Shown here: positions 1 to 58,834 of the stretch, piece by piece
How the letters are laid out: the number at the start of each line of letters is the position of its first letter
How positions within the stretch are numbered: the stretch's first letter is position 1
Assembly: GCF_913776015.1 (NCBI RefSeq)
Contig: NZ_CAJYMD010000014.1
Span: forward strand, 1-58,834
From: an uncultured Oxalicibacterium sp.
GTDB lineage: Bacteria > Pseudomonadota > Gammaproteobacteria > Burkholderiales > Burkholderiaceae_D
DNA: 58,834 bases
Reading direction: 5' to 3'
Notes under the pieces: model-generated
What the model was told of the DNA's origin: nothing
What the model saw: only the letters and a program-made list of their open reading frames with translations
The model's database searches: none
Position numbers and translations under genes: made by a program

Positions 1-917
1 ATCACAGGTTGGGAAACAGGCTCAGGATCGGAAACAGCATCGACGAGCCCGGGTTCGACAATCGGCGGATGCGCGGGCGCGCGACCACCGGAAAGGTTCT
101 TCGATCGCGTCACCAGGAAATCGACAAGGTGATTGCGAATCTTGTAGTACTGAGGATCGTGATGCAGCGTGGCGCGCTGGCGATTACGCGGCATGGTGTT
201 ACGCACGATCTCGGCGACGCGTGCACGCGGGCCATTGCTCATGAGCAGAATCTTGTCGGCCAGCAGCACGGCTTCGTCCACATCGTGCGTGATCATGAAC
301 ACGGTCTGGCGTGTTTCGGCACAGATGCGCAACAGCTCATCCTGAATCGTGCCGCGTGTCAGCGCATCGAGCGCACCGAACGGTTCATCGAGCAGCAGCA
401 TCTTGGGTTCGATGGCGAAGGCACGTGCAATACCGACACGCTGCTTCATGCCGCCGGACAGCGCGGACGGCTTCTTGTCGATGGCATGCGACAGGCCGAC
501 CATCTCCACATATTTCTCGACCTGCTGATTGACCTTGTCGGCCGACCATTCAGGCCAGCGACTGCGCACGGCAAAGCCGATGTTCTTGCGTACCGTCAGC
601 CACGGCATCAGCGCATGGCCCTGGAACACCACACCACGTTCGAGGCCGGGGCCGACGATTTCGCGTTCATCCATCAGCACATGGCCATCGCTCGCCTCTT
701 CGAGACCAGCAAGGACGTTGAGGATAGTCGTCTTGCCGCAACCGGAGTGGCCAATCACGCAAACGAATTCGCCGCGCTGGATGCCGAAATTGACGCTGTC
801 GAACACGGGTTCGGTGCCACCCAGATAGGTCTTGCTCAGCCCTTCCACACGCAGGAAAGGTTTGCTGTCGGCTTTTACATCCAAGGAGACAGCGTTGTTG
901 TCGATTTCAGTCGGCAT
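1..917 (-). CDS. ABC importer ATP-binding protein (nitrate/sulfonate type), partial
   Basis: This is the ATPase of a nitrate/sulfonate/taurine-type ABC importer; it would power the permease encoded just upstream. The reading frame is open to the window edge, so about 305 residues are seen and the C-terminus is missing. Visible motifs are Walker A GHSGCGKTT (about residue 50), a Q-loop in VVFQGHALMPW, the ABC signature LSGGMKQR (about 150) and Walker B MLLLDEPFGALDA (about 175-187), followed by the switch histidine in ITHDVDEA. The ATG at 917 overlaps the end of the permease gene by 11 bases, so the two are translationally coupled. The family (NrtD/SsuB/TauB) is clear; nitrate as substrate rests mainly on resemblance of the binding protein to NrtA and is not proven. 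Confidence 0.93.
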   Translation of the reverse strand, partial: MPTEIDNNAVSLDVKADSKPFLRVEGLSKTYLGGTEPVFDSVNFGIQRGEFVCVIGHSGCGKTTILNVLAGLEEASDGHVLMDEREIVGPGLERGVVFQGHALMPWLTVRKNIGFAVRSRWPEWSADKVNQQVEKYVEMVGLSHAIDKKPSALSGGMKQRVGIARAFAIEPKMLLLDEPFGALDALTRGTIQDELLRICAETRQTVFMITHDVDEAVLLADKILLMSNGPRARVAEIVRNTMPRNRQRATLHHDPQYYKIRNHLVDFLVTRSKNLSGGRAPAHPPIVEPGLVDAVSDPEPVSQPV

Positions 918-1776
918 AGGTCACCGCCTTCTGCGCCTTGGCAAAAATCTGGTCCAGCGCCATGCCGACGAGTCCGATCATCAGGATGGCAAAGATCACA
1001 TTGGTCAAAGAAAGGTTGTTCCACTCATTCCAGACGAAGTAGCCGATGCCAGTACCACCGACCAGCATCTCGGCGGCCACGATGACCAGCCACGCGATGC
1101 CCATGCTGATGCGCATGCCGGTCAGGATGGTCGGCGCGGCAGCAGGCAGGATCACTTCAAATGCCTTGCGCAAGGGGCTGACTTCCAGCGTGCGTGCCAC
1201 ATTGAGCAAGTCGCGCCGCACGCCAGCCACGCCAAAGGCGGTATTGATCAGCATCGGCCAGATCGAACAGATGAAGATCACGAAGATGCCGGATAGTGAC
1301 GCATCCTTGATCGTGTAGAGCGCAATCGGCATCCATGCCAATGGCGAAATCGGCTTGAGCAATTGAATGAAGGGATCGAGCACGCGATAGACAAGCGGAC
1401 TCATGCCGATCACGAACCCCAGCGGAATCGCCACCAGCGCAGCCAGACCGAAGCCGAGTCCGACGCGTTGCAGCGAGTGCGCGAGCTGAATGCCAATACC
1501 CTTGTCATTCGGGCCGTTGTCATAGAACGGATGCGCCAACTGTTCGACAATCGTTGCACCCATGTCAGACGGCGTCGGAAACGCCGACTTGACCGGTGCC
1601 ATCATCTGTTCGGGATCCTTGCCCATGAGCTTGGCGTATTCGATCTGATCCGGCGTCAAGCTCGCCGCCGTGCTCTTGGTCGGCAGCGTGGCGATATGCC
1701 AGATGCCGACCAACAGAAACAGTACCAACAAGGACAGCAAGCCGGATTTCAGTCGAAGTGGAATGGCGGTACGCAT
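907..1776 (-). CDS. ABC importer permease, NrtB-like
   Basis: A 289-residue inner-membrane permease of the BPD_transp_1 (NrtB/SsuC) family. An N-terminal membrane segment (about 10-30) is followed by a periplasmic stretch and about five more hydrophobic segments. The cytoplasmic EAA loop that docks the ATPase is seen around residues 195-220 (ARTLEVSPLRKAFEVILP). It lies between the binding-protein gene (2 bases apart) and the ATPase gene (11-base overlap), so the three form one operon. The longer periplasmic insert after the first membrane segment is like nitrate-type NrtB proteins rather than the shorter SsuC. Substrate assigned by family only. Confidence 0.92.
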   Translation of the reverse strand: MRTAIPLRLKSGLLSLLVLFLLVGIWHIATLPTKSTAASLTPDQIEYAKLMGKDPEQMMAPVKSAFPTPSDMGATIVEQLAHPFYDNGPNDKGIGIQLAHSLQRVGLGFGLAALVAIPLGFVIGMSPLVYRVLDPFIQLLKPISPLAWMPIALYTIKDASLSGIFVIFICSIWPMLINTAFGVAGVRRDLLNVARTLEVSPLRKAFEVILPAAAPTILTGMRISMGIAWLVIVAAEMLVGGTGIGYFVWNEWNNLSLTNVIFAILMIGLVGMALDQIFAKAQKAVTYAD

Positions 1777-1778
1777 GA

Positions 1779-3179
1779 TCAGCCCCGTTTGATGGCAAAG
1801 CTGTTCAGGTACGCCGGGGCTTTGTCGGCATCAAACTGCTTGCCCATGATCGTGAACTTCGGATAGGCACCGCCCGACGGCACGTCCTGACCGAGTTCCT
1901 TCATGGTCTTCTTGGCGTCGGTCAGCATGAAGACCTTCTCGGCCATCTGCTTGTAGTTGACATCACCCTTGATGTAACCCCAGCGCTTCATCTGCGTCAG
2001 CATCCAGACCGCCATGCTTTCCCATGGCAGCGGGTCGAAGTCGGCGCGATCCGGCACGTTCATCACATTGCCCAGACCATCGGCATACCGTCCCGTCAGC
2101 ACCTGTGCAACGACGGCTTCCGGCTGATTCAGATAGGCTTGCGGCGAAATCACCTTGGCGATCAGTTCACGATTCTTCTTGTCGCGCGCCATCGCTGCCG
2201 ACGTCAGCACAGCGCGATACAGCGCGGCAAAGGTGTTCGGATTCTGCTGAATGAATTCGGCCGAGGTGCCGAAGGCGCAGCACGGGTGACCATTCCACAA
2301 GTCCTTGGTCAGCAGGTGGATGAAACCGACCTCTTCGAACACGGCGCGCTGGTTGAACGGATCGGGGCCCAGGAAACCGTCGATGTTGCCGGCACGCAGA
2401 TTGGCGACCATTTCGGCAGGTGGCACCACACGGAGTTGCACATCCTTGTCCGGATCGAGGCCGGCTTCGGCCAGGTAATAGCGCAACAGGAAGTTGTGCA
2501 TCGAATACTCGAACGGAATCGCGAACTTGAAACCCTTCCAGTTTTTCGGATCACGGTTGTTCTTGTGTTTGAGCGACAGCGTGATGGCCTGACCATTGAC
2601 GTTCTGGATCGTCGCCACATTCATCGGCTGTGCATTCGAACCGAGACCCATCGAAATCGCCAGCGGCATCGGCGACAGGAAATGCGTGGCGTCGTATTCG
2701 CGATTCATCATCTTGTCGCGGATCAGCGCCCAGCCCGCCGTCTTCAACACTTGCACATTCAAGCCCTGCTTGCTGTAGAAGCCAAGCGGATGCGCCATTA
2801 TCAACGGCGTCGCACAGGTGATCGGGATGAAGCCGATCTTCAGATCCTTTTTCTCGAGCGAGCCGTTTTTTTCCTGTGCCATCGCCTGCAGGCTTGCTAC
2901 TGGCAGCACACTGGAAATTGCCGCCATTGCCGCGCCCTTGCCAACGGCACGCAAAAAACTACGACGCACATGATCCTGCGGGAACAGCGCCTTCATCAGC
3001 GTCGCTTCGACAAATTCGTTCGAATAGGCTTCGAATTCGTCGGTTTCACTGCGCGCCTTCAGCGTAGCGATGGCGGCCTCACGGCTCGCATCGTGGGCTT
3101 CCTGGCTGTCGTGCTTGCCGCAACTGCAACCGATATGCAGCGGCTTGTCGGCGTTGTAAGGATCAAAGAAACGGGTCAT
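1779..3179 (-). CDS. ABC importer substrate-binding protein, NrtA/CmpA-like
   Basis: A 466-residue substrate-binding protein of the NrtA/CmpA family, first gene of the importer operon. The mature domain begins near residue 110 (KKDLKIGFIPITCATPLIMA) and continues with the family's typical GFYSKQGLNV and GFLGPDPFNQRAVFEE segments. A twin-arginine-like signal RRSFLRAVG at about residue 73 is followed by a hydrophobic AAMAAISSVLPVASLQAMA stretch. Unusually, a roughly 70-residue hydrophilic extension with a Cys/His cluster (CSCGKHD) precedes the signal. Such extensions occur in some proteobacterial relatives; the metal-binding look is an inference. Nitrate, nitrite or another oxyanion is the likely ligand; bicarbonate or cyanate cannot be excluded. 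Confidence 0.9.
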   Translation of the reverse strand: MTRFFDPYNADKPLHIGCSCGKHDSQEAHDASREAAIATLKARSETDEFEAYSNEFVEATLMKALFPQDHVRRSFLRAVGKGAAMAAISSVLPVASLQAMAQEKNGSLEKKDLKIGFIPITCATPLIMAHPLGFYSKQGLNVQVLKTAGWALIRDKMMNREYDATHFLSPMPLAISMGLGSNAQPMNVATIQNVNGQAITLSLKHKNNRDPKNWKGFKFAIPFEYSMHNFLLRYYLAEAGLDPDKDVQLRVVPPAEMVANLRAGNIDGFLGPDPFNQRAVFEEVGFIHLLTKDLWNGHPCCAFGTSAEFIQQNPNTFAALYRAVLTSAAMARDKKNRELIAKVISPQAYLNQPEAVVAQVLTGRYADGLGNVMNVPDRADFDPLPWESMAVWMLTQMKRWGYIKGDVNYKQMAEKVFMLTDAKKTMKELGQDVPSGGAYPKFTIMGKQFDADKAPAYLNSFAIKRG

Positions 3180-3256
3180 GGCGCTCTCCCTGAAGTAGAT
3201 GGTGTCATCTTAGGAAGTGCTGCCCGTGGGCACTATCGTGCTGGCGATGGAATTTC

Positions 3257-3296
3257 TGTAGTGCGAATACGGTGGCTTGTAGTTGTAGCACTACAA
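3257..3296. promoter_or_regulatory. Candidate operator upstream of the nrtA-like gene
   Basis: An 8-base inverted repeat, TGTAGTGC (3257-3264) and GCACTACA (3288-3295), encloses a second nested dyad TTGTAG-CA-CTACAA (3283-3296) and an extra TTGTAG at 3277. It lies about 80-115 bases before the nrtA start, a position usual for an activator site. No convincing -35/-10 or sigma-54 element was found. The rest of the 376-base divergent gap (3180-3555) holds only the PmrA box described separately. Confidence 0.35.
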
Positions 3297-3490
3297 AGAC
3301 GAAATAGATAACGCCGCATGCACAGAAGCAGGCTGCGCACGCAGAGCTGCAGTCTGTGCAGACAAGGAGGAAACGGAGAGTCTCGGCATAGCGTTGCACT
3401 TTCGCCGTCGATGGACTGGCTGCATGCCGTAGTGCCTATGCCATTGCCTCGCCACTGCAGCCTCAACCACTAGCAGCTTCTTCTTGCCAC

Positions 3491-3507
3491 CTTAAGGATC
3501 GTTTAAT
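3491..3507 (+). promoter_or_regulatory. PmrA box upstream of PAP2/ArnT genes
   Basis: CTTAAG-N5-TTTAAT matches the published PmrA/BasR consensus YTTAAK-N5-YTTAAK at every specified position. It lies 48 bases before the PAP2 start codon, where such boxes overlap or abut the -35 region. The PmrA-like regulator encoded 2.4 kb downstream is the obvious candidate to bind it. Confidence 0.65.
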
Positions 3508-3555
3508 AATTCCTTTTTACGCTGTGCCCATTTCGTCACGACCCGTGGGTGCACC

Positions 3556-4278
3556 ATGACAGCGTTAAGCAAGAACGATTACGATCCTTCCCCCGACCTG
3601 ACTTTTCCGCTGGCAAGCTCCATACAAGCACCCGGCGGAAAGCGGGTACTTACATCGCCTTGCCTGACAGCAGCCATCTGCGCGACAACGTTGTTCCTGC
3701 TTATCGCATTCGTCACCCAAGGCAGCCTCCCCCTGTCGGGCGAAGCAGATCTCCTGCACTGGCTACATCGCTTCGCGTCCCACTCCGGCGATGTGCTAGC
3801 GCTCTGGATTTCAGCCTCGGTCACGGTCTTGAGCGTGCTGACACTGGCCCGTCTCGCGTGGCAGCGCGCCTGGCAGGCGCTGGGATTCATCCTCGCCTGC
3901 GTGGGTGGATCGGCCTTGCTGGCACTGGCTGCCAAGATCGTCTTTCATCGCGAACGTCCGCAATTGTGGGAAGTGGTCGCCCATCATTCTTCCTACGCAT
4001 TTCCCAGCGGCCACGCCGTGCAATCGATGGCGCTCGCAGTCGGCGTACTGATCCTCATGAGCAAACAACCCTCCACGCGCGTGTCGCCTTATCTTTTAGC
4101 CACCTTGTTCGTACTGGTTATCGTCGCAGTGGGCGCTGTCGCCGTTGCAAGAATGTATCTGGGGCTGCATTACCCCTCGCAAATCCTGGCCGGATGGACG
4201 CTGGCCATCGCGTGGGTCAGCCTGATGGCGCTGCTTTTCCGTAACGCGCCCCTGCCGCTGAAAAGGAGCATGGCATGA
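3556..4278 (+). CDS. PAP2-family membrane phosphatase
   Basis: A 240-residue membrane protein of the PAP2 (phosphatidic acid phosphatase type 2) superfamily, with about five or six hydrophobic segments after a 35-residue polar N-terminus. The three phosphatase motifs are present: KIVFHRERP (K-X6-RP), PSGH, and RMYLGLH-YPS (R-X5-H). The usual Asp after H-X3 is Gln here (YPSQ). PAP2 enzymes dephosphorylate lipid phosphates such as undecaprenyl diphosphate, phosphatidylglycerol phosphate or lipid A. The ATGA overlap with the ArnT-like gene and the nearby PmrAB-like genes make a lipid A or undecaprenyl-phosphate role likely (inference). The ATG at 3556 follows only a weak Shine-Dalgarno sequence. 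Confidence 0.88.
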   Translation: MTALSKNDYDPSPDLTFPLASSIQAPGGKRVLTSPCLTAAICATTLFLLIAFVTQGSLPLSGEADLLHWLHRFASHSGDVLALWISASVTVLSVLTLARLAWQRAWQALGFILACVGGSALLALAAKIVFHRERPQLWEVVAHHSSYAFPSGHAVQSMALAVGVLILMSKQPSTRVSPYLLATLFVLVIVAVGAVAVARMYLGLHYPSQILAGWTLAIAWVSLMALLFRNAPLPLKRSMA

Positions 4279-5750
4279 AGTTGCATCCTGCCTTGAACGA
4301 CACTCTTCGCGGGCACGACATCCGCACGGCAGCACCTGCACCATTCGCTTCGCGCAAGGTATTCCTTGGCATGCTGGCCGCGTCGGCCATCCTACTGCTG
4401 GCCTACCGCATCGTGCTGATGTGGCTGTTGCCACTGGCCGATACCACCGAAGCTCGCTACGGCGAAATCGCGCGGCTGACCGTCACGCATGGTTTCTGGC
4501 TGATGCCGCATATCGATGCGACGACCCCTTTCTTTGCCAAACCGCCACTCTCGACCTGGGCGTCGGCCGGTGCAATGGCGCTGTTCGGCATCAATGAGTT
4601 TGCCGCCCGCCTGCCGGCCTTGCTGGCCACGCTGATTGCCGTGCGTACCGCGATGGCATTTGCTGCGGCGTACCACATCCGCAAGACGTGGCTGGTGATT
4701 CCGATCCTCGCCAGTTGTCCGCTGTTCTTCATCAGCGCTGGCGCGGTGATGACGGATGCCATCCAGATGAGCGTGGTCATGGCAGCCCTGTATTGCGCAT
4801 GGCGGGCGATTGCGCCGCTGGCTGAGGGCGAATCCGCCGAACGCCGCACACGTCGGCATTGGCGCATCGGTTTCTGGGTAATGGTGGGCATCGGTGCGCT
4901 ATGCAAGGGCCTGGCAGACTGGGCTTTGATCGGCATGCCGCTGATCGCATATGCACTGGTCGAACGCCGTCCACTGGCCCTGTTGCGTCAGCTCATGGAC
5001 GGCACCGGCATCGCCCTGTGCATCGCCCTGTTCCTGCCGTGGTATCTGGCTGCCGAACATGCTTATCCGGGCTTTCTGAATTACTTCATCGTCGGCGAAC
5101 ACTTTTCGCGGTTCCTGGTTCCAGGCTGGAAGGGAGATCGCTACGGCATCGCGCACATGCAACCACTGGGCACGATATGGCTGTTCTGGTCTGCGGCCAT
5201 TTTGCCTTGGCTCGGCGTGTTCCTTATGCAACTGTGGCAACTCCTGCGCAAGCGGGCCGACGCCGTCGAACCGCTTGAGCGCTTCCTCTGGTGCGCCACC
5301 TTGATGCCGCTGCTCTTTTTCACCTTCGCGCACAACATCATCTGGACCTACGGCCTGACCTCCATCGTGCCATTCGCCGTACTGGCCGCACGCTGGCTGG
5401 AAAACGCATCCAGCGCCGGCACGCGCATCGCCGGTGGTGGCATCCTCGCACTGACCATTGCCGCGGCAGGTTGCTATCAGCTGATACAAACCAATGTCAG
5501 CGGCAATTCGGATCGCGACCTTGTGCGCGCATTCCATCAGATCGAAGACAACGATATCCCGCTCGCCTATCGCATCAAGCCTGCTTACTCGGCGCACTTC
5601 TATACGCGCGACAACCTTCTGGATGAATCGGATGCAGGTCGACATCTACCCGCGGATGTGGCGCCATTCGCAGTAGAGCGCAACGAGCTGATTGGCAATG
5701 CCCCCGTCTACTTTCACGGCACACGCTATTCGTTGATCAAACCGCATTAA
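4275..5750 (+). CDS. ArnT-like glycosyltransferase (GT39/PMT family)
   Basis: A 491-residue polytopic glycosyltransferase of the ArnT/PMT family. After one membrane segment (about 29-48) comes the diagnostic periplasmic loop with DTTEARYGEIAR, whose acidic residues are needed for catalysis in ArnT. About ten further hydrophobic segments follow, then a short soluble C-terminal part (from about 410). ArnT moves 4-amino-4-deoxy-arabinose from undecaprenyl phosphate to lipid A in the periplasmic leaflet; other family members transfer other sugars. At 491 residues it is shorter than enterobacterial ArnT (about 550). No arnBCADEF genes are in the window, so the donor sugar cannot be named. Start codon overlaps the PAP2 stop (ATGA). 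Confidence 0.85.
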   Translation: MKLHPALNDTLRGHDIRTAAPAPFASRKVFLGMLAASAILLLAYRIVLMWLLPLADTTEARYGEIARLTVTHGFWLMPHIDATTPFFAKPPLSTWASAGAMALFGINEFAARLPALLATLIAVRTAMAFAAAYHIRKTWLVIPILASCPLFFISAGAVMTDAIQMSVVMAALYCAWRAIAPLAEGESAERRTRRHWRIGFWVMVGIGALCKGLADWALIGMPLIAYALVERRPLALLRQLMDGTGIALCIALFLPWYLAAEHAYPGFLNYFIVGEHFSRFLVPGWKGDRYGIAHMQPLGTIWLFWSAAILPWLGVFLMQLWQLLRKRADAVEPLERFLWCATLMPLLFFTFAHNIIWTYGLTSIVPFAVLAARWLENASSAGTRIAGGGILALTIAAAGCYQLIQTNVSGNSDRDLVRAFHQIEDNDIPLAYRIKPAYSAHFYTRDNLLDESDAGRHLPADVAPFAVERNELIGNAPVYFHGTRYSLIKPH

Positions 5751-5922
5751 GCGACCAGCCCGCCGGAAGAACTGCGATCGCATAATCACGCGCTTATCTT
5801 GTGCAGACTGAACATCTAGCGCAATGAGAATCCGCATTCGCGGACTTCACCTGTTATTAACGCGTGCGTCGCCACACTTCCCGTCACTTAGATTGCCTTT
5901 GGCGAGGCAGGAGGGGTCCGAC

Positions 5923-6585
5923 ATGCGCGTCTTACTTGTAGAAGATGATCTGATGATTGGCGAAAGTCTGGAAGAAGGCTTGCGCAAAGAAATGCACGCT
6001 GTCGATTGGGTGCGAGATGGCAAACTTGCCGAACTTGCCATTTATGCTCACGACTACGACATCCTTTTGCTGGATCTCGGCTTGCCTGGCAAGTCCGGTA
6101 TTGAGGTACTGAAAAATTATCGCAGGCAAGGTGGCAAGGCGGCGGTGCTGATCCTAACGGCGCGCGACGGAAAAACGGATCGTGTGCAGGGACTCGACGA
6201 AGGTGCGGATGATTACCTCGTCAAACCTTTTGAGCCGGATGAGTTGTTCGCGCGCATTCGTGCCACCAGTCGCCGTCGGCATGGCCGCGCCAGCCCGGCA
6301 CTGCGGCATCGCGGCCTGACAATCGATCCGGCAACACGCGAAGCCTCCCTCGATGGCCAGGCGATCAGCTTCTCGGCTCGCGAATTCACGCTGCTGATGA
6401 CCTTACTTGATGCGCCGGGCAAGGTGCTCTCCAAATCGCAACTCGAAGAACGCCTGTACGGCTGGTGCGAAGAAATCGAAAGCAACACGATCGAAGTCTA
6501 CGTCCACGGCCTGCGCAAGAAACTCGGCACCGACTTCATCAAGAACGTGCGTGGCGTTGGCTACATGATCGCGAGCCACACATGA
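5923..6585 (+). CDS. PmrA/QseB-like response regulator (OmpR family)
   Basis: A 220-residue OmpR-family regulator. The receiver domain (1-115) has the acidic pocket (VEDD), the phosphoacceptor Asp in LLLDLGLPG (about residue 51), Thr in LTARD and Lys in LVKPF. The winged-helix DNA-binding domain covers about 125-218, ending KNVRGVGYMI. The ATG at 5923 follows AGGAGGGG and is preferred to an in-frame ATG at 5824, which would add a 33-residue arginine-rich tail absent in the family. The downstream kinase gene overlaps it by 4 bases. The closest families are PmrA/BasR and QseB; the PmrA box at 3491 favours PmrA. Confidence 0.93.
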   Translation: MRVLLVEDDLMIGESLEEGLRKEMHAVDWVRDGKLAELAIYAHDYDILLLDLGLPGKSGIEVLKNYRRQGGKAAVLILTARDGKTDRVQGLDEGADDYLVKPFEPDELFARIRATSRRRHGRASPALRHRGLTIDPATREASLDGQAISFSAREFTLLMTLLDAPGKVLSKSQLEERLYGWCEEIESNTIEVYVHGLRKKLGTDFIKNVRGVGYMIASHT

Positions 6586-7922
6586 AAACCATGCGTCGGC
6601 AACTACTCATCTACCTGTGCGTCGGCATGATGACGGCTACTGTACTCGCCGGCATTGCCACTTACATTGAAGTACGTAACGACACCAGTGATCTGTTCGA
6701 CTACCAACTGAAACAAATTGCAGCCGCGTTGCCGAATGAAATGACAGCCGAGAATGGTATCGCTGCCGAAAATGAAGTAGATGAAGAGACCGCCGTACAG
6801 ATCTGGGACCGCAGGGGCGTACTCATTTTTACATCCGGCCCCTTCAAAACCGTGCCCTATAGCCGCAAGTCCGGTTTTTCTTCGATCTCCATCGATGGCG
6901 TAGGTTGGCGCTTGTACACAGAAGACGATCACGGCCGCATCACCCAAATCGCACAACCGAACGCTATTCGGAACAAACTCGCCGCAGCGATGGCAATGCG
7001 TGCCCTGAGTCCCTTCGTCGCTTTGATCCCCATTCTTGCTTTTCTGATCTGGTCAGTCGTCGGACGCAGCTTGCAACCGCTGCAAGAACTCGCATGGGAA
7101 GTAAAAAGTCGTTCTCCAACTTTGTTGACGCCGTTGGAAACCCATCGCTATCCACCCGAACTCAGTCCAATTTTGACGGCATTGAATGACCTGCTAGCAC
7201 GCCTGAATGACGCACTAGATGCGCAACGCGCATTTGTGGCCGATGCCGCGCATGAACTGCGTACCCCATTGGCCGCGTTGAAATTCCAGTTACATCTGGT
7301 GGAAAAGGAACGTAATCCACGTGTCATTGCCCAGGGCTTCGGCAAACTACACGATCGCCTGAACCGCGCCACACATATGGTGCATCAATTATTGGTGTTG
7401 GCACGCCATGAACAGCCATACGTCTCCGGCACTATGAAGATGCTCGATCCTGCTCAACTTATCGCCGATACTGTATCGGATCATGCCTTGCAGGCTGAAA
7501 TAAAAGGAATTGATCTGGGTGTCGTCTCAGACGAAACGGTTGACGCTGCGCTGCAGATCCTAGGCGACGAAGACAGCTTACGCATTCTGCTTGGTAATCT
7601 GATAGACAATGCCGTGCGCTATACCGCACGCGGCGGTCGTGTGGATGTGACATTCGAAACCCGGGCGGACGTCGGCATTCTTGCCGTGTCCGATAATGGC
7701 CCCGGCATTCCCGCCTGCGATCGTAGCCGCGTGTTCGACCGTTTTTATCGACGCGAAGGCACCGATGAAACCGGCAGCGGACTGGGTCTTTTCATTGCTC
7801 GCGCAATCGCCAGCCAGCATCAGGCGCAGATCGATCTGAACGAGGGCCCGCTAGGTGGCTTGATCGTGCGTGTCCATATACCGCTGGTCCATCGCCTGTC
7901 GCTGTTACAGGCAGCCGCCTAG
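6582..7922 (+). CDS. PmrB/QseC-like sensor histidine kinase
   Basis: A 446-residue membrane histidine kinase and partner of the preceding regulator (ATGA overlap). One membrane segment at about 9-29 and a second at about 135-160 flank a small periplasmic sensor domain (about 30-134). A HAMP-like linker follows. The dimerization domain has the phosphoacceptor histidine in FVADAAHELRTPLAAL (about 225-240). The catalytic domain has the N box LLGNLIDNAVRYT, the G1 box DNGPGIP and the G2 box GSGLGLFIAR. PmrB responds to metal ions, low pH or cationic peptides; the short acidic stretch of the periplasmic domain (ENEVDEETA) would suit metal sensing, but this is an inference. Confidence 0.92.
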   Translation: MKTMRRQLLIYLCVGMMTATVLAGIATYIEVRNDTSDLFDYQLKQIAAALPNEMTAENGIAAENEVDEETAVQIWDRRGVLIFTSGPFKTVPYSRKSGFSSISIDGVGWRLYTEDDHGRITQIAQPNAIRNKLAAAMAMRALSPFVALIPILAFLIWSVVGRSLQPLQELAWEVKSRSPTLLTPLETHRYPPELSPILTALNDLLARLNDALDAQRAFVADAAHELRTPLAALKFQLHLVEKERNPRVIAQGFGKLHDRLNRATHMVHQLLVLARHEQPYVSGTMKMLDPAQLIADTVSDHALQAEIKGIDLGVVSDETVDAALQILGDEDSLRILLGNLIDNAVRYTARGGRVDVTFETRADVGILAVSDNGPGIPACDRSRVFDRFYRREGTDETGSGLGLFIARAIASQHQAQIDLNEGPLGGLIVRVHIPLVHRLSLLQAAA

Positions 7923-7968
7923 GCACGATGCTGATACTCAGCATGACGAACGAACAGCAATTGCGCGG

Positions 7969-8655
7969 TTACTCTGCCATCGTCGATTGCCGCATCGCAA
8001 ACAGCGCCAGTTCCACATCGTTGCGCACACCGGTTTTTTCGAGAATGCGCGCACGGTAGGTGCTGACGGTGTTGGGCGAGAGCGAAAGCTGGACCGAGAT
8101 TTCACCGACGCTCTGGCCTTGTGACAACAGTTGATAAACCTGATGCTCGCGGTTGGACAGCACTTCCTGAATCGGCCTGTCACCCTTGTCGAGCGGACCG
8201 GCCCCAACTGAGAACGCCAGCAATTCCGCCACAGAAGGCGTGATGAACAAGCCACCCTGCGCGACCTTGCGAATGGCTGCGATCATCTGTTCCGAATCGG
8301 CGCTCTTGTTCAGATATCCGGCGGCACCAAGCTTGAGGCTGAAGACGGCATACTGGCGATCGGGGTAGGTACTCAGGATCAGCACCGGCAGCTTGGGGAA
8401 CTCGTTCTTGAACTGCTTGAGCATGTCCAGCCCGTCACGCTGCGGCATGGCGATGTCGAGCAACACGACATCGATGCCCTGCGTTTTTTCCGTCTTGCCT
8501 TCATTCAGTTCTCGCACCCGGCGAATCGCATCGACGCCATTGCCGGCTTCAGCCACCACGTCGATATCGTCGGCGTCGGCAAGAATTTGTCGTATGCCTT
8601 GGCGCACGATCAGATGATCGTCGCAAACCAGTACCTTGATCACTTGTCTGTGCAT
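7969..8655 (-). CDS. NarL/FixJ-family response regulator
   Basis: A 228-residue two-domain regulator. The receiver (about 5-125) begins VLVCDDH and has the phosphoacceptor in VLLDIAMP; the LuxR-type helix-turn-helix lies at about 160-220 (LSNREHQVYQLLSQGQSVGEISVQLSLSPNTVSTYRARI). The ATG at 8655 is chosen because GAGGAGG lies seven bases before it and because it overlaps the end of the kinase gene; a longer start at 8709 would lie deeper in that gene. The partner is the PAS kinase encoded directly upstream. It ends tail-to-tail with the PmrB-like gene. Confidence 0.92.
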   Translation of the reverse strand: MHRQVIKVLVCDDHLIVRQGIRQILADADDIDVVAEAGNGVDAIRRVRELNEGKTEKTQGIDVVLLDIAMPQRDGLDMLKQFKNEFPKLPVLILSTYPDRQYAVFSLKLGAAGYLNKSADSEQMIAAIRKVAQGGLFITPSVAELLAFSVGAGPLDKGDRPIQEVLSNREHQVYQLLSQGQSVGEISVQLSLSPNTVSTYRARILEKTGVRNDVELALFAMRQSTMAE

Positions 8656-9884
8656 GGCATGCCCTCCTCGTTCATTTCCATCATCAAGGGCATCACGAGT
8701 TTCACACAAGTGCCCTGCCCCGGCATGCCGTTGATCGTCAACTTGCCGCCAAAATAGCCGGCGCGTTCGCGCATGCCCGCCACGCCGTAACTCTGCGGAC
8801 TATTTAGTTGTTCGCTGCGCGCACCCACGCCGTCATCCAGCACTTCGATGTACAGCACCGGGTCCGGCGGCTGATCGACAAGGATGCGGATGGTGATCGA
8901 GCGTGCCTGCGCGTGCCGCGCAATATTGCTGAGAATTTCCTGAAAGATGCGGAACACGGCAGTGGCCTGGCCGCGCTCGGGATTGCCGACACCGGCTGCC
9001 ACATGCATCTGGATATCGGAAGCGAGTTCGGCGCTCTTGATGAATTCCTGCATCTGCCACGACAGCGCTGCCCACAAGCCGCGATGGTCGAGAATGCTGG
9101 GGCGCAGATCGGTGATGATGCGGCCGACGTTGTCCACCGCTGTGTCAATAAGCGTGCCCATGTTGTCGCATTTCTGCTTGAGCGGTGGCCGGTCGTCGAG
9201 CCGCTTTTCCAGCCAGTTCACGTCCATCTTGAGCGCCACCAGCAACGAACCGAGTTCGTCGTGGATTTCGCGTGCGATGCGCGTGCGTTCGGTTTCACGC
9301 ACGGTTTCCAGGTAGGCGGCCAGCGCGCGCAGATCGGCCAGCGCCTGCGTCAGTTCTTCGGTGCGCTCGGCAACGCGCCGTTCGAGTTCGTCATTGGCCT
9401 GCTTGAGCAGGCGCTCGGACTCCTTGCGTTCGGAAATGTCCTTGATCGTCGCCACCGCACCCAGAATGATGTCGCCATCGGCGGTGTGTTCGATGATGGG
9501 GTGCGACGTGTATTCGGCCTGAAACGAGGAGCCGTCCTTGCGCCACAGCACTTCATCTTCGATATGGCATGGCAGGCCGTGACTGAAGGCATGGAAAATC
9601 GGGCAATGCTCGACCGGATAGTGGCTGCCATCGTTATGCGTGTGATGGATCAGGTGATGCATGTTCTGATGCAACGCTTCGTCGGGCGTGTAGCCGATCA
9701 TGTCGGCAGCGGCGCGATTGATGAAGATGCAGTTGCCATCCATGTCCACGCCGAAGATGCCGTCGCCGGTCGATTCGAGCAGCAGATCGAGACGGTCGCG
9801 CCAGAGCTGCGCACCGCGTTCGGCCTGCGACAGGCGCTTGCGACCGGGAAGATCGATCTGGATGCTGGCGGGGGTGGCGCTCAT
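8640..9884 (-). CDS. Cytoplasmic PAS sensor kinase, NarX/NreB (HisKA_3) type
   Basis: A 414-residue soluble sensor kinase without membrane segments. A PAS domain (about 30-160, LLLESTGDGIFGVDMDGNCIF) is followed by a coiled coil (about 165-200), then the HisKA_3 dimerization domain with the phosphoacceptor histidine in REIHDELGSLLVALK. The HATPase_c domain has FRIFQEILSNIARHAQA and DDGVGA. The PAS domain contains a remarkable His/Cys-rich stretch (HQNMHHLIHHTH then VEHCPIFH). The start at 9884 follows GGGAGG. It lies 132 bases after the rubredoxin fusion gene and overlaps the regulator gene, so it may be read together with the redox operon. The signal is unknown; redox or a bound metal or haem is possible. 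Confidence 0.9.
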   Translation of the reverse strand: MSATPASIQIDLPGRKRLSQAERGAQLWRDRLDLLLESTGDGIFGVDMDGNCIFINRAAADMIGYTPDEALHQNMHHLIHHTHNDGSHYPVEHCPIFHAFSHGLPCHIEDEVLWRKDGSSFQAEYTSHPIIEHTADGDIILGAVATIKDISERKESERLLKQANDELERRVAERTEELTQALADLRALAAYLETVRETERTRIAREIHDELGSLLVALKMDVNWLEKRLDDRPPLKQKCDNMGTLIDTAVDNVGRIITDLRPSILDHRGLWAALSWQMQEFIKSAELASDIQMHVAAGVGNPERGQATAVFRIFQEILSNIARHAQARSITIRILVDQPPDPVLYIEVLDDGVGARSEQLNSPQSYGVAGMRERAGYFGGKLTINGMPGQGTCVKLVMPLMMEMNEEGMPCTDK

Positions 9885-10016
9885 GCAGCCTCCCGCCGGC
9901 CGGACGATCCTCGTTGAAAGTAGGGGTGCCACTTGTTTTGCATGGATCTTTCCTTTCGTTCGGGAGCGCCGGTCTGTCGCTTGCCTTGCCGCGGGTCTTG
10001 TCGCTGACCTTGTCGG

Positions 10017-11276
10017 TTAATGCGGCGGTGCGGCAAGCGTGAAGGCGTGCGATCCCGTCTTGACTCTGATCGGGGGACAGCGACTGACATACGGCACCGC
10101 TGGCGCACCAACGATATTGGCCGCGATACATGCCGCTTGCCGTGCGATCGGCTCGATGTAGCGATGCGTCTTGCCATCGATGCTGATGCAGTCGCCAAGC
10201 GCATGGATGTTGGCGACATTCGTGCGCAGGGTGTCAGCATCGACCGCAATACCGTCTTGCCAGGCCAGCCCGGCACTGGTTGCCAGCCGGCTCGGCGTCT
10301 GCAAACCCGTTGCCGAGATGACATGCTCGACCTCGAACATTCGACCGTCTTCGCAAGCCACGCGCCGCGTCCCGTTTTCCTCCCAAACGCGAGCAATACG
10401 CATGCCACCCAAGAACTGCAAAGGCAATCCGCGCCATGCATCGGTCAGCGTGCGAATCTCGTCCTCCATGGCCAGCGACTGCAAGGGTCGTGTTTGTTGA
10501 TCCAGCAGCAACACCTGATACCCGGCCAGCGCCAGATCGTTGGCCAACTCGCAACCCACAAGACCGGCACCGACGATCAGCACGCGTTGCGGCAAATCAG
10601 GCCGGACCGGGCCGAGACGTTTGCGAAAGTGTGCATACGTTTGCAGATCGTTGATCCGCCAGCAGAGCGACGCCGGCAATGTCGGTAGCGCGCGCGGAGA
10701 CGCGCCGTGAGCCAGCACCAGATGCGTATAACGCAGCGTGCCGCGCGTGGTGCGCAACGCCGACGCCTCACGCATGACACTGATCGCATGCGTCTGCGGC
10801 AGCAGGTGCACATTCCAGCGTGCCGCGGCATCGGCAGCCGATTCGCGCACCAGCGCATCCATGTCCATACGTTTTTGCAGCGCGACCGATAGCAGCGGTT
10901 TGTCATAGACATCGGCACTACAGGCCGAGACCACGGTGATCGGCAAGGCCGCATCGTGCTCGCGCAGGCTGCGCACCATCTGCCACGCAGCGCAACCGCC
11001 ACCGACGATGACGACACCCGGCTTGCCACGCAGGCCGACCGGTTGTGCCGCTGCGGCCTGACGCGGCATTTCCACCGCCAGCCACGGCTCAAAATCGGCC
11101 TTGGTGACACCGCACAGCGGACATTCCCAGTCTGCGGGAATGTCTTCGAAACGCGTGCCCGGCGCGAGGCCGCTATCGGGATCGCCTTCGGCTTCGTCAT
11201 AGATCAATCCACAGGCACGGCAGATGAACTTGCGCCACGGCGGCGTGCCGGCAATGGCCGTGAGAGCGGCACTCAT
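10017..11276 (-). CDS. Rubredoxin fused to NAD(P)H:rubredoxin reductase
   Basis: A 419-residue fusion protein. Residues 15-65 are a rubredoxin with both iron ligand pairs (CRACG and CPLCG). Residues about 80-400 are an FAD/NAD(P)H disulfide-reductase-fold domain like RubB/NorW: FAD site [15 protein letters not shown](P)H site [15 protein letters not shown], and the C-terminal FAD contact IHALGDC. The last part ([15 protein letters not shown]) resembles the end of rubredoxin reductases. It should pass electrons from NAD(P)H through FAD to the fused rubredoxin and on to an oxidase or monooxygenase. Its 4-base overlap with the acyl-CoA dehydrogenase-like gene suggests that protein as partner (inference). 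Confidence 0.9.
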
Positions 11277-12403
11277 TGCGGCTGCTCCTGTGTCGACAGC
11301 CGCGCCATTTCCTTGCGCAAGTGCTTGATCGCCGGCGTCACGATGGCGACGAAGTGCGATTCACGCACGCGTCGCTGCACGGCAGACGACATCAGGTAAC
11401 CGCGTGCGCCCTGATGCAGCAAGGCAGACTGCGCGGCGCGCAGCGATATTTCCGAAGCATGTGCGCGCACGTCGAGTACATCGATCAGATAAGCCGTGTC
11501 GGTCTCGAACGGCGTGCGTGCCAGCGCCATCACACGCGTCGTCAATGCATCGAGCTCGGCCTGCAGCGTATCGGGACGATCTTCGAGGAACTGGTTGACG
11601 TGACCGAGTTGCTGCTCGACATCCCACATCGAATCGATCGCGCCTTGTGTCACACCAAGGCCCATGCCGCATTGCAGCAGGATGAAGGCCGCGCGAATGC
11701 GGGCAATGAACGGCCGCACCGGATCGGCAATCATGTTGTGCGTACCGACAAAGTAATCGGTCAGGCGCACACCCCAGGTACCCGTGCCTTCCATGCCGGC
11801 GAAAGAAGGACAATCGCGCAGTTCGGCCTGCGGCGAAGCGCAATCGACGAGGAACATCAGTTCATGCGTGCCTTCACCTTCGACATGCGCAATCGCGCCA
11901 AAGTAATGATCGCTACCGAGATTGCTGACCCACGGCAGCGTACCGCTGACGAGGTAACCGCCCTCCACCTTCTTCGCGCGCAACAGCATGGCTTCGATGC
12001 CGGCGAAGCTTTTCATCGGATTGCTGAGGCCGGTACCGCCCAGCGTCTGGCCGTGGATATGCGCATGCAGCAACGCACCCTGCAAGGCCGGATTGCCCGA
12101 CTCTTCCATGTACAAGCCGCACACCGCATGGCACCACATCATGAAACCGGTGGCACCGCACACGCGCGAGACTTCGGCCATGGCACGGATGGCGGTACCG
12201 TAATCGGTGCCACCGACCGCCATGTGCGGCTTGAAGGCACCGACCTCGCCGAGCGCCATCAGGATCGCGCGCGGATAGGTACCGTGGCGGTCGATCTCCT
12301 CGACCATGTTCGCCAGCGGACCGGCAGCAATCTGCCGCACGGCAGCCATCATGGTTTCCTGCTCCGACGAGAGTGAAGCAAATCGTTCTGGGACGGCAGA
12401 CAT
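11273..12403 (-). CDS. Acyl-CoA dehydrogenase-like flavoprotein
   Basis: A 376-residue member of the acyl-CoA dehydrogenase superfamily: N-terminal helical part (about 1-110), central beta domain ([20 protein letters not shown]), and C-terminal helical domain (about 230-370). The family includes true dehydrogenases and flavin monooxygenases such as DszC/SfnB that use the same fold on sulfur compounds; which type this is cannot be decided, and no clear catalytic glutamate can be assigned by eye. The ATG at 12403 follows AAGGAG. It lies between osmC (29-base gap) and the rubredoxin fusion (overlap), in an operon behind a sigma-54 promoter. Confidence 0.85.
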
Positions 12404-12432
12404 CGCGTGCTCCTTGTGTATTGCGCAGTAGC

Positions 12433-12990
12433 TCAGTCGGCGAGCGAAATCTCGAACGGAATCGGATTGCGCATGGTGTTGGCAACCGGCGAATAGAAAT
12501 TGGCGTGCTGCACGATCTTGTCCAGCTCTTCGCGCGAGGCATCGCCTTCGACGAGCACCTTCACGCGGATTGCCTGAAAGCCCATGTCGGCCGGTGCCAT
12601 CTGGGCACCGCCGGCACCCCAGGCAGCCGGATTGCCGATATCGCCTTCCAGGAAGATTTCCAGCTTCGAGAGCTTGACCTGACGTTGCGTGGCGACCGCC
12701 GTGATACCGACCGCGAGGCAACCGCCCAGACCCGACAGCACGATCTCGCCCGGTGCCGGCGCGGTGTTTTGACCGAACAGATGCAACGGCTCATCGACCA
12801 CGACCGGATGATGATCGGCCACATAGCTGAACGAACGGTATTGCCCTTCCATGACGGTATGAACCTTGTTGGTACCACGCGAGCCGGGATTGTTGCGGCC
12901 CTTTTCGGCAAAGGCGAGCAAGCCATCGCGGTCGATCGGGCGCAGGCTGGTTTTGACGGTTTGAACGGTATCGGCAGTGCTTGCAGTCAT
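12433..12990 (-). CDS. OsmC-family protein
   Basis: A 185-residue OsmC/Ohr-superfamily protein and first gene of the sigma-54-controlled operon. A cysteine sits at the helix start in LSGLGGCLAVGI, where the first catalytic cysteine of the family lies; the second family cysteine is not seen, so classic two-cysteine peroxidase activity is doubtful. The conserved region KVLVEGDASREELDKIVQHANFYSPV near the end is typical of the family. The ATG at 12990 follows AGGAG and lies about 28 bases after the predicted transcription start. OsmC relatives reduce organic peroxides or handle thiol adducts; here a role in detoxifying a reactive intermediate of the neighbouring flavoprotein is an inference. Confidence 0.88.
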   Translation of the reverse strand: MTASTADTVQTVKTSLRPIDRDGLLAFAEKGRNNPGSRGTNKVHTVMEGQYRSFSYVADHHPVVVDEPLHLFGQNTAPAPGEIVLSGLGGCLAVGITAVATQRQVKLSKLEIFLEGDIGNPAAWGAGGAQMAPADMGFQAIRVKVLVEGDASREELDKIVQHANFYSPVANTMRNPIPFEISLAD

Positions 12991-13029
12991 GAAAATCTCC
13001 TGGTGGATGGGAAGGAACATCCTCCTTTT

Positions 13030-13045
13030 TGCAAGCGCTGTGCCA
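13030..13045 (-). promoter_or_regulatory. Consensus sigma-54 (-24/-12) promoter of the osmC operon
   Basis: On the minus strand TGGCAC-N5-TTGCA matches the RpoN consensus at every position, with the right GG-to-GC spacing. The start of transcription would fall near 13018, leaving a leader of about 28 bases before the osmC ATG. The gene just upstream on the same strand encodes a sigma-54 activator. Confidence 0.85.
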
Positions 13046-13064
13046 CCCGGCACAAATCGCAGAG

Positions 13065-13093
13065 AAGCACTTTCCAATAACAGGAAAGTGCTT
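13065..13093. promoter_or_regulatory. Promoter-proximal dyad before the sigma-54 promoter
   Basis: A perfect 11-base inverted repeat AAGCACTTTCC / GGAAAGTGCTT with a 7-base spacer, 20 bases upstream of the -24 element. It shares the outer half-site CACTTT...AAAGTG with the distal dyad at 13169-13199; the two centres are 105 bases apart, about ten helical turns. It may be a second activator site or a separate repressor site. Confidence 0.5.
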
Positions 13094-13168
13094 TCATAAC
13101 AAAGACTTGGCGGATTTTCGTGGCGGGCGAAGGGGGTATGAAGGAATCCAGATTGCCTGCAAGCTCAC

Positions 13169-13199
13169 ACACTTTGTCGACATTTTGTCGACAAAGTGT
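13169..13199. promoter_or_regulatory. Distal dyad, likely upstream activator sequence
   Basis: Two perfect 13-base arms, ACACTTTGTCGAC and GTCGACAAAGTGT, around a 5-base spacer. Inside, the 8-base palindrome TGTCGACA occurs twice, 11 bases apart (13175, 13186). It lies about 166 bases before the predicted start of transcription, usual for an enhancer of a sigma-54 activator, and just past the stop codon of the activator gene. No T-run follows it on the minus strand, so a simple terminator is less likely. Confidence 0.6.
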
Positions 13200-13202
13200 C
13201 GT

Positions 13203-14825
13203 TCAAGAAGAGGGGTGCAGCTTGCGCCAGCGGTAGGCAAACTGGCGTGTCGTCAAACCCAGCGACTGCGCCGCACGCGACTGGTTATTGCCGGCGCGCG
13301 CCATCGCTTGTCGCAGCACCTCGGCCGAATGCGAATCGTGCTGCAGATAATCACGCACCAAGGGCAACGGCGATTCCACTTGCCGTGCAAATGGCAAGGC
13401 TGACAGTGCCGTAGCTTGCGGCAACAACCGTCGGATTTCTTCAGCGGTGACCAGCGACTGGTCCGTCAGCAATACCAGCCGTTCGATCACATTCGACAGC
13501 TCGCGAATATTGCCGGGCCAGGCGTGCGTTTCGAGCACATCCAGCGCCTCGGTGGACAAGTGGACATTGCGCTGATTGGCCTGGTTGTTGCGGTTGAGGA
13601 AATGCAAGGCCAGCGAACGGATGTCTTCGCGCCGCTCGGCCAGCGACGGCAAATGGATGGGAATCACATTGAGTCGATAGAACAGATCGCTGCGGAAGCG
13701 GCCCTGCTCAACCTCCACCGCCAGATCGCGATTGGTGGCAGCGACCAGCCGGACATCCACCGGCACTTCGCGCTTGCCGCCCAGCCGCACGATGGTGCCT
13801 TCCTGCAGCGTGCGCAGCAGCTTGGTCTGCATCGCCAGCGGCATCTCACCGATCTCGTCGAGGAAAATGGTGCCGCCATCGGCCTGCTCGAACCAGCCGG
13901 CACGCGCACTGGCCGCACCGGTAAAGGCGCCGCGCTCATGGCCGAACAATTCGGACTCGAACAGCGTCTCGGGAATCGCCGCGCAATTGACCTTGATGAA
14001 CGGCGCATTGTGACGCGGGCTGGCCATGTGCAACGCACGTGCAAACAGTTCCTTGCCGGTACCCGACGCGCCCAGCAACAACACGCTGGCCGTGGCTTGC
14101 GAAACGCGTTCGAGCTCGTCGAGTGCACGCAACAGCGCGGGCGAACTGCCGATGATGCCGTAGCGCGCCGCCGCCGATTCCAGCGCACGCGACAACATGA
14201 CATTGCGCGCTTCGAGTTCGCGCGTTTTCTCGGCCACCAGCGACTGCAACTGCAACAGCTGCCCGGCCAGCGTCGCCAGCATCTTCAGCAAGGCCAGATC
14301 GTCGGACAGCAAGGCCGTGCGCTTGCGCAGACGATGCACGGCCAGCACACCGACGGTTCTTCCGTTCATGTCAATCGGAATGGCGATGAAGGCCACCATT
14401 TCCTGCGGCAAGCGTGCACGCTCGACGGCGCGCCCGAGGAACAGCGGCTCGGCATCGATGTTCTGAATTACCGCCGCCTGCCCGGTCGCCAGCACGGTCC
14501 CGGTAATACCTTCGCCATGCGCATAGCGACCGCGGGCCGCTTCTTCGGGCGTCAGTCCATAGGAAAAACGGATCGAGGAAGACGGGTTCGGTGGCAAGCG
14601 CCCGGGGCTGCCCACACGTTCGAGATCATCGATCAACACGATGCGGCCGCGATTCAAACCCAGCAGTTCCGACAACAGATGCAGCATTTCGCGAAACACG
14701 ACTTCGGGCGCCAGGCTTTGCCCGACCAGATGCATGACCTCACCCAGCAGCAGGCGCTCCTGCGCACGCCACGATGGCTCATCGGGCGAAAGAGAGTCAG
14801 AACGCGGCTTGGCGGAAGTGCTCAT
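13203..14825 (-). CDS. Sigma-54-dependent transcriptional activator, NifA/AnfA-type (GAF-AAA-HTH)
   Basis: A 540-residue enhancer-binding protein. An N-terminal GAF domain (about 25-190) is the likely sensor. The AAA+ domain (about 225-460) has Walker A GASGTGKE, the sigma-54-contacting GAFTGA loop and Walker B GGTIFLDEIGEM. A Fis-type helix-turn-helix closes the protein (NNQSRAAQSLGLTTRQFAYR), resembling NifA/AnfA/VnfA. It should drive the consensus sigma-54 promoter 160 bases downstream of its own stop, in front of osmC. No nif, anf or vnf gene is in the window, so nitrogenase control is unlikely. The ATG at 14825 lacks a strong Shine-Dalgarno sequence; an in-frame ATG at 14868-14870 would add 15 residues. 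Confidence 0.92.
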   Translation of the reverse strand: MSTSAKPRSDSLSPDEPSWRAQERLLLGEVMHLVGQSLAPEVVFREMLHLLSELLGLNRGRIVLIDDLERVGSPGRLPPNPSSSIRFSYGLTPEEAARGRYAHGEGITGTVLATGQAAVIQNIDAEPLFLGRAVERARLPQEMVAFIAIPIDMNGRTVGVLAVHRLRKRTALLSDDLALLKMLATLAGQLLQLQSLVAEKTRELEARNVMLSRALESAAARYGIIGSSPALLRALDELERVSQATASVLLLGASGTGKELFARALHMASPRHNAPFIKVNCAAIPETLFESELFGHERGAFTGAASARAGWFEQADGGTIFLDEIGEMPLAMQTKLLRTLQEGTIVRLGGKREVPVDVRLVAATNRDLAVEVEQGRFRSDLFYRLNVIPIHLPSLAERREDIRSLALHFLNRNNQANQRNVHLSTEALDVLETHAWPGNIRELSNVIERLVLLTDQSLVTAEEIRRLLPQATALSALPFARQVESPLPLVRDYLQHDSHSAEVLRQAMARAGNNQSRAAQSLGLTTRQFAYRWRKLHPSS

Positions 14826-14997
14826 CGATAAACAGTCGGCAGGAAACGGGGGCAAGCAAGTGCCGCTCATTCTAGCCGGAATGCCTGCGCACAGAAGTGC
14901 CTTGCATGGGCAAGCATGCCAGCGTACGGTGCCCCAACGCTCTCACCGCCCGACTTGTTGTTGCATCCTCCCCACGCCACCTGCGGCCAGGGCGGGC

Positions 14998-15056
14998 GTT
15001 TGTTACCATAGCGGCTTGAACAACACGGCTGTCCCGATCGCAAGCCGCTAACAAAC
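14998..15056 (+). other. Long bulged hairpin in the activator-queH gap
   Basis: Left arm 14998-15018 and right arm 15041-15056 pair over 16 bases (GTTTGTT and AGCGGCTTG against CAAGCCGCTAACAAAC), interrupted by a 5-base bulge (ACCAT) on the left. The loop is 22 bases. No T-run follows. TACCAT inside the left arm could be a -10 box, placing the lower part of the stem at a transcript 5' end. Otherwise the 390-base gap 14826-15215 shows no gene. Confidence 0.4.
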
Positions 15057-15215
15057 CCTTCTGGCCCGGTTGGAGCAACTTGTCCGCTTGTATTTCACCT
15101 TGCGCAAGATTGTCTTCACCGTCGTGTTTACCCAGAATCGCGCGCCGGGCCTTGTTAGCTGCTGCTGACGCATACCCCTAACGTCACCCCGAGACACTGC
15201 CGTACCGAGGTCACC

Positions 15216-15893
15216 ATGAGCACCGATACCGATATCAAAGAATTTCTTCGCGAACCGATTCCCCTGCCAGCCAAACCGGGCAAGGTGCTGCTGCATTCAT
15301 GCTGCGCACCGTGCTCGGGCGAAGTCATGGAAGCCATGCTGGCGTCGGGCATCGACTACACGATCTTCTTCTACAACCCGAACATCCATCCCGAGAAGGA
15401 ATACCTGCTGCGCAAGGAGGAAAACATCCGCTTTGCAGAAAAGCACGGCGTGGACTTCATCGATGCCGATTACGACACCGATAACTGGTTCGAACGTGCC
15501 AAGGGCATGGAAGACTCGCCAGAACGTGGCGAGCGCTGCACGATGTGCTTCGACATGCGTTTCGAGCGCACAGCCCTTTATGCACACGAGCATGGCTTTC
15601 CGGTCATCACCAGCTCGCTCGGCATTTCGCGCTGGAAGGACATGAACCAGATCAACGGTTGCGGTGTACGGGCAGCGGCCAAGTACCCGGACATGCTGTA
15701 CTGGGAATACAACTGGCGCAAGAAAGGCGGTTCGGCGCGCATGATCGAAATTTCCAAGCGCGAGGATTTTTACCAGCAGGAATATTGCGGCTGCGTGTAT
15801 TCATTACGCGACACCAACCGCCACCGCCGTGAAAACGGACGTGAAAAGATTGCATTTGGCGTGCAGTTTTATCGTTCGAATCCGGCCAAATAA
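15216..15893 (+). CDS. queH: Epoxyqueuosine reductase QueH
   Basis: A 225-residue QueH (formerly DUF208) protein, which reduces epoxyqueuosine in tRNA to queuosine and is a non-orthologous alternative to QueG. The cysteine motifs that bind iron-sulfur clusters are visible: SCCAPCSG (about 29-36), [10 protein letters not shown] (about 108-117) and YCGCVYS (about 190-196), as is the family block [19 protein letters not shown] lies just before the ATG. It stands alone; the next genes are malate:quinone oxidoreductases. No other queuosine gene is in the window. Confidence 0.95.
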
Positions 15894-15967
15894 ACGTTTT
15901 ACTTCTGGTTTTCGCCAGAAATATGCCGCAAACCAAGGCTTACAGGACCTTACAGCCGTGGAAAACT

Positions 15968-15997
15968 TTGCGCGATCGGGCTCGCAAACGCTAAAAT
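15968..15997 (+). promoter_or_regulatory. Candidate sigma-70 promoter of the first mqo
   Basis: TTGCGC (15968-15973) and TAAAAT (15992-15997) are 18 bases apart. Transcription would start near 16004 and include the hairpin at 16041-16095 in the mqo leader. The -10 is good, the -35 only half matches. Confidence 0.4.
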
Positions 15998-16040
15998 TGT
16001 GGGCTTCCCGTCAGTCATGCGACTGGCGTTTTCTCAAAGC

Positions 16041-16095
16041 AAGTCCCGCATGGTATCGGCCGTGGAATTCTGTTCCATCCGGCCTTGCGGGACTT
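16041..16095 (+). ncRNA. Structured leader of the first mqo gene
   Basis: A 10-base perfect outer stem (AAGTCCCGCA at 16041-16050 with TGCGGGACTT at 16086-16095) encloses an inner stem made of GGCCG/CGGCC (16058-16062, 16080-16084) and TGGAA/TTCCA (16063-16067, 16073-16077) with a 2-base bulge and a 5-base loop. There is no following T-run, so it is not a plain terminator. It lies directly before the likely mqo start. It matches no riboswitch class I know. Confidence 0.45.
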
Positions 16096-16129
16096 GTGCC
16101 GGACGAGCCGGCTTCACCTGTGCACCAAC

Positions 16130-17743
16130 GTGAACCTTAAACGCGCCTTCTTACCAGGGTCTGCAGCCGCAGACCATCATCATCCGGCCGACGTCGTCCT
16201 GATCGGCGGCGGCATCATGAGCACGACCCTGGCCACCCTGTTGCAGGAGCTGGAGCCGAGCTGGCAGATTCACCTGTTCGAGCGCATGGACGGAGTCGCG
16301 CTGGAAAGCACGGCCGGCTGGAACAATGCCGGCACCGGCCACTCCGGTTTTGCCGAACTCAATTACACGCCGGAACTGGAAGACGGCTCGATCGAAACCA
16401 AGCGCGCGATCGATATTGCCGAGCAGTTCGAGGTGGCCCGCCAGTTCTGGGCACATCAGGTCAAGGAAGGCCGACTGCAAACGCCGTCGAGCTTCATCAA
16501 CCCGACGCCGCACATGAGCTTCGTGTGGGGCGAAGAAAACATTGCCTACCTGCGCAAGCGCCATGCCGCACTCGTGAAGAATCCGCTGTTCTACGGCATG
16601 CAGTATTCGGAAGATCCCGAACAGATTCGCCAGTGGGCACCACTGATGATGGAAGGGCGTGATCCAACGCAACACATCGCCGCCACCTACATGCCGCTGG
16701 GGACCGATGTCAATTTCGGCGAGATCACCTGCCAGTTGATTCACGCGCTGGAACGCAATCCGAATTTCCACTTGAACCTGTGCCATAAGGTAAATCGCCT
16801 GCGTCAGAATCACGATCGCACGTGGAATGTCGGCGTGACCGACATGAAGACCGACAAGCAGCGCACGATCCGCACGCGCTTCGTGTTCATCGGCGCCGGT
16901 GGTGCTTCGCTCAAGTTGCTGCAGCGCTCGGGCATTCCCGAGGCACGCAACTATGCGGGCTTTCCGGTCGGCGGCCAGTTCCTCGCCTTCGATGCACCGG
17001 CGATTGCCGGACGTCATGAAGTCAAGGCCTACGGCAAGGCTGAAGCCGGTTCGCCGCCGATGTCGGTGCCGCATCTGGATGCCCGCAAGCTAGAGGGCAA
17101 ACCTGCGGTGATGTTCGGCCCGTTCGCACTCAAAAGCAGCAAGTTCCTCAAGGAAGGCTCGCGCTTCGATCTGCTGTCGTCCGTCAATCGTCACAACGTG
17201 GTGGCAATGCTGCGCGTGGGCAGCCAGAATCTGAAGCTGGTCAAATATCTGGCGCAGCAGGCCAGCCTGACCGATGTCGATCGCCATGCGGCACTGATCA
17301 AGTATTTTCCGCAGGCCAAACCTGAAGACTGGAAACTGATCACCGCCGGCCAGCGCGTACAGATCATCAAGCGCGATCCGGTACAGGGTGCGATCCTGCA
17401 ATTCGGCACCGAGATCGTCAGCAGCCGCGACGCCACGCTGGCGGCCCTTTTGGGTGCCTCGCCCGGTGCATCCACTTCACCACCGATCATGCTCAACGTG
17501 CTGGCCAAGGCGTTCCCGAAACAAATGGCCGCCGGCTGGGAAGCGCGCCTGAAGGACATCATTCCTTCGTACGGCAAGAAGCTCAACACCAGTGTCGAAC
17601 TGACCAATGCGATTCGTCAGCACACCAGCACTGCTCTCAATCTGCCGTATCTGGAAGTGCCTGCCGAATTAACGACCACGTCGTCAGCGCCAGTCGCAAC
17701 CGTCAGCGACGATCCCGCCAACAAGGCCCTGCAAGCCGTGTAA
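16130..17743 (+). CDS. mqo: Malate:quinone oxidoreductase, copy 1
   Basis: A FAD-dependent, membrane-peripheral malate:quinone oxidoreductase of about 537 residues, which oxidises malate to oxaloacetate and reduces quinone. It opens with the FAD site [18 protein letters not shown] and carries the family blocks [45 protein letters not shown] and [15 protein letters not shown]. The start is uncertain: GTG at 16130 puts the leader hairpin wholly upstream; TTG at 16085 would add 15 residues and start inside it; neither has a clear ribosome binding site. Unlike copy 2 it lacks an N-terminal membrane anchor. Both copies end with a similar tail (NKALQAV here). Confidence 0.94.
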
Positions 17744-17993
17744 GTCCTTCACGTGTCAGGTGCATCTCTGGCTATGCCGGGATGTGACTGACGGCAGTTC
17801 CCAGCAGCACCACAATATTCCGCTCGCGCCGGCGCCTTGCCGGCACCGTGTTGCCGCACAGCATCACACTCGAAGACGGATTTGCAACACGCGGAACAAG
17901 CGCGTCAGTAGCAAGTCAGATTTGGTGTTTATTCTGCCCGCACACGGCATACGCTCGTTTCCCCTCAAACCCAAAAAACGGCAGCTTCTGCTC

Positions 17994-19667
17994 ATGAAAA
18001 AGACCCTCAAAGCCCTGATTGGCATCGTCGTGACCCTGGTGGTCGCGCTTGCCCTGTTCCTCTACTGGCCGCTGTTTCCAAAATCAGCCCCCTCAGCGGA
18101 AAACGACAAACCCGTCGATGCCGTCCTCATCGGCGCCGGCATCATGAGCACCACGCTCGCCACCTACCTGCAAGAGCTGGAACCGAACTGGCAAGTCCAC
18201 ATGTTCGAACGCATGGATGGCGTCGCGCTGGAAAGCTCGAACGGCTGGAACAACGCCGGCACCGGCCACTCCGGTTTTGCCGAACTCAATTACACGCCTG
18301 AGTTGCCGGATGGTTCGATCGAGACCAAGCGTGCCGTCAACATCGCCGAGCAGTTCGAAGTGTCGCGCCAGTTCTGGGCACACCAGATCAAGGCCGGCCG
18401 CATGCACACGCCTTCCGATTTCATTAACCCAACGCCGCACATGAGCTTCGTCTGGGGTGACGACAACATCGAATACCTGCGCAAGCGCCAGGCGGCCCTG
18501 GTCAAGAATCCGCTGTTCTACGGCATGCAGTTTTCCGAAGACCAGCAGCAGATTCGCAAGTGGGCACCGCTGATGATGGAAGGCCGCGACCCGAACCAGA
18601 AGATTGCCGCAACCTGGATGCCAATCGGCACCGACGTCAACTTCGGCGTCATCACCAACCAGTTGATGGCGGCGCTTCAGCGTAACAACAACTTCCATCT
18701 GCACCTCAGCAATGAAGTGCGCGGCCTGCATCAAAATGCCGACAAAACCTGGAACGTTACCGTCTACGATCTGAACGCGAAGAAAGAGCGCACCATCAAA
18801 ACGCGCTTTGTCTTCATCGGTGCCGGCGGTGCTTCGCTCAAGCTGCTGCAGATGTCGGGCATTCCCGAATCGAAGGACTATGCAGGCTTCCCGGTCGGTG
18901 GTCAGTTCCTGGCTTTCCAGTCTTCGGCCATCGCCGATCGTCATGACGTGAAAGCCTACGGCAAGGCCGAAGCCGGTTCGCCACCGATGTCGGTACCGCA
19001 TCTGGATGCGCGCAAGCTCGACGGCAAACCAGTCGTGCTGTTTGGCCCATTCGCGCTGCAAAGCACCAAGTTCCTGAAGGAAGGTTCGTGGTGGGATCTG
19101 TTCTCGTCGGTCACGCATGACAACTTCGCCGGCATGCTGCGCGTCGGCAGCGAGAACCTCGATCTGGTCAAGTATCTGGCCCAACAAGCTGCACTGTCGG
19201 ATGACGATCGCCACAAGGAACTGCTCAAGTATTTCCCGCAAGCCAAGCGCGACGAATGGAAACTCATCACCGCCGGCCAGCGCGTGCAAGTCATCAAGCG
19301 CGACAAGGAAAAAGGTGCGATTCTGCAATTCGGCACGGAAATCGTGAGCGACAAGGATGGCAGCATCGCTGCCCTGCTGGGCGCATCGCCAGGCGCCTCG
19401 ACCTCGCCACCGATCATGCTGAAAGTGCTATCGCAAGCCTTCCCGCAAGAGATGGCTGCAAGCTGGGAAACCCGCCTGAAGGACATCATTCCTTCGTACG
19501 GCAAGAAACTCAACGATAGCCCCGCACTGACCAACGAGATTCGTCGCTACACCAGCGAAGCATTGAATCTGCCTTACCTGCAAGTCCCCGCCAACCCTTC
19601 GGCCGTGGCACCTGCCGTCGCACCGGTCAAGGAAGACCGCAGCAACAAGGCCATGCAGGCACTGTAA
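17994..19667 (+). CDS. mqo: Malate:quinone oxidoreductase, copy 2, with N-terminal anchor
   Basis: A 557-residue second malate:quinone oxidoreductase, very similar to the first along its whole length ([55 protein letters not shown]). It starts at ATG 17994 and has an N-terminal membrane segment or uncleaved signal (about residues 6-25, hydrophobic after MKKTLK), then a 15-residue linker before the FAD site [16 protein letters not shown]. It ends NKAMQAL. A 250-base gap separates it from copy 1, and a strong terminator follows. The pair arose by tandem duplication; the anchor suggests that one copy is fixed to the membrane. Confidence 0.94.
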
Positions 19668-19685
19668 TCACTGCATCGCTTCAAC

Positions 19686-19719
19686 AAAAACGGCACTGGA
19701 AATCCAGTGCCGTTTTTTT
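19686..19719 (+). terminator. Intrinsic terminator after mqo copy 2
   Basis: AACGGCACTGG and CCAGTGCCGTT pair around a 4-base loop (AAAT), followed by a run of seven T. It lies 19 bases after the mqo stop codon. Confidence 0.93.
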
Positions 19720-19839
19720 ATTTCGCAAGTAAAGAACGGTGCCTATCGTTTTACTTTCTTCGATGCAGACAGCTTTATCAGCCTCGACATTCCGCTTGTA
19801 CGCAGCCGCTGATGACGCGTCCAATCGGATCAGAAACGG

Positions 19840-20005
19840 GCGTTGTCTGAGCACGCAGTGCGAGTTTCGCCCGTTTCCCGATTTGGGCGTGGCAGTAGCG
19901 GGAACCCGAAGGGCTGCGTACCGCGGTCGGCTTTCTTTGCCTCCTTTCTTTGGCGAACGCAAAGAAAGTAGGTAGCCGCCGGGCTACCCCCGGCAAGCCT
20001 GCTCG
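19840..20005. repeat. Hairpin-rich intergenic element, probable dispersed repeat
   Basis: The gap between mqo copy 2 and the TonB receptor gene holds several short inverted repeats in a row: CGCCC...GGGCG, CTTTCTTTGC (19931-19940) with GCAAAGAAAG (19959-19968), and GTAGCC-GCC-GGGCTAC near 19973. The CTTTCTTTG stem is of a kind often seen scattered between genes in Burkholderiales and Xanthomonas genomes (from memory). Small open frames here look non-coding. Only one copy is in this window. Confidence 0.5.
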
Positions 20006-20046
20006 AAGAAATCACCTCTTAAGCAATGCAACCAAGTCACCCCTCC

Positions 20047-22098
20047 CTACATTTTCCAATTCAACGACACAAACGCCGCCCGCCCTGCCCCCGGCGAATA
20101 CATCGGCTGCTCGCTACCCGACGGCCAGAAGAAGTTGTCATACCAGACGTAGGCATACTGACGATCCGTCAGATTCTTCACCTGAACATCGATGCTGAAA
20201 TTTTTCGAGACGTTGTAGCGCGCATTCGCATCCCACAGCACGAAGCCACCGAACTTGCCTTGTGCATTCAAGTCATCAATGAAGTAATCGCCCTGCGCAC
20301 GCCCCTGCATGCCGAAGCGCCATTTGTCGGAAGCACGATAGTCGGCACCGATGTTGGTAATGTGGCGCGGCGTGGCAATGACTTCCTTGCCGGCCAGGGC
20401 CACACCGCCAGTGGTGAACGCACGCATAACCTTCGCTTCCTGCAGCGAATGCGAGAACCACAAATTCAGCTTGTCGGTCACCTGTCCCGACAATTGAAAG
20501 TCGATGCCCTTGCGACGCGTCTGCCCAAGTCCGACTGTGGTACCGGTGCTCGGCATGTTGGCAACCTCGTCGGTCGCGTCCTGCTGCCAGACCGCGATGC
20601 GCATATCGCTCTGCGCCGTCGGTTTGATTTTGATGCCAAGCTCCTTGCCCGTATTGATCGATGGCGCAAATGTACGCTGCCCCGATGTCAGGTAGGCCGG
20701 ATCGCGCGAGCCGGTCAGGATCTGGAAAGTACGTCCCCAGTTTGCATACAGGCTGAGCGTCTGCGTCGGGCTGTAGACCATGCTGAGCTTGGGCTGGTTG
20801 ATCCAGCCGTAATCCTGCAACGGTGCCGTGACGCCAGTGGTGCGAATCAAGGTATCGCCGCTGAACCGATCTGCGCGAAAGCCGGGAATGATCTTGAGGT
20901 TTTCGGTCGGCTTGATGATCGCTTGTACATAGACGCCGACGTTGTTGAGCGTGTAGTCATCATTGTTCTGTGTCTGAACGGGCGTTGCAAAACTGGTCGG
21001 CGTCGCAAAAGTATAGCGATCGCGACGGTAGTGATTGTCCTGCCGCTCGACATTGAGGCCGCCCTCCAGGGCAAGCATGTCGTTGGCGTTCCATGTCAGC
21101 GTACTGAGCAAGCCGGTCTGGTCTTCATCCCACTGTCGGCGCTGGCGCGGCGCACTACCGACCGGATTGCTAGTGAAGGTCACGCGCCGGTCGTCGCGAT
21201 AGCTGTTGAAGTACAGCTTGTTGCTGAAGAAAAGATCGGACGAGATGCGCCAGTCGAGATGTGCGCTGATATGGCCCATGTCGCGATCATCACCATCGTT
21301 GGCATTCTTGGCGGGTGACTGGCGACGGTTTGCCGCCATTTCCGCTGCGGTCAGAAAGCCAGGCTCTTCCGCCTTTTGATGATAGGCACGCACGACGATG
21401 CCCGCCTTGAGATCACCATCAGACGAGGTCACGAACCACTTGGCACCGGCTGTGTATTTTTCCGAATGCGCATGATCGCGATAGCCATCGGCTTCCTGCA
21501 CACCGAAGAAATAGTTTTGCGAAAAACCGTCGGCTTCGCGTCCCAATGCGACTTGCGCCTCGCGCGTGTTGAAGCTGCCGTACGTCACGCGTGCATCGGT
21601 ATAGTTGCCGCCCTGCCGCGTGCCGATATTGATGTTGCCGCCGATGTTGTGCAAGCCATAGCGCGGATCGTTGGTACCGCGCACGACTTCGATGTAATCG
21701 ATTTCCAGCGGAAAGATCATGTCGATGAAACGCTGATTACCGCTGTTCACGTTGCTCGGAATACCGTCGATCAGCACCTTGATACCGTTGATGTAACCCT
21801 CTCCATTGAAGGCGCGGAAAGTCGCCTTGCCGGATTCGGCACCCATGCGGGTTTCGGTGAGCTGGATACCCGGCATCTGGCCGACCAGTTCCCAACTGTT
21901 GGCGACATTCTTGTCTTCCACCTGATCGGCACCCAGCACATCGACCGAGGTCAGGATATTGCGCGTCAATAGCGTGCCGTTTCCTTGTGCAGTAACCGGA
22001 ATCTCGCCAAGGACGATGACGGAATCGGCAGCATGCGTGGCATGGCCGAACGAAAGCAGCGCGGATGTGACTGCCATGGGCAGTAATTTTCTTTTCAT
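20047..22098 (-). CDS. TonB-dependent outer membrane receptor
   Basis: A 683-residue TonB-dependent receptor. A signal peptide (1-24, ending THAAD) precedes a short TonB-box-like stretch (VIVLGEIPVTAQG), the plug domain (about 45-170, VEVVRG-type block IEVVRGTNDPRYG) and a beta-barrel ending FVSLNWKM, with a terminal aromatic or hydrophobic residue suited for barrel insertion. Substrate is not evident; the DUF2946-like His/Cys-rich protein encoded upstream on the same strand often accompanies copper or other metal receptors, so a metal ligand is a reasonable guess. A 225-base leader with a long-range stem precedes it. Confidence 0.92.
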   Translation of the reverse strand: MKRKLLPMAVTSALLSFGHATHAADSVIVLGEIPVTAQGNGTLLTRNILTSVDVLGADQVEDKNVANSWELVGQMPGIQLTETRMGAESGKATFRAFNGEGYINGIKVLIDGIPSNVNSGNQRFIDMIFPLEIDYIEVVRGTNDPRYGLHNIGGNINIGTRQGGNYTDARVTYGSFNTREAQVALGREADGFSQNYFFGVQEADGYRDHAHSEKYTAGAKWFVTSSDGDLKAGIVVRAYHQKAEEPGFLTAAEMAANRRQSPAKNANDGDDRDMGHISAHLDWRISSDLFFSNKLYFNSYRDDRRVTFTSNPVGSAPRQRRQWDEDQTGLLSTLTWNANDMLALEGGLNVERQDNHYRRDRYTFATPTSFATPVQTQNNDDYTLNNVGVYVQAIIKPTENLKIIPGFRADRFSGDTLIRTTGVTAPLQDYGWINQPKLSMVYSPTQTLSLYANWGRTFQILTGSRDPAYLTSGQRTFAPSINTGKELGIKIKPTAQSDMRIAVWQQDATDEVANMPSTGTTVGLGQTRRKGIDFQLSGQVTDKLNLWFSHSLQEAKVMRAFTTGGVALAGKEVIATPRHITNIGADYRASDKWRFGMQGRAQGDYFIDDLNAQGKFGGFVLWDANARYNVSKNFSIDVQVKNLTDRQYAYVWYDNFFWPSGSEQPMYSPGAGRAAFVSLNWKM

Positions 22099-22139
22099 GA
22101 TTACAAACTCTCTTGCAGGGCGTCAGGCGCCCAAAGAAG

Positions 22140-22240
22140 GACGAACAAGATCTAGCGCAGCGTATGGTCGGGCGCGGCATGCAGACAGCGCGTGTGCTAC
22201 GGCCAGGCGCAGCAACGATGTCCGAACGGTCTTGTTCGTC
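22140..22240 (-). other. Long-range stem in the TonB receptor leader
   Basis: GACGAACAAGA (22140-22150) pairs perfectly with TCTTGTTCGTC (22230-22240), and the stem extends two more pairs inward with one G-U. It closes a 75-base domain that could fold further. Between it and the start codon a small hairpin GGGCG/CGCCC sits just before the ribosome binding site. It does not show the conserved blocks of a cobalamin riboswitch. Confidence 0.35.
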
Positions 22241-22323
22241 GCTCTAGATGGAAAATCCGAGCCATCCATGTGATGGCGCGATACGACAAGACACGCGAAT
22301 GCCTTGTCGAGCGATAGCAATAC

Positions 22324-22701
22324 TCAAGAGAGGGAAAGAGGCGGCGCGCGCGACGCCGGCATGTGCCACGCAAATAGCGGGCGGGGCGCCAGCAGGAAAA
22401 GACGCGGCACGAAGACTTCGCCAACACTGGCCAGCGCACGCTCGAACGCAAGCGTCACGGGCAATCCATGCGGCGCGTGGTGCTGGCAATAAGGACAATG
22501 TTCAAGCTGCGGGTCTTGCTGCCCTGTTGCCAGATCGCCAATCGCCTTCGGTGTCTGGATCAGCTTGATACCCAGATGTTCGCAAACCTCGTCCTTGCCA
22601 TGTGCATGTACGTGCGCGTGCAACAGTGGCGGCAGCAATGCCGCCGCAAGGGTGACAAACACCAGCAGACAGGCAATGGGAAAGAGACGTAGGCGAGACA
22701 T
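22324..22701 (-). CDS. DUF2946-like His/Cys-rich small envelope protein
   Basis: A 125-residue protein with an N-terminal signal or membrane segment (about 5-25), a His-rich stretch (LLHAHVHAHGKDEVCEH) and the DUF2946 hallmark HCPYCQHHAP at about 68-77, then a second hydrophobic segment (about 95-112). The His and Cys residues suggest metal binding. Such proteins are often encoded next to TonB-dependent copper receptors; here the receptor gene follows 225 bases downstream. Function unproven. Confidence 0.75.
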   Translation of the reverse strand: MSRLRLFPIACLLVFVTLAAALLPPLLHAHVHAHGKDEVCEHLGIKLIQTPKAIGDLATGQQDPQLEHCPYCQHHAPHGLPVTLAFERALASVGEVFVPRLFLLAPRPLFAWHMPASRAPPLSLS

Positions 22702-22914
22702 CGCGCCATTTTACAGGCCTGGCGCGCACTGCAGACGATCCAACGTGCGGACAGACCAAGATGGTAAGAGATGCATCGCCGATTGCGGATGCTCTTGTCT
22801 GCTTGCTCACCGCATCGTTTGCACGACCATCAACACATGGACGGCATCTGAAACGAAGAGGTAACAACCATGCCAGCGAACCTCACCAACATCTTCCGTA
22901 CTCGCAGGCGGCCT

Positions 22915-24081
22915 TCAGGCCTCGACGGCAACAGCATCGAACAGGCTGCTCTGCACCGGCATGCGCAGCGGCGCGACCTCGCGAGGCGACAAGGTACCGA
23001 TGCGCACACCCAGCAAGCGCAACCGCTTGTCGAGCGGCACACGGCGCAGGCATTCGCCGGCCGCCTTGCGAATCGCCACCGGATCATCGGTCGGCCACTC
23101 CAGCGTGCAGTCGCGCGTGACGGTGCTGAAATCGGCGTAACGCAACTTGATGCCAACCGTGCGCCCCACCACCTGCTTGCGTTCGAGATCGCCCGCCACG
23201 CGTTCGCATAAATGGGTGAACAGCGCGCTCAGTTCGGCACGATCCTGACGTGCATGCAAATCGCGCTCGAAGGTGGTTTCGCGGCTGACGGATTTGGGTT
23301 CCGAATACGTCACCACATCGCGCTCATCGATGCCTTGGGCCACCCTTGCCAGCCACGCACTGTAACTGCGGCCGAAATGCGCCTGCAAGATGCCCGCATC
23401 ACAAGCCGCAAGCTGGGCAATCGTCTCAATGCCGAGTGCTGCCAGCTTGTGCGTTGCCTTGGGTCCGATGCCATTGATCTTCTTGACCGACAAGGGCCAG
23501 ATGCGCGTGGCAATCTCGGCTTCGCTCAGTACCGTCATGCCATTCGGCTTGTTCAGTTCGGAGCAGATTTTCGCCAGCAGCTTGTTGGGCGCCAGACCGA
23601 TGGAACACGTCAGCCCCGTCGCTTCGTGCACGGCCTGCCGAATCTTGCTGGCGACATCGGGCGCAGCATCGCCATGCGCACGCAGGTCGATATAGATTTC
23701 ATCGATGCCGCGATCTTCGATGCGCGGGGCGATCTGCGTCACAGCCTGTTTGAACAGTTTCGAGTAATGGCGGTAAGCGGTGAAGTCTGTCGGCAGCAGG
23801 ATCGCATCGGGCGCGAGCTTGGCGGACTTCATCAAACCCATTGCGGAAAACACCCCCAGCGCACGCGCCTCCTAGGTGGAAGTGGTCACGACACCGCGCC
23901 CGACATAATCGCGCAGGCGACGGAATTCCCGCGTGCCGTCCGGACGTTCCAGCGGCGCACTGGCCGAGCCGCCGCCAATGACGACGGCTTGCCCGCGCAA
24001 CTCGGGATAGCGCAGCAATTCGACCGATGCGTAGAAGGCATCCATGTCGAGATGGGCAATCGGACCGCGCGGCAAAGACAT
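22915..24081 (-). pseudogene. dinB: DNA polymerase IV gene (dinB) interrupted by an in-frame TAG
   Basis: A full-length Y-family polymerase gene (388 codons) with one amber codon at 23872-23874. The N-terminal part (24081-23875) has the active-site start HLDMDAFYASVE; after the stop the same frame resumes EARALGVFSAM and runs to 22915 with the catalytic IDEIYIDL, the helix-hairpin-helix region IWPLSVKKINGIG and the little-finger domain. The family motif there is T-x-S-Y-E-A-R, so the TAG replaces a conserved tyrosine. No frameshift or other damage is seen. Translation would give a 69-residue fragment, and perhaps a 312-residue piece from an internal start, lacking the first catalytic aspartate. 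A sequencing error or very recent mutation is possible. Confidence 0.88.
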
Positions 24082-24180
24082 GAGGAAAGCAAAAGAAAGG
24101 AATTGGCAGGAATTTTACTGTATAAAAACACAGGCAACATGGTTGCCATCACTTTCCATAGCCATTCCTTTCGGGCAACA

Positions 24181-24210
24181 AAAAAGCGGCACCGTCGCCG
24201 GTCCCGCTTT
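24181..24210 (-). terminator. Intrinsic terminator, minus strand
   Basis: On the minus strand AAAGCGG and CCGCTTT pair, with an inner ACCG/CGGT stem, followed by a T-run (the A-run at 24179-24185 on the plus strand). It lies about 105 bases after the stop of the lysine-rich protein gene and before dinB. Confidence 0.7.
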
Positions 24211-24314
24211 CGTAACTGCCCTTTATCGGTTATGCACCAGCGAGAGACTTGCTTGCGCAAGCCTCGAGCATGCATTCACCAGGTGATCAGGCGATTACCT
24301 TCAGATTGCCTTGA

Positions 24315-24743
24315 TTAGCGTGGCGTAGCCGGAACGACCGGGCTATCCATCGTCGAAGGCTTGCCCGTCACTGGATCGACTGCAGGCTGCTTGCGCATTT
24401 CCTTCAGTTCTTCACGGCGGGTTTCGCGTGCTTCTTTTTTCTCGGCTTTGTATTCCTGCTTGGCCGCTTTTTTCTCTTGCTTGTACTCGTCACGAGCTGC
24501 CTTCTTTTCGTGCTTGTACTCAGCCTTGGCTTCTTTCTTCGCTACGCGATTTTTCACGTAAGGATCGTTGGTGCGATTCAGGCGCGACTGATCGGTGTAT
24601 GCCGGATCGTTAGGGTTTTTCGGTGCTTGCTCAGCCGGCACCACGGTTTGCGCAGGTGCGCCTGGTGGAATACCTTGTGCAGCAGCAAATTGCGAGAACA
24701 TGGCAAGCGCCACGCCAGCGAGGATAGTGTTGAGTTTGATCAT
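24315..24743 (-). CDS. Exported lysine/glutamate-rich coiled-coil protein
   Basis: A 142-residue protein with a signal peptide (about 1-22, ending FAAAQG). The mature part begins with a Pro-rich segment, then from about 70 has three successive 11-residue units of the form EYKxEKKAAxx within an almost wholly charged helix. An 11-residue (hendecad) period predicts a long single or coiled helix. The C-terminus is Pro-rich. The ATG at 24743 follows AGGAG. I do not recognise a family; an envelope spacer or adaptor is possible, but no function can be given. Confidence 0.8.
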   Translation of the reverse strand: MIKLNTILAGVALAMFSQFAAAQGIPPGAPAQTVVPAEQAPKNPNDPAYTDQSRLNRTNDPYVKNRVAKKEAKAEYKHEKKAARDEYKQEKKAAKQEYKAEKKEARETRREELKEMRKQPAVDPVTGKPSTMDSPVVPATPR

Positions 24744-24932
24744 GGTGACTCCTGTTCTTGTGTTATCAACCGAAGCGAAGTGCCCGGCAGTCGGAGGCAT
24801 TGCACAAATAGATAGCACTCATGCAATACGCTTACCCTACAGACCCGCCGCATACGGCAGAGTTCAGGTAAATCGCATTGAAACATTGCCTGTTTGCACA
24901 CTTCTGTGCGCTGTCACACAAATGCGGTCCGG

Positions 24933-25265
24933 CTATCTCGTCAACACCACAGCCAACGCAATCACCGCGCACACCAGCGCCGTCGCTGCCATGATCGTTA
25001 GACGGCGCGTGCGTTTGGCGTTTTCGATGGCGGCGCGCTCCAGCGTCATGACCGTCTGTTGCAACTGTTCGGCCAGTTCACGGATATGCGCGGCGTTGTG
25101 CGAGGCGGCCTGCTGCAATTCGCTGATCTGCTCCTGCAGGATCAGCTCGTCGGTGCCCGCACTCTTGTCCACCTTGCGGCTCTTGAAAATCGGTTGCGCC
25201 GCAGTAATGATGGTGCCCACATGCGGGAGGATCGCCTTGACGGTCGGCAACAGCCATGCATACAT
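24933..25265 (-). CDS. Small coiled-coil protein with C-terminal membrane anchor
   Basis: A 110-residue protein: short N-terminal hydrophobic stretch (MYAWLLPTVKAILPHVGTII), a coiled coil at about 35-80 rich in Gln, Glu and Leu (LQEQISELQQAASHNAAHIRELAEQL as short blocks), a basic KRTRR patch, and a C-terminal membrane segment (about 90-108). The ATG at 25265 follows AGGAA. It is divergent from the acidic protein at 25465. Function unknown. Confidence 0.7.
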   Translation of the reverse strand: MYAWLLPTVKAILPHVGTIITAAQPIFKSRKVDKSAGTDELILQEQISELQQAASHNAAHIRELAEQLQQTVMTLERAAIENAKRTRRLTIMAATALVCAVIALAVVLTR

Positions 25266-25464
25266 GATGAATTCCTTTTTTCGTTGAATGAAGACGACAA
25301 CGCACTGTCGAAGCGGAATGCGCAGCACCTTATCGATGGACAAGCCATCATGACAGACGTTGCATGCGGCTGCCGATCTGTCTTTTTCGGCAGCGTGCGG
25401 TTATAGTGCAGGGCACTTTCTGCATGCCCGCATGCTTTCCTCACCCGTACACAGAAGATTTTCC

Positions 25465-26160
25465 ATGCTCGATCCCCACGCCTTACTGGCCCCGCTCGAC
25501 GGCTACATCGTCGAAGACCTCAGCAACGCCGACATTACCACCACCGGTGCACTGGCCGCCTCCATTCTCGGCGAACTGGCCGAACCCGTCTTGAAGATGC
25601 TGTCGGTCGTCGGCGACTCCGCCAACGATATCGCCGTCGAATTCTTTCCCGATCCCGATGACGAAGGCACGCCCGGCACCCTGGTTTTCTGGCCACGTAC
25701 GCGCACCAGCGACACCAGCACACATGAAGATGCGTCGAACGCCGAATACTCGTTGCGCCTATCGGTATTCCTGTCGGAACGCGAAGACGACGACGTGATT
25801 TATCCGCCCGGCTTCAGCATGGTGCTCAAGCTCAACGAAAACGGCTGCGAACTGGCGAAAGACCTGCCACCGGCCGTCTACGAACGCCTGGAATTCCAGA
25901 TCAAGGGCAGCAAGCTGCCCATGGGTTTCGAGTTCCTCGACGACAGCGAACACATTCCCGTGCTACCGAACATGCGCCGCCAGTTCCTCAAGGCGATCAC
26001 ACGCGCGCACTCGGTTACGGCCAAGAAGAAGCGCAAGGAGTTCGAAGCCGTGATGGCCCACTACATCTGGGACAACACCGAGCCGGACGAGCACTTCGGT
26101 GCCGTGCTGCAAACGCTGGCGACACTGTTCGTTGCGATTCATCACCAGTCGAAGCAGTAA
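25465..26160 (+). CDS. Hypothetical acidic protein
   Basis: A 231-residue soluble, acidic protein with no signal peptide or membrane segment. It has runs of acidic residues (FFPDPDDEG, SEREDDD, LDDSEH) and a basic segment near the end (TAKKKRKEFE). The ATG at 25465 follows AGAAGA. I recognise no family. Codon use and length leave little doubt that it is a real gene; it shares a promoter gap of 199 bases with the membrane-anchored protein on the other strand. Confidence 0.8.
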   Translation: MLDPHALLAPLDGYIVEDLSNADITTTGALAASILGELAEPVLKMLSVVGDSANDIAVEFFPDPDDEGTPGTLVFWPRTRTSDTSTHEDASNAEYSLRLSVFLSEREDDDVIYPPGFSMVLKLNENGCELAKDLPPAVYERLEFQIKGSKLPMGFEFLDDSEHIPVLPNMRRQFLKAITRAHSVTAKKKRKEFEAVMAHYIWDNTEPDEHFGAVLQTLATLFVAIHHQSKQ

Positions 26161-26190
26161 AAAAAGCTATCCCCCAAACGGAGGATAGCT
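26159..26190 (-). terminator. Terminator-like hairpin reading on the minus strand
   Basis: AGCTATCCCCC (26165-26175) pairs with GGAGGATAGCT (26180-26190) with one mismatch; on the minus strand it is followed by seven T. It therefore looks like an end for leftward transcription entering from under the OmpA-like gene, though no minus-strand gene precedes it. Confidence 0.5.
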
Positions 26191-26255
26191 GCATCAATTC
26201 GGTCTTCCTACCATGTCGCCGAGCAATTGCTCTACTCACATGAAAGAAGACCAAT

Positions 26256-26831
26256 ATGAAAAAGCAGCTTTCCATCCTGGCCCTTGGCATCGCCATCACG
26301 GCGCCCTTCTCCGCTTTCGCTGAAGGTGCTTACGTCGGCGTCAACGCCGGTCGTGCCCATCACAAAGTCAACTACGCTGATGGCGAATCCGCCAAGGACA
26401 ACAGAACTGGCTACAAACTGTATGCTGGCTACAACTTCAACCCGAACTTTGGTCTTGAGGGCGGTTACACCCAGCTCGGCAAATTGACTGACAGCTGGGT
26501 GGACGGCACCGATTCGGGCACGAACACGTTCAAGGCACGTGCAATCTACGCCGCAGCAACGGCAACACTGCCGCTGAACGAACAGTTCGCACTGTTCGCT
26601 AAACTGGGTGTGACACAAACCCGCGTCAAGGGAAGCTTTGAAGAAAATGGCGTGCTCGGCAGCACCCTGTCGAAAAGCAAGACCAATGCCCTGTTCGGCA
26701 TCGGTGCCAGCTTCAACATCACCAAGGAATTGGCGGTTGTAGCCGAATATGAAAACTATGGCAAAGTCACCGCAGAAGACGTCAAGCTAAAAACCAACCT
26801 GCTTTCCGTTGGCCTGCGCTACGCATTCTGA
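26256..26831 (+). CDS. Small outer-membrane beta-barrel protein (OmpA/OmpW-like)
   Basis: A 191-residue outer membrane protein: signal peptide (1-22, ending SAFA), then about eight amphipathic strands with alternating hydrophobic residues (GAYVGVNAGRAHH, YKLYAGYNFNPNFGLEGGYTQLG, NALFGIGASFNI) and a C-terminal strand ending in Phe (SVGLRYAF), the usual barrel-assembly signal. This is the OmpA transmembrane-domain fold without a peptidoglycan-binding domain. A 12-base palindrome (GAGCAATTGCTC, 26221-26232) lies before the start. A bidirectional terminator follows. Confidence 0.88.
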   Translation: MKKQLSILALGIAITAPFSAFAEGAYVGVNAGRAHHKVNYADGESAKDNRTGYKLYAGYNFNPNFGLEGGYTQLGKLTDSWVDGTDSGTNTFKARAIYAAATATLPLNEQFALFAKLGVTQTRVKGSFEENGVLGSTLSKSKTNALFGIGASFNITKELAVVAEYENYGKVTAEDVKLKTNLLSVGLRYAF

Positions 26832-26853
26832 CCACCGCTGTTGAACAGATTTG

Positions 26854-26880
26854 AAAAAGGCCGCTCTCGCGGCCTTTTTT
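26854..26880. terminator. Bidirectional terminator
   Basis: AAAAAGGCCGC and GCGGCCTTTTT pair around TCTC, with T-runs on both strands. It separates the OmpA-like gene (plus) from the LuxR-type gene (minus). Confidence 0.92.
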
Positions 26881-26890
26881 ATTACGCCTT

Positions 26891-28048
26891 TCATGTGCGA
26901 GATGATGCCGCCACAAAGAATGCCGGACTGCTCAACAGCAGGCTGACCAGATTCGTCTGCCGACTTGTACCGGTCTTGAGATAGATGCTCTTGAGTTGGG
27001 ATTTGACGGTATGGCGCGAGGTACCGCGTTCCGCGGCGAATTCGTCCAGCGTCTTGCCATGACAAAGCGCAATCGCAAGTTGCGCTTCGGTTTCAGAGAG
27101 ATGAAAAAGCGACTGCACCAGCTCTGTTGCCAGTGACACGCGCGCTTCCGGGTCGAACACCAGCATCATGGCCACGCCATGCTGCGGCGAGGCCCCTTCC
27201 GGACGCAATGGCAAGATCATCAGTGTCAGCGGTGCCCTGTCCTTGCGTGGTATCTGCAGGATGCTGTGCAACTGCTGTTCGCCACCAGACCGGCTGGCCG
27301 ATACCGCCGTCGATACCTGCAGGCCCAATTGCCGCGCACCCGCACGCGCTGGTGGTACCAGGCGTCCGCCATCAAAAACAAAGTCGGCGGTTTCAAGAAA
27401 GGCTTTTGCTTGCGGATGGCCATACAAGATATGCATCTGCTCGTTGAACAGCATAGCCGGTACAGTCAAGGCATCCAGACCACTTGTCAGCCGATCACGA
27501 TCAATCTGCGACTCTTCCATACGCTGCCGCATCTGAATGGCACGTTGAAGATGCGGCACCAGTCGGTTGAGAAATCCCATCTCCTCCCGATCGAATGGAT
27601 ACTGTTCGCGACGACGTTGCACGATCAGTTGCGTAACCCAGCTTCCTTCCTGCAAGACAATGGCACCCGCAGCGTAGGCAACGCCTTGCGGCACCAGCCA
27701 TTCGGTATAGAACTGGGTTTGCGAAAATGATTCGGGATAACGCACATCCAGATTGCTGGCATAGAAATGCGCAATCGGTGCCTGCATGATGTGGCTGGCG
27801 AGAATGTCTTCGCGTGCATATTGCAAGGCATAGGATTCCATCGCCTCCGGTTCCAGTCCCGTCAGCCACAGTGCCTTGACCTCACCCGTGTCACGATGAC
27901 GAATGATCATGGTGACCGCACGCAACGCCAATACCGTGCATAACTGCTCAATAAACGACTGAAAGCCGGTGGGCGCCATGACGGCGTCGTAAAGATGCTC
28001 GAGAAAAATAAAGCCGTCGGGAATGTCCGGCTTGGAAGAGGCAAGCAT
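26891..28048 (-). CDS. LuxR-type transcriptional regulator
   Basis: A 385-residue regulator with a C-terminal LuxR/NarL-type helix-turn-helix (about 315-375: LSETEAQLAIALCHGKTLDEFAAERGTSRHTVKSQLKSIYLKTG). The first 200 residues may form a PAS- or GAF-like sensor (YALQYAREDILASH, FLNRLVPHLQRAIQM), and a second PAS-like part lies at about 205-300. No receiver or signal-binding autoinducer motif is seen. The ATG at 28048 is preferred to a TTG ten codons upstream. Targets unknown; it lies end-to-end with the OmpA-like gene. Confidence 0.85.
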   Translation of the reverse strand: MLASSKPDIPDGFIFLEHLYDAVMAPTGFQSFIEQLCTVLALRAVTMIIRHRDTGEVKALWLTGLEPEAMESYALQYAREDILASHIMQAPIAHFYASNLDVRYPESFSQTQFYTEWLVPQGVAYAAGAIVLQEGSWVTQLIVQRRREQYPFDREEMGFLNRLVPHLQRAIQMRQRMEESQIDRDRLTSGLDALTVPAMLFNEQMHILYGHPQAKAFLETADFVFDGGRLVPPARAGARQLGLQVSTAVSASRSGGEQQLHSILQIPRKDRAPLTLMILPLRPEGASPQHGVAMMLVFDPEARVSLATELVQSLFHLSETEAQLAIALCHGKTLDEFAAERGTSRHTVKSQLKSIYLKTGTSRQTNLVSLLLSSPAFFVAASSRT

Positions 28049-28135
28049 GTCAATGGCAAGAGAAAGGCGAAGTTGCAAGGACGAATGGTTTCGTCAGCAC
28101 ATCTTAGCCAATGCCGGCAAGCAACACAATTGCGT

Positions 28136-28468
28136 TCAGTGCACGGTAGCAGCCGGATCCGGTTTTTTCTCCTGCACCAGAATCCACGGCCGCGTGACGA
28201 CCGCCCATAGCATCGCGTCGGCATCCAGCCACGCACGCGCCTGTTCGTCCGTGGCGCGTTGGATGCGGCCTTCGTTGATCCACTGTTCGACCATCGCCTT
28301 ATCGTCCACCGTGAAACGGGCGGCGACATCGACCAGATCGAGCGCACTGCTGACGACCACCACATGGCCGCCGGCGAAATAGCGCAGCAACTCGCTCCAT
28401 GCGATCTGCGAGGTTTCAAGATTCAGTTTGGCGTGCAGCAGTTGCTGCTCTTTGTCATTTTGCGTCAT
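28136..28468 (-). CDS. DUF2288 family protein
   Basis: A 110-residue cytoplasmic protein of the DUF2288 family, recognised by LHAKLNLETSQIAWSELLRYFAGGHVVVV and the LWAVVTRPWILVQEK segment. Function unknown. It follows slyX on the same strand with a 22-base gap and may belong to the clc-slyX operon. Confidence 0.85.
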   Translation of the reverse strand: MTQNDKEQQLLHAKLNLETSQIAWSELLRYFAGGHVVVVSSALDLVDVAARFTVDDKAMVEQWINEGRIQRATDEQARAWLDADAMLWAVVTRPWILVQEKKPDPAATVH

Positions 28469-28490
28469 GGTTGTTCGGTATGAAGCCGCA

Positions 28491-28694
28491 TCAATAGTGC
28501 GGCGGCGGTTCGTTGAGCGGTTTCTGCTGCACTTCTTCGCGAATCTCGATCAGGCGGCGTGCAAGCGTAACGCACAGCGTTTCGAGTTCATCAATCTTCT
28601 TCTGCTGTTCGTACACCGTCTTGTTGAGTACATCGAGCAAATCATCCTGGCTGGCCAGCTTGATCTCGATATCGACGAGGCGTTCTTCGTTCAT
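28491..28694 (-). CDS. slyX: SlyX family protein
   Basis: A 67-residue SlyX homologue: a coiled-coil helix (about 5-50, IEIKLASQDDLLDVLNKTVYEQQ) and the hallmark PPPHY C-terminus. Its start overlaps the chloride-channel stop by 4 bases, so they are co-translated. Role of SlyX is not settled. Confidence 0.92.
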   Translation of the reverse strand: MNEERLVDIEIKLASQDDLLDVLNKTVYEQQKKIDELETLCVTLARRLIEIREEVQQKPLNEPPPHY

Positions 28695-30073
28695 GAAAGC
28701 GGTTTTTCCGTAGGGTTGGTCGATGCCTGCCGGACCTGATGCCGGTGCATGGCATCGCGGCGAAAATTGCGAGCGGCAGCGTGATAAAAAGGCCGTGGGC
28801 AGAACTGACGCGAGACGAACGATGCCAGCAAGGTCGTCGCCAGCAACAGCAAGGTCACTTCCTGCGTACGCGTCATTTCCATCACAATCACCGCAGCGGT
28901 GATGGGCGACTGCGTGGCGGCAGCGAGAAAACCGGCCATCGACAACAGCACGATCAATCTGCCGTCCACACCGCCCGGCAGCAGCGCGGCGATATTGTCG
29001 CCGATGCCGGCACCAATCGCCAGCGAGGGCGTGAAAATGCCGCCCGGAATACCGGCGAAATACGACAGAATGGTCGCACCCAGCTTGGCGATACCAAACA
29101 GCGCCGTATCCAGCGGATGGCCGTTGAGCAAGGCGGCCGACTGTTCATAACCGGTACCATAGGTCGCGCCCGCAGTCAGCAAACCGAGCAAGGCGACCAG
29201 CACGCCACACACGAAGGCCAGCAGGATCGGATGCGCCTGCACCCAGCCGCGTGCGCGCACCGGCAACCACACCATCGGCCCGGCCAGCAAGGTCTTGCCG
29301 AACAAGCCGCCCAACACGCCGGTGAGCACGGCGCAAGCCAGCACCGCGCCCCAGGCATCGTGCGCGGTTTCGATCATGGCGACCAGACGAAAATACGGAT
29401 TGTTGCCGACCAGCGAGAGCGCGATGAAACCGGCGCTCAAGACGGCTGCGATCACCAGCCGGTCCCAACGCACGACGCTGCCGCGCCCCAGTTCCTCGAT
29501 GGCGAACACGACACCGGCCAGCGGCGTATTGAATGCTGCCGCCAGACCACCCGCGGCACCTGCCGCGATCAGCGCATCGGGGCGGAAGCCGACGGCAAAG
29601 CGACGACGCTTCTGCCACCAGTTGCCCCACGCCAGCATGGCGGCCGCGCCCACCTGCACCGAGGGGCCTTCGCGGCCGATCGATGCGCCGGCCAGCAAAC
29701 CCGCTGCCGTCAGCACGATCTTCCACAACGATTGCTTGAGCGATACCAGCCGGCTCTGCTCTTCGCCTGTCGGCATCGACATGGCCGCGATTACCTGTGG
29801 AATGCCACTGCCGCGTGCTTCGGGTGCGTAGCGCATGGTCAACCAGCGAATGCCGGCAAATGCCAGCGGCAGCATCAGCAAACCGCTCCACCAATGCGCG
29901 TGCGTGATCTCGCGATTCCAGTGCAACATGGTTTCGGCCAGCCAGGCAAAGCCGAGCGAGAACAGTGCCACCACCGCAGCACCGCCAAGAAAAACGGCAA
30001 TACGCCACGAATGACGCGAGACACGACGCCCGTGGCGCGTGCGTTTTTTGAGATGGCGTGGCGATTCAGGCAT
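28691..30073 (-). CDS. ClC-family chloride channel/transporter (ClcB-like)
   Basis: A 460-residue polytopic ClC protein. The selectivity-filter regions are present: GSGIPQ (about 110), GREGPSVQ (about 155, with the gating glutamate) and GGIFTPSLAIG (about 360). A basic cytoplasmic N-terminus (KKRTRHGRRVSRH) precedes the first membrane helix. No CBS domains follow. The gating Glu suits proton-coupled exchange or a channel; the ClcB subtype is a guess from length. The ATG at 30073 is used; a TTG/CTG-type start at 30115 would lie out of family register. Confidence 0.93.
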   Translation of the reverse strand: MPESPRHLKKRTRHGRRVSRHSWRIAVFLGGAAVVALFSLGFAWLAETMLHWNREITHAHWWSGLLMLPLAFAGIRWLTMRYAPEARGSGIPQVIAAMSMPTGEEQSRLVSLKQSLWKIVLTAAGLLAGASIGREGPSVQVGAAAMLAWGNWWQKRRRFAVGFRPDALIAAGAAGGLAAAFNTPLAGVVFAIEELGRGSVVRWDRLVIAAVLSAGFIALSLVGNNPYFRLVAMIETAHDAWGAVLACAVLTGVLGGLFGKTLLAGPMVWLPVRARGWVQAHPILLAFVCGVLVALLGLLTAGATYGTGYEQSAALLNGHPLDTALFGIAKLGATILSYFAGIPGGIFTPSLAIGAGIGDNIAALLPGGVDGRLIVLLSMAGFLAAATQSPITAAVIVMEMTRTQEVTLLLLATTLLASFVSRQFCPRPFYHAAARNFRRDAMHRHQVRQASTNPTEKPLS

Positions 30074-30178
30074 GGCAATCAGATCGGCAGATAGCAGCAA
30101 AAAGCAGGAGCGCAAACAGACGTCGCGGGATGCGGCAAATCACGCATGATCCATGCCACAAACTGTGCCATCGCTCTC

Positions 30179-32233
30179 TCAGGCCGCGCGCGGCTTTTGC
30201 AGCAGCGCCTTGAGGTTGGCGAGGCGATCCTGTGGCGAAATGATTTCATCCTCGGTCGGCACGGCATCACCTTCGTCGAGTTTCATTTCCTTGATGAAGC
30301 GCGAAATATCGCAATTGATGTATTCGCGTGCGCGCTTGCGGCGCTTGCACCACGTCACGTGCAGACTGCGCTGCGCACGTGTGATGCCGACATACATCAG
30401 GCGGCGCTCTTCCTCGATACGTGCGGCCAGCGTATCGACCGGCGCATCGGGATCGCCCTTGTGCGGCAGGATGCCTTCCTCGACACCGACCAGAAACACA
30501 TGCGGAAACTCCAGCCCTTTCGAAGCATGCAGCGTGGACATGCGCACCGCATCCGGCTCTTCGTCCTTGCCTTCGAGCATGCTCATTAGCGCTACCATCT
30601 GCGTCAGATCAAGCAGGCTGCGCTCATCGTCATTGCCGTCCTTGCCGCCGCTGCCTTTTTCCTTGAGCCACATCGTGAAATCGATCACGTTCTGCCAACG
30701 GGACTGCGCTTGCCGGTCGTCGAAGTTATCGTACAGATAGGCTTCGTAGTTAATCTCTTTCATCATCTCGTCGAGCAGCGTCGCCGCATGGCCTTCGCGA
30801 TGCGCATGCGTTTCCAGATGATTGATGAAGTTGCAGAATTCACGCAGCGGCGTCAGTTGGCGCTCGGCCAGCTTGGCTTCCAGCCCGCCCTTGAACACGG
30901 CTTCAAACAACGAGCATTGCCACTGGCCGGCAAACGCGCCCAGCGTTTCCAGCGTCGATTGGCCGACGCCGCGCTTGGGCGTGGTGACGGCACGGATGAA
31001 GGCCGGATCGTCGTCTTCATTGGCGATCAGGCGCAGGTAGGCAATGATGTCCTTGATCTCGGCGCGGTCGAAGAAACTCTGGCCGCCGGAGATCGTGTAC
31101 GGAATACGTTCGCGCCGCAGCGCCTGTTCGATCACACGCGCCTGATGATTGCCGCGATAGAGAATCGCGTAATCGGAAAACTTGGCGCGGCGCTCGAACT
31201 TGTGCGCCGAAATCAGGATGGCGACCTGCTCGGCTTCCTGATCATCATCCTGCATGGCGACAACCTTGATAGGATCGCCGAGGCCATGTTCGGACCACAG
31301 CGCTTTCTCGAACAGCTTGGGATTGTTGCCGATGACGGCATTCGCCGCCTGCAGGATGCGCGTACTGGAACGGTAGTTTTGCTCGAGCTTGATCACGCGC
31401 AGATCGGGAAAATCGACCTGCAACTGCTTGAGGTTTTCGATGGTGGCACCGCGCCACGCATAGATCGCCTGATCGTCGTCGCCCACGGCGGTGAACATCG
31501 GCTTCTTGCCTGGCCCCGTCACCAGCAGTTTCACAAGCTCGTACTGGCAGGTGTTCGTATCCTGGTATTCATCGACCAGCAGGTAGCGCAGCTTGCGCTG
31601 CCATTTGTCGCGCACCTGTTCGTTGTTGCGGAACAGTTCGACCGGCAGACGGATCAGGTCATCGAAATCGACCGCCTGATACGCCGACAGCGTGGCGACG
31701 TAACTGGCGTAGATGCGCGCTGCCTGTGCCTCATCTTCATCGATGGCATTGCGCAAGGCGGTGTCGGGATCGACCAACGCATTCTTCCACAGCGACATCG
31801 CATTCTGAATGCGGCGAATCAACTGCTTGTCTGTGGTGACGGCCAGATCCTGCACGATGGAAAAACAGTCGTCGCTATCCATGATCGAAAAGCGATCTTT
31901 CAATCCCAGCGCCTGCGCTTCCTGCCGCAGGATTTTCACGCCCAGCGAATGGAAGGTGCTGACCGTCAGGTGCTTGGCCTGTTTGGGGTCGGTCAACAGC
32001 TTGGCGATGCGCTCCTGCATTTCGAGCGCAGCCTTATTGGTGAAGGTCAGCGCGGCGATGTTTTTCGCTTCGTAGCCGTGTTCCTCGATCAGGCTGGCGA
32101 TCTTGGTCGTGATCACGCGCGTCTTGCCCGAACCGGCACCTGCCAGCACCAGACACGGGCCATCCATGTACTGGATGGCTTCGCGCTGCGGCGTATTCAG
32201 ACCATGCATGCGGGAAGAAGCGGAAGACGACAT
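30179..32233 (-). CDS. rep: ATP-dependent DNA helicase Rep (UvrD/Rep family)
   Basis: A 684-residue superfamily 1A 3'-to-5' helicase. Motifs in order: Walker A GAGSGKT (about 32), motif Ia TFTNKAALEM, motif II DEYQDTN, motif III GDDDQAIYAWRGA, motif IV QNYRSS, motif V with STLHASKGLEF and motif VI ITRAQRSL. Length and the N-terminus (LNTPQREAIQYMDGPCLVLAGAGSGKT) match Rep rather than UvrD, and the C-terminal Tudor region of UvrD is absent. Rep removes protein blocks ahead of replication forks. Start 32233 is one of two nearby ATG codons (the other at 32212). Confidence 0.94.
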   Translation of the reverse strand: MSSSASSRMHGLNTPQREAIQYMDGPCLVLAGAGSGKTRVITTKIASLIEEHGYEAKNIAALTFTNKAALEMQERIAKLLTDPKQAKHLTVSTFHSLGVKILRQEAQALGLKDRFSIMDSDDCFSIVQDLAVTTDKQLIRRIQNAMSLWKNALVDPDTALRNAIDEDEAQAARIYASYVATLSAYQAVDFDDLIRLPVELFRNNEQVRDKWQRKLRYLLVDEYQDTNTCQYELVKLLVTGPGKKPMFTAVGDDDQAIYAWRGATIENLKQLQVDFPDLRVIKLEQNYRSSTRILQAANAVIGNNPKLFEKALWSEHGLGDPIKVVAMQDDDQEAEQVAILISAHKFERRAKFSDYAILYRGNHQARVIEQALRRERIPYTISGGQSFFDRAEIKDIIAYLRLIANEDDDPAFIRAVTTPKRGVGQSTLETLGAFAGQWQCSLFEAVFKGGLEAKLAERQLTPLREFCNFINHLETHAHREGHAATLLDEMMKEINYEAYLYDNFDDRQAQSRWQNVIDFTMWLKEKGSGGKDGNDDERSLLDLTQMVALMSMLEGKDEEPDAVRMSTLHASKGLEFPHVFLVGVEEGILPHKGDPDAPVDTLAARIEEERRLMYVGITRAQRSLHVTWCKRRKRAREYINCDISRFIKEMKLDEGDAVPTEDEIISPQDRLANLKALLQKPRAA

Positions 32234-32402
32234 CGACAGGAACCGGCTCGGCAGGAAGGCAAACGAGGCGCGCCAAAAATGGCGCGATGGAAGCGGCACA
32301 TTGTAGCAGCGCGCACCGTTGCGCCAAAACGCGATTGCCGAATCACCACGCCGCCCTCACCTTTCCGCAACGACTTGCCTTCCTGTCAATGCGGGTGCGC
32401 GC

Positions 32403-32408
32403 TACAAT
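32403..32408 (+). promoter_or_regulatory. -10 box of the SRPBCC gene
   Basis: TACAAT lies 47 bases before the SRPBCC start codon in the gap to rep, with a weak -35 (TTCCTG, 17 bases upstream). It is the only promoter-like element in that gap. Confidence 0.35.
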
Positions 32409-32454
32409 GACCGTCAACCGCCCTGCCGCGCAGGCCCCGCACCGCTCGTACTGG

Positions 32455-32931
32455 ATGCCCATGCAATTCGAACATCTGCTTGAAATCAATGATCCGCTCA
32501 ATCCCCTTATCGATGCGCTGACCCGCGACCAGCTCTGGCGCGGCCTTGTCATGCGCGCCGAAATGCCCAAGTTGTTCGTCGACTATCTGGACGAATCCAC
32601 GATTACCCGTACCGATGCCGGCCTGCAACGCACGCTGCGCTACGCCGCCCTGCTGGTGCACGATGTAGTTACTTTCACGCCGCAGGAGCGCGTCCATTAC
32701 GACGTCCCGGCACAGGGTGAGATTCCGGCTTCCAGTCTGGTCGTCACGATCGAGGAACCGCAACCGGGCGCGCTGTTCGTGCGCTTTCTGTACGACGACG
32801 GCAAACCCGAAGACGATGCCGATGCCTTTTACGACGAGTTCCGCCGCTCGGCATATCACGAAGCCGATATCGAAACGATCAAGGTCATCCGCCAACTGGC
32901 CGAAGAAGGCCGGCTGGCGCAGCCGATGTAA
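32455..32931 (+). CDS. SRPBCC/DUF1857 family protein
   Basis: A 158-residue protein of the SRPBCC fold, DUF1857/AtaL-like branch: FEHLLEINDPLNPLIDALTRDQLWRGLVMRAE at the start and FVRFLYDD near the end are characteristic. SRPBCC proteins bind hydrophobic ligands or act as cyclases; the role here is unknown. The ATG at 32455 or the one at 32461 may be used. A terminator follows closely. Confidence 0.83.
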   Translation: MPMQFEHLLEINDPLNPLIDALTRDQLWRGLVMRAEMPKLFVDYLDESTITRTDAGLQRTLRYAALLVHDVVTFTPQERVHYDVPAQGEIPASSLVVTIEEPQPGALFVRFLYDDGKPEDDADAFYDEFRRSAYHEADIETIKVIRQLAEEGRLAQPM

Positions 32932-32940
32932 CTTGATACG

Positions 32941-32986
32941 TAGCAACAAAAAAACGCCGGAGATGATCCGGCGTTTTTTATTGCTA
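32941..32986 (+). terminator. Intrinsic terminator after the SRPBCC gene
   Basis: AAAAAACGCCGGA and TCCGGCGTTTTTT pair around GATGA, extended by TAGCAA/TTGCTA outside. T-runs on both strands; it may also serve the minus-strand lipoprotein gene that ends at 33016. Confidence 0.92.
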
Positions 32987-33015
32987 CACGGCTAACGTGC
33001 TCAGTCGGCTACCTT

Positions 33016-33354
33016 TTAATCGGGCACCTTGATCGAGTTTTTCACCGATTTGACCGATTTCACTTTTTTGGCGGTGTCTTCCGCCAGGTATTTCAGCCAG
33101 TCATTCTTGACTTCGCCGGTCAGCGTAACTTCGCCATCTTTGGCAGCCACGTTGATCTTGCTACCGGCAAACTGCGACTCCTTGGCAATCGCGGCTTCCA
33201 CGTCTTTCTTGGTCGCTGCATCCGCGCTCGACATCGCTGCCGCTGGGGCTGCCGCAGGCTTGCTTTCCTTTTTCTCGTCCATACCAGTCGATGCACAACC
33301 TGCCAGAACCGATGCGAACACAGCCAGTGCGAAAACACGTTGAATCTGCTTCAT
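33016..33354 (-). CDS. BON-domain lipoprotein
   Basis: A 112-residue lipoprotein: signal peptide with lipobox VLAGC (Cys at about 20), an Ala/Pro/Lys linker, and a BON domain (about 48-112, KKDVEAAIAKE ... VTLTGEVKND ... VKSVKNSIKVPD). BON domains attach to membranes or phospholipid. The ATG at 33354 follows GGAGG. Likely in the periplasm at the outer membrane; probably a stress-related envelope protein (inference). Confidence 0.9.
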   Translation of the reverse strand: MKQIQRVFALAVFASVLAGCASTGMDEKKESKPAAAPAAAMSSADAATKKDVEAAIAKESQFAGSKINVAAKDGEVTLTGEVKNDWLKYLAEDTAKKVKSVKSVKNSIKVPD

Positions 33355-33518
33355 GGTGCTCCTCCGTTGTCTATTGTTGGTAAAGCTTGTGATTGTATTT
33401 TTTGTCGCAAATCTGAAGGCATTGCACCTTCGCGATCGAGTATTCCACAGGCTTCGGGGAAATGGCATGGGTCGCTGCAAAATATTTACGCAGTGCATGC
33501 CTGCCGCTCTGGACTAGG

Positions 33519-33554
33519 CCGGCTTGCTGTCGCCTGCTCGCAACAGCAAGCCGG
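33519..33554. repeat. Inverted repeat in divergent gap
   Basis: CCGGCTTGCTGT (33519-33530) and ACAGCAAGCCGG (33543-33554) are perfect 12-base arms around a 12-base loop, without a T-run. It lies 95 bases before the glycine-zipper protein gene. The 295-base gap 33355-33649 holds nothing else recognised. Confidence 0.4.
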
Positions 33555-33649
33555 TGCGCTACCGAACGGAAGGCCGCTGCCATCGGTTCCAAGATGCGCA
33601 AACACGGTCCGCGCACGGGCGGGGACGCACGCATCGAAGAGAGGTAGAC

Positions 33650-34195
33650 ATGGCCACCATCATCATCGGGCGTTTCGCCCAGCAGGATCAGGTTCGCGAT
33701 GCCATCGCGGCATTACAGGCGGCGGGTGCACCAGCCGCACAAATCACGTCGTTCTATGTCAACCCGCCGGGACAGCACGACGTCTATCCGGTCGGCGGCG
33801 ATCGTGACGAATCACCGGGTGCAGAGGATGTTGACGCAGGCAGCGCAGCCGGCATCGGTGCCGGTGGTGCAGCAGGCGCCGCGGCCGGTGCCATCACGGC
33901 CCCTGCGACCGGACCGCTGGGCGCGATTGCCGGTGGACTGGTCGGCGCGCACATCGGATCGCTGATCGGGTCGCTCTCGCAAACCGATGAAGACAAGGAT
34001 ATGCCGCCGATACGCCAGTCCGGCATGCTGGTCGCTGTCACGGTGACCGATACCGACGAGGAACAGCGTGCGATTGCTACACTGCGCGAACAGGGCGGCA
34101 CCTGCCTCGAACGTGCGCAAGGCCAGATCGTCGATGGCGACTGGGTGGATTTCGATCCGCTATCGACACCGGATTTCATCGACGGCGAAAAGTAA
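33650..34195 (+). CDS. Glycine-zipper domain protein
   Basis: A 181-residue protein with no signal peptide. The first 50 residues form a small alpha/beta module (MATIIIGRFAQQDQVRDAIAALQAAGAP), resembling stress-protein modules that end in a Gly-rich segment. Residues about 62-108 form a Gly/Ala-rich, membrane-spanning glycine zipper (GAGGAAGAAAGAI, GAIAGGLVGAHIGSLIGSL). The last part repeats the module (LVAVTVTDTDEEQRAIATLREQG) and is acidic. GAGG precedes the ATG. Function unknown. Confidence 0.82.
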   Translation: MATIIIGRFAQQDQVRDAIAALQAAGAPAAQITSFYVNPPGQHDVYPVGGDRDESPGAEDVDAGSAAGIGAGGAAGAAAGAITAPATGPLGAIAGGLVGAHIGSLIGSLSQTDEDKDMPPIRQSGMLVAVTVTDTDEEQRAIATLREQGGTCLERAQGQIVDGDWVDFDPLSTPDFIDGEK

Positions 34196-34319
34196 GAGCC
34201 GGGCGACCAATTGCGGTTACGCTCACCGCGCCGGCCTTGCCATAATTCACATCAGCCTGAACGCGCTGTTTTCAAGCGCCTTACCGTGCCCTGCCCGCTC
34301 TTTTTGGCCCATAAATCCG

Positions 34320-34946
34320 TCAATCTGTCACTCCGGGCAACAGCCCCGAACTGGCCAGGCCCGTAATGATCATGTCGATCGCAATGGTCCCGATCAGCAG
34401 CGCCGACATACGTCCGACCAGATCGATGTAGCGATCCGTCATGGCGGCATGGCGCTGCTTGAGACGGTCATGCAGCACCTTCATCACGACCAGAATGAAT
34501 ACCGTCAAGGCCAATGTACCAAAGATGACGGCAGCCGCACCCGGCAACGGCAGCCGCGTGCCGATCACCACCGAAGCACTGACGGTACCTGGCCCGATCA
34601 TGATGGGCATGGCGACGCTACCGGCCATTGCACTCGGATTGTCGCGCATGGCCGTAATTGCATGCGCGCCGGAGAATACATAGCGCAAGCCGATCAGCAA
34701 GAAGATGATGCCGCCGAAAATCTGGAAGGAGGCGAAGCGTACTTGCAGGTAATCGCGGAAAAATGCTTCGCCGCCCCAGGCAAACAGAATGAAAACGATC
34801 GCGCTGATCAGACTGCCACGCACCAGCACGCGTGAGAAAACCTGCGTCGGCAATCCCCGAATCAGGTCGAGCAGATAAATGCTCATCAGGAAGGGGTTGA
34901 AGAGGGCGAAAAAAAGCGCGAACGAGCGCAGGTAGGGATCTTCCAT
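34320..34946 (-). CDS. MarC family integral membrane protein
   Basis: A 208-residue MarC-family protein with about six membrane segments and the family features FFALFNPF near the N-terminus and IMIGPGTVSASVVIG in the middle. Once thought to act in antibiotic resistance, the family has no proven function. The gene stands alone between two converging units. Confidence 0.9.
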   Translation of the reverse strand: MEDPYLRSFALFFALFNPFLMSIYLLDLIRGLPTQVFSRVLVRGSLISAIVFILFAWGGEAFFRDYLQVRFASFQIFGGIIFLLIGLRYVFSGAHAITAMRDNPSAMAGSVAMPIMIGPGTVSASVVIGTRLPLPGAAAVIFGTLALTVFILVVMKVLHDRLKQRHAAMTDRYIDLVGRMSALLIGTIAIDMIITGLASSGLLPGVTD

Positions 34947-34972
34947 CAGATGCTGGAGTAAAGGTCAAATAA

Positions 34973-35003
34973 AAAGCCGGCGCCGGAAAAAGGCGCCGGC
35001 TTT
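34973..35003 (-). terminator. Terminator of the ectoine operon
   Basis: AAAGCCGGCGCC and GGCGCCGGCTTT pair around a 7-base loop; on the minus strand a T-rich tail follows. It lies 23 bases after the ectD stop codon. Confidence 0.92.
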
Positions 35004-35025
35004 ACCGGTAACTGCTTGTCAGGCT

Positions 35026-35940
35026 TTAGTCGATATCCAGCGGCGATGGCGTCAGTGCCTTGATCCCCTGACGGGCCGCCACGAATTCGGGACGCGGTAC
35101 GAGATCGTTGATCGGCGTCTGCAACTGATTGTCGATGCTGTTGTAGACGAAGAAGACATTGCTGCGCGGGAACGGCGAGATATTGCTGTTCGACCCATGC
35201 ATGGTGTTGCAGTCGAAAAAGATCACCGTGCCGGCTTTGCCGGTGCACGTCTTGATGCCACCGAGATCGGCCAGATAGCGCAGCAGAATTTCATCGGGCA
35301 CGCCGATTTCCTGCTTCTTCAGGGACTTCTTGTAGTTCTCGTCCGGCGTTTCGCCCATGCAGGAAACGTAATGCTGGTGCGAGCCCGGAATTACCATCAA
35401 CGGACCATTGGCTTCGCTGTTATCGGTCAGCAAAATCGAACAACTCAGCGCACGCATTGCCGGCATGCCATCTTCGCTATGCCAGGTTTCAAAATCCGAA
35501 TGCCAGTAAAACTCCTTGCCAGTGAAACCCGGCTTGTAGTTGATGCGCGACTGGTGAATGTAGACTTCGCTGCCGAGAATCTCGCGCGCCACATTCAGCA
35601 CACGCGGATCGCGAACGAGATTCGCAAAGATGTCGTTTAGACGATGCACATTGAAGATCGAACGCACTTCGCCACTACCGGGTTCGGCAATCACTTCCTT
35701 GCGACCGGCATGCGTGAATTCTTCACGCATGTTCTGCATCGTATCGAACAGGAAGGCGACTTCGTCCTGATTGAATAGATCGGGCATCAACAGGAAACCA
35801 TCTTGCTCATACGAGGCACGTTGGTCCTTGCTTAGCCGTTTGTCGTTCAGACCGCCCGGCGCATAGACCACGGGATCCTGACGCGCCAGGATCGCGGCAC
35901 TTTTCGGTGTTCTTGTGGGGTAAGCATCTTGTGAAAGCAT
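35026..35940 (-). CDS. ectD: Ectoine 5-hydroxylase EctD
   Basis: A 304-residue Fe(II)/2-oxoglutarate dioxygenase that converts ectoine to 5-hydroxyectoine. The family signature HSDFETWHSEDGMPAMRA is present with the iron ligands H-x-D, and the distal histidine lies in NTMHGSNSN. An Arg and Phe shortly after (SPFPRSNVFF) fit 2-oxoglutarate binding. It is last in the ect operon, 11 bases after ectC, and is followed by a terminator. Length matches characterised EctD proteins (about 300). Confidence 0.97.
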   Translation of the reverse strand: MLSQDAYPTRTPKSAAILARQDPVVYAPGGLNDKRLSKDQRASYEQDGFLLMPDLFNQDEVAFLFDTMQNMREEFTHAGRKEVIAEPGSGEVRSIFNVHRLNDIFANLVRDPRVLNVAREILGSEVYIHQSRINYKPGFTGKEFYWHSDFETWHSEDGMPAMRALSCSILLTDNSEANGPLMVIPGSHQHYVSCMGETPDENYKKSLKKQEIGVPDEILLRYLADLGGIKTCTGKAGTVIFFDCNTMHGSNSNISPFPRSNVFFVYNSIDNQLQTPINDLVPRPEFVAARQGIKALTPSPLDID

Positions 35941-35951
35941 GGTGTTTCTCC

Positions 35952-38316
<2,365 letters not shown>

Positions 38317-38423
38317 GCTTTCTCCTTTTTTGAGAAAAGCGATCCCCGCGACAAAGTTTGCCGCAGTTACACTCAAAAAAAGGAAATCAGAAAAACGCTA
38401 GACGAACGCCGAAGCAAAGGTAA

Positions 38424-38918
38424 TCAAACGGTTTTGCTGCTCGATACCTCGGTTGCTTCTGCAGGAATCTTCGCTTCGAGCAAGGTGGCGAATTGCTCAA
38501 GTGATACCACCAAAGCTTGCCGTTCCGGTTCCGGCAATGCACCGAGTGCACTACTGAAGCCGTTCGGCAAGGCCGAAGGCGCATTGGCCAGAATCGTCTG
38601 TCCCGCCGCCGTCACCGCCACGAATACATTGCGGCGGTCGCGCGTGTCGCGCTGACGGTGGACCAGCCCCTTTTCCTCCAGCCGGTCAACGATACCGACC
38701 ACGGTGCTGGGACTGAGCTGGATCGCACGCCCGATTGCCTTGAGCGTGCTGGGACCCATCTGGGCAATGGCAAGAAGCGCCACCAATTGGGGCGATGTGA
38801 TGTTGTGGGTAACGGCCAGACGCTTCGAATGATGTTCCACACATTGCGCAATGCGACGAACGCTTTGCAGGATGCGGATCGAATCATTAACGGCAACAAG
38901 TGGAGCAGTGTCATTCAT
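38424..38918 (-). CDS. ectR: MarR-family regulator of the ectoine genes (EctR-like)
   Basis: A 164-residue MarR-family protein. The winged helix-turn-helix is at about 58-105 (LKAIGRAIQLSPSTVVGIVDRLEEKGLVHRQRDTRDRRNVFVAVT). Position directly before ectA on the same strand is that of EctR repressors in methylotrophs and other proteobacteria; the name rests on that context. Its own promoter is described at 39032-39060. MarR proteins are dimers that bind palindromes; the one at 39064 is a candidate. Confidence 0.9.
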   Translation of the reverse strand: MNDTAPLVAVNDSIRILQSVRRIAQCVEHHSKRLAVTHNITSPQLVALLAIAQMGPSTLKAIGRAIQLSPSTVVGIVDRLEEKGLVHRQRDTRDRRNVFVAVTAAGQTILANAPSALPNGFSSALGALPEPERQALVVSLEQFATLLEAKIPAEATEVSSSKTV

Positions 38919-39031
38919 GAACGGGAGTGTACGACATCCGATATTGCCCTGTCGTGTCCAGAACCGTGCCGTTTCGCAACAAGCTCACATTTTCCTGTTT
39001 TTCTGATGTCCCTGTTTATAAAAGAACAATC

Positions 39032-39060
39032 ATTATACGCCCGGCATTCATTCATGTCAA
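39032..39060 (-). promoter_or_regulatory. Perfect sigma-70 promoter before ectR
   Basis: On the minus strand TTGACA (39055-39060) and TATAAT (39032-39037) are separated by exactly 17 bases, the full consensus. Transcription would start near 39025, giving ectR a leader of about 107 bases. So strong a promoter before a repressor gene implies tight repression. Confidence 0.8.
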
Positions 39061-39063
39061 ATC

Positions 39064-39077
39064 ATTCGAATTCGAAT
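39064..39077. promoter_or_regulatory. 14-base palindrome next to the ectR -35 box
   Basis: ATTCGAATTCGAAT is a perfect palindrome, three bases upstream of the -35 element. Size and symmetry suit a MarR-type operator for autoregulation, or an activator site. Confidence 0.5.
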
Positions 39078-39151
39078 CAATACTGATGAAATGATTGTGC
39101 GGGCAAGGCAAAGCGGTTTAAACAGCCGAGATTGGCCCCATCGATATTGCT

Positions 39152-39640
39152 TCACTCGCGCAGCATGGCGATATGCGGAATGTCGTCTTCCAGATAAATG
39201 TCGGATGTGCGCTCAAAACCCAGTGCACCGTAGAAACGCGCAAGATGCGCCTGCGCGGAAATGCGAATACAGTGGCCGGGAAAACAGGCCTCGGCTTGTC
39301 GAATGCCTTCCGTCATCAGCGCCAGACCCAACCCTTGATTCCGCACGGTCGCGACAGTCAGCACACGCCCGATGGCAATTTCCGCATAGTGATCGCCGGG
39401 CGCAATGCAACGCAGATAGGCCACCAGCGTTTTCACACCATCGACGATATGCCAGCCAAGCAGATGATGGGCGCGCAAATCCAGCGCATCGATATCGGCA
39501 TACAAACATTGCTGCTCGAGTACGAATACCTGTTGGCGGGCTTGCAGCATCGCATGGACTGTCACGCCATCGAGGGCATCAAACGGTGCCCATTGCCATG
39601 CGATCGACATGCCTGCTGTCGGCACCGTCGCCGCTGTCAT
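39152..39640 (-). CDS. ElaA-like GNAT acetyltransferase
   Basis: A 162-residue GNAT-fold protein of the ElaA branch: ARQQVFVLEQQCLYADIDALDLRAHHL and the acetyl-CoA loop AIGRVLTVATVRNQGLGLALM are typical, with the C-terminal FYGALGF and PHIAML. Substrate unknown. It overlaps the LprI-like gene by 4 bases. Confidence 0.9.
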   Translation of the reverse strand: MTAATVPTAGMSIAWQWAPFDALDGVTVHAMLQARQQVFVLEQQCLYADIDALDLRAHHLLGWHIVDGVKTLVAYLRCIAPGDHYAEIAIGRVLTVATVRNQGLGLALMTEGIRQAEACFPGHCIRISAQAHLARFYGALGFERTSDIYLEDDIPHIAMLRE

Positions 39641-40062
39641 GGCTTGCTACAGCCTTCCATACCGCATGCCTGTCGCGCCAGATCCTGCGTGCGACGCTCG
39701 GTATGTTGCGTCAGACATGTCGCTTGTAACAGCGGCCAGATCGACCCGGATTGTTCACGCGGGCCATTTTCTGCCAGACAATCCTTGTCACGAAACGTGA
39801 TCCAGGCACGCTGCGCATCACGCAACCGCTTTCTGGACTGTTCGCCCGATTGCGCTGCCATGGTGCGTTTGTATTGGCGGTTCAATTCGCGATCGGCTTC
39901 CGTGTAGCGATGGCCGGCGCACAGATTCATCGTCATCTGATTGCGTTCGCAATCCTTGAGCGCCTCCTGCAACACGGCATCCTCTGCCTGCGCCGGCACG
40001 ATCGATGCAGCACAGAACAAGGACATGACAAATGCGGTAGAAACGATGCGCGTAACGTTCAT
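39637..40062 (-). CDS. Exported LprI/DUF1311-family protein
   Basis: A 141-residue secreted protein: signal peptide (1-26, ending PAQA), then the DUF1311 core with four or more Cys (DCERNQMTMNLC, DKDCLAENG, TCLTQHTERR). The family includes LprI, a lysozyme inhibitor of mycobacteria; function in proteobacteria is unproven. It overlaps DUF2164 and ElaA genes by 4 bases each, so the three are co-translated. Confidence 0.87.
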   Translation of the reverse strand: MNVTRIVSTAFVMSLFCAASIVPAQAEDAVLQEALKDCERNQMTMNLCAGHRYTEADRELNRQYKRTMAAQSGEQSRKRLRDAQRAWITFRDKDCLAENGPREQSGSIWPLLQATCLTQHTERRTQDLARQACGMEGCSKP

Positions 40063-40310
40063 TTTTTGCTCCAGTAACTGAATTCGTGTTCGTAGCAATG
40101 GACGTCAAGCTCCGCAATCCGTTCCTGCATGGCCGACTGCGCGTCGGCAATGGCCTGGTTGTAAATGCTCGGCCCCAGTTCGCGCAAGCAAAAATCCAGC
40201 AGCATACGCGCACGCAAGTCACCGATCCCTTCATCCATGTTTGCATCGAAGTAACGCCGGATCGACGTGATCAGGCGTTCTTCGGTCTCTTTTCCCAGTT
40301 TGATCGCCAT
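40059..40310 (-). CDS. DUF2164 family protein
   Basis: An 83-residue cytoplasmic protein of DUF2164, recognised by ITSIRRYFDANMDEGIGDLRARMLLDF and GPSIYNQAIADAQ. Function unknown. It lies 13 bases after priA and overlaps the LprI-like gene by 4. Confidence 0.9.
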   Translation of the reverse strand: MAIKLGKETEERLITSIRRYFDANMDEGIGDLRARMLLDFCLRELGPSIYNQAIADAQSAMQERIAELDVHCYEHEFSYWSKK

Positions 40311-40323
40311 ACTTATCTCTCAA

Positions 40324-42369
40324 TCAGATATCGACAGGATCGACTTCAAGCGACCAGCGCACACGCGTTTTCATTGCCCGCAAATGCGTCATCCATTCTT
40401 TCAGGAAGGCTTGCAACGCAGGACGCGAACCACATTCAACCAGCAACTGCGCCCGATCGACATTGGCGACACGCGTCATGGTCATCGGCACCGGATCGTT
40501 GACGGTGATATCGGCGTTATCCACACAGGCAACCGCAGCACGCAGGAAATCCAGCGCCTGCTGCAATTCGCGTGCTTCGGCACGCAGCAAGGCTTGATAC
40601 ATGAATGGCGGAAAGCACGCCTGTCGTCGCTCGTCGAGTAACTCCCCCGCAAAGCGATCGTAATCATGCGCACGCACGGCAGCGTACAAGGGATGATGCG
40701 GATAACGCGTCTGGATCAATACTTCGGCCGCGTTGCCGTCTTCCTTCTGTGCAGCGCGCCCCGCACGGCCAGCGACCTGCATTAATTGTGCAAACAGGCG
40801 TTCGCTGGCGCGGTAGTCATGTGAGAACAAAGCAGTATCGGGATTGAGTACGCCGACCAGTGTGAGATTCTGGAAATCGTGCCCCTTGGCGACCATTTGC
40901 GTGCCGATCAGGATATCGACCTCGCCGCGATGCACGGCATCGAACGCCTGCTGCGCACTTCCCTTGCGGCGCGTGGAGTCCGCATCGATGCGCAAAATAC
41001 GCGCTTCGGGAAAGATCGCCTGCAAGGTTTCCTCGACACGCTGCGTGCCTTGCCCGAGCGGTTGCAGATCAACATTGCCGCAATCGGGGCAGCCGAGCGG
41101 AATGCGTTGTTCGAAACCACAGTGATGGCAGCGCAAGCGACGGTCGCGCTTGTGCAGCACCATGAAAGCGCTGCAACGCGTGCAATTGCTGATCCAGCCG
41201 CAGCTATCGCAATTCAGTACGGGCGCATAACCGCGGCGGTTGAGAAACAGCAGCGATTGTTCGCCACGCTCGATGCGTTTTCGTACCGCTGCCAGCAAGG
41301 TCGCACTCAAGCCTTCGGTCAGTTGCTCACGCGGTGCCTTGCGCTCCAGATCGATCAATCCAACTTTGGGCAGGACGGCATCGGCCACCGCACGTTCGCG
41401 CAATTCGAGCTTGCGATACCGGCCCGACTGCACGTGCTGCCAAGTTTCCAGCGAGGGCGTGGCCGAGCCGAGCACCACCGGAATCGCCAACTGATGCGCA
41501 CGCCAGATCGCCAGATCACGCGCCGAATAGCGCAAGCCTTCCTGCTGTTTATAGGAGGGATCGTGCTCTTCATCGACGATGATGAGCTTCAGATGCGGCA
41601 GCGAAGCAAGGATCGCCAGCCGCGTACCCAGCACAATGCGCGCGTGCCCGGTATGCGCCGCCATCCAGTGCTGCAGACGCTCGCCTTCGGCCAGTCCACT
41701 GTGCAGCGTGGCTACCGTCACCCCCGGAAAACGCGCGCGTACATTGGCATCGAGCTGCGGCGTCAGGTTGATTTCGGGCACCAGAATCAGCACTTGCGCT
41801 GCCTGCCCGTCGGCTGCGGCCTTCGCCAGCATGTGGGCAACCGCATGCAAATACACTTCCGTCTTGCCACTGCCGGTGACGCCGTACAGCAGCACCGGCT
41901 GGAATCCGGCCAAGTCGGCAATGGCATCGGCGGCGGTCTGTTGCGCCCGGTTCAGCACAGGCGCATCGCGCGGCGTCACATCTGCATTCTCTGCGGCAGC
42001 CGCCAGCTTCTTGAGCGCCTTGTCGAGTGAGGTGGTTTTGATGCCGCGCAGATTCTTGGGCAAACCGGGCAAGGCCACTTCGCCTAGCGGGCGCTGGTAA
42101 TAATCGGCGGCAAACGCACACAGGTCCAACCACTGCGCCGATAACGGCGGCATCTGGCTGCGCACGGCCAACGCGGCTTTCAATTTTTCACGCGGCACAT
42201 CGCTTTCCTGCGACATGCCGATGATGAGGCCCACTGTTTCACGTCGTCCGAACGGTACCAGCGCCAATTGCCCGACCTGCGGCACAACACCGTCTACGGG
42301 CTGCCACAAGTAGTCAAACGAATTGTCAAGCGGGGTATCGAGCGCGATCTGGAGAATGCGAGCGTCCAC
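40324..42369 (-). CDS. priA: Primosomal replication protein N' (PriA helicase)
   Basis: A 681-residue PriA, which reloads the replicative helicase at stalled forks. Features: N-terminal 3'-end-binding domain (1-105), Walker A GVTGSGKTEVYL (about 165), DEEH box VDEEHDPSYKQ, eight zinc-binding cysteines (CDSCG, CTRC, CHHC, CPDC), then QMVAKGHDFQNLTLVGV and QVAGRAGRA. First gene of the priA-DUF2164-LprI-ElaA unit. The 1.1 kb DnaA-box-rich region lies directly upstream. Confidence 0.97.
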   Translation of the reverse strand: MDARILQIALDTPLDNSFDYLWQPVDGVVPQVGQLALVPFGRRETVGLIIGMSQESDVPREKLKAALAVRSQMPPLSAQWLDLCAFAADYYQRPLGEVALPGLPKNLRGIKTTSLDKALKKLAAAAENADVTPRDAPVLNRAQQTAADAIADLAGFQPVLLYGVTGSGKTEVYLHAVAHMLAKAAADGQAAQVLILVPEINLTPQLDANVRARFPGVTVATLHSGLAEGERLQHWMAAHTGHARIVLGTRLAILASLPHLKLIIVDEEHDPSYKQQEGLRYSARDLAIWRAHQLAIPVVLGSATPSLETWQHVQSGRYRKLELRERAVADAVLPKVGLIDLERKAPREQLTEGLSATLLAAVRKRIERGEQSLLFLNRRGYAPVLNCDSCGWISNCTRCSAFMVLHKRDRRLRCHHCGFEQRIPLGCPDCGNVDLQPLGQGTQRVEETLQAIFPEARILRIDADSTRRKGSAQQAFDAVHRGEVDILIGTQMVAKGHDFQNLTLVGVLNPDTALFSHDYRASERLFAQLMQVAGRAGRAAQKEDGNAAEVLIQTRYPHHPLYAAVRAHDYDRFAGELLDERRQACFPPFMYQALLRAEARELQQALDFLRAAVACVDNADITVNDPVPMTMTRVANVDRAQLLVECGSRPALQAFLKEWMTHLRAMKTRVRWSLEVDPVDI

Positions 42370-42442
42370 GAGTTAAGGTAAATCCTGAAGAAATGAGCTA
42401 ACTGTACGTTTCATAAGTGCTTTTTCAGCTATCCACATCCTT

Positions 42443-42560
42443 TGTGGATAACTTTGTGCATAAGCATACCTTGACACACGGAACAGCAAGGAAACGTGCG
42501 GGTTTCAACAGATTGCTCAAAAGCCGTGCAAAAAATGACGCCTTAAAAATCAATGACTTA
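42443..42560. repeat. Diverged direct repeat, copy A, within the DnaA-box region
   Basis: Carries, in order, a 16-base block TGTGGATAACTTTGTG, CGGGTTTCAA (42499) and ATCAATGACTTA (42549). The same three blocks recur in the same order and nearly the same spacing 769-770 bases on (copy B). Confidence 0.7.
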
Positions 42561-43212
42561 GAAACATTCTTCAGCGGCGAGAAATTTTCTTGAAAAATTT
42601 TTTGGCGCTTTTCGACAAATTCATTTATGTGCATAAGTAAGTACGAAGGTAACGCCTATCCCTATCCTGAAAGTAATTCTTACAAAGAACCATCAACAAG
42701 CGCTGACAATTGATTTTGTAGATGGCGTCCGCCGATCTCTCACAAATGTTGCAATCGCACATGAAGCTGATCGTCATTGGGGAAAATCGCGCTAACTCAC
42801 GGTTTTCCAAACACTTTTTCATTTACCCACATCATCTGTGGATAACTTTGTGAACAACTGGATGGTAATCGATAATCGCCTGATCAGACTTTTACGACCC
42901 TGCTCTGCTAACCATCAAACAATCGAATTTTCTCTTTTATATTCAATGCATTAGCATGTTTACGGAAAATGAACCATGCAGAAGACGATAACCGTTCTTA
43001 TCCATGTGCATGCACCATTTTGTGAATAAGCTTTCGCGGTTTGCGCCAAAACACATTCTTTTTGGCAATTTTTACACAGTGATATTCACCTTTTTAGTAC
43101 TGCGGCAAACCAGCCTGTTCTGATGAAAGCAAGTTAACAATCTGAAGTGATTTCTCAACTCGTGCGCTAACTGTTCGATTATTAAGAGGTTTTTCGACTC
43201 TTCCACAAATCC

Positions 43213-43329
43213 TGTGGATAACTTTGTGGGTAACTCAACAAATCGCCCGCTCAAGCCCGATTCCACGCGGGTTTCAATAAAATGCCAAAACAAAAAGCAG
43301 ATTTTTTAACCAATAGAATCAATGACTTA
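43213..43329. repeat. Diverged direct repeat, copy B, within the DnaA-box region
   Basis: The counterpart of copy A: the 16-base DnaA-box block at 43213, CGGGTTTCAA at 43268 and ATCAATGACTTA at 43318. A third copy of the 16-base block alone is at 42837. Confidence 0.7.
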
Positions 43330-43475
43330 TAAATTCGCCTTCGTACGTCAACCCACATAAGTTGCCACGTATGATAGTGCTTACCCACTCCCATATTCTG
43401 TGCATAAATGGGTGTGTGGGGCGGAAAACCGGCGCCTTTGTCAAGCCATTTATTTTCTTTACGTCAATACCTCGC

Positions 43476-44558
43476 TCAGGCTTTGTGCAAAGGACGGCTC
43501 ATGGTGTGCACGGCATCCACCAGCGTTGCAACGGCTTCTGGGGGCGTGAATTGCGAAATACCGTGCCCGAGGTTGAATACATGCCCCGAACCTGCGCCAT
43601 GCGCGCCGAAGCTATCGAGTACCTTGGCAACTTCCTGGCGAATCTGTTCCGGTCCGGCAAACAGCACGGTTGGGTCGAGATTGCCTTGCAACGCGACGCG
43701 ATTGCCAACGGCGGCACGCGCCTTGGTCAGATTCACGGTCCAATCCAGGCCGACGGCATCGGCACCGATATCGGCAATTTCTTCCAGCCACAAGCCACCG
43801 CCCTTGGTAAACACGATGCTCGGAATGCGCTGACCATTCTTTTCCTTTTGCAGCGCCTGCACCACCTCACGCGTGTATTGGAGCGAAAACTGCTGGTAGA
43901 TCCCATCAGCCAAGGCACCGCCCCACGTATCGAAGATCATCACGGCTTGCGCACCAGCATCGATCTGTGCATTCAGATAGGCCGCCACCGTTGCCGCATT
44001 CACGGAAAGAATGTGGCGCATGAGGTCCGGGCGGTTATACAGCATGGCTTTGACGGTACGGAAGTCATCCGAACCACCGCCCTCGACCATATAACAGGCG
44101 AGCGTCCAGGGACTGCCGGAAAACCCGATCAGCGGCACGCGTCCGGCCAGCGTCGTACGGATTTGCGTAACGGCATCGAATACGTATTGCAAACGTTCCA
44201 TTGGCGGCACTGCCAGCGCCTGCACCTGCTTTTCGTCGCGCAAGGGCCGCTCGAAACGTGGCCCTTCGCCTTCGACGAAATACAGGCCGAGGCCCATCGC
44301 ATCCGGTACCGTCAGGATGTCCGAAAACAGGATGGCGGCATCCAGCGCATAACGATCCAGCGGTTGCAACGTGACTTCCGTTGCGAAATCGGGATTCTGC
44401 GCCAGGCCAAGGAAGGAACCGGCACGCGCGCGCGTCGCCCGATATTCCGGCAGATAGCGCCCGGCCTGACGCATGAGCCACAGCGGCGTGTATTCAACAG
44501 GTTCACGCAGCAGTGCGCGCAGGAAGGTGTCGTTCTGAAGCGGAGCGAAATGTGACAT
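43476..44558 (-). CDS. hemE: Uroporphyrinogen decarboxylase HemE
   Basis: A 360-residue HemE, which decarboxylates uroporphyrinogen III to coproporphyrinogen III in haem synthesis. Signature N-terminal [15 protein letters not shown] and central [19 protein letters not shown] are present, with the catalytic Asp in [14 protein letters not shown]. Length fits the family (about 355). It lies 1.1 kb from priA, a neighbourhood common in betaproteobacteria (from memory). Confidence 0.97.
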
Positions 44559-44643
44559 CAGCGGAACGGAAGATGGAGGGAAGCCCTATTATGACCCACC
44601 GTCTTGCGCCACGTACATTCGACAAATCGCCTCAGCCAAAAGA

Positions 44644-44665
44644 AAGGCCCACCGAAGTGGGCCTT
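44644..44665 (-). terminator. Terminator after the TolC-like gene
   Basis: AAGGCCCAC and GTGGGCCTT pair around CGAA; on the minus strand TTTCTTTT follows. It lies 30 bases after the TolC-like gene stop and before hemE. Confidence 0.85.
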
Positions 44666-44694
44666 GGGGATGAAATCCGGGGAGCGCGAGCCAC

Positions 44695-46533
44695 TTATTT
44701 TGCGGGGCTGCTGGTTTCGCTGGTAATCAGCCAGCGTCCCTCCACCAGTTCCCACTGCAGCGTTTTTTGCACGATGTCCTGGTATTTTTCCGAACGATAG
44801 TTTTGCTTGAAGGTGGCTTGTGCCTTGCTGCCCTTCACATCGATCTTGAGATTCTCGATGCGCAAATCGATCTTGCCGGCGTTGGCCAGCGCACGTGTGC
44901 GCTGCTCTGCCCACACTTCACGCGTGACACCGTTCGCAGGCGTGAAGCCCGCCGAATAGGCAGCCAGATAGGCACTTGGTTCACGACGTACCCAGGCGGC
45001 AATCCAGCGATCCAGTGCATCGGTAACCGCCTTGGTGGCAGCTTCCGACGAAACCGGCGCGCTCGGCATTACAGGGGTTGGGGTTGGCGCTGCCGCGGCA
45101 ATACCCGCAGGCTGCACGCCTTGTGGAATCGATTCATTCACGAGTTGTTCGGCACGCGCATCCAGCGCCGATTTGTCCACGACGTAGGTCACCGGGCCTT
45201 CCGGTGGGCAACCCACCACATCTTCCATGCCATCGTTCGAACGTTCAGGCAACGTGGTCGTCTGTGGCCTTGCCAGTTCCAGCATCTGGAACAGTTTGCC
45301 CATACCAGCCTGCGCGCGTGCATACGCAATGGCGAGATCATATTGCGCATTGGTGTAAGCGCGGCGCGACTGGAAGAGTTCGTTTTCGGTATCGAGTACG
45401 TCCAGCAGGCTGCGCTGGCCGATATCGAATTGCTTGCGATAGGCATCGCGCGCCTTCTCGATGGCAAGCTGGTGTTGATCCAGATACGTCAGTTGCTCGC
45501 GCAGCTTGCGCGTATCGTTGTAAGCGATTTCCAGTGTCTGGCGCAGATCGCGGCAGGTTTTGTCACGTTGTTCGCGCGCAGTATTGATCTGCTCTGCATA
45601 CTGACGAACACGTGCACGGTCGCTGCCACCATTGAAGATGTTCCAGCTCATCACGACTTCTGCGGTATTGATGCGGCTTTCACCGATCGGGCCGGTACTG
45701 GCCGAGACGTTGGTGCCGCGATCATTACGCAGGCGGAAATCGAAACGTGGCTGGAAAGCGGCATTGCGCGTTTTGGCAGCGCTATTGGCCGAACGCACGT
45801 TTTCCATTGCAGCCAGCAAGGCAGGATTGCTGCCGGCATCATTCAAGGCGGTACGCAAATCGGCAGGCAAACCGCGCTCGAATCCGGTTGGCATGATCAT
45901 GTCCTTGCCGGGCACCGCGCCGACCAGTCGCTGGAAACGTGCGCTGACATCGTGCAAGTTCGAGGTATCGACCAGCAGGTTGGATTCGGCCAATGCCAGA
46001 CGGCCGCTGGCCTGTTCAAGATCGACACGGCGACCGACACCGGCGGCCGTCTTGCGCTGAATCTGTTCGTAGACGGCACGATGGCGCACATAGTTTTCTT
46101 CTGCCGACGTGACCAGCTCGCGCTGACGCATGACATCGGCATAGGCTCGCACGACCTCAAGCGTCGTCGTTTCGGTGATGTCGTATAACTGATAGAGACG
46201 CACGCGACGCGCATAATCAAGACGTGCCACTTCGTTACTCGTGGCAAAACCATCGTAGATCAGTTGCGTCAGCGTAACGTTGGTCGTACGACGATTGCGT
46301 TCGTCGGCTATCGGCTCCTGATAACGATCGCGACCGACAGCGGCATTCACATCGACGCGCGGCAGGAAGGCACCGAATGCCACATCTTTTTCTGCATCCG
46401 CTGATTCAAACGCATGCATTTGTGCGCGAATTTCCGGGTTTGATAACACTGCCTGTTGCGCTGCTTCTTTCAATGTCTGGGCATGCCCGGCAAGAGGTGC
46501 GAGCAAGAGTAATCCGCAACAAATCTTTTTCAT
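44695..46533 (-). CDS. TolC/LapE-like outer membrane protein with C-terminal NTF2-like domain
   Basis: A 612-residue protein. The signal peptide (1-19, ending GHA) is followed by two repeats of the TolC/OEP family (about 20-430: QAVLSNPEIRAQ, RRVDLEQASGRLALAES, GQRSLLDVLDTENELFQSR), which form the trimeric exit duct of type I secretion. An unusual linker (about 440-500, Pro/Ala-rich) leads to an extra globular domain (about 505-612, DALDRWIAAWVRREPSAYLAAY ... WELVEGRWLITSE) that looks like a SnoaL/NTF2 fold. Divergent lapG and lapD and the giant adhesin make it the likely adhesin exporter. The ATG at 46533 has a weak ribosome binding site. Confidence 0.88.
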   Translation of the reverse strand: MKKICCGLLLLAPLAGHAQTLKEAAQQAVLSNPEIRAQMHAFESADAEKDVAFGAFLPRVDVNAAVGRDRYQEPIADERNRRTTNVTLTQLIYDGFATSNEVARLDYARRVRLYQLYDITETTTLEVVRAYADVMRQRELVTSAEENYVRHRAVYEQIQRKTAAGVGRRVDLEQASGRLALAESNLLVDTSNLHDVSARFQRLVGAVPGKDMIMPTGFERGLPADLRTALNDAGSNPALLAAMENVRSANSAAKTRNAAFQPRFDFRLRNDRGTNVSASTGPIGESRINTAEVVMSWNIFNGGSDRARVRQYAEQINTAREQRDKTCRDLRQTLEIAYNDTRKLREQLTYLDQHQLAIEKARDAYRKQFDIGQRSLLDVLDTENELFQSRRAYTNAQYDLAIAYARAQAGMGKLFQMLELARPQTTTLPERSNDGMEDVVGCPPEGPVTYVVDKSALDARAEQLVNESIPQGVQPAGIAAAAPTPTPVMPSAPVSSEAATKAVTDALDRWIAAWVRREPSAYLAAYSAGFTPANGVTREVWAEQRTRALANAGKIDLRIENLKIDVKGSKAQATFKQNYRSEKYQDIVQKTLQWELVEGRWLITSETSSPAK

Positions 46534-46631
46534 TTTCAATTGTTTCTCACGAGCAGTGTTGCCAAAAATTACGTTATACAAGGTTTTAAATTTACGAATG
46601 AAAATTTTTGTTAAAGTCTGCGAAGATAGGG

Positions 46632-46654
46632 TTGCCACATGGAAATGTGTGGCA
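46632..46654. promoter_or_regulatory. Repeat/dyad 1 in the tolC-lapG divergent gap
   Basis: TTGCCACATGGAAATGT here recurs exactly at 46793-46809. With the following GTGGCA it forms a dyad (TGCCACAT...TGTGGCA). It lies between the two start codons and is a candidate operator. Confidence 0.45.
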
Positions 46655-46723
46655 TAAATCACGCTGCTTTCTCTCTGGCAAAATGACTGTCACAATCGTT
46701 TTTCCTTCCTTAGTGAATCGCCC

Positions 46724-47407
46724 TTGAACAAGTGCCTGTCTCGCATGGCATGGCTGCATCTCGTTGCACTGATGCTGATCGCGTGCTTTGTATTGCCACA
46801 TGGAAATGTTAAGGCAATCGATTTCACGCGCCTGCAACAAGCGATGCAAACACTCGGCGGCAACAAGCAGAATGTCATCGACTGGCAACGCGTGATGGAA
46901 GAAAGCCAGGCTTTCAGTACGAATGACAAACTGCGACGCATCAATGAATTCTTCAATCGCCGCATCCAGTTTCGTAGCGACATGGAAATCTGGCGTCAAA
47001 GCGATTACTGGGCAACGCCACTCGAAACCCTGGCCAAGGGTGCCGGCGACTGCGAAGACTTCACCATCGCCAAATATTTCACCCTGCTGCATCTCGGCAT
47101 TCCTGTCGAACAGTTGCGACTCATTTACGTCAAGGCACGCATTGGCGGCACTGCCAGCAATGTGCAAGTGGCACACATGGTGCTGGCCTACTACCCTTCT
47201 CCCGACGCCGAGCCACTGGTACTCGACAATCTGATCACCGACATTCGCCCGGCTTCACGCCGCAGCGACCTGCAACCGGTGTTCAGCTTCAACAGCCAAG
47301 GCATCTTCGCCGGCGTGGAAGGCCATGCCACGGTAGGCAGCGGCGGTGTGCAACAACTCTCGCGCTGGAGTGATCTGTTGCAGCGCGCACGCGAACAAGG
47401 TTTTTGA
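46724..47407 (+). CDS. lapG: LapG-like periplasmic cysteine protease (BTLCP family)
   Basis: A 227-residue bacterial transglutaminase-like cysteine protease. The signal peptide ends near NVKA-ID; the catalytic triad is Cys in GDCEDFTIAKYF, His in AHMVLAYY and Asp in LVLDNL. LapG cuts the N-terminal retention module of LapA-type adhesins, releasing them from the cell. The TTG at 46724 gives a proper basic n-region (MNKCLSRM); ATG at 46745 is the alternative. It is 43 bases from lapD. The adhesin's own cleavage site lies outside the window. Confidence 0.93.
   Translation: MNKCLSRMAWLHLVALMLIACFVLPHGNVKAIDFTRLQQAMQTLGGNKQNVIDWQRVMEESQAFSTNDKLRRINEFFNRRIQFRSDMEIWRQSDYWATPLETLAKGAGDCEDFTIAKYFTLLHLGIPVEQLRLIYVKARIGGTASNVQVAHMVLAYYPSPDAEPLVLDNLITDIRPASRRSDLQPVFSFNSQGIFAGVEGHATVGSGGVQQLSRWSDLLQRAREQGF
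46793..46809. promoter_or_regulatory. Repeat 2, inside the lapG signal-peptide coding region
   Basis: Second exact copy of TTGCCACATGGAAATGT, 161 bases after the first; here it is flanked by ATTGCC and GGCAAT, giving another dyad. A pair of sites at this spacing could support a loop over the lapG promoter. Confidence 0.4.
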
Positions 47408-47450
47408 ATAACGCAACGTATGTGACTCAGGAAAGACGAAGGAAAAAATC

Positions 47451-49361
47451 ATGTCGATGTATCGTCAACTATGGCTGGCTCTGATCCTCAGCACTGCACT
47501 TGCGCTGATCGGCGGTTTTCTCGCCTCCACGCTGAGTGCACGCACCTATCTGGAAGAACAGTTGCGGCTCAAGAACAATGACACAGCAACAGCGCTGGCG
47601 CTTTCGCTCAGTCGCGGCGGGGTCGATACGATCGAAATGGAACTGGCGACAGCAGCGCTGTTCGACAGCGGTTACTTCCAATCCATTCGCATCGTCGGCC
47701 CACGCGGCGAGATGCTTGTTGAACGCACCGCAGGCGATCTCGATGCTGGTGCGCCAGCGTGGTTCATTCACACACTCCCGATCAGCGCGCCGGCAGGTCA
47801 AGCCAGCATCAGCGATGGCTGGAAACAGTTGGGCACCGTGCAGGTGACCAGTCAGCATGCTTTCGTATATCGCACCTTGTGGTCATCGACCCAGCAACTG
47901 GCACTGGCATTGTTGTTGGCAGGCCTGGTCGGCGCATATCTGAGCACACTGATCCTGCGTCGCATCAAAAAGCCGCTCGACAAGGTCGTCGAACAGGCAC
48001 GTGCCATCAGTGATCGCCGCTTCCTCACCACACCGGAACCCAAGGTACCGGAACTACGCCAGCTTGTGGCTGCGATGAACTCATCCGTTATGCGTCTCAA
48101 GAGCATGTTCGATGAAGAAACCGTACGTCTCGATCAACTCAAACGGGAAGCCAATCACGATGCGTTGACAGGCCTGCTCAATCGCACGCGCTTCATGGCC
48201 GGACTCAAAGCCTTTCTCGATGTCGATGAAGGACACCGCGGTCATCTGCTGCTGATTCGCATCGCGCACCTGGCTGACATCAATCGCAAACTTGGTCGTG
48301 AATCCACTGACGCGTTGTTGCAACGTATTGGCACCACCATCGACCATTTCTGCGCTCCATTGCCCGGTGCATTGAGCGCTCGTCTCAATGGCGCCGACTT
48401 CGCCATCATGCTGCCCGATGCATGGGACGCACGAACAAAAGCCGATGAACTGCTGCAGCAATTAGTCGCCACCGCTTCCGTCTATGTACCGGATCAGGCA
48501 ATTGCTTTCATCGGCATCGGCTCGTTCCAACAAGGCGAAATGCTGGGTACCTTGCTGGAACGCGTGGACCATGCACTCGCCAAGGTGGAAGCAACCAATA
48601 CCAACGGCATTCACGAAAGTACGACAGTCGGTATGGAGTCGTTGCCAAGCAATGCTGAAGAATGGAGCAAGACGCTCAACGAAGCCATTCAGCATGGCCG
48701 CACCAAGCTCGCCCTCTTCCCCGTACTCGACAATCACAATCAGGTGGTGCATCGCGAAAGTGCCTTGCGCATTCAGATTAGTGATGGAGTCGAATGGCTG
48801 CCGGCTGGCCGCTTCCTGTGGATTGCCGAACGCCTCGGCATGACTGGCGTACTGGATCTGATCGCAGTACGCCACGGCTTGGAAGAATTGGCGCGTGACC
48901 AAGCCCTGCCCGGACTGGCCATCAATCTGTCCGGCGAATCGCTGCACGATGCCACGTTCTTGCAAAACATCAAGGCGCTCTTGCACAAGCATCCCCTTGC
49001 TAGCCAGCGTCTGTTGCTGGAAATCCCTGAATACGGCGTGCTCGCACACTTGGCGGCATTCCGTCGCTTCTGTAGCGACATCGCGCAGCATGGCTGCCGC
49101 GTCGGCATTGAGCACTTCGGCCGCCAGTTCAGTCAGATCGGCAAACTGCACGAACTCGAATTCCATTACCTCAAGGTCGATGCAAGCTTCATCCGCGAAC
49201 TCGATACCAATGCCAGCAACCATGCTTTCCTCAAAGGCATGATCAACATCGTGCATCTGATCGATCTGCAAATCTTTGCCGAAGGCGTATCCACTGAAGC
49301 CGAATTGAGCATACTGCGTACACTGGATTTCGATGGTGCAACAGGGCCTGCCGTGCGTTAA
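47451..49361 (+). CDS. lapD: LapD-like c-di-GMP receptor (degenerate GGDEF-EAL)
   Basis: A 636-residue inner-membrane receptor. Membrane segments at about 8-28 and 150-170 flank a periplasmic LapD/MoxY domain that in LapD traps LapG. A HAMP segment (about 170-225, IKKPLDKVVEQARAI) leads to a GGDEF domain (about 235-385) with the signature degraded to NGADF, and an EAL domain (about 400-636) where the EAL motif reads ESALR; both should be enzymatically dead and bind c-di-GMP only. At high c-di-GMP it holds LapG inactive and the adhesin stays on the surface (known in Pseudomonas). AAGGA precedes the ATG. Confidence 0.93.
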   Translation: MSMYRQLWLALILSTALALIGGFLASTLSARTYLEEQLRLKNNDTATALALSLSRGGVDTIEMELATAALFDSGYFQSIRIVGPRGEMLVERTAGDLDAGAPAWFIHTLPISAPAGQASISDGWKQLGTVQVTSQHAFVYRTLWSSTQQLALALLLAGLVGAYLSTLILRRIKKPLDKVVEQARAISDRRFLTTPEPKVPELRQLVAAMNSSVMRLKSMFDEETVRLDQLKREANHDALTGLLNRTRFMAGLKAFLDVDEGHRGHLLLIRIAHLADINRKLGRESTDALLQRIGTTIDHFCAPLPGALSARLNGADFAIMLPDAWDARTKADELLQQLVATASVYVPDQAIAFIGIGSFQQGEMLGTLLERVDHALAKVEATNTNGIHESTTVGMESLPSNAEEWSKTLNEAIQHGRTKLALFPVLDNHNQVVHRESALRIQISDGVEWLPAGRFLWIAERLGMTGVLDLIAVRHGLEELARDQALPGLAINLSGESLHDATFLQNIKALLHKHPLASQRLLLEIPEYGVLAHLAAFRRFCSDIAQHGCRVGIEHFGRQFSQIGKLHELEFHYLKVDASFIRELDTNASNHAFLKGMINIVHLIDLQIFAEGVSTEAELSILRTLDFDGATGPAVR

Positions 49362-49417
49362 AGCTGTAAACAAGTGAACTTCGCTTTGACGGATCCCCAG
49401 TCTGACGCAGAGAAAAT

Positions 49418-49448
49418 AAAAAAAGCCCGTCTTGTGACGGGCTTTTTT
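49418..49448. terminator. Bidirectional terminator between lapD and the adhesin gene
   Basis: AAAAAAGCCCGTC and GACGGGCTTTTTT pair around TTGT, with T-runs on both strands, 57 bases after lapD and 16 bases after the adhesin stop codon. Confidence 0.94.
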
Positions 49449-49463
49449 GTGGCCGGATATTGA

Positions 49464-52400
49464 TCAGTCCGTCTGCAGCTTGCCGCGAGTGATCAGATCC
49501 TGAATCACCTGCTGATCGCCACTCATGCCATTGAGCAGATTGACGCCTTGCAGGATGATGGTCTGATCTTCATTGGCGGCGTTGTAACCGTTACTGAAAC
49601 CGCCACTACTACTGATGTGGACCTTGGTGTCCGAACCGACTGTCTCGAAATGCAGATAGTTGGTCAGGTTGGTACCCACGCCCTGACCGATCTCGCCTTG
49701 CAGCAGATCGCGCAGATCCAGCTTGTCACCGCCTGTCACGCTATCGAAATCGGTGATGGTATCGATGGCAGGCGCACCGACCGCACCCTTGTCAGCCAGC
49801 ATCCACTTGAAGGTATCGGCACCGAGCCCGCCCGTCAGCGTGTCGTTGCCGGCACCACCGATGAGGATGTCGTTACCCGCACCGCCATTCAAGATGTCGT
49901 TACCCGCGCCGCCATCAAGACGATCCGCGCCCGTGCCACCGTACAGCGTATCGTTACCGGCACCACCGATCAGCACGTCATTGCCGGCACCACCGTACAG
50001 AATGTCATCCGTGCTGCCGCCGATCAGAATTTCATCGGCATCCGTACCGTGGATGGTTGTACCGGAGACGTGATAAATGTCGGCCGTAGCAGAGGACGTG
50101 ACACCATTTTCCGTCACGGTGTAATCAAACTGCGCCGACTCGGACAATGGCCCCTGTATCTGATCGAGCGTCACCAGCAGGTTGTAATTCGTGTTGCTGT
50201 TGGTGGAAATCGTTGCGGTTTCGACCCGAATATAGAACTCGCCGTCGGTCGGTGCGACAAAGTAGCCATTCGGTGCCGAGCCCGTGCCGGTTCCAGTATT
50301 GGTAATCTGTACCGTCTGCAACACGCCCAGCGAATCATAGTATTCGACATAGGCATTCATGGCCGCAGTCTGGTTATCAACATCGACAAAGATACGCTCT
50401 CCGGCAAACAAAGCCATCTTGACGTAGTCGCTGTCACGCACGGTGTTCGAACGATTGTTGATCGTGCCGCTGAAGACTTGCGTACTGCCTGCCACATCCA
50501 CCGCCCAGGCCTGACCACCTGGCAAGACCGTGCCGAATCCTTCGCGCAACATCTCGAACGCATTGGCACGATCATCGTTGATTGGCGTCTGACCGCCCTG
50601 CGTATTGTCCAGCAAGGCTTCTTTCGTCACCTTGATCGCCGTGCCGCTGCTCGCGCCAGCAGTCGGTGTAAAGGTGATCGTACCGCTACCACTGACCGAA
50701 CCATTGACGGCGTTCTGCGAACTCGTCACGGTGGCACTGGTGCCCGTTGCATCGTTGTGCAACAACGCATCCGACGAGATCGTAATTGCCGTACCAGTTT
50801 GCACATTGGTCAGGATCGTATCGCGATTGGCATCAAGGTTGGCGATGTAATCGAGATTGACCTTCAGGTTGATGGTCTTGGCGTCCCCATCGCCGTCGAC
50901 TGCCGTTACCTGGAAAACTTCCTGCTGGTTCTGTGTGGTCTTGTTGACTGCCAACGTGTACGTATAACTACCTGTCACGAAGTTCAGCTCCAGTACGCCA
51001 CCCTTGTTGGTCGCAATGGAAACAGAACCGCTACCATTATTAGTATAAGTTTGACCATCGACTGTGACGCTCTGGATCGCGCCACCATCGGCCCCGAGCA
51101 AGAACCCGTGTGTAGCATTACCACTCAAGACGCCGAGGTTGCCTGTTACCAGACCGGAACCCACAGTTGCCAGCAGGGTGTCGGCCAGATCCGCCGCGTT
51201 GTTAACCTTGATCGCATAGTCTTCCACGCCATTGCCATCGGCATCCGTATTCGGATACGCAATCGGCAGCAACGCATTCAACGAAGCACTTCCGATACCG
51301 ATACCAAAAGCAACATCACCATTGGCTGCAACGAAGTTTTGCCACTGTGTCTGCTGCGTGGCATTTACGGCGAAACCTGAACTTGGCTCACCATCGGTAA
51401 TGAAGTAGAACAAGGTCTTGTCTGCTGCCGGCTTGGTAAAGCCATTCATCGTTTCATTCAGTGCAGTCGAATACTCGGTACCACCAGACGACTGGATACC
51501 GTTGATGTAACTGACCGCGTTGCCTTTATCATCCATGAACCAGTCGGTTTCGTTGACTGCCGCGCTACCACTCGCCGTACTGGAAAAATCGATGATCTTG
51601 ACGTTCACGTTGCCCAAGCCATCATAGCGGTCGATCAATTTGGCTAACGCCTCTTTGGCAATTTCCATCCTCACCGTAGAAGGATCGTAGCCAGACTGGA
51701 ACGAGTAATTGCCGTTAGCATCCGTGGCCATACTGCCCGAACGATCCAGAATGATGACAAGGTTATACGTGAGCGAAGTCGATGCAGCCTGAAGCGTTTG
51801 CTCAATATCGCCACCGATTGGAACATCGTCGACGATATTCACCGTCATCGTGGCATTCGTCGTCTGGTTCGTGAAAGTGTCACGCGCGACATAATTGAAC
51901 GTTGGATGATCATTGACACCCTCTGTCGTCTTGCTTACAAGCGTATAGGTATAGGCACCTGTATTGGCATTAACAACCAGTGTTCCGATCGAGTCGGTCA
52001 CCGTGATGGTGCCGTTGGATGCTGTCACGCCGTTGACGCTGGTAATGATGGTACTCGGTGTCACGCCGGCATCATTGTCGAATAGATTGCCGCTGGCCGT
52101 CACAGGCAATGCAGCATTACCTGCCTGCGTACCACCGGCAAGGCCGGACTCGTACACCGTGGCAGTATCCGCAATTGCCGTCACCACACTATCGGTAGAG
52201 ACCGTAAGCGTCGTGGTGGAAGCACTACCATCGGCGTCAGTCAGTGTGTAAGTGAACTGATCCGGTGTAACAGCCGTCAGATCTGGCGTGGCGGTCAGTC
52301 CGTTGACGCGATAGGCAGAACCATTGGTACCCGAGAGCACAATGTACTGAAAAGGCGAATTTGCGCTGATCGTCGCACTGGCGATATTGCCTGAAACTCC

Positions 52401-55400
52401 GGCAATCGTCCCCGAAACAACTAGTGCGCCATTTGCATCATAAGCTCGCCATTGCGCAGTTTCACCTGCAGATAGATCCGTCAAAGTGATACTGGTGCTA
52501 CGGCTAGCCATACCAAGATTCAAGACAAGATGCTCACCATTCTCAATGCGGTCATTATTATTTCCTGTGTTATTCGAGTTTTCGACACCAACACCATCGT
52601 TGTTAGTACCGCTGTTATCACGCTGACGCACGATGCCAGATGCTGTGCCAGTTAAGGCAGACAGACTCAAGTTGTTATTACCATTGGTCAGCGGCGATGT
52701 GCCGTCGAAGCCAAACAAAGAGATTCCGGCCGCACTCCAGCCGGCAATTGTCGCTGCCGTCGCAGACGAAGAAGTCACCACCTTGTTCTGATAATTCGAC
52801 GAATACGTGTAGGCACCCGTATCGTTGATAACCAACGTACCGTTCGTCGTTGTGATCGTGGTGTTCGACGACGTGAGGTTATACGTCGTACCGCCAAAGA
52901 CGATGCTCGATACGCGAGCGGCATCGCCACCTAGCATATCCGGCCCACCTGTTCCACCGGCACCCGTGATGACGTTACCCGCCACGCTTGCCACACTATT
53001 TGTCGATTGATCGCGATAACCGATGCCGACACTATCCGTATCGGGATTAGCAACCGGTGCCGAGTCGGTAACATTGATCTGCACCGTGGTCCAACCCGAA
53101 TTAAGACTGCCATCCGAAGCGCGGTAGACGAAACTGTCGATGTCCGAAATGTTGTCCGCATGGTTACGTATCGGTGCCGTATAAGTAAACGTACCGTCGG
53201 CATTCATCACGACCGTGCCACCCAGCGCTGTAGTAATGGCGTTGCTGCCATTGACGGTAGTAGCGGTCGAGCCGCTATTGGTCGCAAATTGCGCGACGGT
53301 GAGCGTGGTCGAATCAACGTCGGTGTCGTTGGCCAGCACGTTGCCGCGCACGACTGTCTTACCTTCGACGACACTATTGCTGCCGTTGTAGTTATCAGCC
53401 ACACCGACTGGCGCATCGTTCACGGCAATTACATTGATCGTGGCAACGGCCGTGTTGCTGTTGCTTTGTCCATCGTTGACCACAACGTTGATGATGCGCG
53501 GCGTAGTACTCGGATTTTCGCTGGTGCTGCTGTAAGTAATCGCACGGATCGCTGTCTGGTAATTCGCCAGCGAGGCATTACCGCTGAGCGTAATGACATT
53601 GCCATTGACACTAGCCGTGATACCGGCAGGCATCGTACCCACCGTCATTACATCGCCGGCTTGGGCATTGGTCAGCGTGATGGTAGCGCTTGCCAATGTG
53701 CTTGAGTCCACATCGGTGATGGCGATATCGGTATCAGCGATGCTGATACCCGCACCGTTTTCCGTGTAACTCGTTACATAGTTGTTGCCCGTTGTGGTGG
53801 AATTGTTGCCATCAAGGTCGATCGCTGGTGGCTGATCGTTATCGATGATGGTGCCCGTACCAGTTGCGGTCGCGATCGTTGCATTACCTGGATTGCTGAG
53901 AGTAACGGTAAAGGTTTCGGACGATTCGGCAACCGTATCGTTGATGATCGGTACCGTGATGGTCTTAGTCGTTTGACCAGGAGAAAACGTGAGCGAACCG
54001 CTGACAGCCGTGTAATCGCTACCAGCGGTTGCCGTGCCATTGTTGCTGGCGTAATTGACCGTGACGTTCTGGCCCGATGCGGCAGACAGCGTGACCGTAA
54101 AGGTTGCCGTACCAGCCGATTCATTGACCGAAACGTTGTTGATCGACAGGCTCGGCGTTGGATCGTTATCAAGGATAATGCCGGTACCCGTGACGCCACC
54201 GATGATCAATGGCACGGTTTCGTTGGCTTCATCCAGCACATCGTCCACTGTGGGTAGCGTAACGGTAAATGTTGTCACACCGGCCGGCACGCTCAGGATA
54301 CCGCCGCTTAATGTCACGCCATTGCTGAACGTTGGCGTGCCGTAATCGGAGGTGGAGGCCGTGCCACCGCCCAAGGTGTAGGCAAAGTTGGTTGTTGTCG
54401 TCGATGTACCGGTGACGTTGACCGTATAAATCAGCGCTGTACCTTCATTGACGCTCGGGCTGCTGATAGAGGCGATGACCGGTGCTGCATCGTTGTCCAC
54501 AATGGTACCGACACCAAGATTGTCACTGATGGTGGCGTTGGTTGGCGAAACCAGATTGACGTTGAAGGTTTCATTGCCTTCGAACACCGTGTCATTGATG
54601 ATCGGCACGGTGATGGTCTTGGTAGTTTCACCCGGGGCAAACGTCAGCGTGCCATTGACAGCCGTGTAATCGCTGCCAGCCGTCGCCGTGCCATTGCTGG
54701 TGTTGTAGCCGACGGTGACCGGCTGGCCGGAAGCGGTCGACAAAGTGACCGTAAACGTGGCCGTGCCGGCATCTTCGTTGACGTTCACATCGTTGATCGA
54801 GAGGCTCGGTTGCGCATCGTTGTCGTTGATCGTGCCGAGGCCTGTCACGCCACCAATGACAAGCGGGACCGTTTCACTCGTTTCATTGAGCGCATCATCC
54901 ACTGTTGGCAACGTGACTGTGAAGCTCGTCACGCCGGCCGGTACGCTCAAGATACCGCCGCTCAATGTCACGCCGTTGCTGAAGGTCGGCGTGCCGTAAT
55001 CGCTCGTGGATGCCGTACCACCACCCAACGTGTAGGCAAAGTTCGTCGACGTGCTTGATGTGCCTGTCACGTTAACCGTGTACACCAGCGACGTTCCTTC
55101 CGTTACGGTCGGACTACTGACCGAATTGATAACTGGGACCGGATCGTTATCGACAATCGTGCCAACGCCCAAATTGTCGCTGATCGTCGCATTGTTCGGA
55201 CTGCTCAGATTGATATTGAAGGTTTCATTACCTTCATAGACTGTGTCGTTGGTGATCTGAACCGTGATCGTCTTCGTCGTTTCACCCGGCGCAAACGTCA
55301 GTGTGCCATTGACTGCTGTGTAATCGCTGCCGGCCGTCGCCGTACCATTGCTGCTGGCGTAGTTGACAGTAACGCTCTGGCCAGATACGGCCGACAAGGT

Positions 55401-58400
55401 GACGGTGAAGGTTGCCGTGCCAGCAGATTCGTTGACCGAAACATCGTTGATCGACAGGCTTGGGGCCGCATCGTTATCGAGAATCGTACCAGTGCCAGTC
55501 ACGCCACCAATGACGAGCGGCACCGTTTCATTCGGTTCGTTCAGCGCATCATCAACTGTCGGCAACGTCACCGTGAAGGTGGTGACGCCGGCCGGCACAA
55601 TCAGATTGCCGCCACTGAGGGTGACACCGTTACTGAAGGTTGGCGTACCGTAATCGCCCGCCGAAGCCGTACCGCCACCCAGTGTGTAGGCAAAGCTGGT
55701 CGATGTACTCGACGTGCCCGTCACATTCACTGTGTAGACCAGTGCAGACCCTTCGTTGACACTCGGACTGCTGATACTACCGATAGTTGGTGCGGCATCG
55801 TTATCGACAATGGTACCCACACCGAGGTTGTCACTGATCGTGGCGTTGGTCGCACCCGTCAGGTTAACGTTGAAGGTTTCATTGCCCTCGAAGACGGTGT
55901 CGTCACTAATCGCAATCGTAATGGTCTTCGTCGTTTCGCCCGGCGCAAAAGTCAGGGTGCCGTTGGTAGCCGTATAGTCGCTACCGGCCGTGGCCGTACC
56001 GTTGCTGGTGTTGTAACCAACCGTGACTTGCTGGCCGGAAGCTGCAGACAAAGTAACCGTGAAGGTTGCCGTGCCTGCGCTTTCATTTACGCTGACATCA
56101 TTGATCGACAGACTCGGTTGCGCATCGTTATCGATGATCGTACCCGTACCCGTTACACCACCAATTTGCAGTGGCACAGTTTCATTCGGTTCGTTGATGG
56201 CATCGTCCAGCGTCTGTACGGTGACCGTGAAGTTGGTCACACCGGCAGGCACAATCAAATTGCCACCACTGAGCGTGACACCGTTGCTGAAGGTCGGTGT
56301 AGCGGTACTGTAATCCGATCCTGCCGTCGCCGTACCACCGCCCAGTTGATAAGCAAAGCTGGTCGATGTGCTTGACGTACCTGTCACGCTGACGTTGTAA
56401 ACCAGCGTACCGCCCTCGCCAGTACTTGGGTTGTTGATCGAATTGATCACGGGTACCGGATCGTTATCGACGATGGTGCCAACGCCTTGGCTGTCGGCAA
56501 TCGTCGCATTGACGGCATTGGTGAGATTGATGTTGAAGGTTTCATCACCTTCATGCACGGCATCGTTATTGATTTGTACCGTGATGGTTTTGGTGGTTTC
56601 ACCTGGCGCGAACGTCAATGTGCCGTTGACCGATCCATAGTCATTACCGGCCGTTGCGGTGCCATCAGCGCTAGCATAGTTGACGGTAACAGACTGCCCC
56701 GATACCGCAGACAAGGTCACCGTGAACGTCGCCGTACCCGCGGCCTCGTTGACGGATACATCATTGATCGTCAGGCTTGGTGCCACATCGTTATCGACGA
56801 TGGTACCCACGCCCTGGTTATCAGAAATCGTGGCGTTGGTGGCACCCGTCAGATTGACGTTGAATGTTTCACTACCTTCGCTCAAGGTATCGTCGGTGAT
56901 TGGTACCGTGATGGTTTTAGTGATTTCACCCGGTGCAAATGTCAGCGTGCCACTGATGGCGGTGTAATCGCTACCCGCCATTGCGGTGCCATTGCTGGTG
57001 TTGTAGCCAACCGTGACTTGCTGGCCGGATGCTGCCGAAAGCGTGACTGTGAAGGTTGCCGTGCCTGCGCCTTCATTCACGCTCACATCGTTGATCGATA
57101 GGCTCGGTTGCGCATCGTTGTCTGTGATCGTGCCGGTGCCAGTGACGCCGCCAATAACCAGCGGCACGGTTTCACTCGGTTCATTGATGGCATCGTCAAT
57201 CGTTTGTACACTAACCGTGAAGTTGGTCACGCCGGCAGGCACGCTAATCGTGCCGTTGCTGCTGTCATACGTCACACCGTTGCTGAAGGTCGGCGCACTT
57301 GTGCTGTAGTCGGCACCCGCGGTCGCGGTACCGCCACCCAGAACGAACGTGAACGTCGTCGGCATGCTCGATGTGCCATTGACGTTGACGTTATAAACCA
57401 GCGTGCCGCCCTCTGCCGTACTCGGATTGTTGATCGCAGAAATGACCGGCACAGGATCGTTATCGACAATCGTGCCCACGCCTTGCGCATCGACAATGAT
57501 GGCATTGACCGGATTGCTCAGGTTGACCGTGAAGGTTTCACTGTTTTCATGGAGGATATCGTTGGTGATAGGAACAATGATGGTCTTGATCGTTTCACCC
57601 GGATTGAATGTCAACGTACCGTTGACCGACGAGTAATCGCTACCGGCAATCGCCGTGCCATCTGCCGTGCTGTAATTGACCGACACGGTCTGACCGGATG
57701 CAGCCGACAGGGTTACTGTAAAGGTCGCCGTTCCTGCCGCCTCGTTGACACTCACATCGTTGATCGAGAAGCTCGGTGCATTATCGTTATCGACGATCGT
57801 ACCGACCGCATTGACACCACCCACGGAAATCGCCAACGTTTCATTTGCTTCCGGCAATGCATCATCCACCGTCGGGATCGTCACGGTAAAGCTGGTCACA
57901 CCAGCTGGCACAACAAGATTGCCACCAACCAGCGTCACGCCATTACTGAACGTTGGCGTGCCGTAATCGCCGGCACTGGCATTACTGCTGCCACCGCCCA
58001 GTGTGAAAGCAAAATTCGAATCAACGCTCGATGCATTCGACAAGGTCACGGTATGCACCAATGCGTTGCCTTCGACCTTGCTGTCGTTGGTGACCGACTG
58101 GATCGTTGGCGCATTGTCGTCATCGATGATCGTACCGGTGCCGGTGACGCCACCGATGTGCAGCGGTACGGTTTCATCCGGTTCGTCGATACTGTCTTGC
58201 GTGGTTGGAACGATGACATTGAAACCGGTCACACCAGCTGGCACCGTGATCGTGCCGGCCACTGGATCATAAGTCACACCATTCGTGAATGTTGGCGTGC
58301 CGTAATCGCTTGTTCCTGCCGTGCCACCGCCGAGCGTAAATGAATAGGTCGTCGATGTGCTCGATGGATTCGTCAGCGTGACCGCATAGGTTAAATCTCC

Positions 58401-58834
58401 ACCTTCGGTCGTACTTGGGCTGCCAATCGTGTTGATCGTTGGTACTGCATCGTTGTCGAGAATCGTACCGACTGCCGCTACACCACCCACAGACAGATCA
58501 AGTGTCTCGCTGGCTTCATGAATGTTGTCATTGACCGTTGGGATCGTGACCGTGAAGCTGGTGACACCAGCAGGAACAATCAGGTTGCCACCACTCAAGG
58601 TCACACCGTTGCTGAACGTCGGCGAGCCGAAATCGCTTGCACTGGCCGTGTTGCCAGCCAGGGTGAAGGCGAAACTTGTGTCCGTGCTCGATGCATTCGA
58701 CAAGGTCACCGTGTGAACGAGGTCCGTTCCTTCGGTCTTGCTGTCGTTGGTAACAGATTGAATCGTCGGTGCATTGTCATCATCGATGATCGTACCAGTG
58801 CCCGTCACGCCACCGATTTGCAACGGTACTGTTT
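49464..58834 (-). CDS. lapA: Giant LapA-like RTX adhesin, partial (N-terminus beyond window)
   Basis: At least 3,119 residues of a type I-secreted adhesin; the frame is open to the window edge and the N-terminal retention module, with the LapG site, is missing. In protein order: 15 Calx-beta-like repeats of about 110 residues in two kinds (A, VPAGVT-IGGVTGTGTI; B, SINDVSVNE-GTATFTVTLS); cadherin/VCBS-like domains from PAIDLDGNN; a von Willebrand A domain with an intact metal site (DRSGSM, DGEPSS, 51140-51770); RTX nonapeptides GGAGNDxLx (49815-50040); and an uncleaved C-terminal secretion region. The protein would be exported by a type I system whose ABC and fusion proteins are not in the window. 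Confidence 0.95.
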   Translation of the reverse strand, partial: TVPLQIGGVTGTGTIIDDDNAPTIQSVTNDSKTEGTDLVHTVTLSNASSTDTSFAFTLAGNTASASDFGSPTFSNGVTLSGGNLIVPAGVTSFTVTIPTVNDNIHEASETLDLSVGGVAAVGTILDNDAVPTINTIGSPSTTEGGDLTYAVTLTNPSSTSTTYSFTLGGGTAGTSDYGTPTFTNGVTYDPVAGTITVPAGVTGFNVIVPTTQDSIDEPDETVPLHIGGVTGTGTIIDDDNAPTIQSVTNDSKVEGNALVHTVTLSNASSVDSNFAFTLGGGSSNASAGDYGTPTFSNGVTLVGGNLVVPAGVTSFTVTIPTVDDALPEANETLAISVGGVNAVGTIVDNDNAPSFSINDVSVNEAAGTATFTVTLSAASGQTVSVNYSTADGTAIAGSDYSSVNGTLTFNPGETIKTIIVPITNDILHENSETFTVNLSNPVNAIIVDAQGVGTIVDNDPVPVISAINNPSTAEGGTLVYNVNVNGTSSMPTTFTFVLGGGTATAGADYSTSAPTFSNGVTYDSSNGTISVPAGVTNFTVSVQTIDDAINEPSETVPLVIGGVTGTGTITDNDAQPSLSINDVSVNEGAGTATFTVTLSAASGQQVTVGYNTSNGTAMAGSDYTAISGTLTFAPGEITKTITVPITDDTLSEGSETFNVNLTGATNATISDNQGVGTIVDNDVAPSLTINDVSVNEAAGTATFTVTLSAVSGQSVTVNYASADGTATAGNDYGSVNGTLTFAPGETTKTITVQINNDAVHEGDETFNINLTNAVNATIADSQGVGTIVDNDPVPVINSINNPSTGEGGTLVYNVSVTGTSSTSTSFAYQLGGGTATAGSDYSTATPTFSNGVTLSGGNLIVPAGVTNFTVTVQTLDDAINEPNETVPLQIGGVTGTGTIIDNDAQPSLSINDVSVNESAGTATFTVTLSAASGQQVTVGYNTSNGTATAGSDYTATNGTLTFAPGETTKTITIAISDDTVFEGNETFNVNLTGATNATISDNLGVGTIVDNDAAPTIGSISSPSVNEGSALVYTVNVTGTSSTSTSFAYTLGGGTASAGDYGTPTFSNGVTLSGGNLIVPAGVTTFTVTLPTVDDALNEPNETVPLVIGGVTGTGTILDNDAAPSLSINDVSVNESAGTATFTVTLSAVSGQSVTVNYASSNGTATAGSDYTAVNGTLTFAPGETTKTITVQITNDTVYEGNETFNINLSSPNNATISDNLGVGTIVDNDPVPVINSVSSPTVTEGTSLVYTVNVTGTSSTSTNFAYTLGGGTASTSDYGTPTFSNGVTLSGGILSVPAGVTSFTVTLPTVDDALNETSETVPLVIGGVTGLGTINDNDAQPSLSINDVNVNEDAGTATFTVTLSTASGQPVTVGYNTSNGTATAGSDYTAVNGTLTFAPGETTKTITVPIINDTVFEGNETFNVNLVSPTNATISDNLGVGTIVDNDAAPVIASISSPSVNEGTALIYTVNVTGTSTTTTNFAYTLGGGTASTSDYGTPTFSNGVTLSGGILSVPAGVTTFTVTLPTVDDVLDEANETVPLIIGGVTGTGIILDNDPTPSLSINNVSVNESAGTATFTVTLSAASGQNVTVNYASNNGTATAGSDYTAVSGSLTFSPGQTTKTITVPIINDTVAESSETFTVTLSNPGNATIATATGTGTIIDNDQPPAIDLDGNNSTTTGNNYVTSYTENGAGISIADTDIAITDVDSSTLASATITLTNAQAGDVMTVGTMPAGITASVNGNVITLSGNASLANYQTAIRAITYSSTSENPSTTPRIINVVVNDGQSNSNTAVATINVIAVNDAPVGVADNYNGSNSVVEGKTVVRGNVLANDTDVDSTTLTVAQFATNSGSTATTVNGSNAITTALGGTVVMNADGTFTYTAPIRNHADNISDIDSFVYRASDGSLNSGWTTVQINVTDSAPVANPDTDSVGIGYRDQSTNSVASVAGNVITGAGGTGGPDMLGGDAARVSSIVFGGTTYNLTSSNTTITTTNGTLVINDTGAYTYSSNYQNKVVTSSSATAATIAGWSAAGISLFGFDGTSPLTNGNNNLSLSALTGTASGIVRQRDNSGTNNDGVGVENSNNTGNNNDRIENGEHLVLNLGMASRSTSITLTDLSAGETAQWRAYDANGALVVSGTIAGVSGNIASATISANSPFQYIVLSGTNGSAYRVNGLTATPDLTAVTPDQFTYTLTDADGSASTTTLTVSTDSVVTAIADTATVYESGLAGGTQAGNAALPVTASGNLFDNDAGVTPSTIITSVNGVTASNGTITVTDSIGTLVVNANTGAYTYTLVSKTTEGVNDHPTFNYVARDTFTNQTTNATMTVNIVDDVPIGGDIEQTLQAASTSLTYNLVIILDRSGSMATDANGNYSFQSGYDPSTVRMEIAKEALAKLIDRYDGLGNVNVKIIDFSSTASGSAAVNETDWFMDDKGNAVSYINGIQSSGGTEYSTALNETMNGFTKPAADKTLFYFITDGEPSSGFAVNATQQTQWQNFVAANGDVAFGIGIGSASLNALLPIAYPNTDADGNGVEDYAIKVNNAADLADTLLATVGSGLVTGNLGVLSGNATHGFLLGADGGAIQSVTVDGQTYTNNGSGSVSIATNKGGVLELNFVTGSYTYTLAVNKTTQNQQEVFQVTAVDGDGDAKTINLKVNLDYIANLDANRDTILTNVQTGTAITISSDALLHNDATGTSATVTSSQNAVNGSVSGSGTITFTPTAGASSGTAIKVTKEALLDNTQGGQTPINDDRANAFEMLREGFGTVLPGGQAWAVDVAGSTQVFSGTINNRSNTVRDSDYVKMALFAGERIFVDVDNQTAAMNAYVEYYDSLGVLQTVQITNTGTGTGSAPNGYFVAPTDGEFYIRVETATISTNSNTNYNLLVTLDQIQGPLSESAQFDYTVTENGVTSSATADIYHVSGTTIHGTDADEILIGGSTDDILYGGAGNDVLIGGAGNDTLYGGTGADRLDGGAGNDILNGGAGNDILIGGAGNDTLTGGLGADTFKWMLADKGAVGAPAIDTITDFDSVTGGDKLDLRDLLQGEIGQGVGTNLTNYLHFETVGSDTKVHISSSGGFSNGYNAANEDQTIILQGVNLLNGMSGDQQVIQDLITRGKLQTD
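49815..50040 (-). repeat. RTX nonapeptide repeats of the adhesin
   Basis: Eight successive GGxGxDxLx units (such as GGAGNDTLY, GGTGADRLD) that bind calcium and help the protein fold outside the cell, followed by about 115 residues of secretion signal. Confidence 0.93.
51140..51770 (-). other. von Willebrand factor A domain of the adhesin
   Basis: About 210 residues with the MIDAS ligands DxSxS in LVIILDRSGSM, a threonine in GGTEYSTAL and the aspartate in FITDGEPSS. VWA domains bind ligands through a divalent metal; here it sits close to the RTX end, so it would be exposed farthest from the cell. Confidence 0.9.
53838..58834 (-). repeat. Fifteen Calx-beta-like repeats in two alternating kinds
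   Basis: In protein order the pattern reads A A A B A B B A B A B A B A B, eight of kind A and seven of kind B, each about 110 residues and ending D-N-D. Later units are nearly identical (for example GTATFTVTLSA and FAPGETTKTIT recur in most B units), so the DNA is strongly repetitive. Confidence 0.9.

Follow-up and report, generated by a model that had tools for sequence, protein, structure and literature searches.

The gap between hemE and priA

The window, by which we mean the whole 58.8-kb stretch of DNA that was analysed, carries the genes for uroporphyrinogen decarboxylase (hemE) and the replication restart helicase PriA (priA) on the same strand, separated by a gap that is bounded by the priA start at 42369 and the hemE stop at 43476 (Table 1). 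An earlier note on this DNA had drawn attention to eight exact TTWTNCACA boxes in the gap, seven of them co-oriented, in AT-rich and gene-free surroundings, and this description is borne out: the eight boxes are spread over 42443-43407, all of them on the minus strand but for one on the plus strand, the A+T content of 42370-43475 is 59.5%, and no ORF of at least 80 aa lies wholly within the gap, two antisense ORFs starting at 43362 and 43408 and running into hemE. The 16-base block said to be repeated identically, TGTGGATAACTTTGTG, does occur three times, and the asserted excess of boxes over chance is confirmed by 2000 dinucleotide shuffles of 42370-43475, which held 0.23 boxes on average and three at most. 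Across the whole window there are 10 exact boxes against a shuffle mean of 2.9, a number reached in none of 100 shuffles. The draft genome to which the window belongs (3.16 Mb) contains 45 sites matching TTATNCACA, seven of them in the gap, and 26 sites matching the same pattern read backward as a control. No relative of the gap was found among 72,556 plasmid records, and a terminator scan of the gap region gave one match, no excess over shuffles. Upstream of hemE, at 44695-58823, a gene for a TolC-family outer-membrane protein comes first, followed by a LapG/LapD-like pair at 46.7-49.4 kb; the same interval holds a gene for what looks like an adhesin of 3119 aa, rich in repeats and resembling calcium-binding proteins at its C-terminus (pair and adhesin were named by eye).

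The earlier note overlooked that the gap is built of repeated modules, that the exact boxes have mismatched partners and that IHF consensus sites stand at fixed distances from them. Three diverged tandem modules of approximately 390 bp each, spaced 394 and 376 bp, make up the gap (Table 1). In all three the core is formed by a box on the plus strand, a box on the minus strand 14 bp later and a further minus-strand box 12 bp after that, measured start to start (14/12 spacing). None of 2000 shuffles of the gap contained such a three-box core, and none other was found, with up to three mismatches, in the window or in the 154.7-kb contig C51 of the same genome. Searched at the same threshold, the genome as a whole gave four weak matches outside the array, one of them in the oriC cluster described below; none has an IHF site (up to one mismatch) at 50-110 bp, and the weak match at C40:25675 does not adjoin xseA, which is at C40:47001. 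We also considered a recent simple tandem duplication and rejected it, repeat finders having detected only two-copy tandem units of 12 bp and diverged copies 376-394 bp apart; since the module copies are recognised only in this diverged form, they are evidently old.

Table 1. Features of the hemE-priA gap and its flanking genes (positions in the window)
Feature	Position	Strand	Basis or remark
priA (replication restart helicase PriA), flanking gene	40324..42369	-	NCBIfam equivalog NF004067, 963 bits, above cut-off
Module A, DARS-type three-box core	42429..42463	+	14/12 spacing, start to start, the same as in E. coli DARS1/DARS2
Module A box I CTATCCACA	42429-42437	+	core geometry
Module A box II TTATCCACA	42443-42451	-	core geometry
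Module A box III TTATGCACA	42455-42463	-	core geometry
Module A IHF consensus AATCAATGACTTA	42548..42560	+	exact WATCAANNNNTTR; starts 85 bp past core end
Module A distal DnaA box TTATGCACA	42628..42636	-	+199 from core start
Module B three-box core	42823..42857	+	14/12 geometry
Module B box I TTACCCACA	42823-42831	+	core geometry
Module B box II TTATCCACA	42837-42845	-	core geometry
Module B box III TTGTTCACA	42849-42857	-	core geometry
Module B IHF-like site ATTCAATGCATTA	42941..42953	+	one mismatch; starts 84 bp past core
Module B distal DnaA box TTATTCACA	43021..43029	-	+198 from core start
Extra DnaA box TTTTACACA, outside module layout	43070..43078	+	exact TTWTNCACA match
Module C three-box core	43199..43233	+	14/12 geometry
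Module C box I TCTTCCACA	43199-43207	+	core geometry
Module C box II TTATCCACA	43213-43221	-	core geometry
Module C box III TTACCCACA	43225-43233	-	core geometry
Module C IHF consensus AATCAATGACTTA	43317..43329	+	exact match; starts 84 bp past core
Module C distal DnaA box TTATGCACA	43399..43407	-	+200 from core start
hemE (uroporphyrinogen decarboxylase), flanking gene	43476..44558	-	NCBIfam equivalog TIGR01464, 419 bits, above cut-off

Position of the chromosomal origin

The origin of Caulobacter adjoins hemE, and the DnaA-box density, the IHF site and the A+T content of the gap resemble an oriC, so that the gap might be taken for a chromosomal origin, shifted or second, as the earlier note had proposed. 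We find this hardly credible, because in all three genomes examined the GC-skew change point falls at another cluster of TTATCCACA. Skew was analysed over 384 kb of G010, 220 kb of G002 and 155 kb of the window's own draft genome, G000 (contig C51), as against whole chromosomes; G010 and G002 are two of three single-contig genomes of the same genus, and their contigs start at dnaA. The best change point of G010 lies at -49.3 kb from that start (support -49.3 to -34.3) and coincides with a cluster of six TTATCCACA in mirrored arrangement; a change point at the hemE array, which lies at -84.6 kb, is worse by 53 log-likelihood units. In G002 the best change point is at -67.3 kb from the dnaA contig start (support -67.3 to -56.3), with the array at -105.9 kb and 28 units worse. 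The array is hence 35-40 kb from the change point in both of these complete genomes and there is no skew switch at it in either. Placing the change point at dnaA is also worse, by 36 units in G010 and 48 in G002.

The array and the origin-like cluster are on different contigs in G000, where the skew changes at C51:108 kb (107-109). Four TTATCCACA lie next to this point, at 109.26-109.79 kb, in the gap before a gene that looks by eye like an aldehyde dehydrogenase, 2.5 kb from mnmG/gidA. The skew-minimum clusters of G000, G002 and G010 all have TAGTAGTAA repeats adjoining a DnaA box, repeats which we take to be the DnaA-trio of bacterial unwinding regions and which have no match beside a DnaA box in the 58.8-kb window. 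An oriC of this genus and the hemE-priA array therefore share TTATCCACA boxes in intergenic DNA, but the former has DnaA-trio-like repeats and a skew minimum and the array has neither. The interval C51:109106-109857 is likely to be the true oriC of the window's own genome. It consists of a 360-bp tandem duplication (L077:9106-9857), each copy holding TATATA, TAGTAGTAA, TGTGGATAA and a reverse TTATCCACA. In the origin cluster of G010 the two halves are mirror images separated by approximately 1.2 kb, and the intervening sequence looks coding. Outside the array, cores with up to three mismatches number one in the 384 kb of G010, which has three mismatches, lies within the origin cluster and is without an IHF site, and none in the 220 kb of G002.

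The view that origins in this group usually sit by dnaA does not hold for these genomes: of 18 dnaA loci compared (13 of the same genus and five from other genera of the family; a contig start truncates three of them), just one reaches three boxes, 16 have one or two, and the remaining locus is without any. The accessible text of PMC4948915 leaves open where exactly the main chromosome of Burkholderia cenocepacia has its origin, and notes a second DnaA-box cluster; the present analysis separates two types of DnaA-box cluster, oriC and hemE-priA array, within one genus.

Conservation in relatives

HemE was detected in 39 of 40 genomes (the window's own included), and its loci were pooled with named-genome loci drawn from the best 80 of 593 HemE loci. 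The resulting 93 hemE-priA gaps comprise 13 of the same genus, again with our own, and 80 from outside it; 17 of the 110 hemE loci gave no such gap and were left out. Every same-genus gap contains two or three strict cores, nine having three and four having two, although these counts have no tree behind them and are not independent because the genomes share ancestry; in the four gaps with two cores it is the middle module that fails. Outside the genus, at least one strict core is present in 31 of the 80 gaps and none in 49. All 73 cores in the 93 gaps point the same way, and the distance from core to IHF site is 84-86 bp in nearly all relatives that have a core.

We aligned the gaps on TGTGGATAA, which provided 145 anchors. 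The plus-strand box peaks at -14 (54 anchors), the minus-strand box at +12 (79) and the exact IHF consensus at +104 to +106 (66), and when the genus is removed (86 anchors) the same features recur at -14 in 20, at +12 in 40 and at +105 to +107 in 40. Minor peaks at -26 and +92/+93 reflect anchors that sit on box III. A usable anchor is present in 67 of the 80 non-genus gaps and lacking in 13. Of the 67, 57 have an IHF site at +103 to +109 (up to one mismatch; exact in 40) and 10 do not, a result carrying a slight bias toward our reading since the anchor with the best IHF score was retained where a gap had several. A distal minus-strand box (up to one mismatch) follows in 49 of the 57 IHF-bearing gaps, at +172-180 or +185-191, two distance classes approximately one helical turn apart. 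Box I is less constant, being found with up to two mismatches in 24 of the 57; the next best of 32 offsets (-40 to -9) gives seven. At 18 of the 86 non-genus anchors a further exact IHF consensus lies on the other strand just upstream of box I, 44-46 bp ahead of box II.

Box I is kept with up to one mismatch at loci of Noviherbaspirillum, Collimonas, Duganella, Ralstonia, Dechloromonas, Azoarcus, Nitrotoga and Sulfurimicrobium, and it is degenerate beside a retained IHF site at, for example, loci of Caballeronia, Pandoraea, Pararobbsia, Ramlibacter and Acidovorax. The 10 anchored gaps short of an IHF site include those of Burkholderia L152 and Paraburkholderia L135 and L140, which have no box I, three to four mismatches at the IHF position and an exact distal box; Bordetella L168 is without box I and has two mismatches in its IHF site. 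The Janthinobacterium loci have box I not in the element anchored on TGTGGATAA but in a neighbouring core with TGTTGATAA.

The core pattern (up to one mismatch) occurs in 208 of 300 genomes of the order, our own included, and the pattern read backward gave 0 in every row; because this pattern required box I, the survey cannot reveal the loss of box I at other loci. Among 30 loci fetched from the longer list of matches, 11 show hemE and/or priA, one of these being the window's own, and 19 have no match to either gene; an IHF site (up to one mismatch) stands at 84-87 bp in 15 of these 19. The flanking ORFs of 13 of the 19 were scanned: eight loci adjoin xseA (L100, L101, L103, L104, L105, L106, L116 and L117), one adjoins uup, one yifB/comM, and three gave no family. 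The side of xseA, which encodes exonuclease VII, is thus a second recurrent home of core and IHF elements in other Betaproteobacteria. At the eight xseA-linked loci, with their IHF sites 84-87 bp past the core, a distal box (up to one mismatch) was seen only once, at the second core of L105, so that core and IHF site together look like the unit. L116 and L117, from two genomes of the same family as the window's, have five 14/12 cores in a row beside xseA (approximately 820-1535 on the reverse strand), some 140-180 bp apart, several of the cores having TGTGGACAA boxes, with an IHF site (up to one mismatch) at the last core only. Across the phylum 160 of 299 genomes contain the core, which is therefore not special to Betaproteobacteria.

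DARS-like sites recur by genes of DNA maintenance: besides priA and xseA, these are uup (L094), yifB/comM (L096) and, in E. coli, uvrB (DARS1) and mutH (DARS2). This adjacency would suit a role in which DnaA and IHF binding mainly regulates priA transcription, coupling the restart helicase to the initiation cycle, as would the position of the core nearest priA, whose start precedes that of the priA homology by 49-122 bp in 33 of 44 core-bearing gaps. We nevertheless regard such a role as very doubtful: the promoter scan of 42300-43500 gave a single promoter-like match, where shuffles averaged 2.1, and this match lies on the strand that leads away from priA; moreover, three modules across 1.1 kb are more than one promoter needs.

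Likeness to DARS1, DARS2 and datA

A DARS core is described in the accessible part of PMC5742627 as three boxes, spaced equally in DARS1 and DARS2, with box I opposite to boxes II and III, the head-to-head pair of boxes I and II being a prominent feature. The sequences of DARS1 and DARS2, taken from E. coli MG1655, show the same plus, minus and minus boxes at 14 and 12 bp; this geometry is exact in all three modules, and no such core is in the shuffles. DARS2 requires IHF, the position of which matters, a 10-bp shift of the IHF sites leaving moderate or partial activity (PMC4245941, in its accessible text), and every module has a predicted IHF site at a set distance past the core (0, 1 and 0 mismatches at 85, 84 and 84 bp). 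Judging from these sequence features, we consider it somewhat probable that the gap holds, in tandem, three DARS2-like, IHF-dependent elements that recharge DnaA. The earlier note had left the choice between a datA/DARS-like locus and an origin; the number, orientation and spacing of the core boxes and the fixed IHF distance uphold a DARS-like identity, whereas the origin falls away.

Such an array might work as follows. ADP-DnaA, which is to be expected in this cell because the genome encodes Hda (above cut-off; it also has three IHF/HU-family genes), would bind boxes I-III, IHF would bend the module DNA, and the head-to-head pair of DnaA molecules would let go of ADP; the freed apo-DnaA could then reload with ATP and so raise initiation capacity at the separate oriC. 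The distal box may allow feedback by ATP-DnaA, by analogy with box V of DARS2, triplication would provide greater capacity, and a place near oriC would double the dose early after initiation. The sign of the effect, recharging or inactivating DnaA, is something we infer. Some observations run counter to recharging. The interval between core and IHF site (83-84 bp between) fits datA (84) better than DARS2 (74); the middle module fails in four of the 13 genus gaps; and box I, crucial in DARS, is found in only 24 of the 57 IHF-keeping gaps outside the genus, so that the locus of many relatives must have a role independent of box I.

E. coli datA, between glyVXY and queG, reads in reverse as a box (-), 84 bp, an IHF site (+), 56 bp and a box (-), and the modules read box III (-), 84, 83 or 83 bp, an IHF site (+), 67-69 bp and the distal box (-), in the same relative orientation; datA differs in its shorter interval from IHF to distal box and in having no 14/12 three-box core. 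This frame would suit a datA-like inactivator and sink, at which IHF would loop the distal box onto boxes II and III, ATP-DnaA would oligomerise and hydrolyse its ATP, and the many high-affinity boxes would titrate DnaA; early duplication beside oriC would then block re-initiation. Gaps without box I mostly keep the frame (IHF in 57/67 and distal box in 49/57 outside the genus), and proximity to oriC would favour titration and early dosage, to go by the accessible text of PMC12371093. The missing core of datA argues against this, as do the xseA-linked loci, with core and IHF and a distal box in only one of eight, and those gaps that have lost a good IHF site together with box I (Burkholderia, Paraburkholderia and Bordetella, above). 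Alternatively, each module of approximately 210 bp could be a two-way switch that fuses DARS and datA, the core recharging ADP-DnaA and the IHF-looped core hydrolysing ATP-DnaA. Given the datA frame and its retention in most gaps without box I, we hold the datA-like role to be possible, if on the unlikely side, and the two-way switch to be decidedly unlikely. Were the switch real, E. coli would have split both functions between separate loci, and lineages that lack box I and keep IHF (e.g. the Caballeronia, Pandoraea and Acidovorax loci) would retain the inactivating half only.

DARS1- and DARS2-like sequences are conserved in many proteobacteria according to the accessible text of PMC10380432. 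A review, as far as its text is accessible, speaks of beta- or gamma-proteobacteria proximal to E. coli (PMC5742627), whereas according to the primary paper (PMC4245941) the DARS2 core is confined to gammaproteobacteria related to E. coli. Our search of titles, abstracts and listings found no report that places a DARS or an array of DnaA boxes in the hemE-priA gap, none of a DARS in Betaproteobacteria and none of a tandem DARS. Hence, the kind of element is already known, and its tandem, oriC-near and datA-framed form appears to be new. The recharging and retiring of DnaA outside the relatives of E. coli has little experimental coverage in the accessible literature. With a rule of sequence (a 14/12 core, an IHF start 84-86 bp later, and a distal box), candidate loci for DnaA control can now be picked out in many Betaproteobacteria and their function put directly to the test, and the natural loss of box I in some lineages offers a ready series of mutants that could separate recharging from inactivation.

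On the DARS2-like reading that we prefer, the closest known counterparts are the two E. coli sites. DARS2, between rppH and mutH, shares with the modules the three-box core in spacing and orientation, a downstream IHF site on the same strand and a further exact box past the IHF sites. Its IHF sites are two one-mismatch matches (2729 and 2745 of L069) 3 bp apart, a spacing also stated in the accessible text of PMC4245941; the second begins 75 bp past the core, compared with 84-85 bp in the modules and thus about one helical turn nearer, and reads AGTCAATGCATTA on the module strand, with one mismatch like the site of module B. DARS2 differs in being a single mid-arm copy with other neighbours, as opposed to three tandem copies 35-40 kb from oriC (in two relatives), in the opposite strand of its distal box, and in its IBS1-2 pair, where each module has one IHF site at the expected place. 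DARS1, between bioD and uvrB, has the same core geometry and an identical box II, but is without an IHF consensus (up to one mismatch) near its core.
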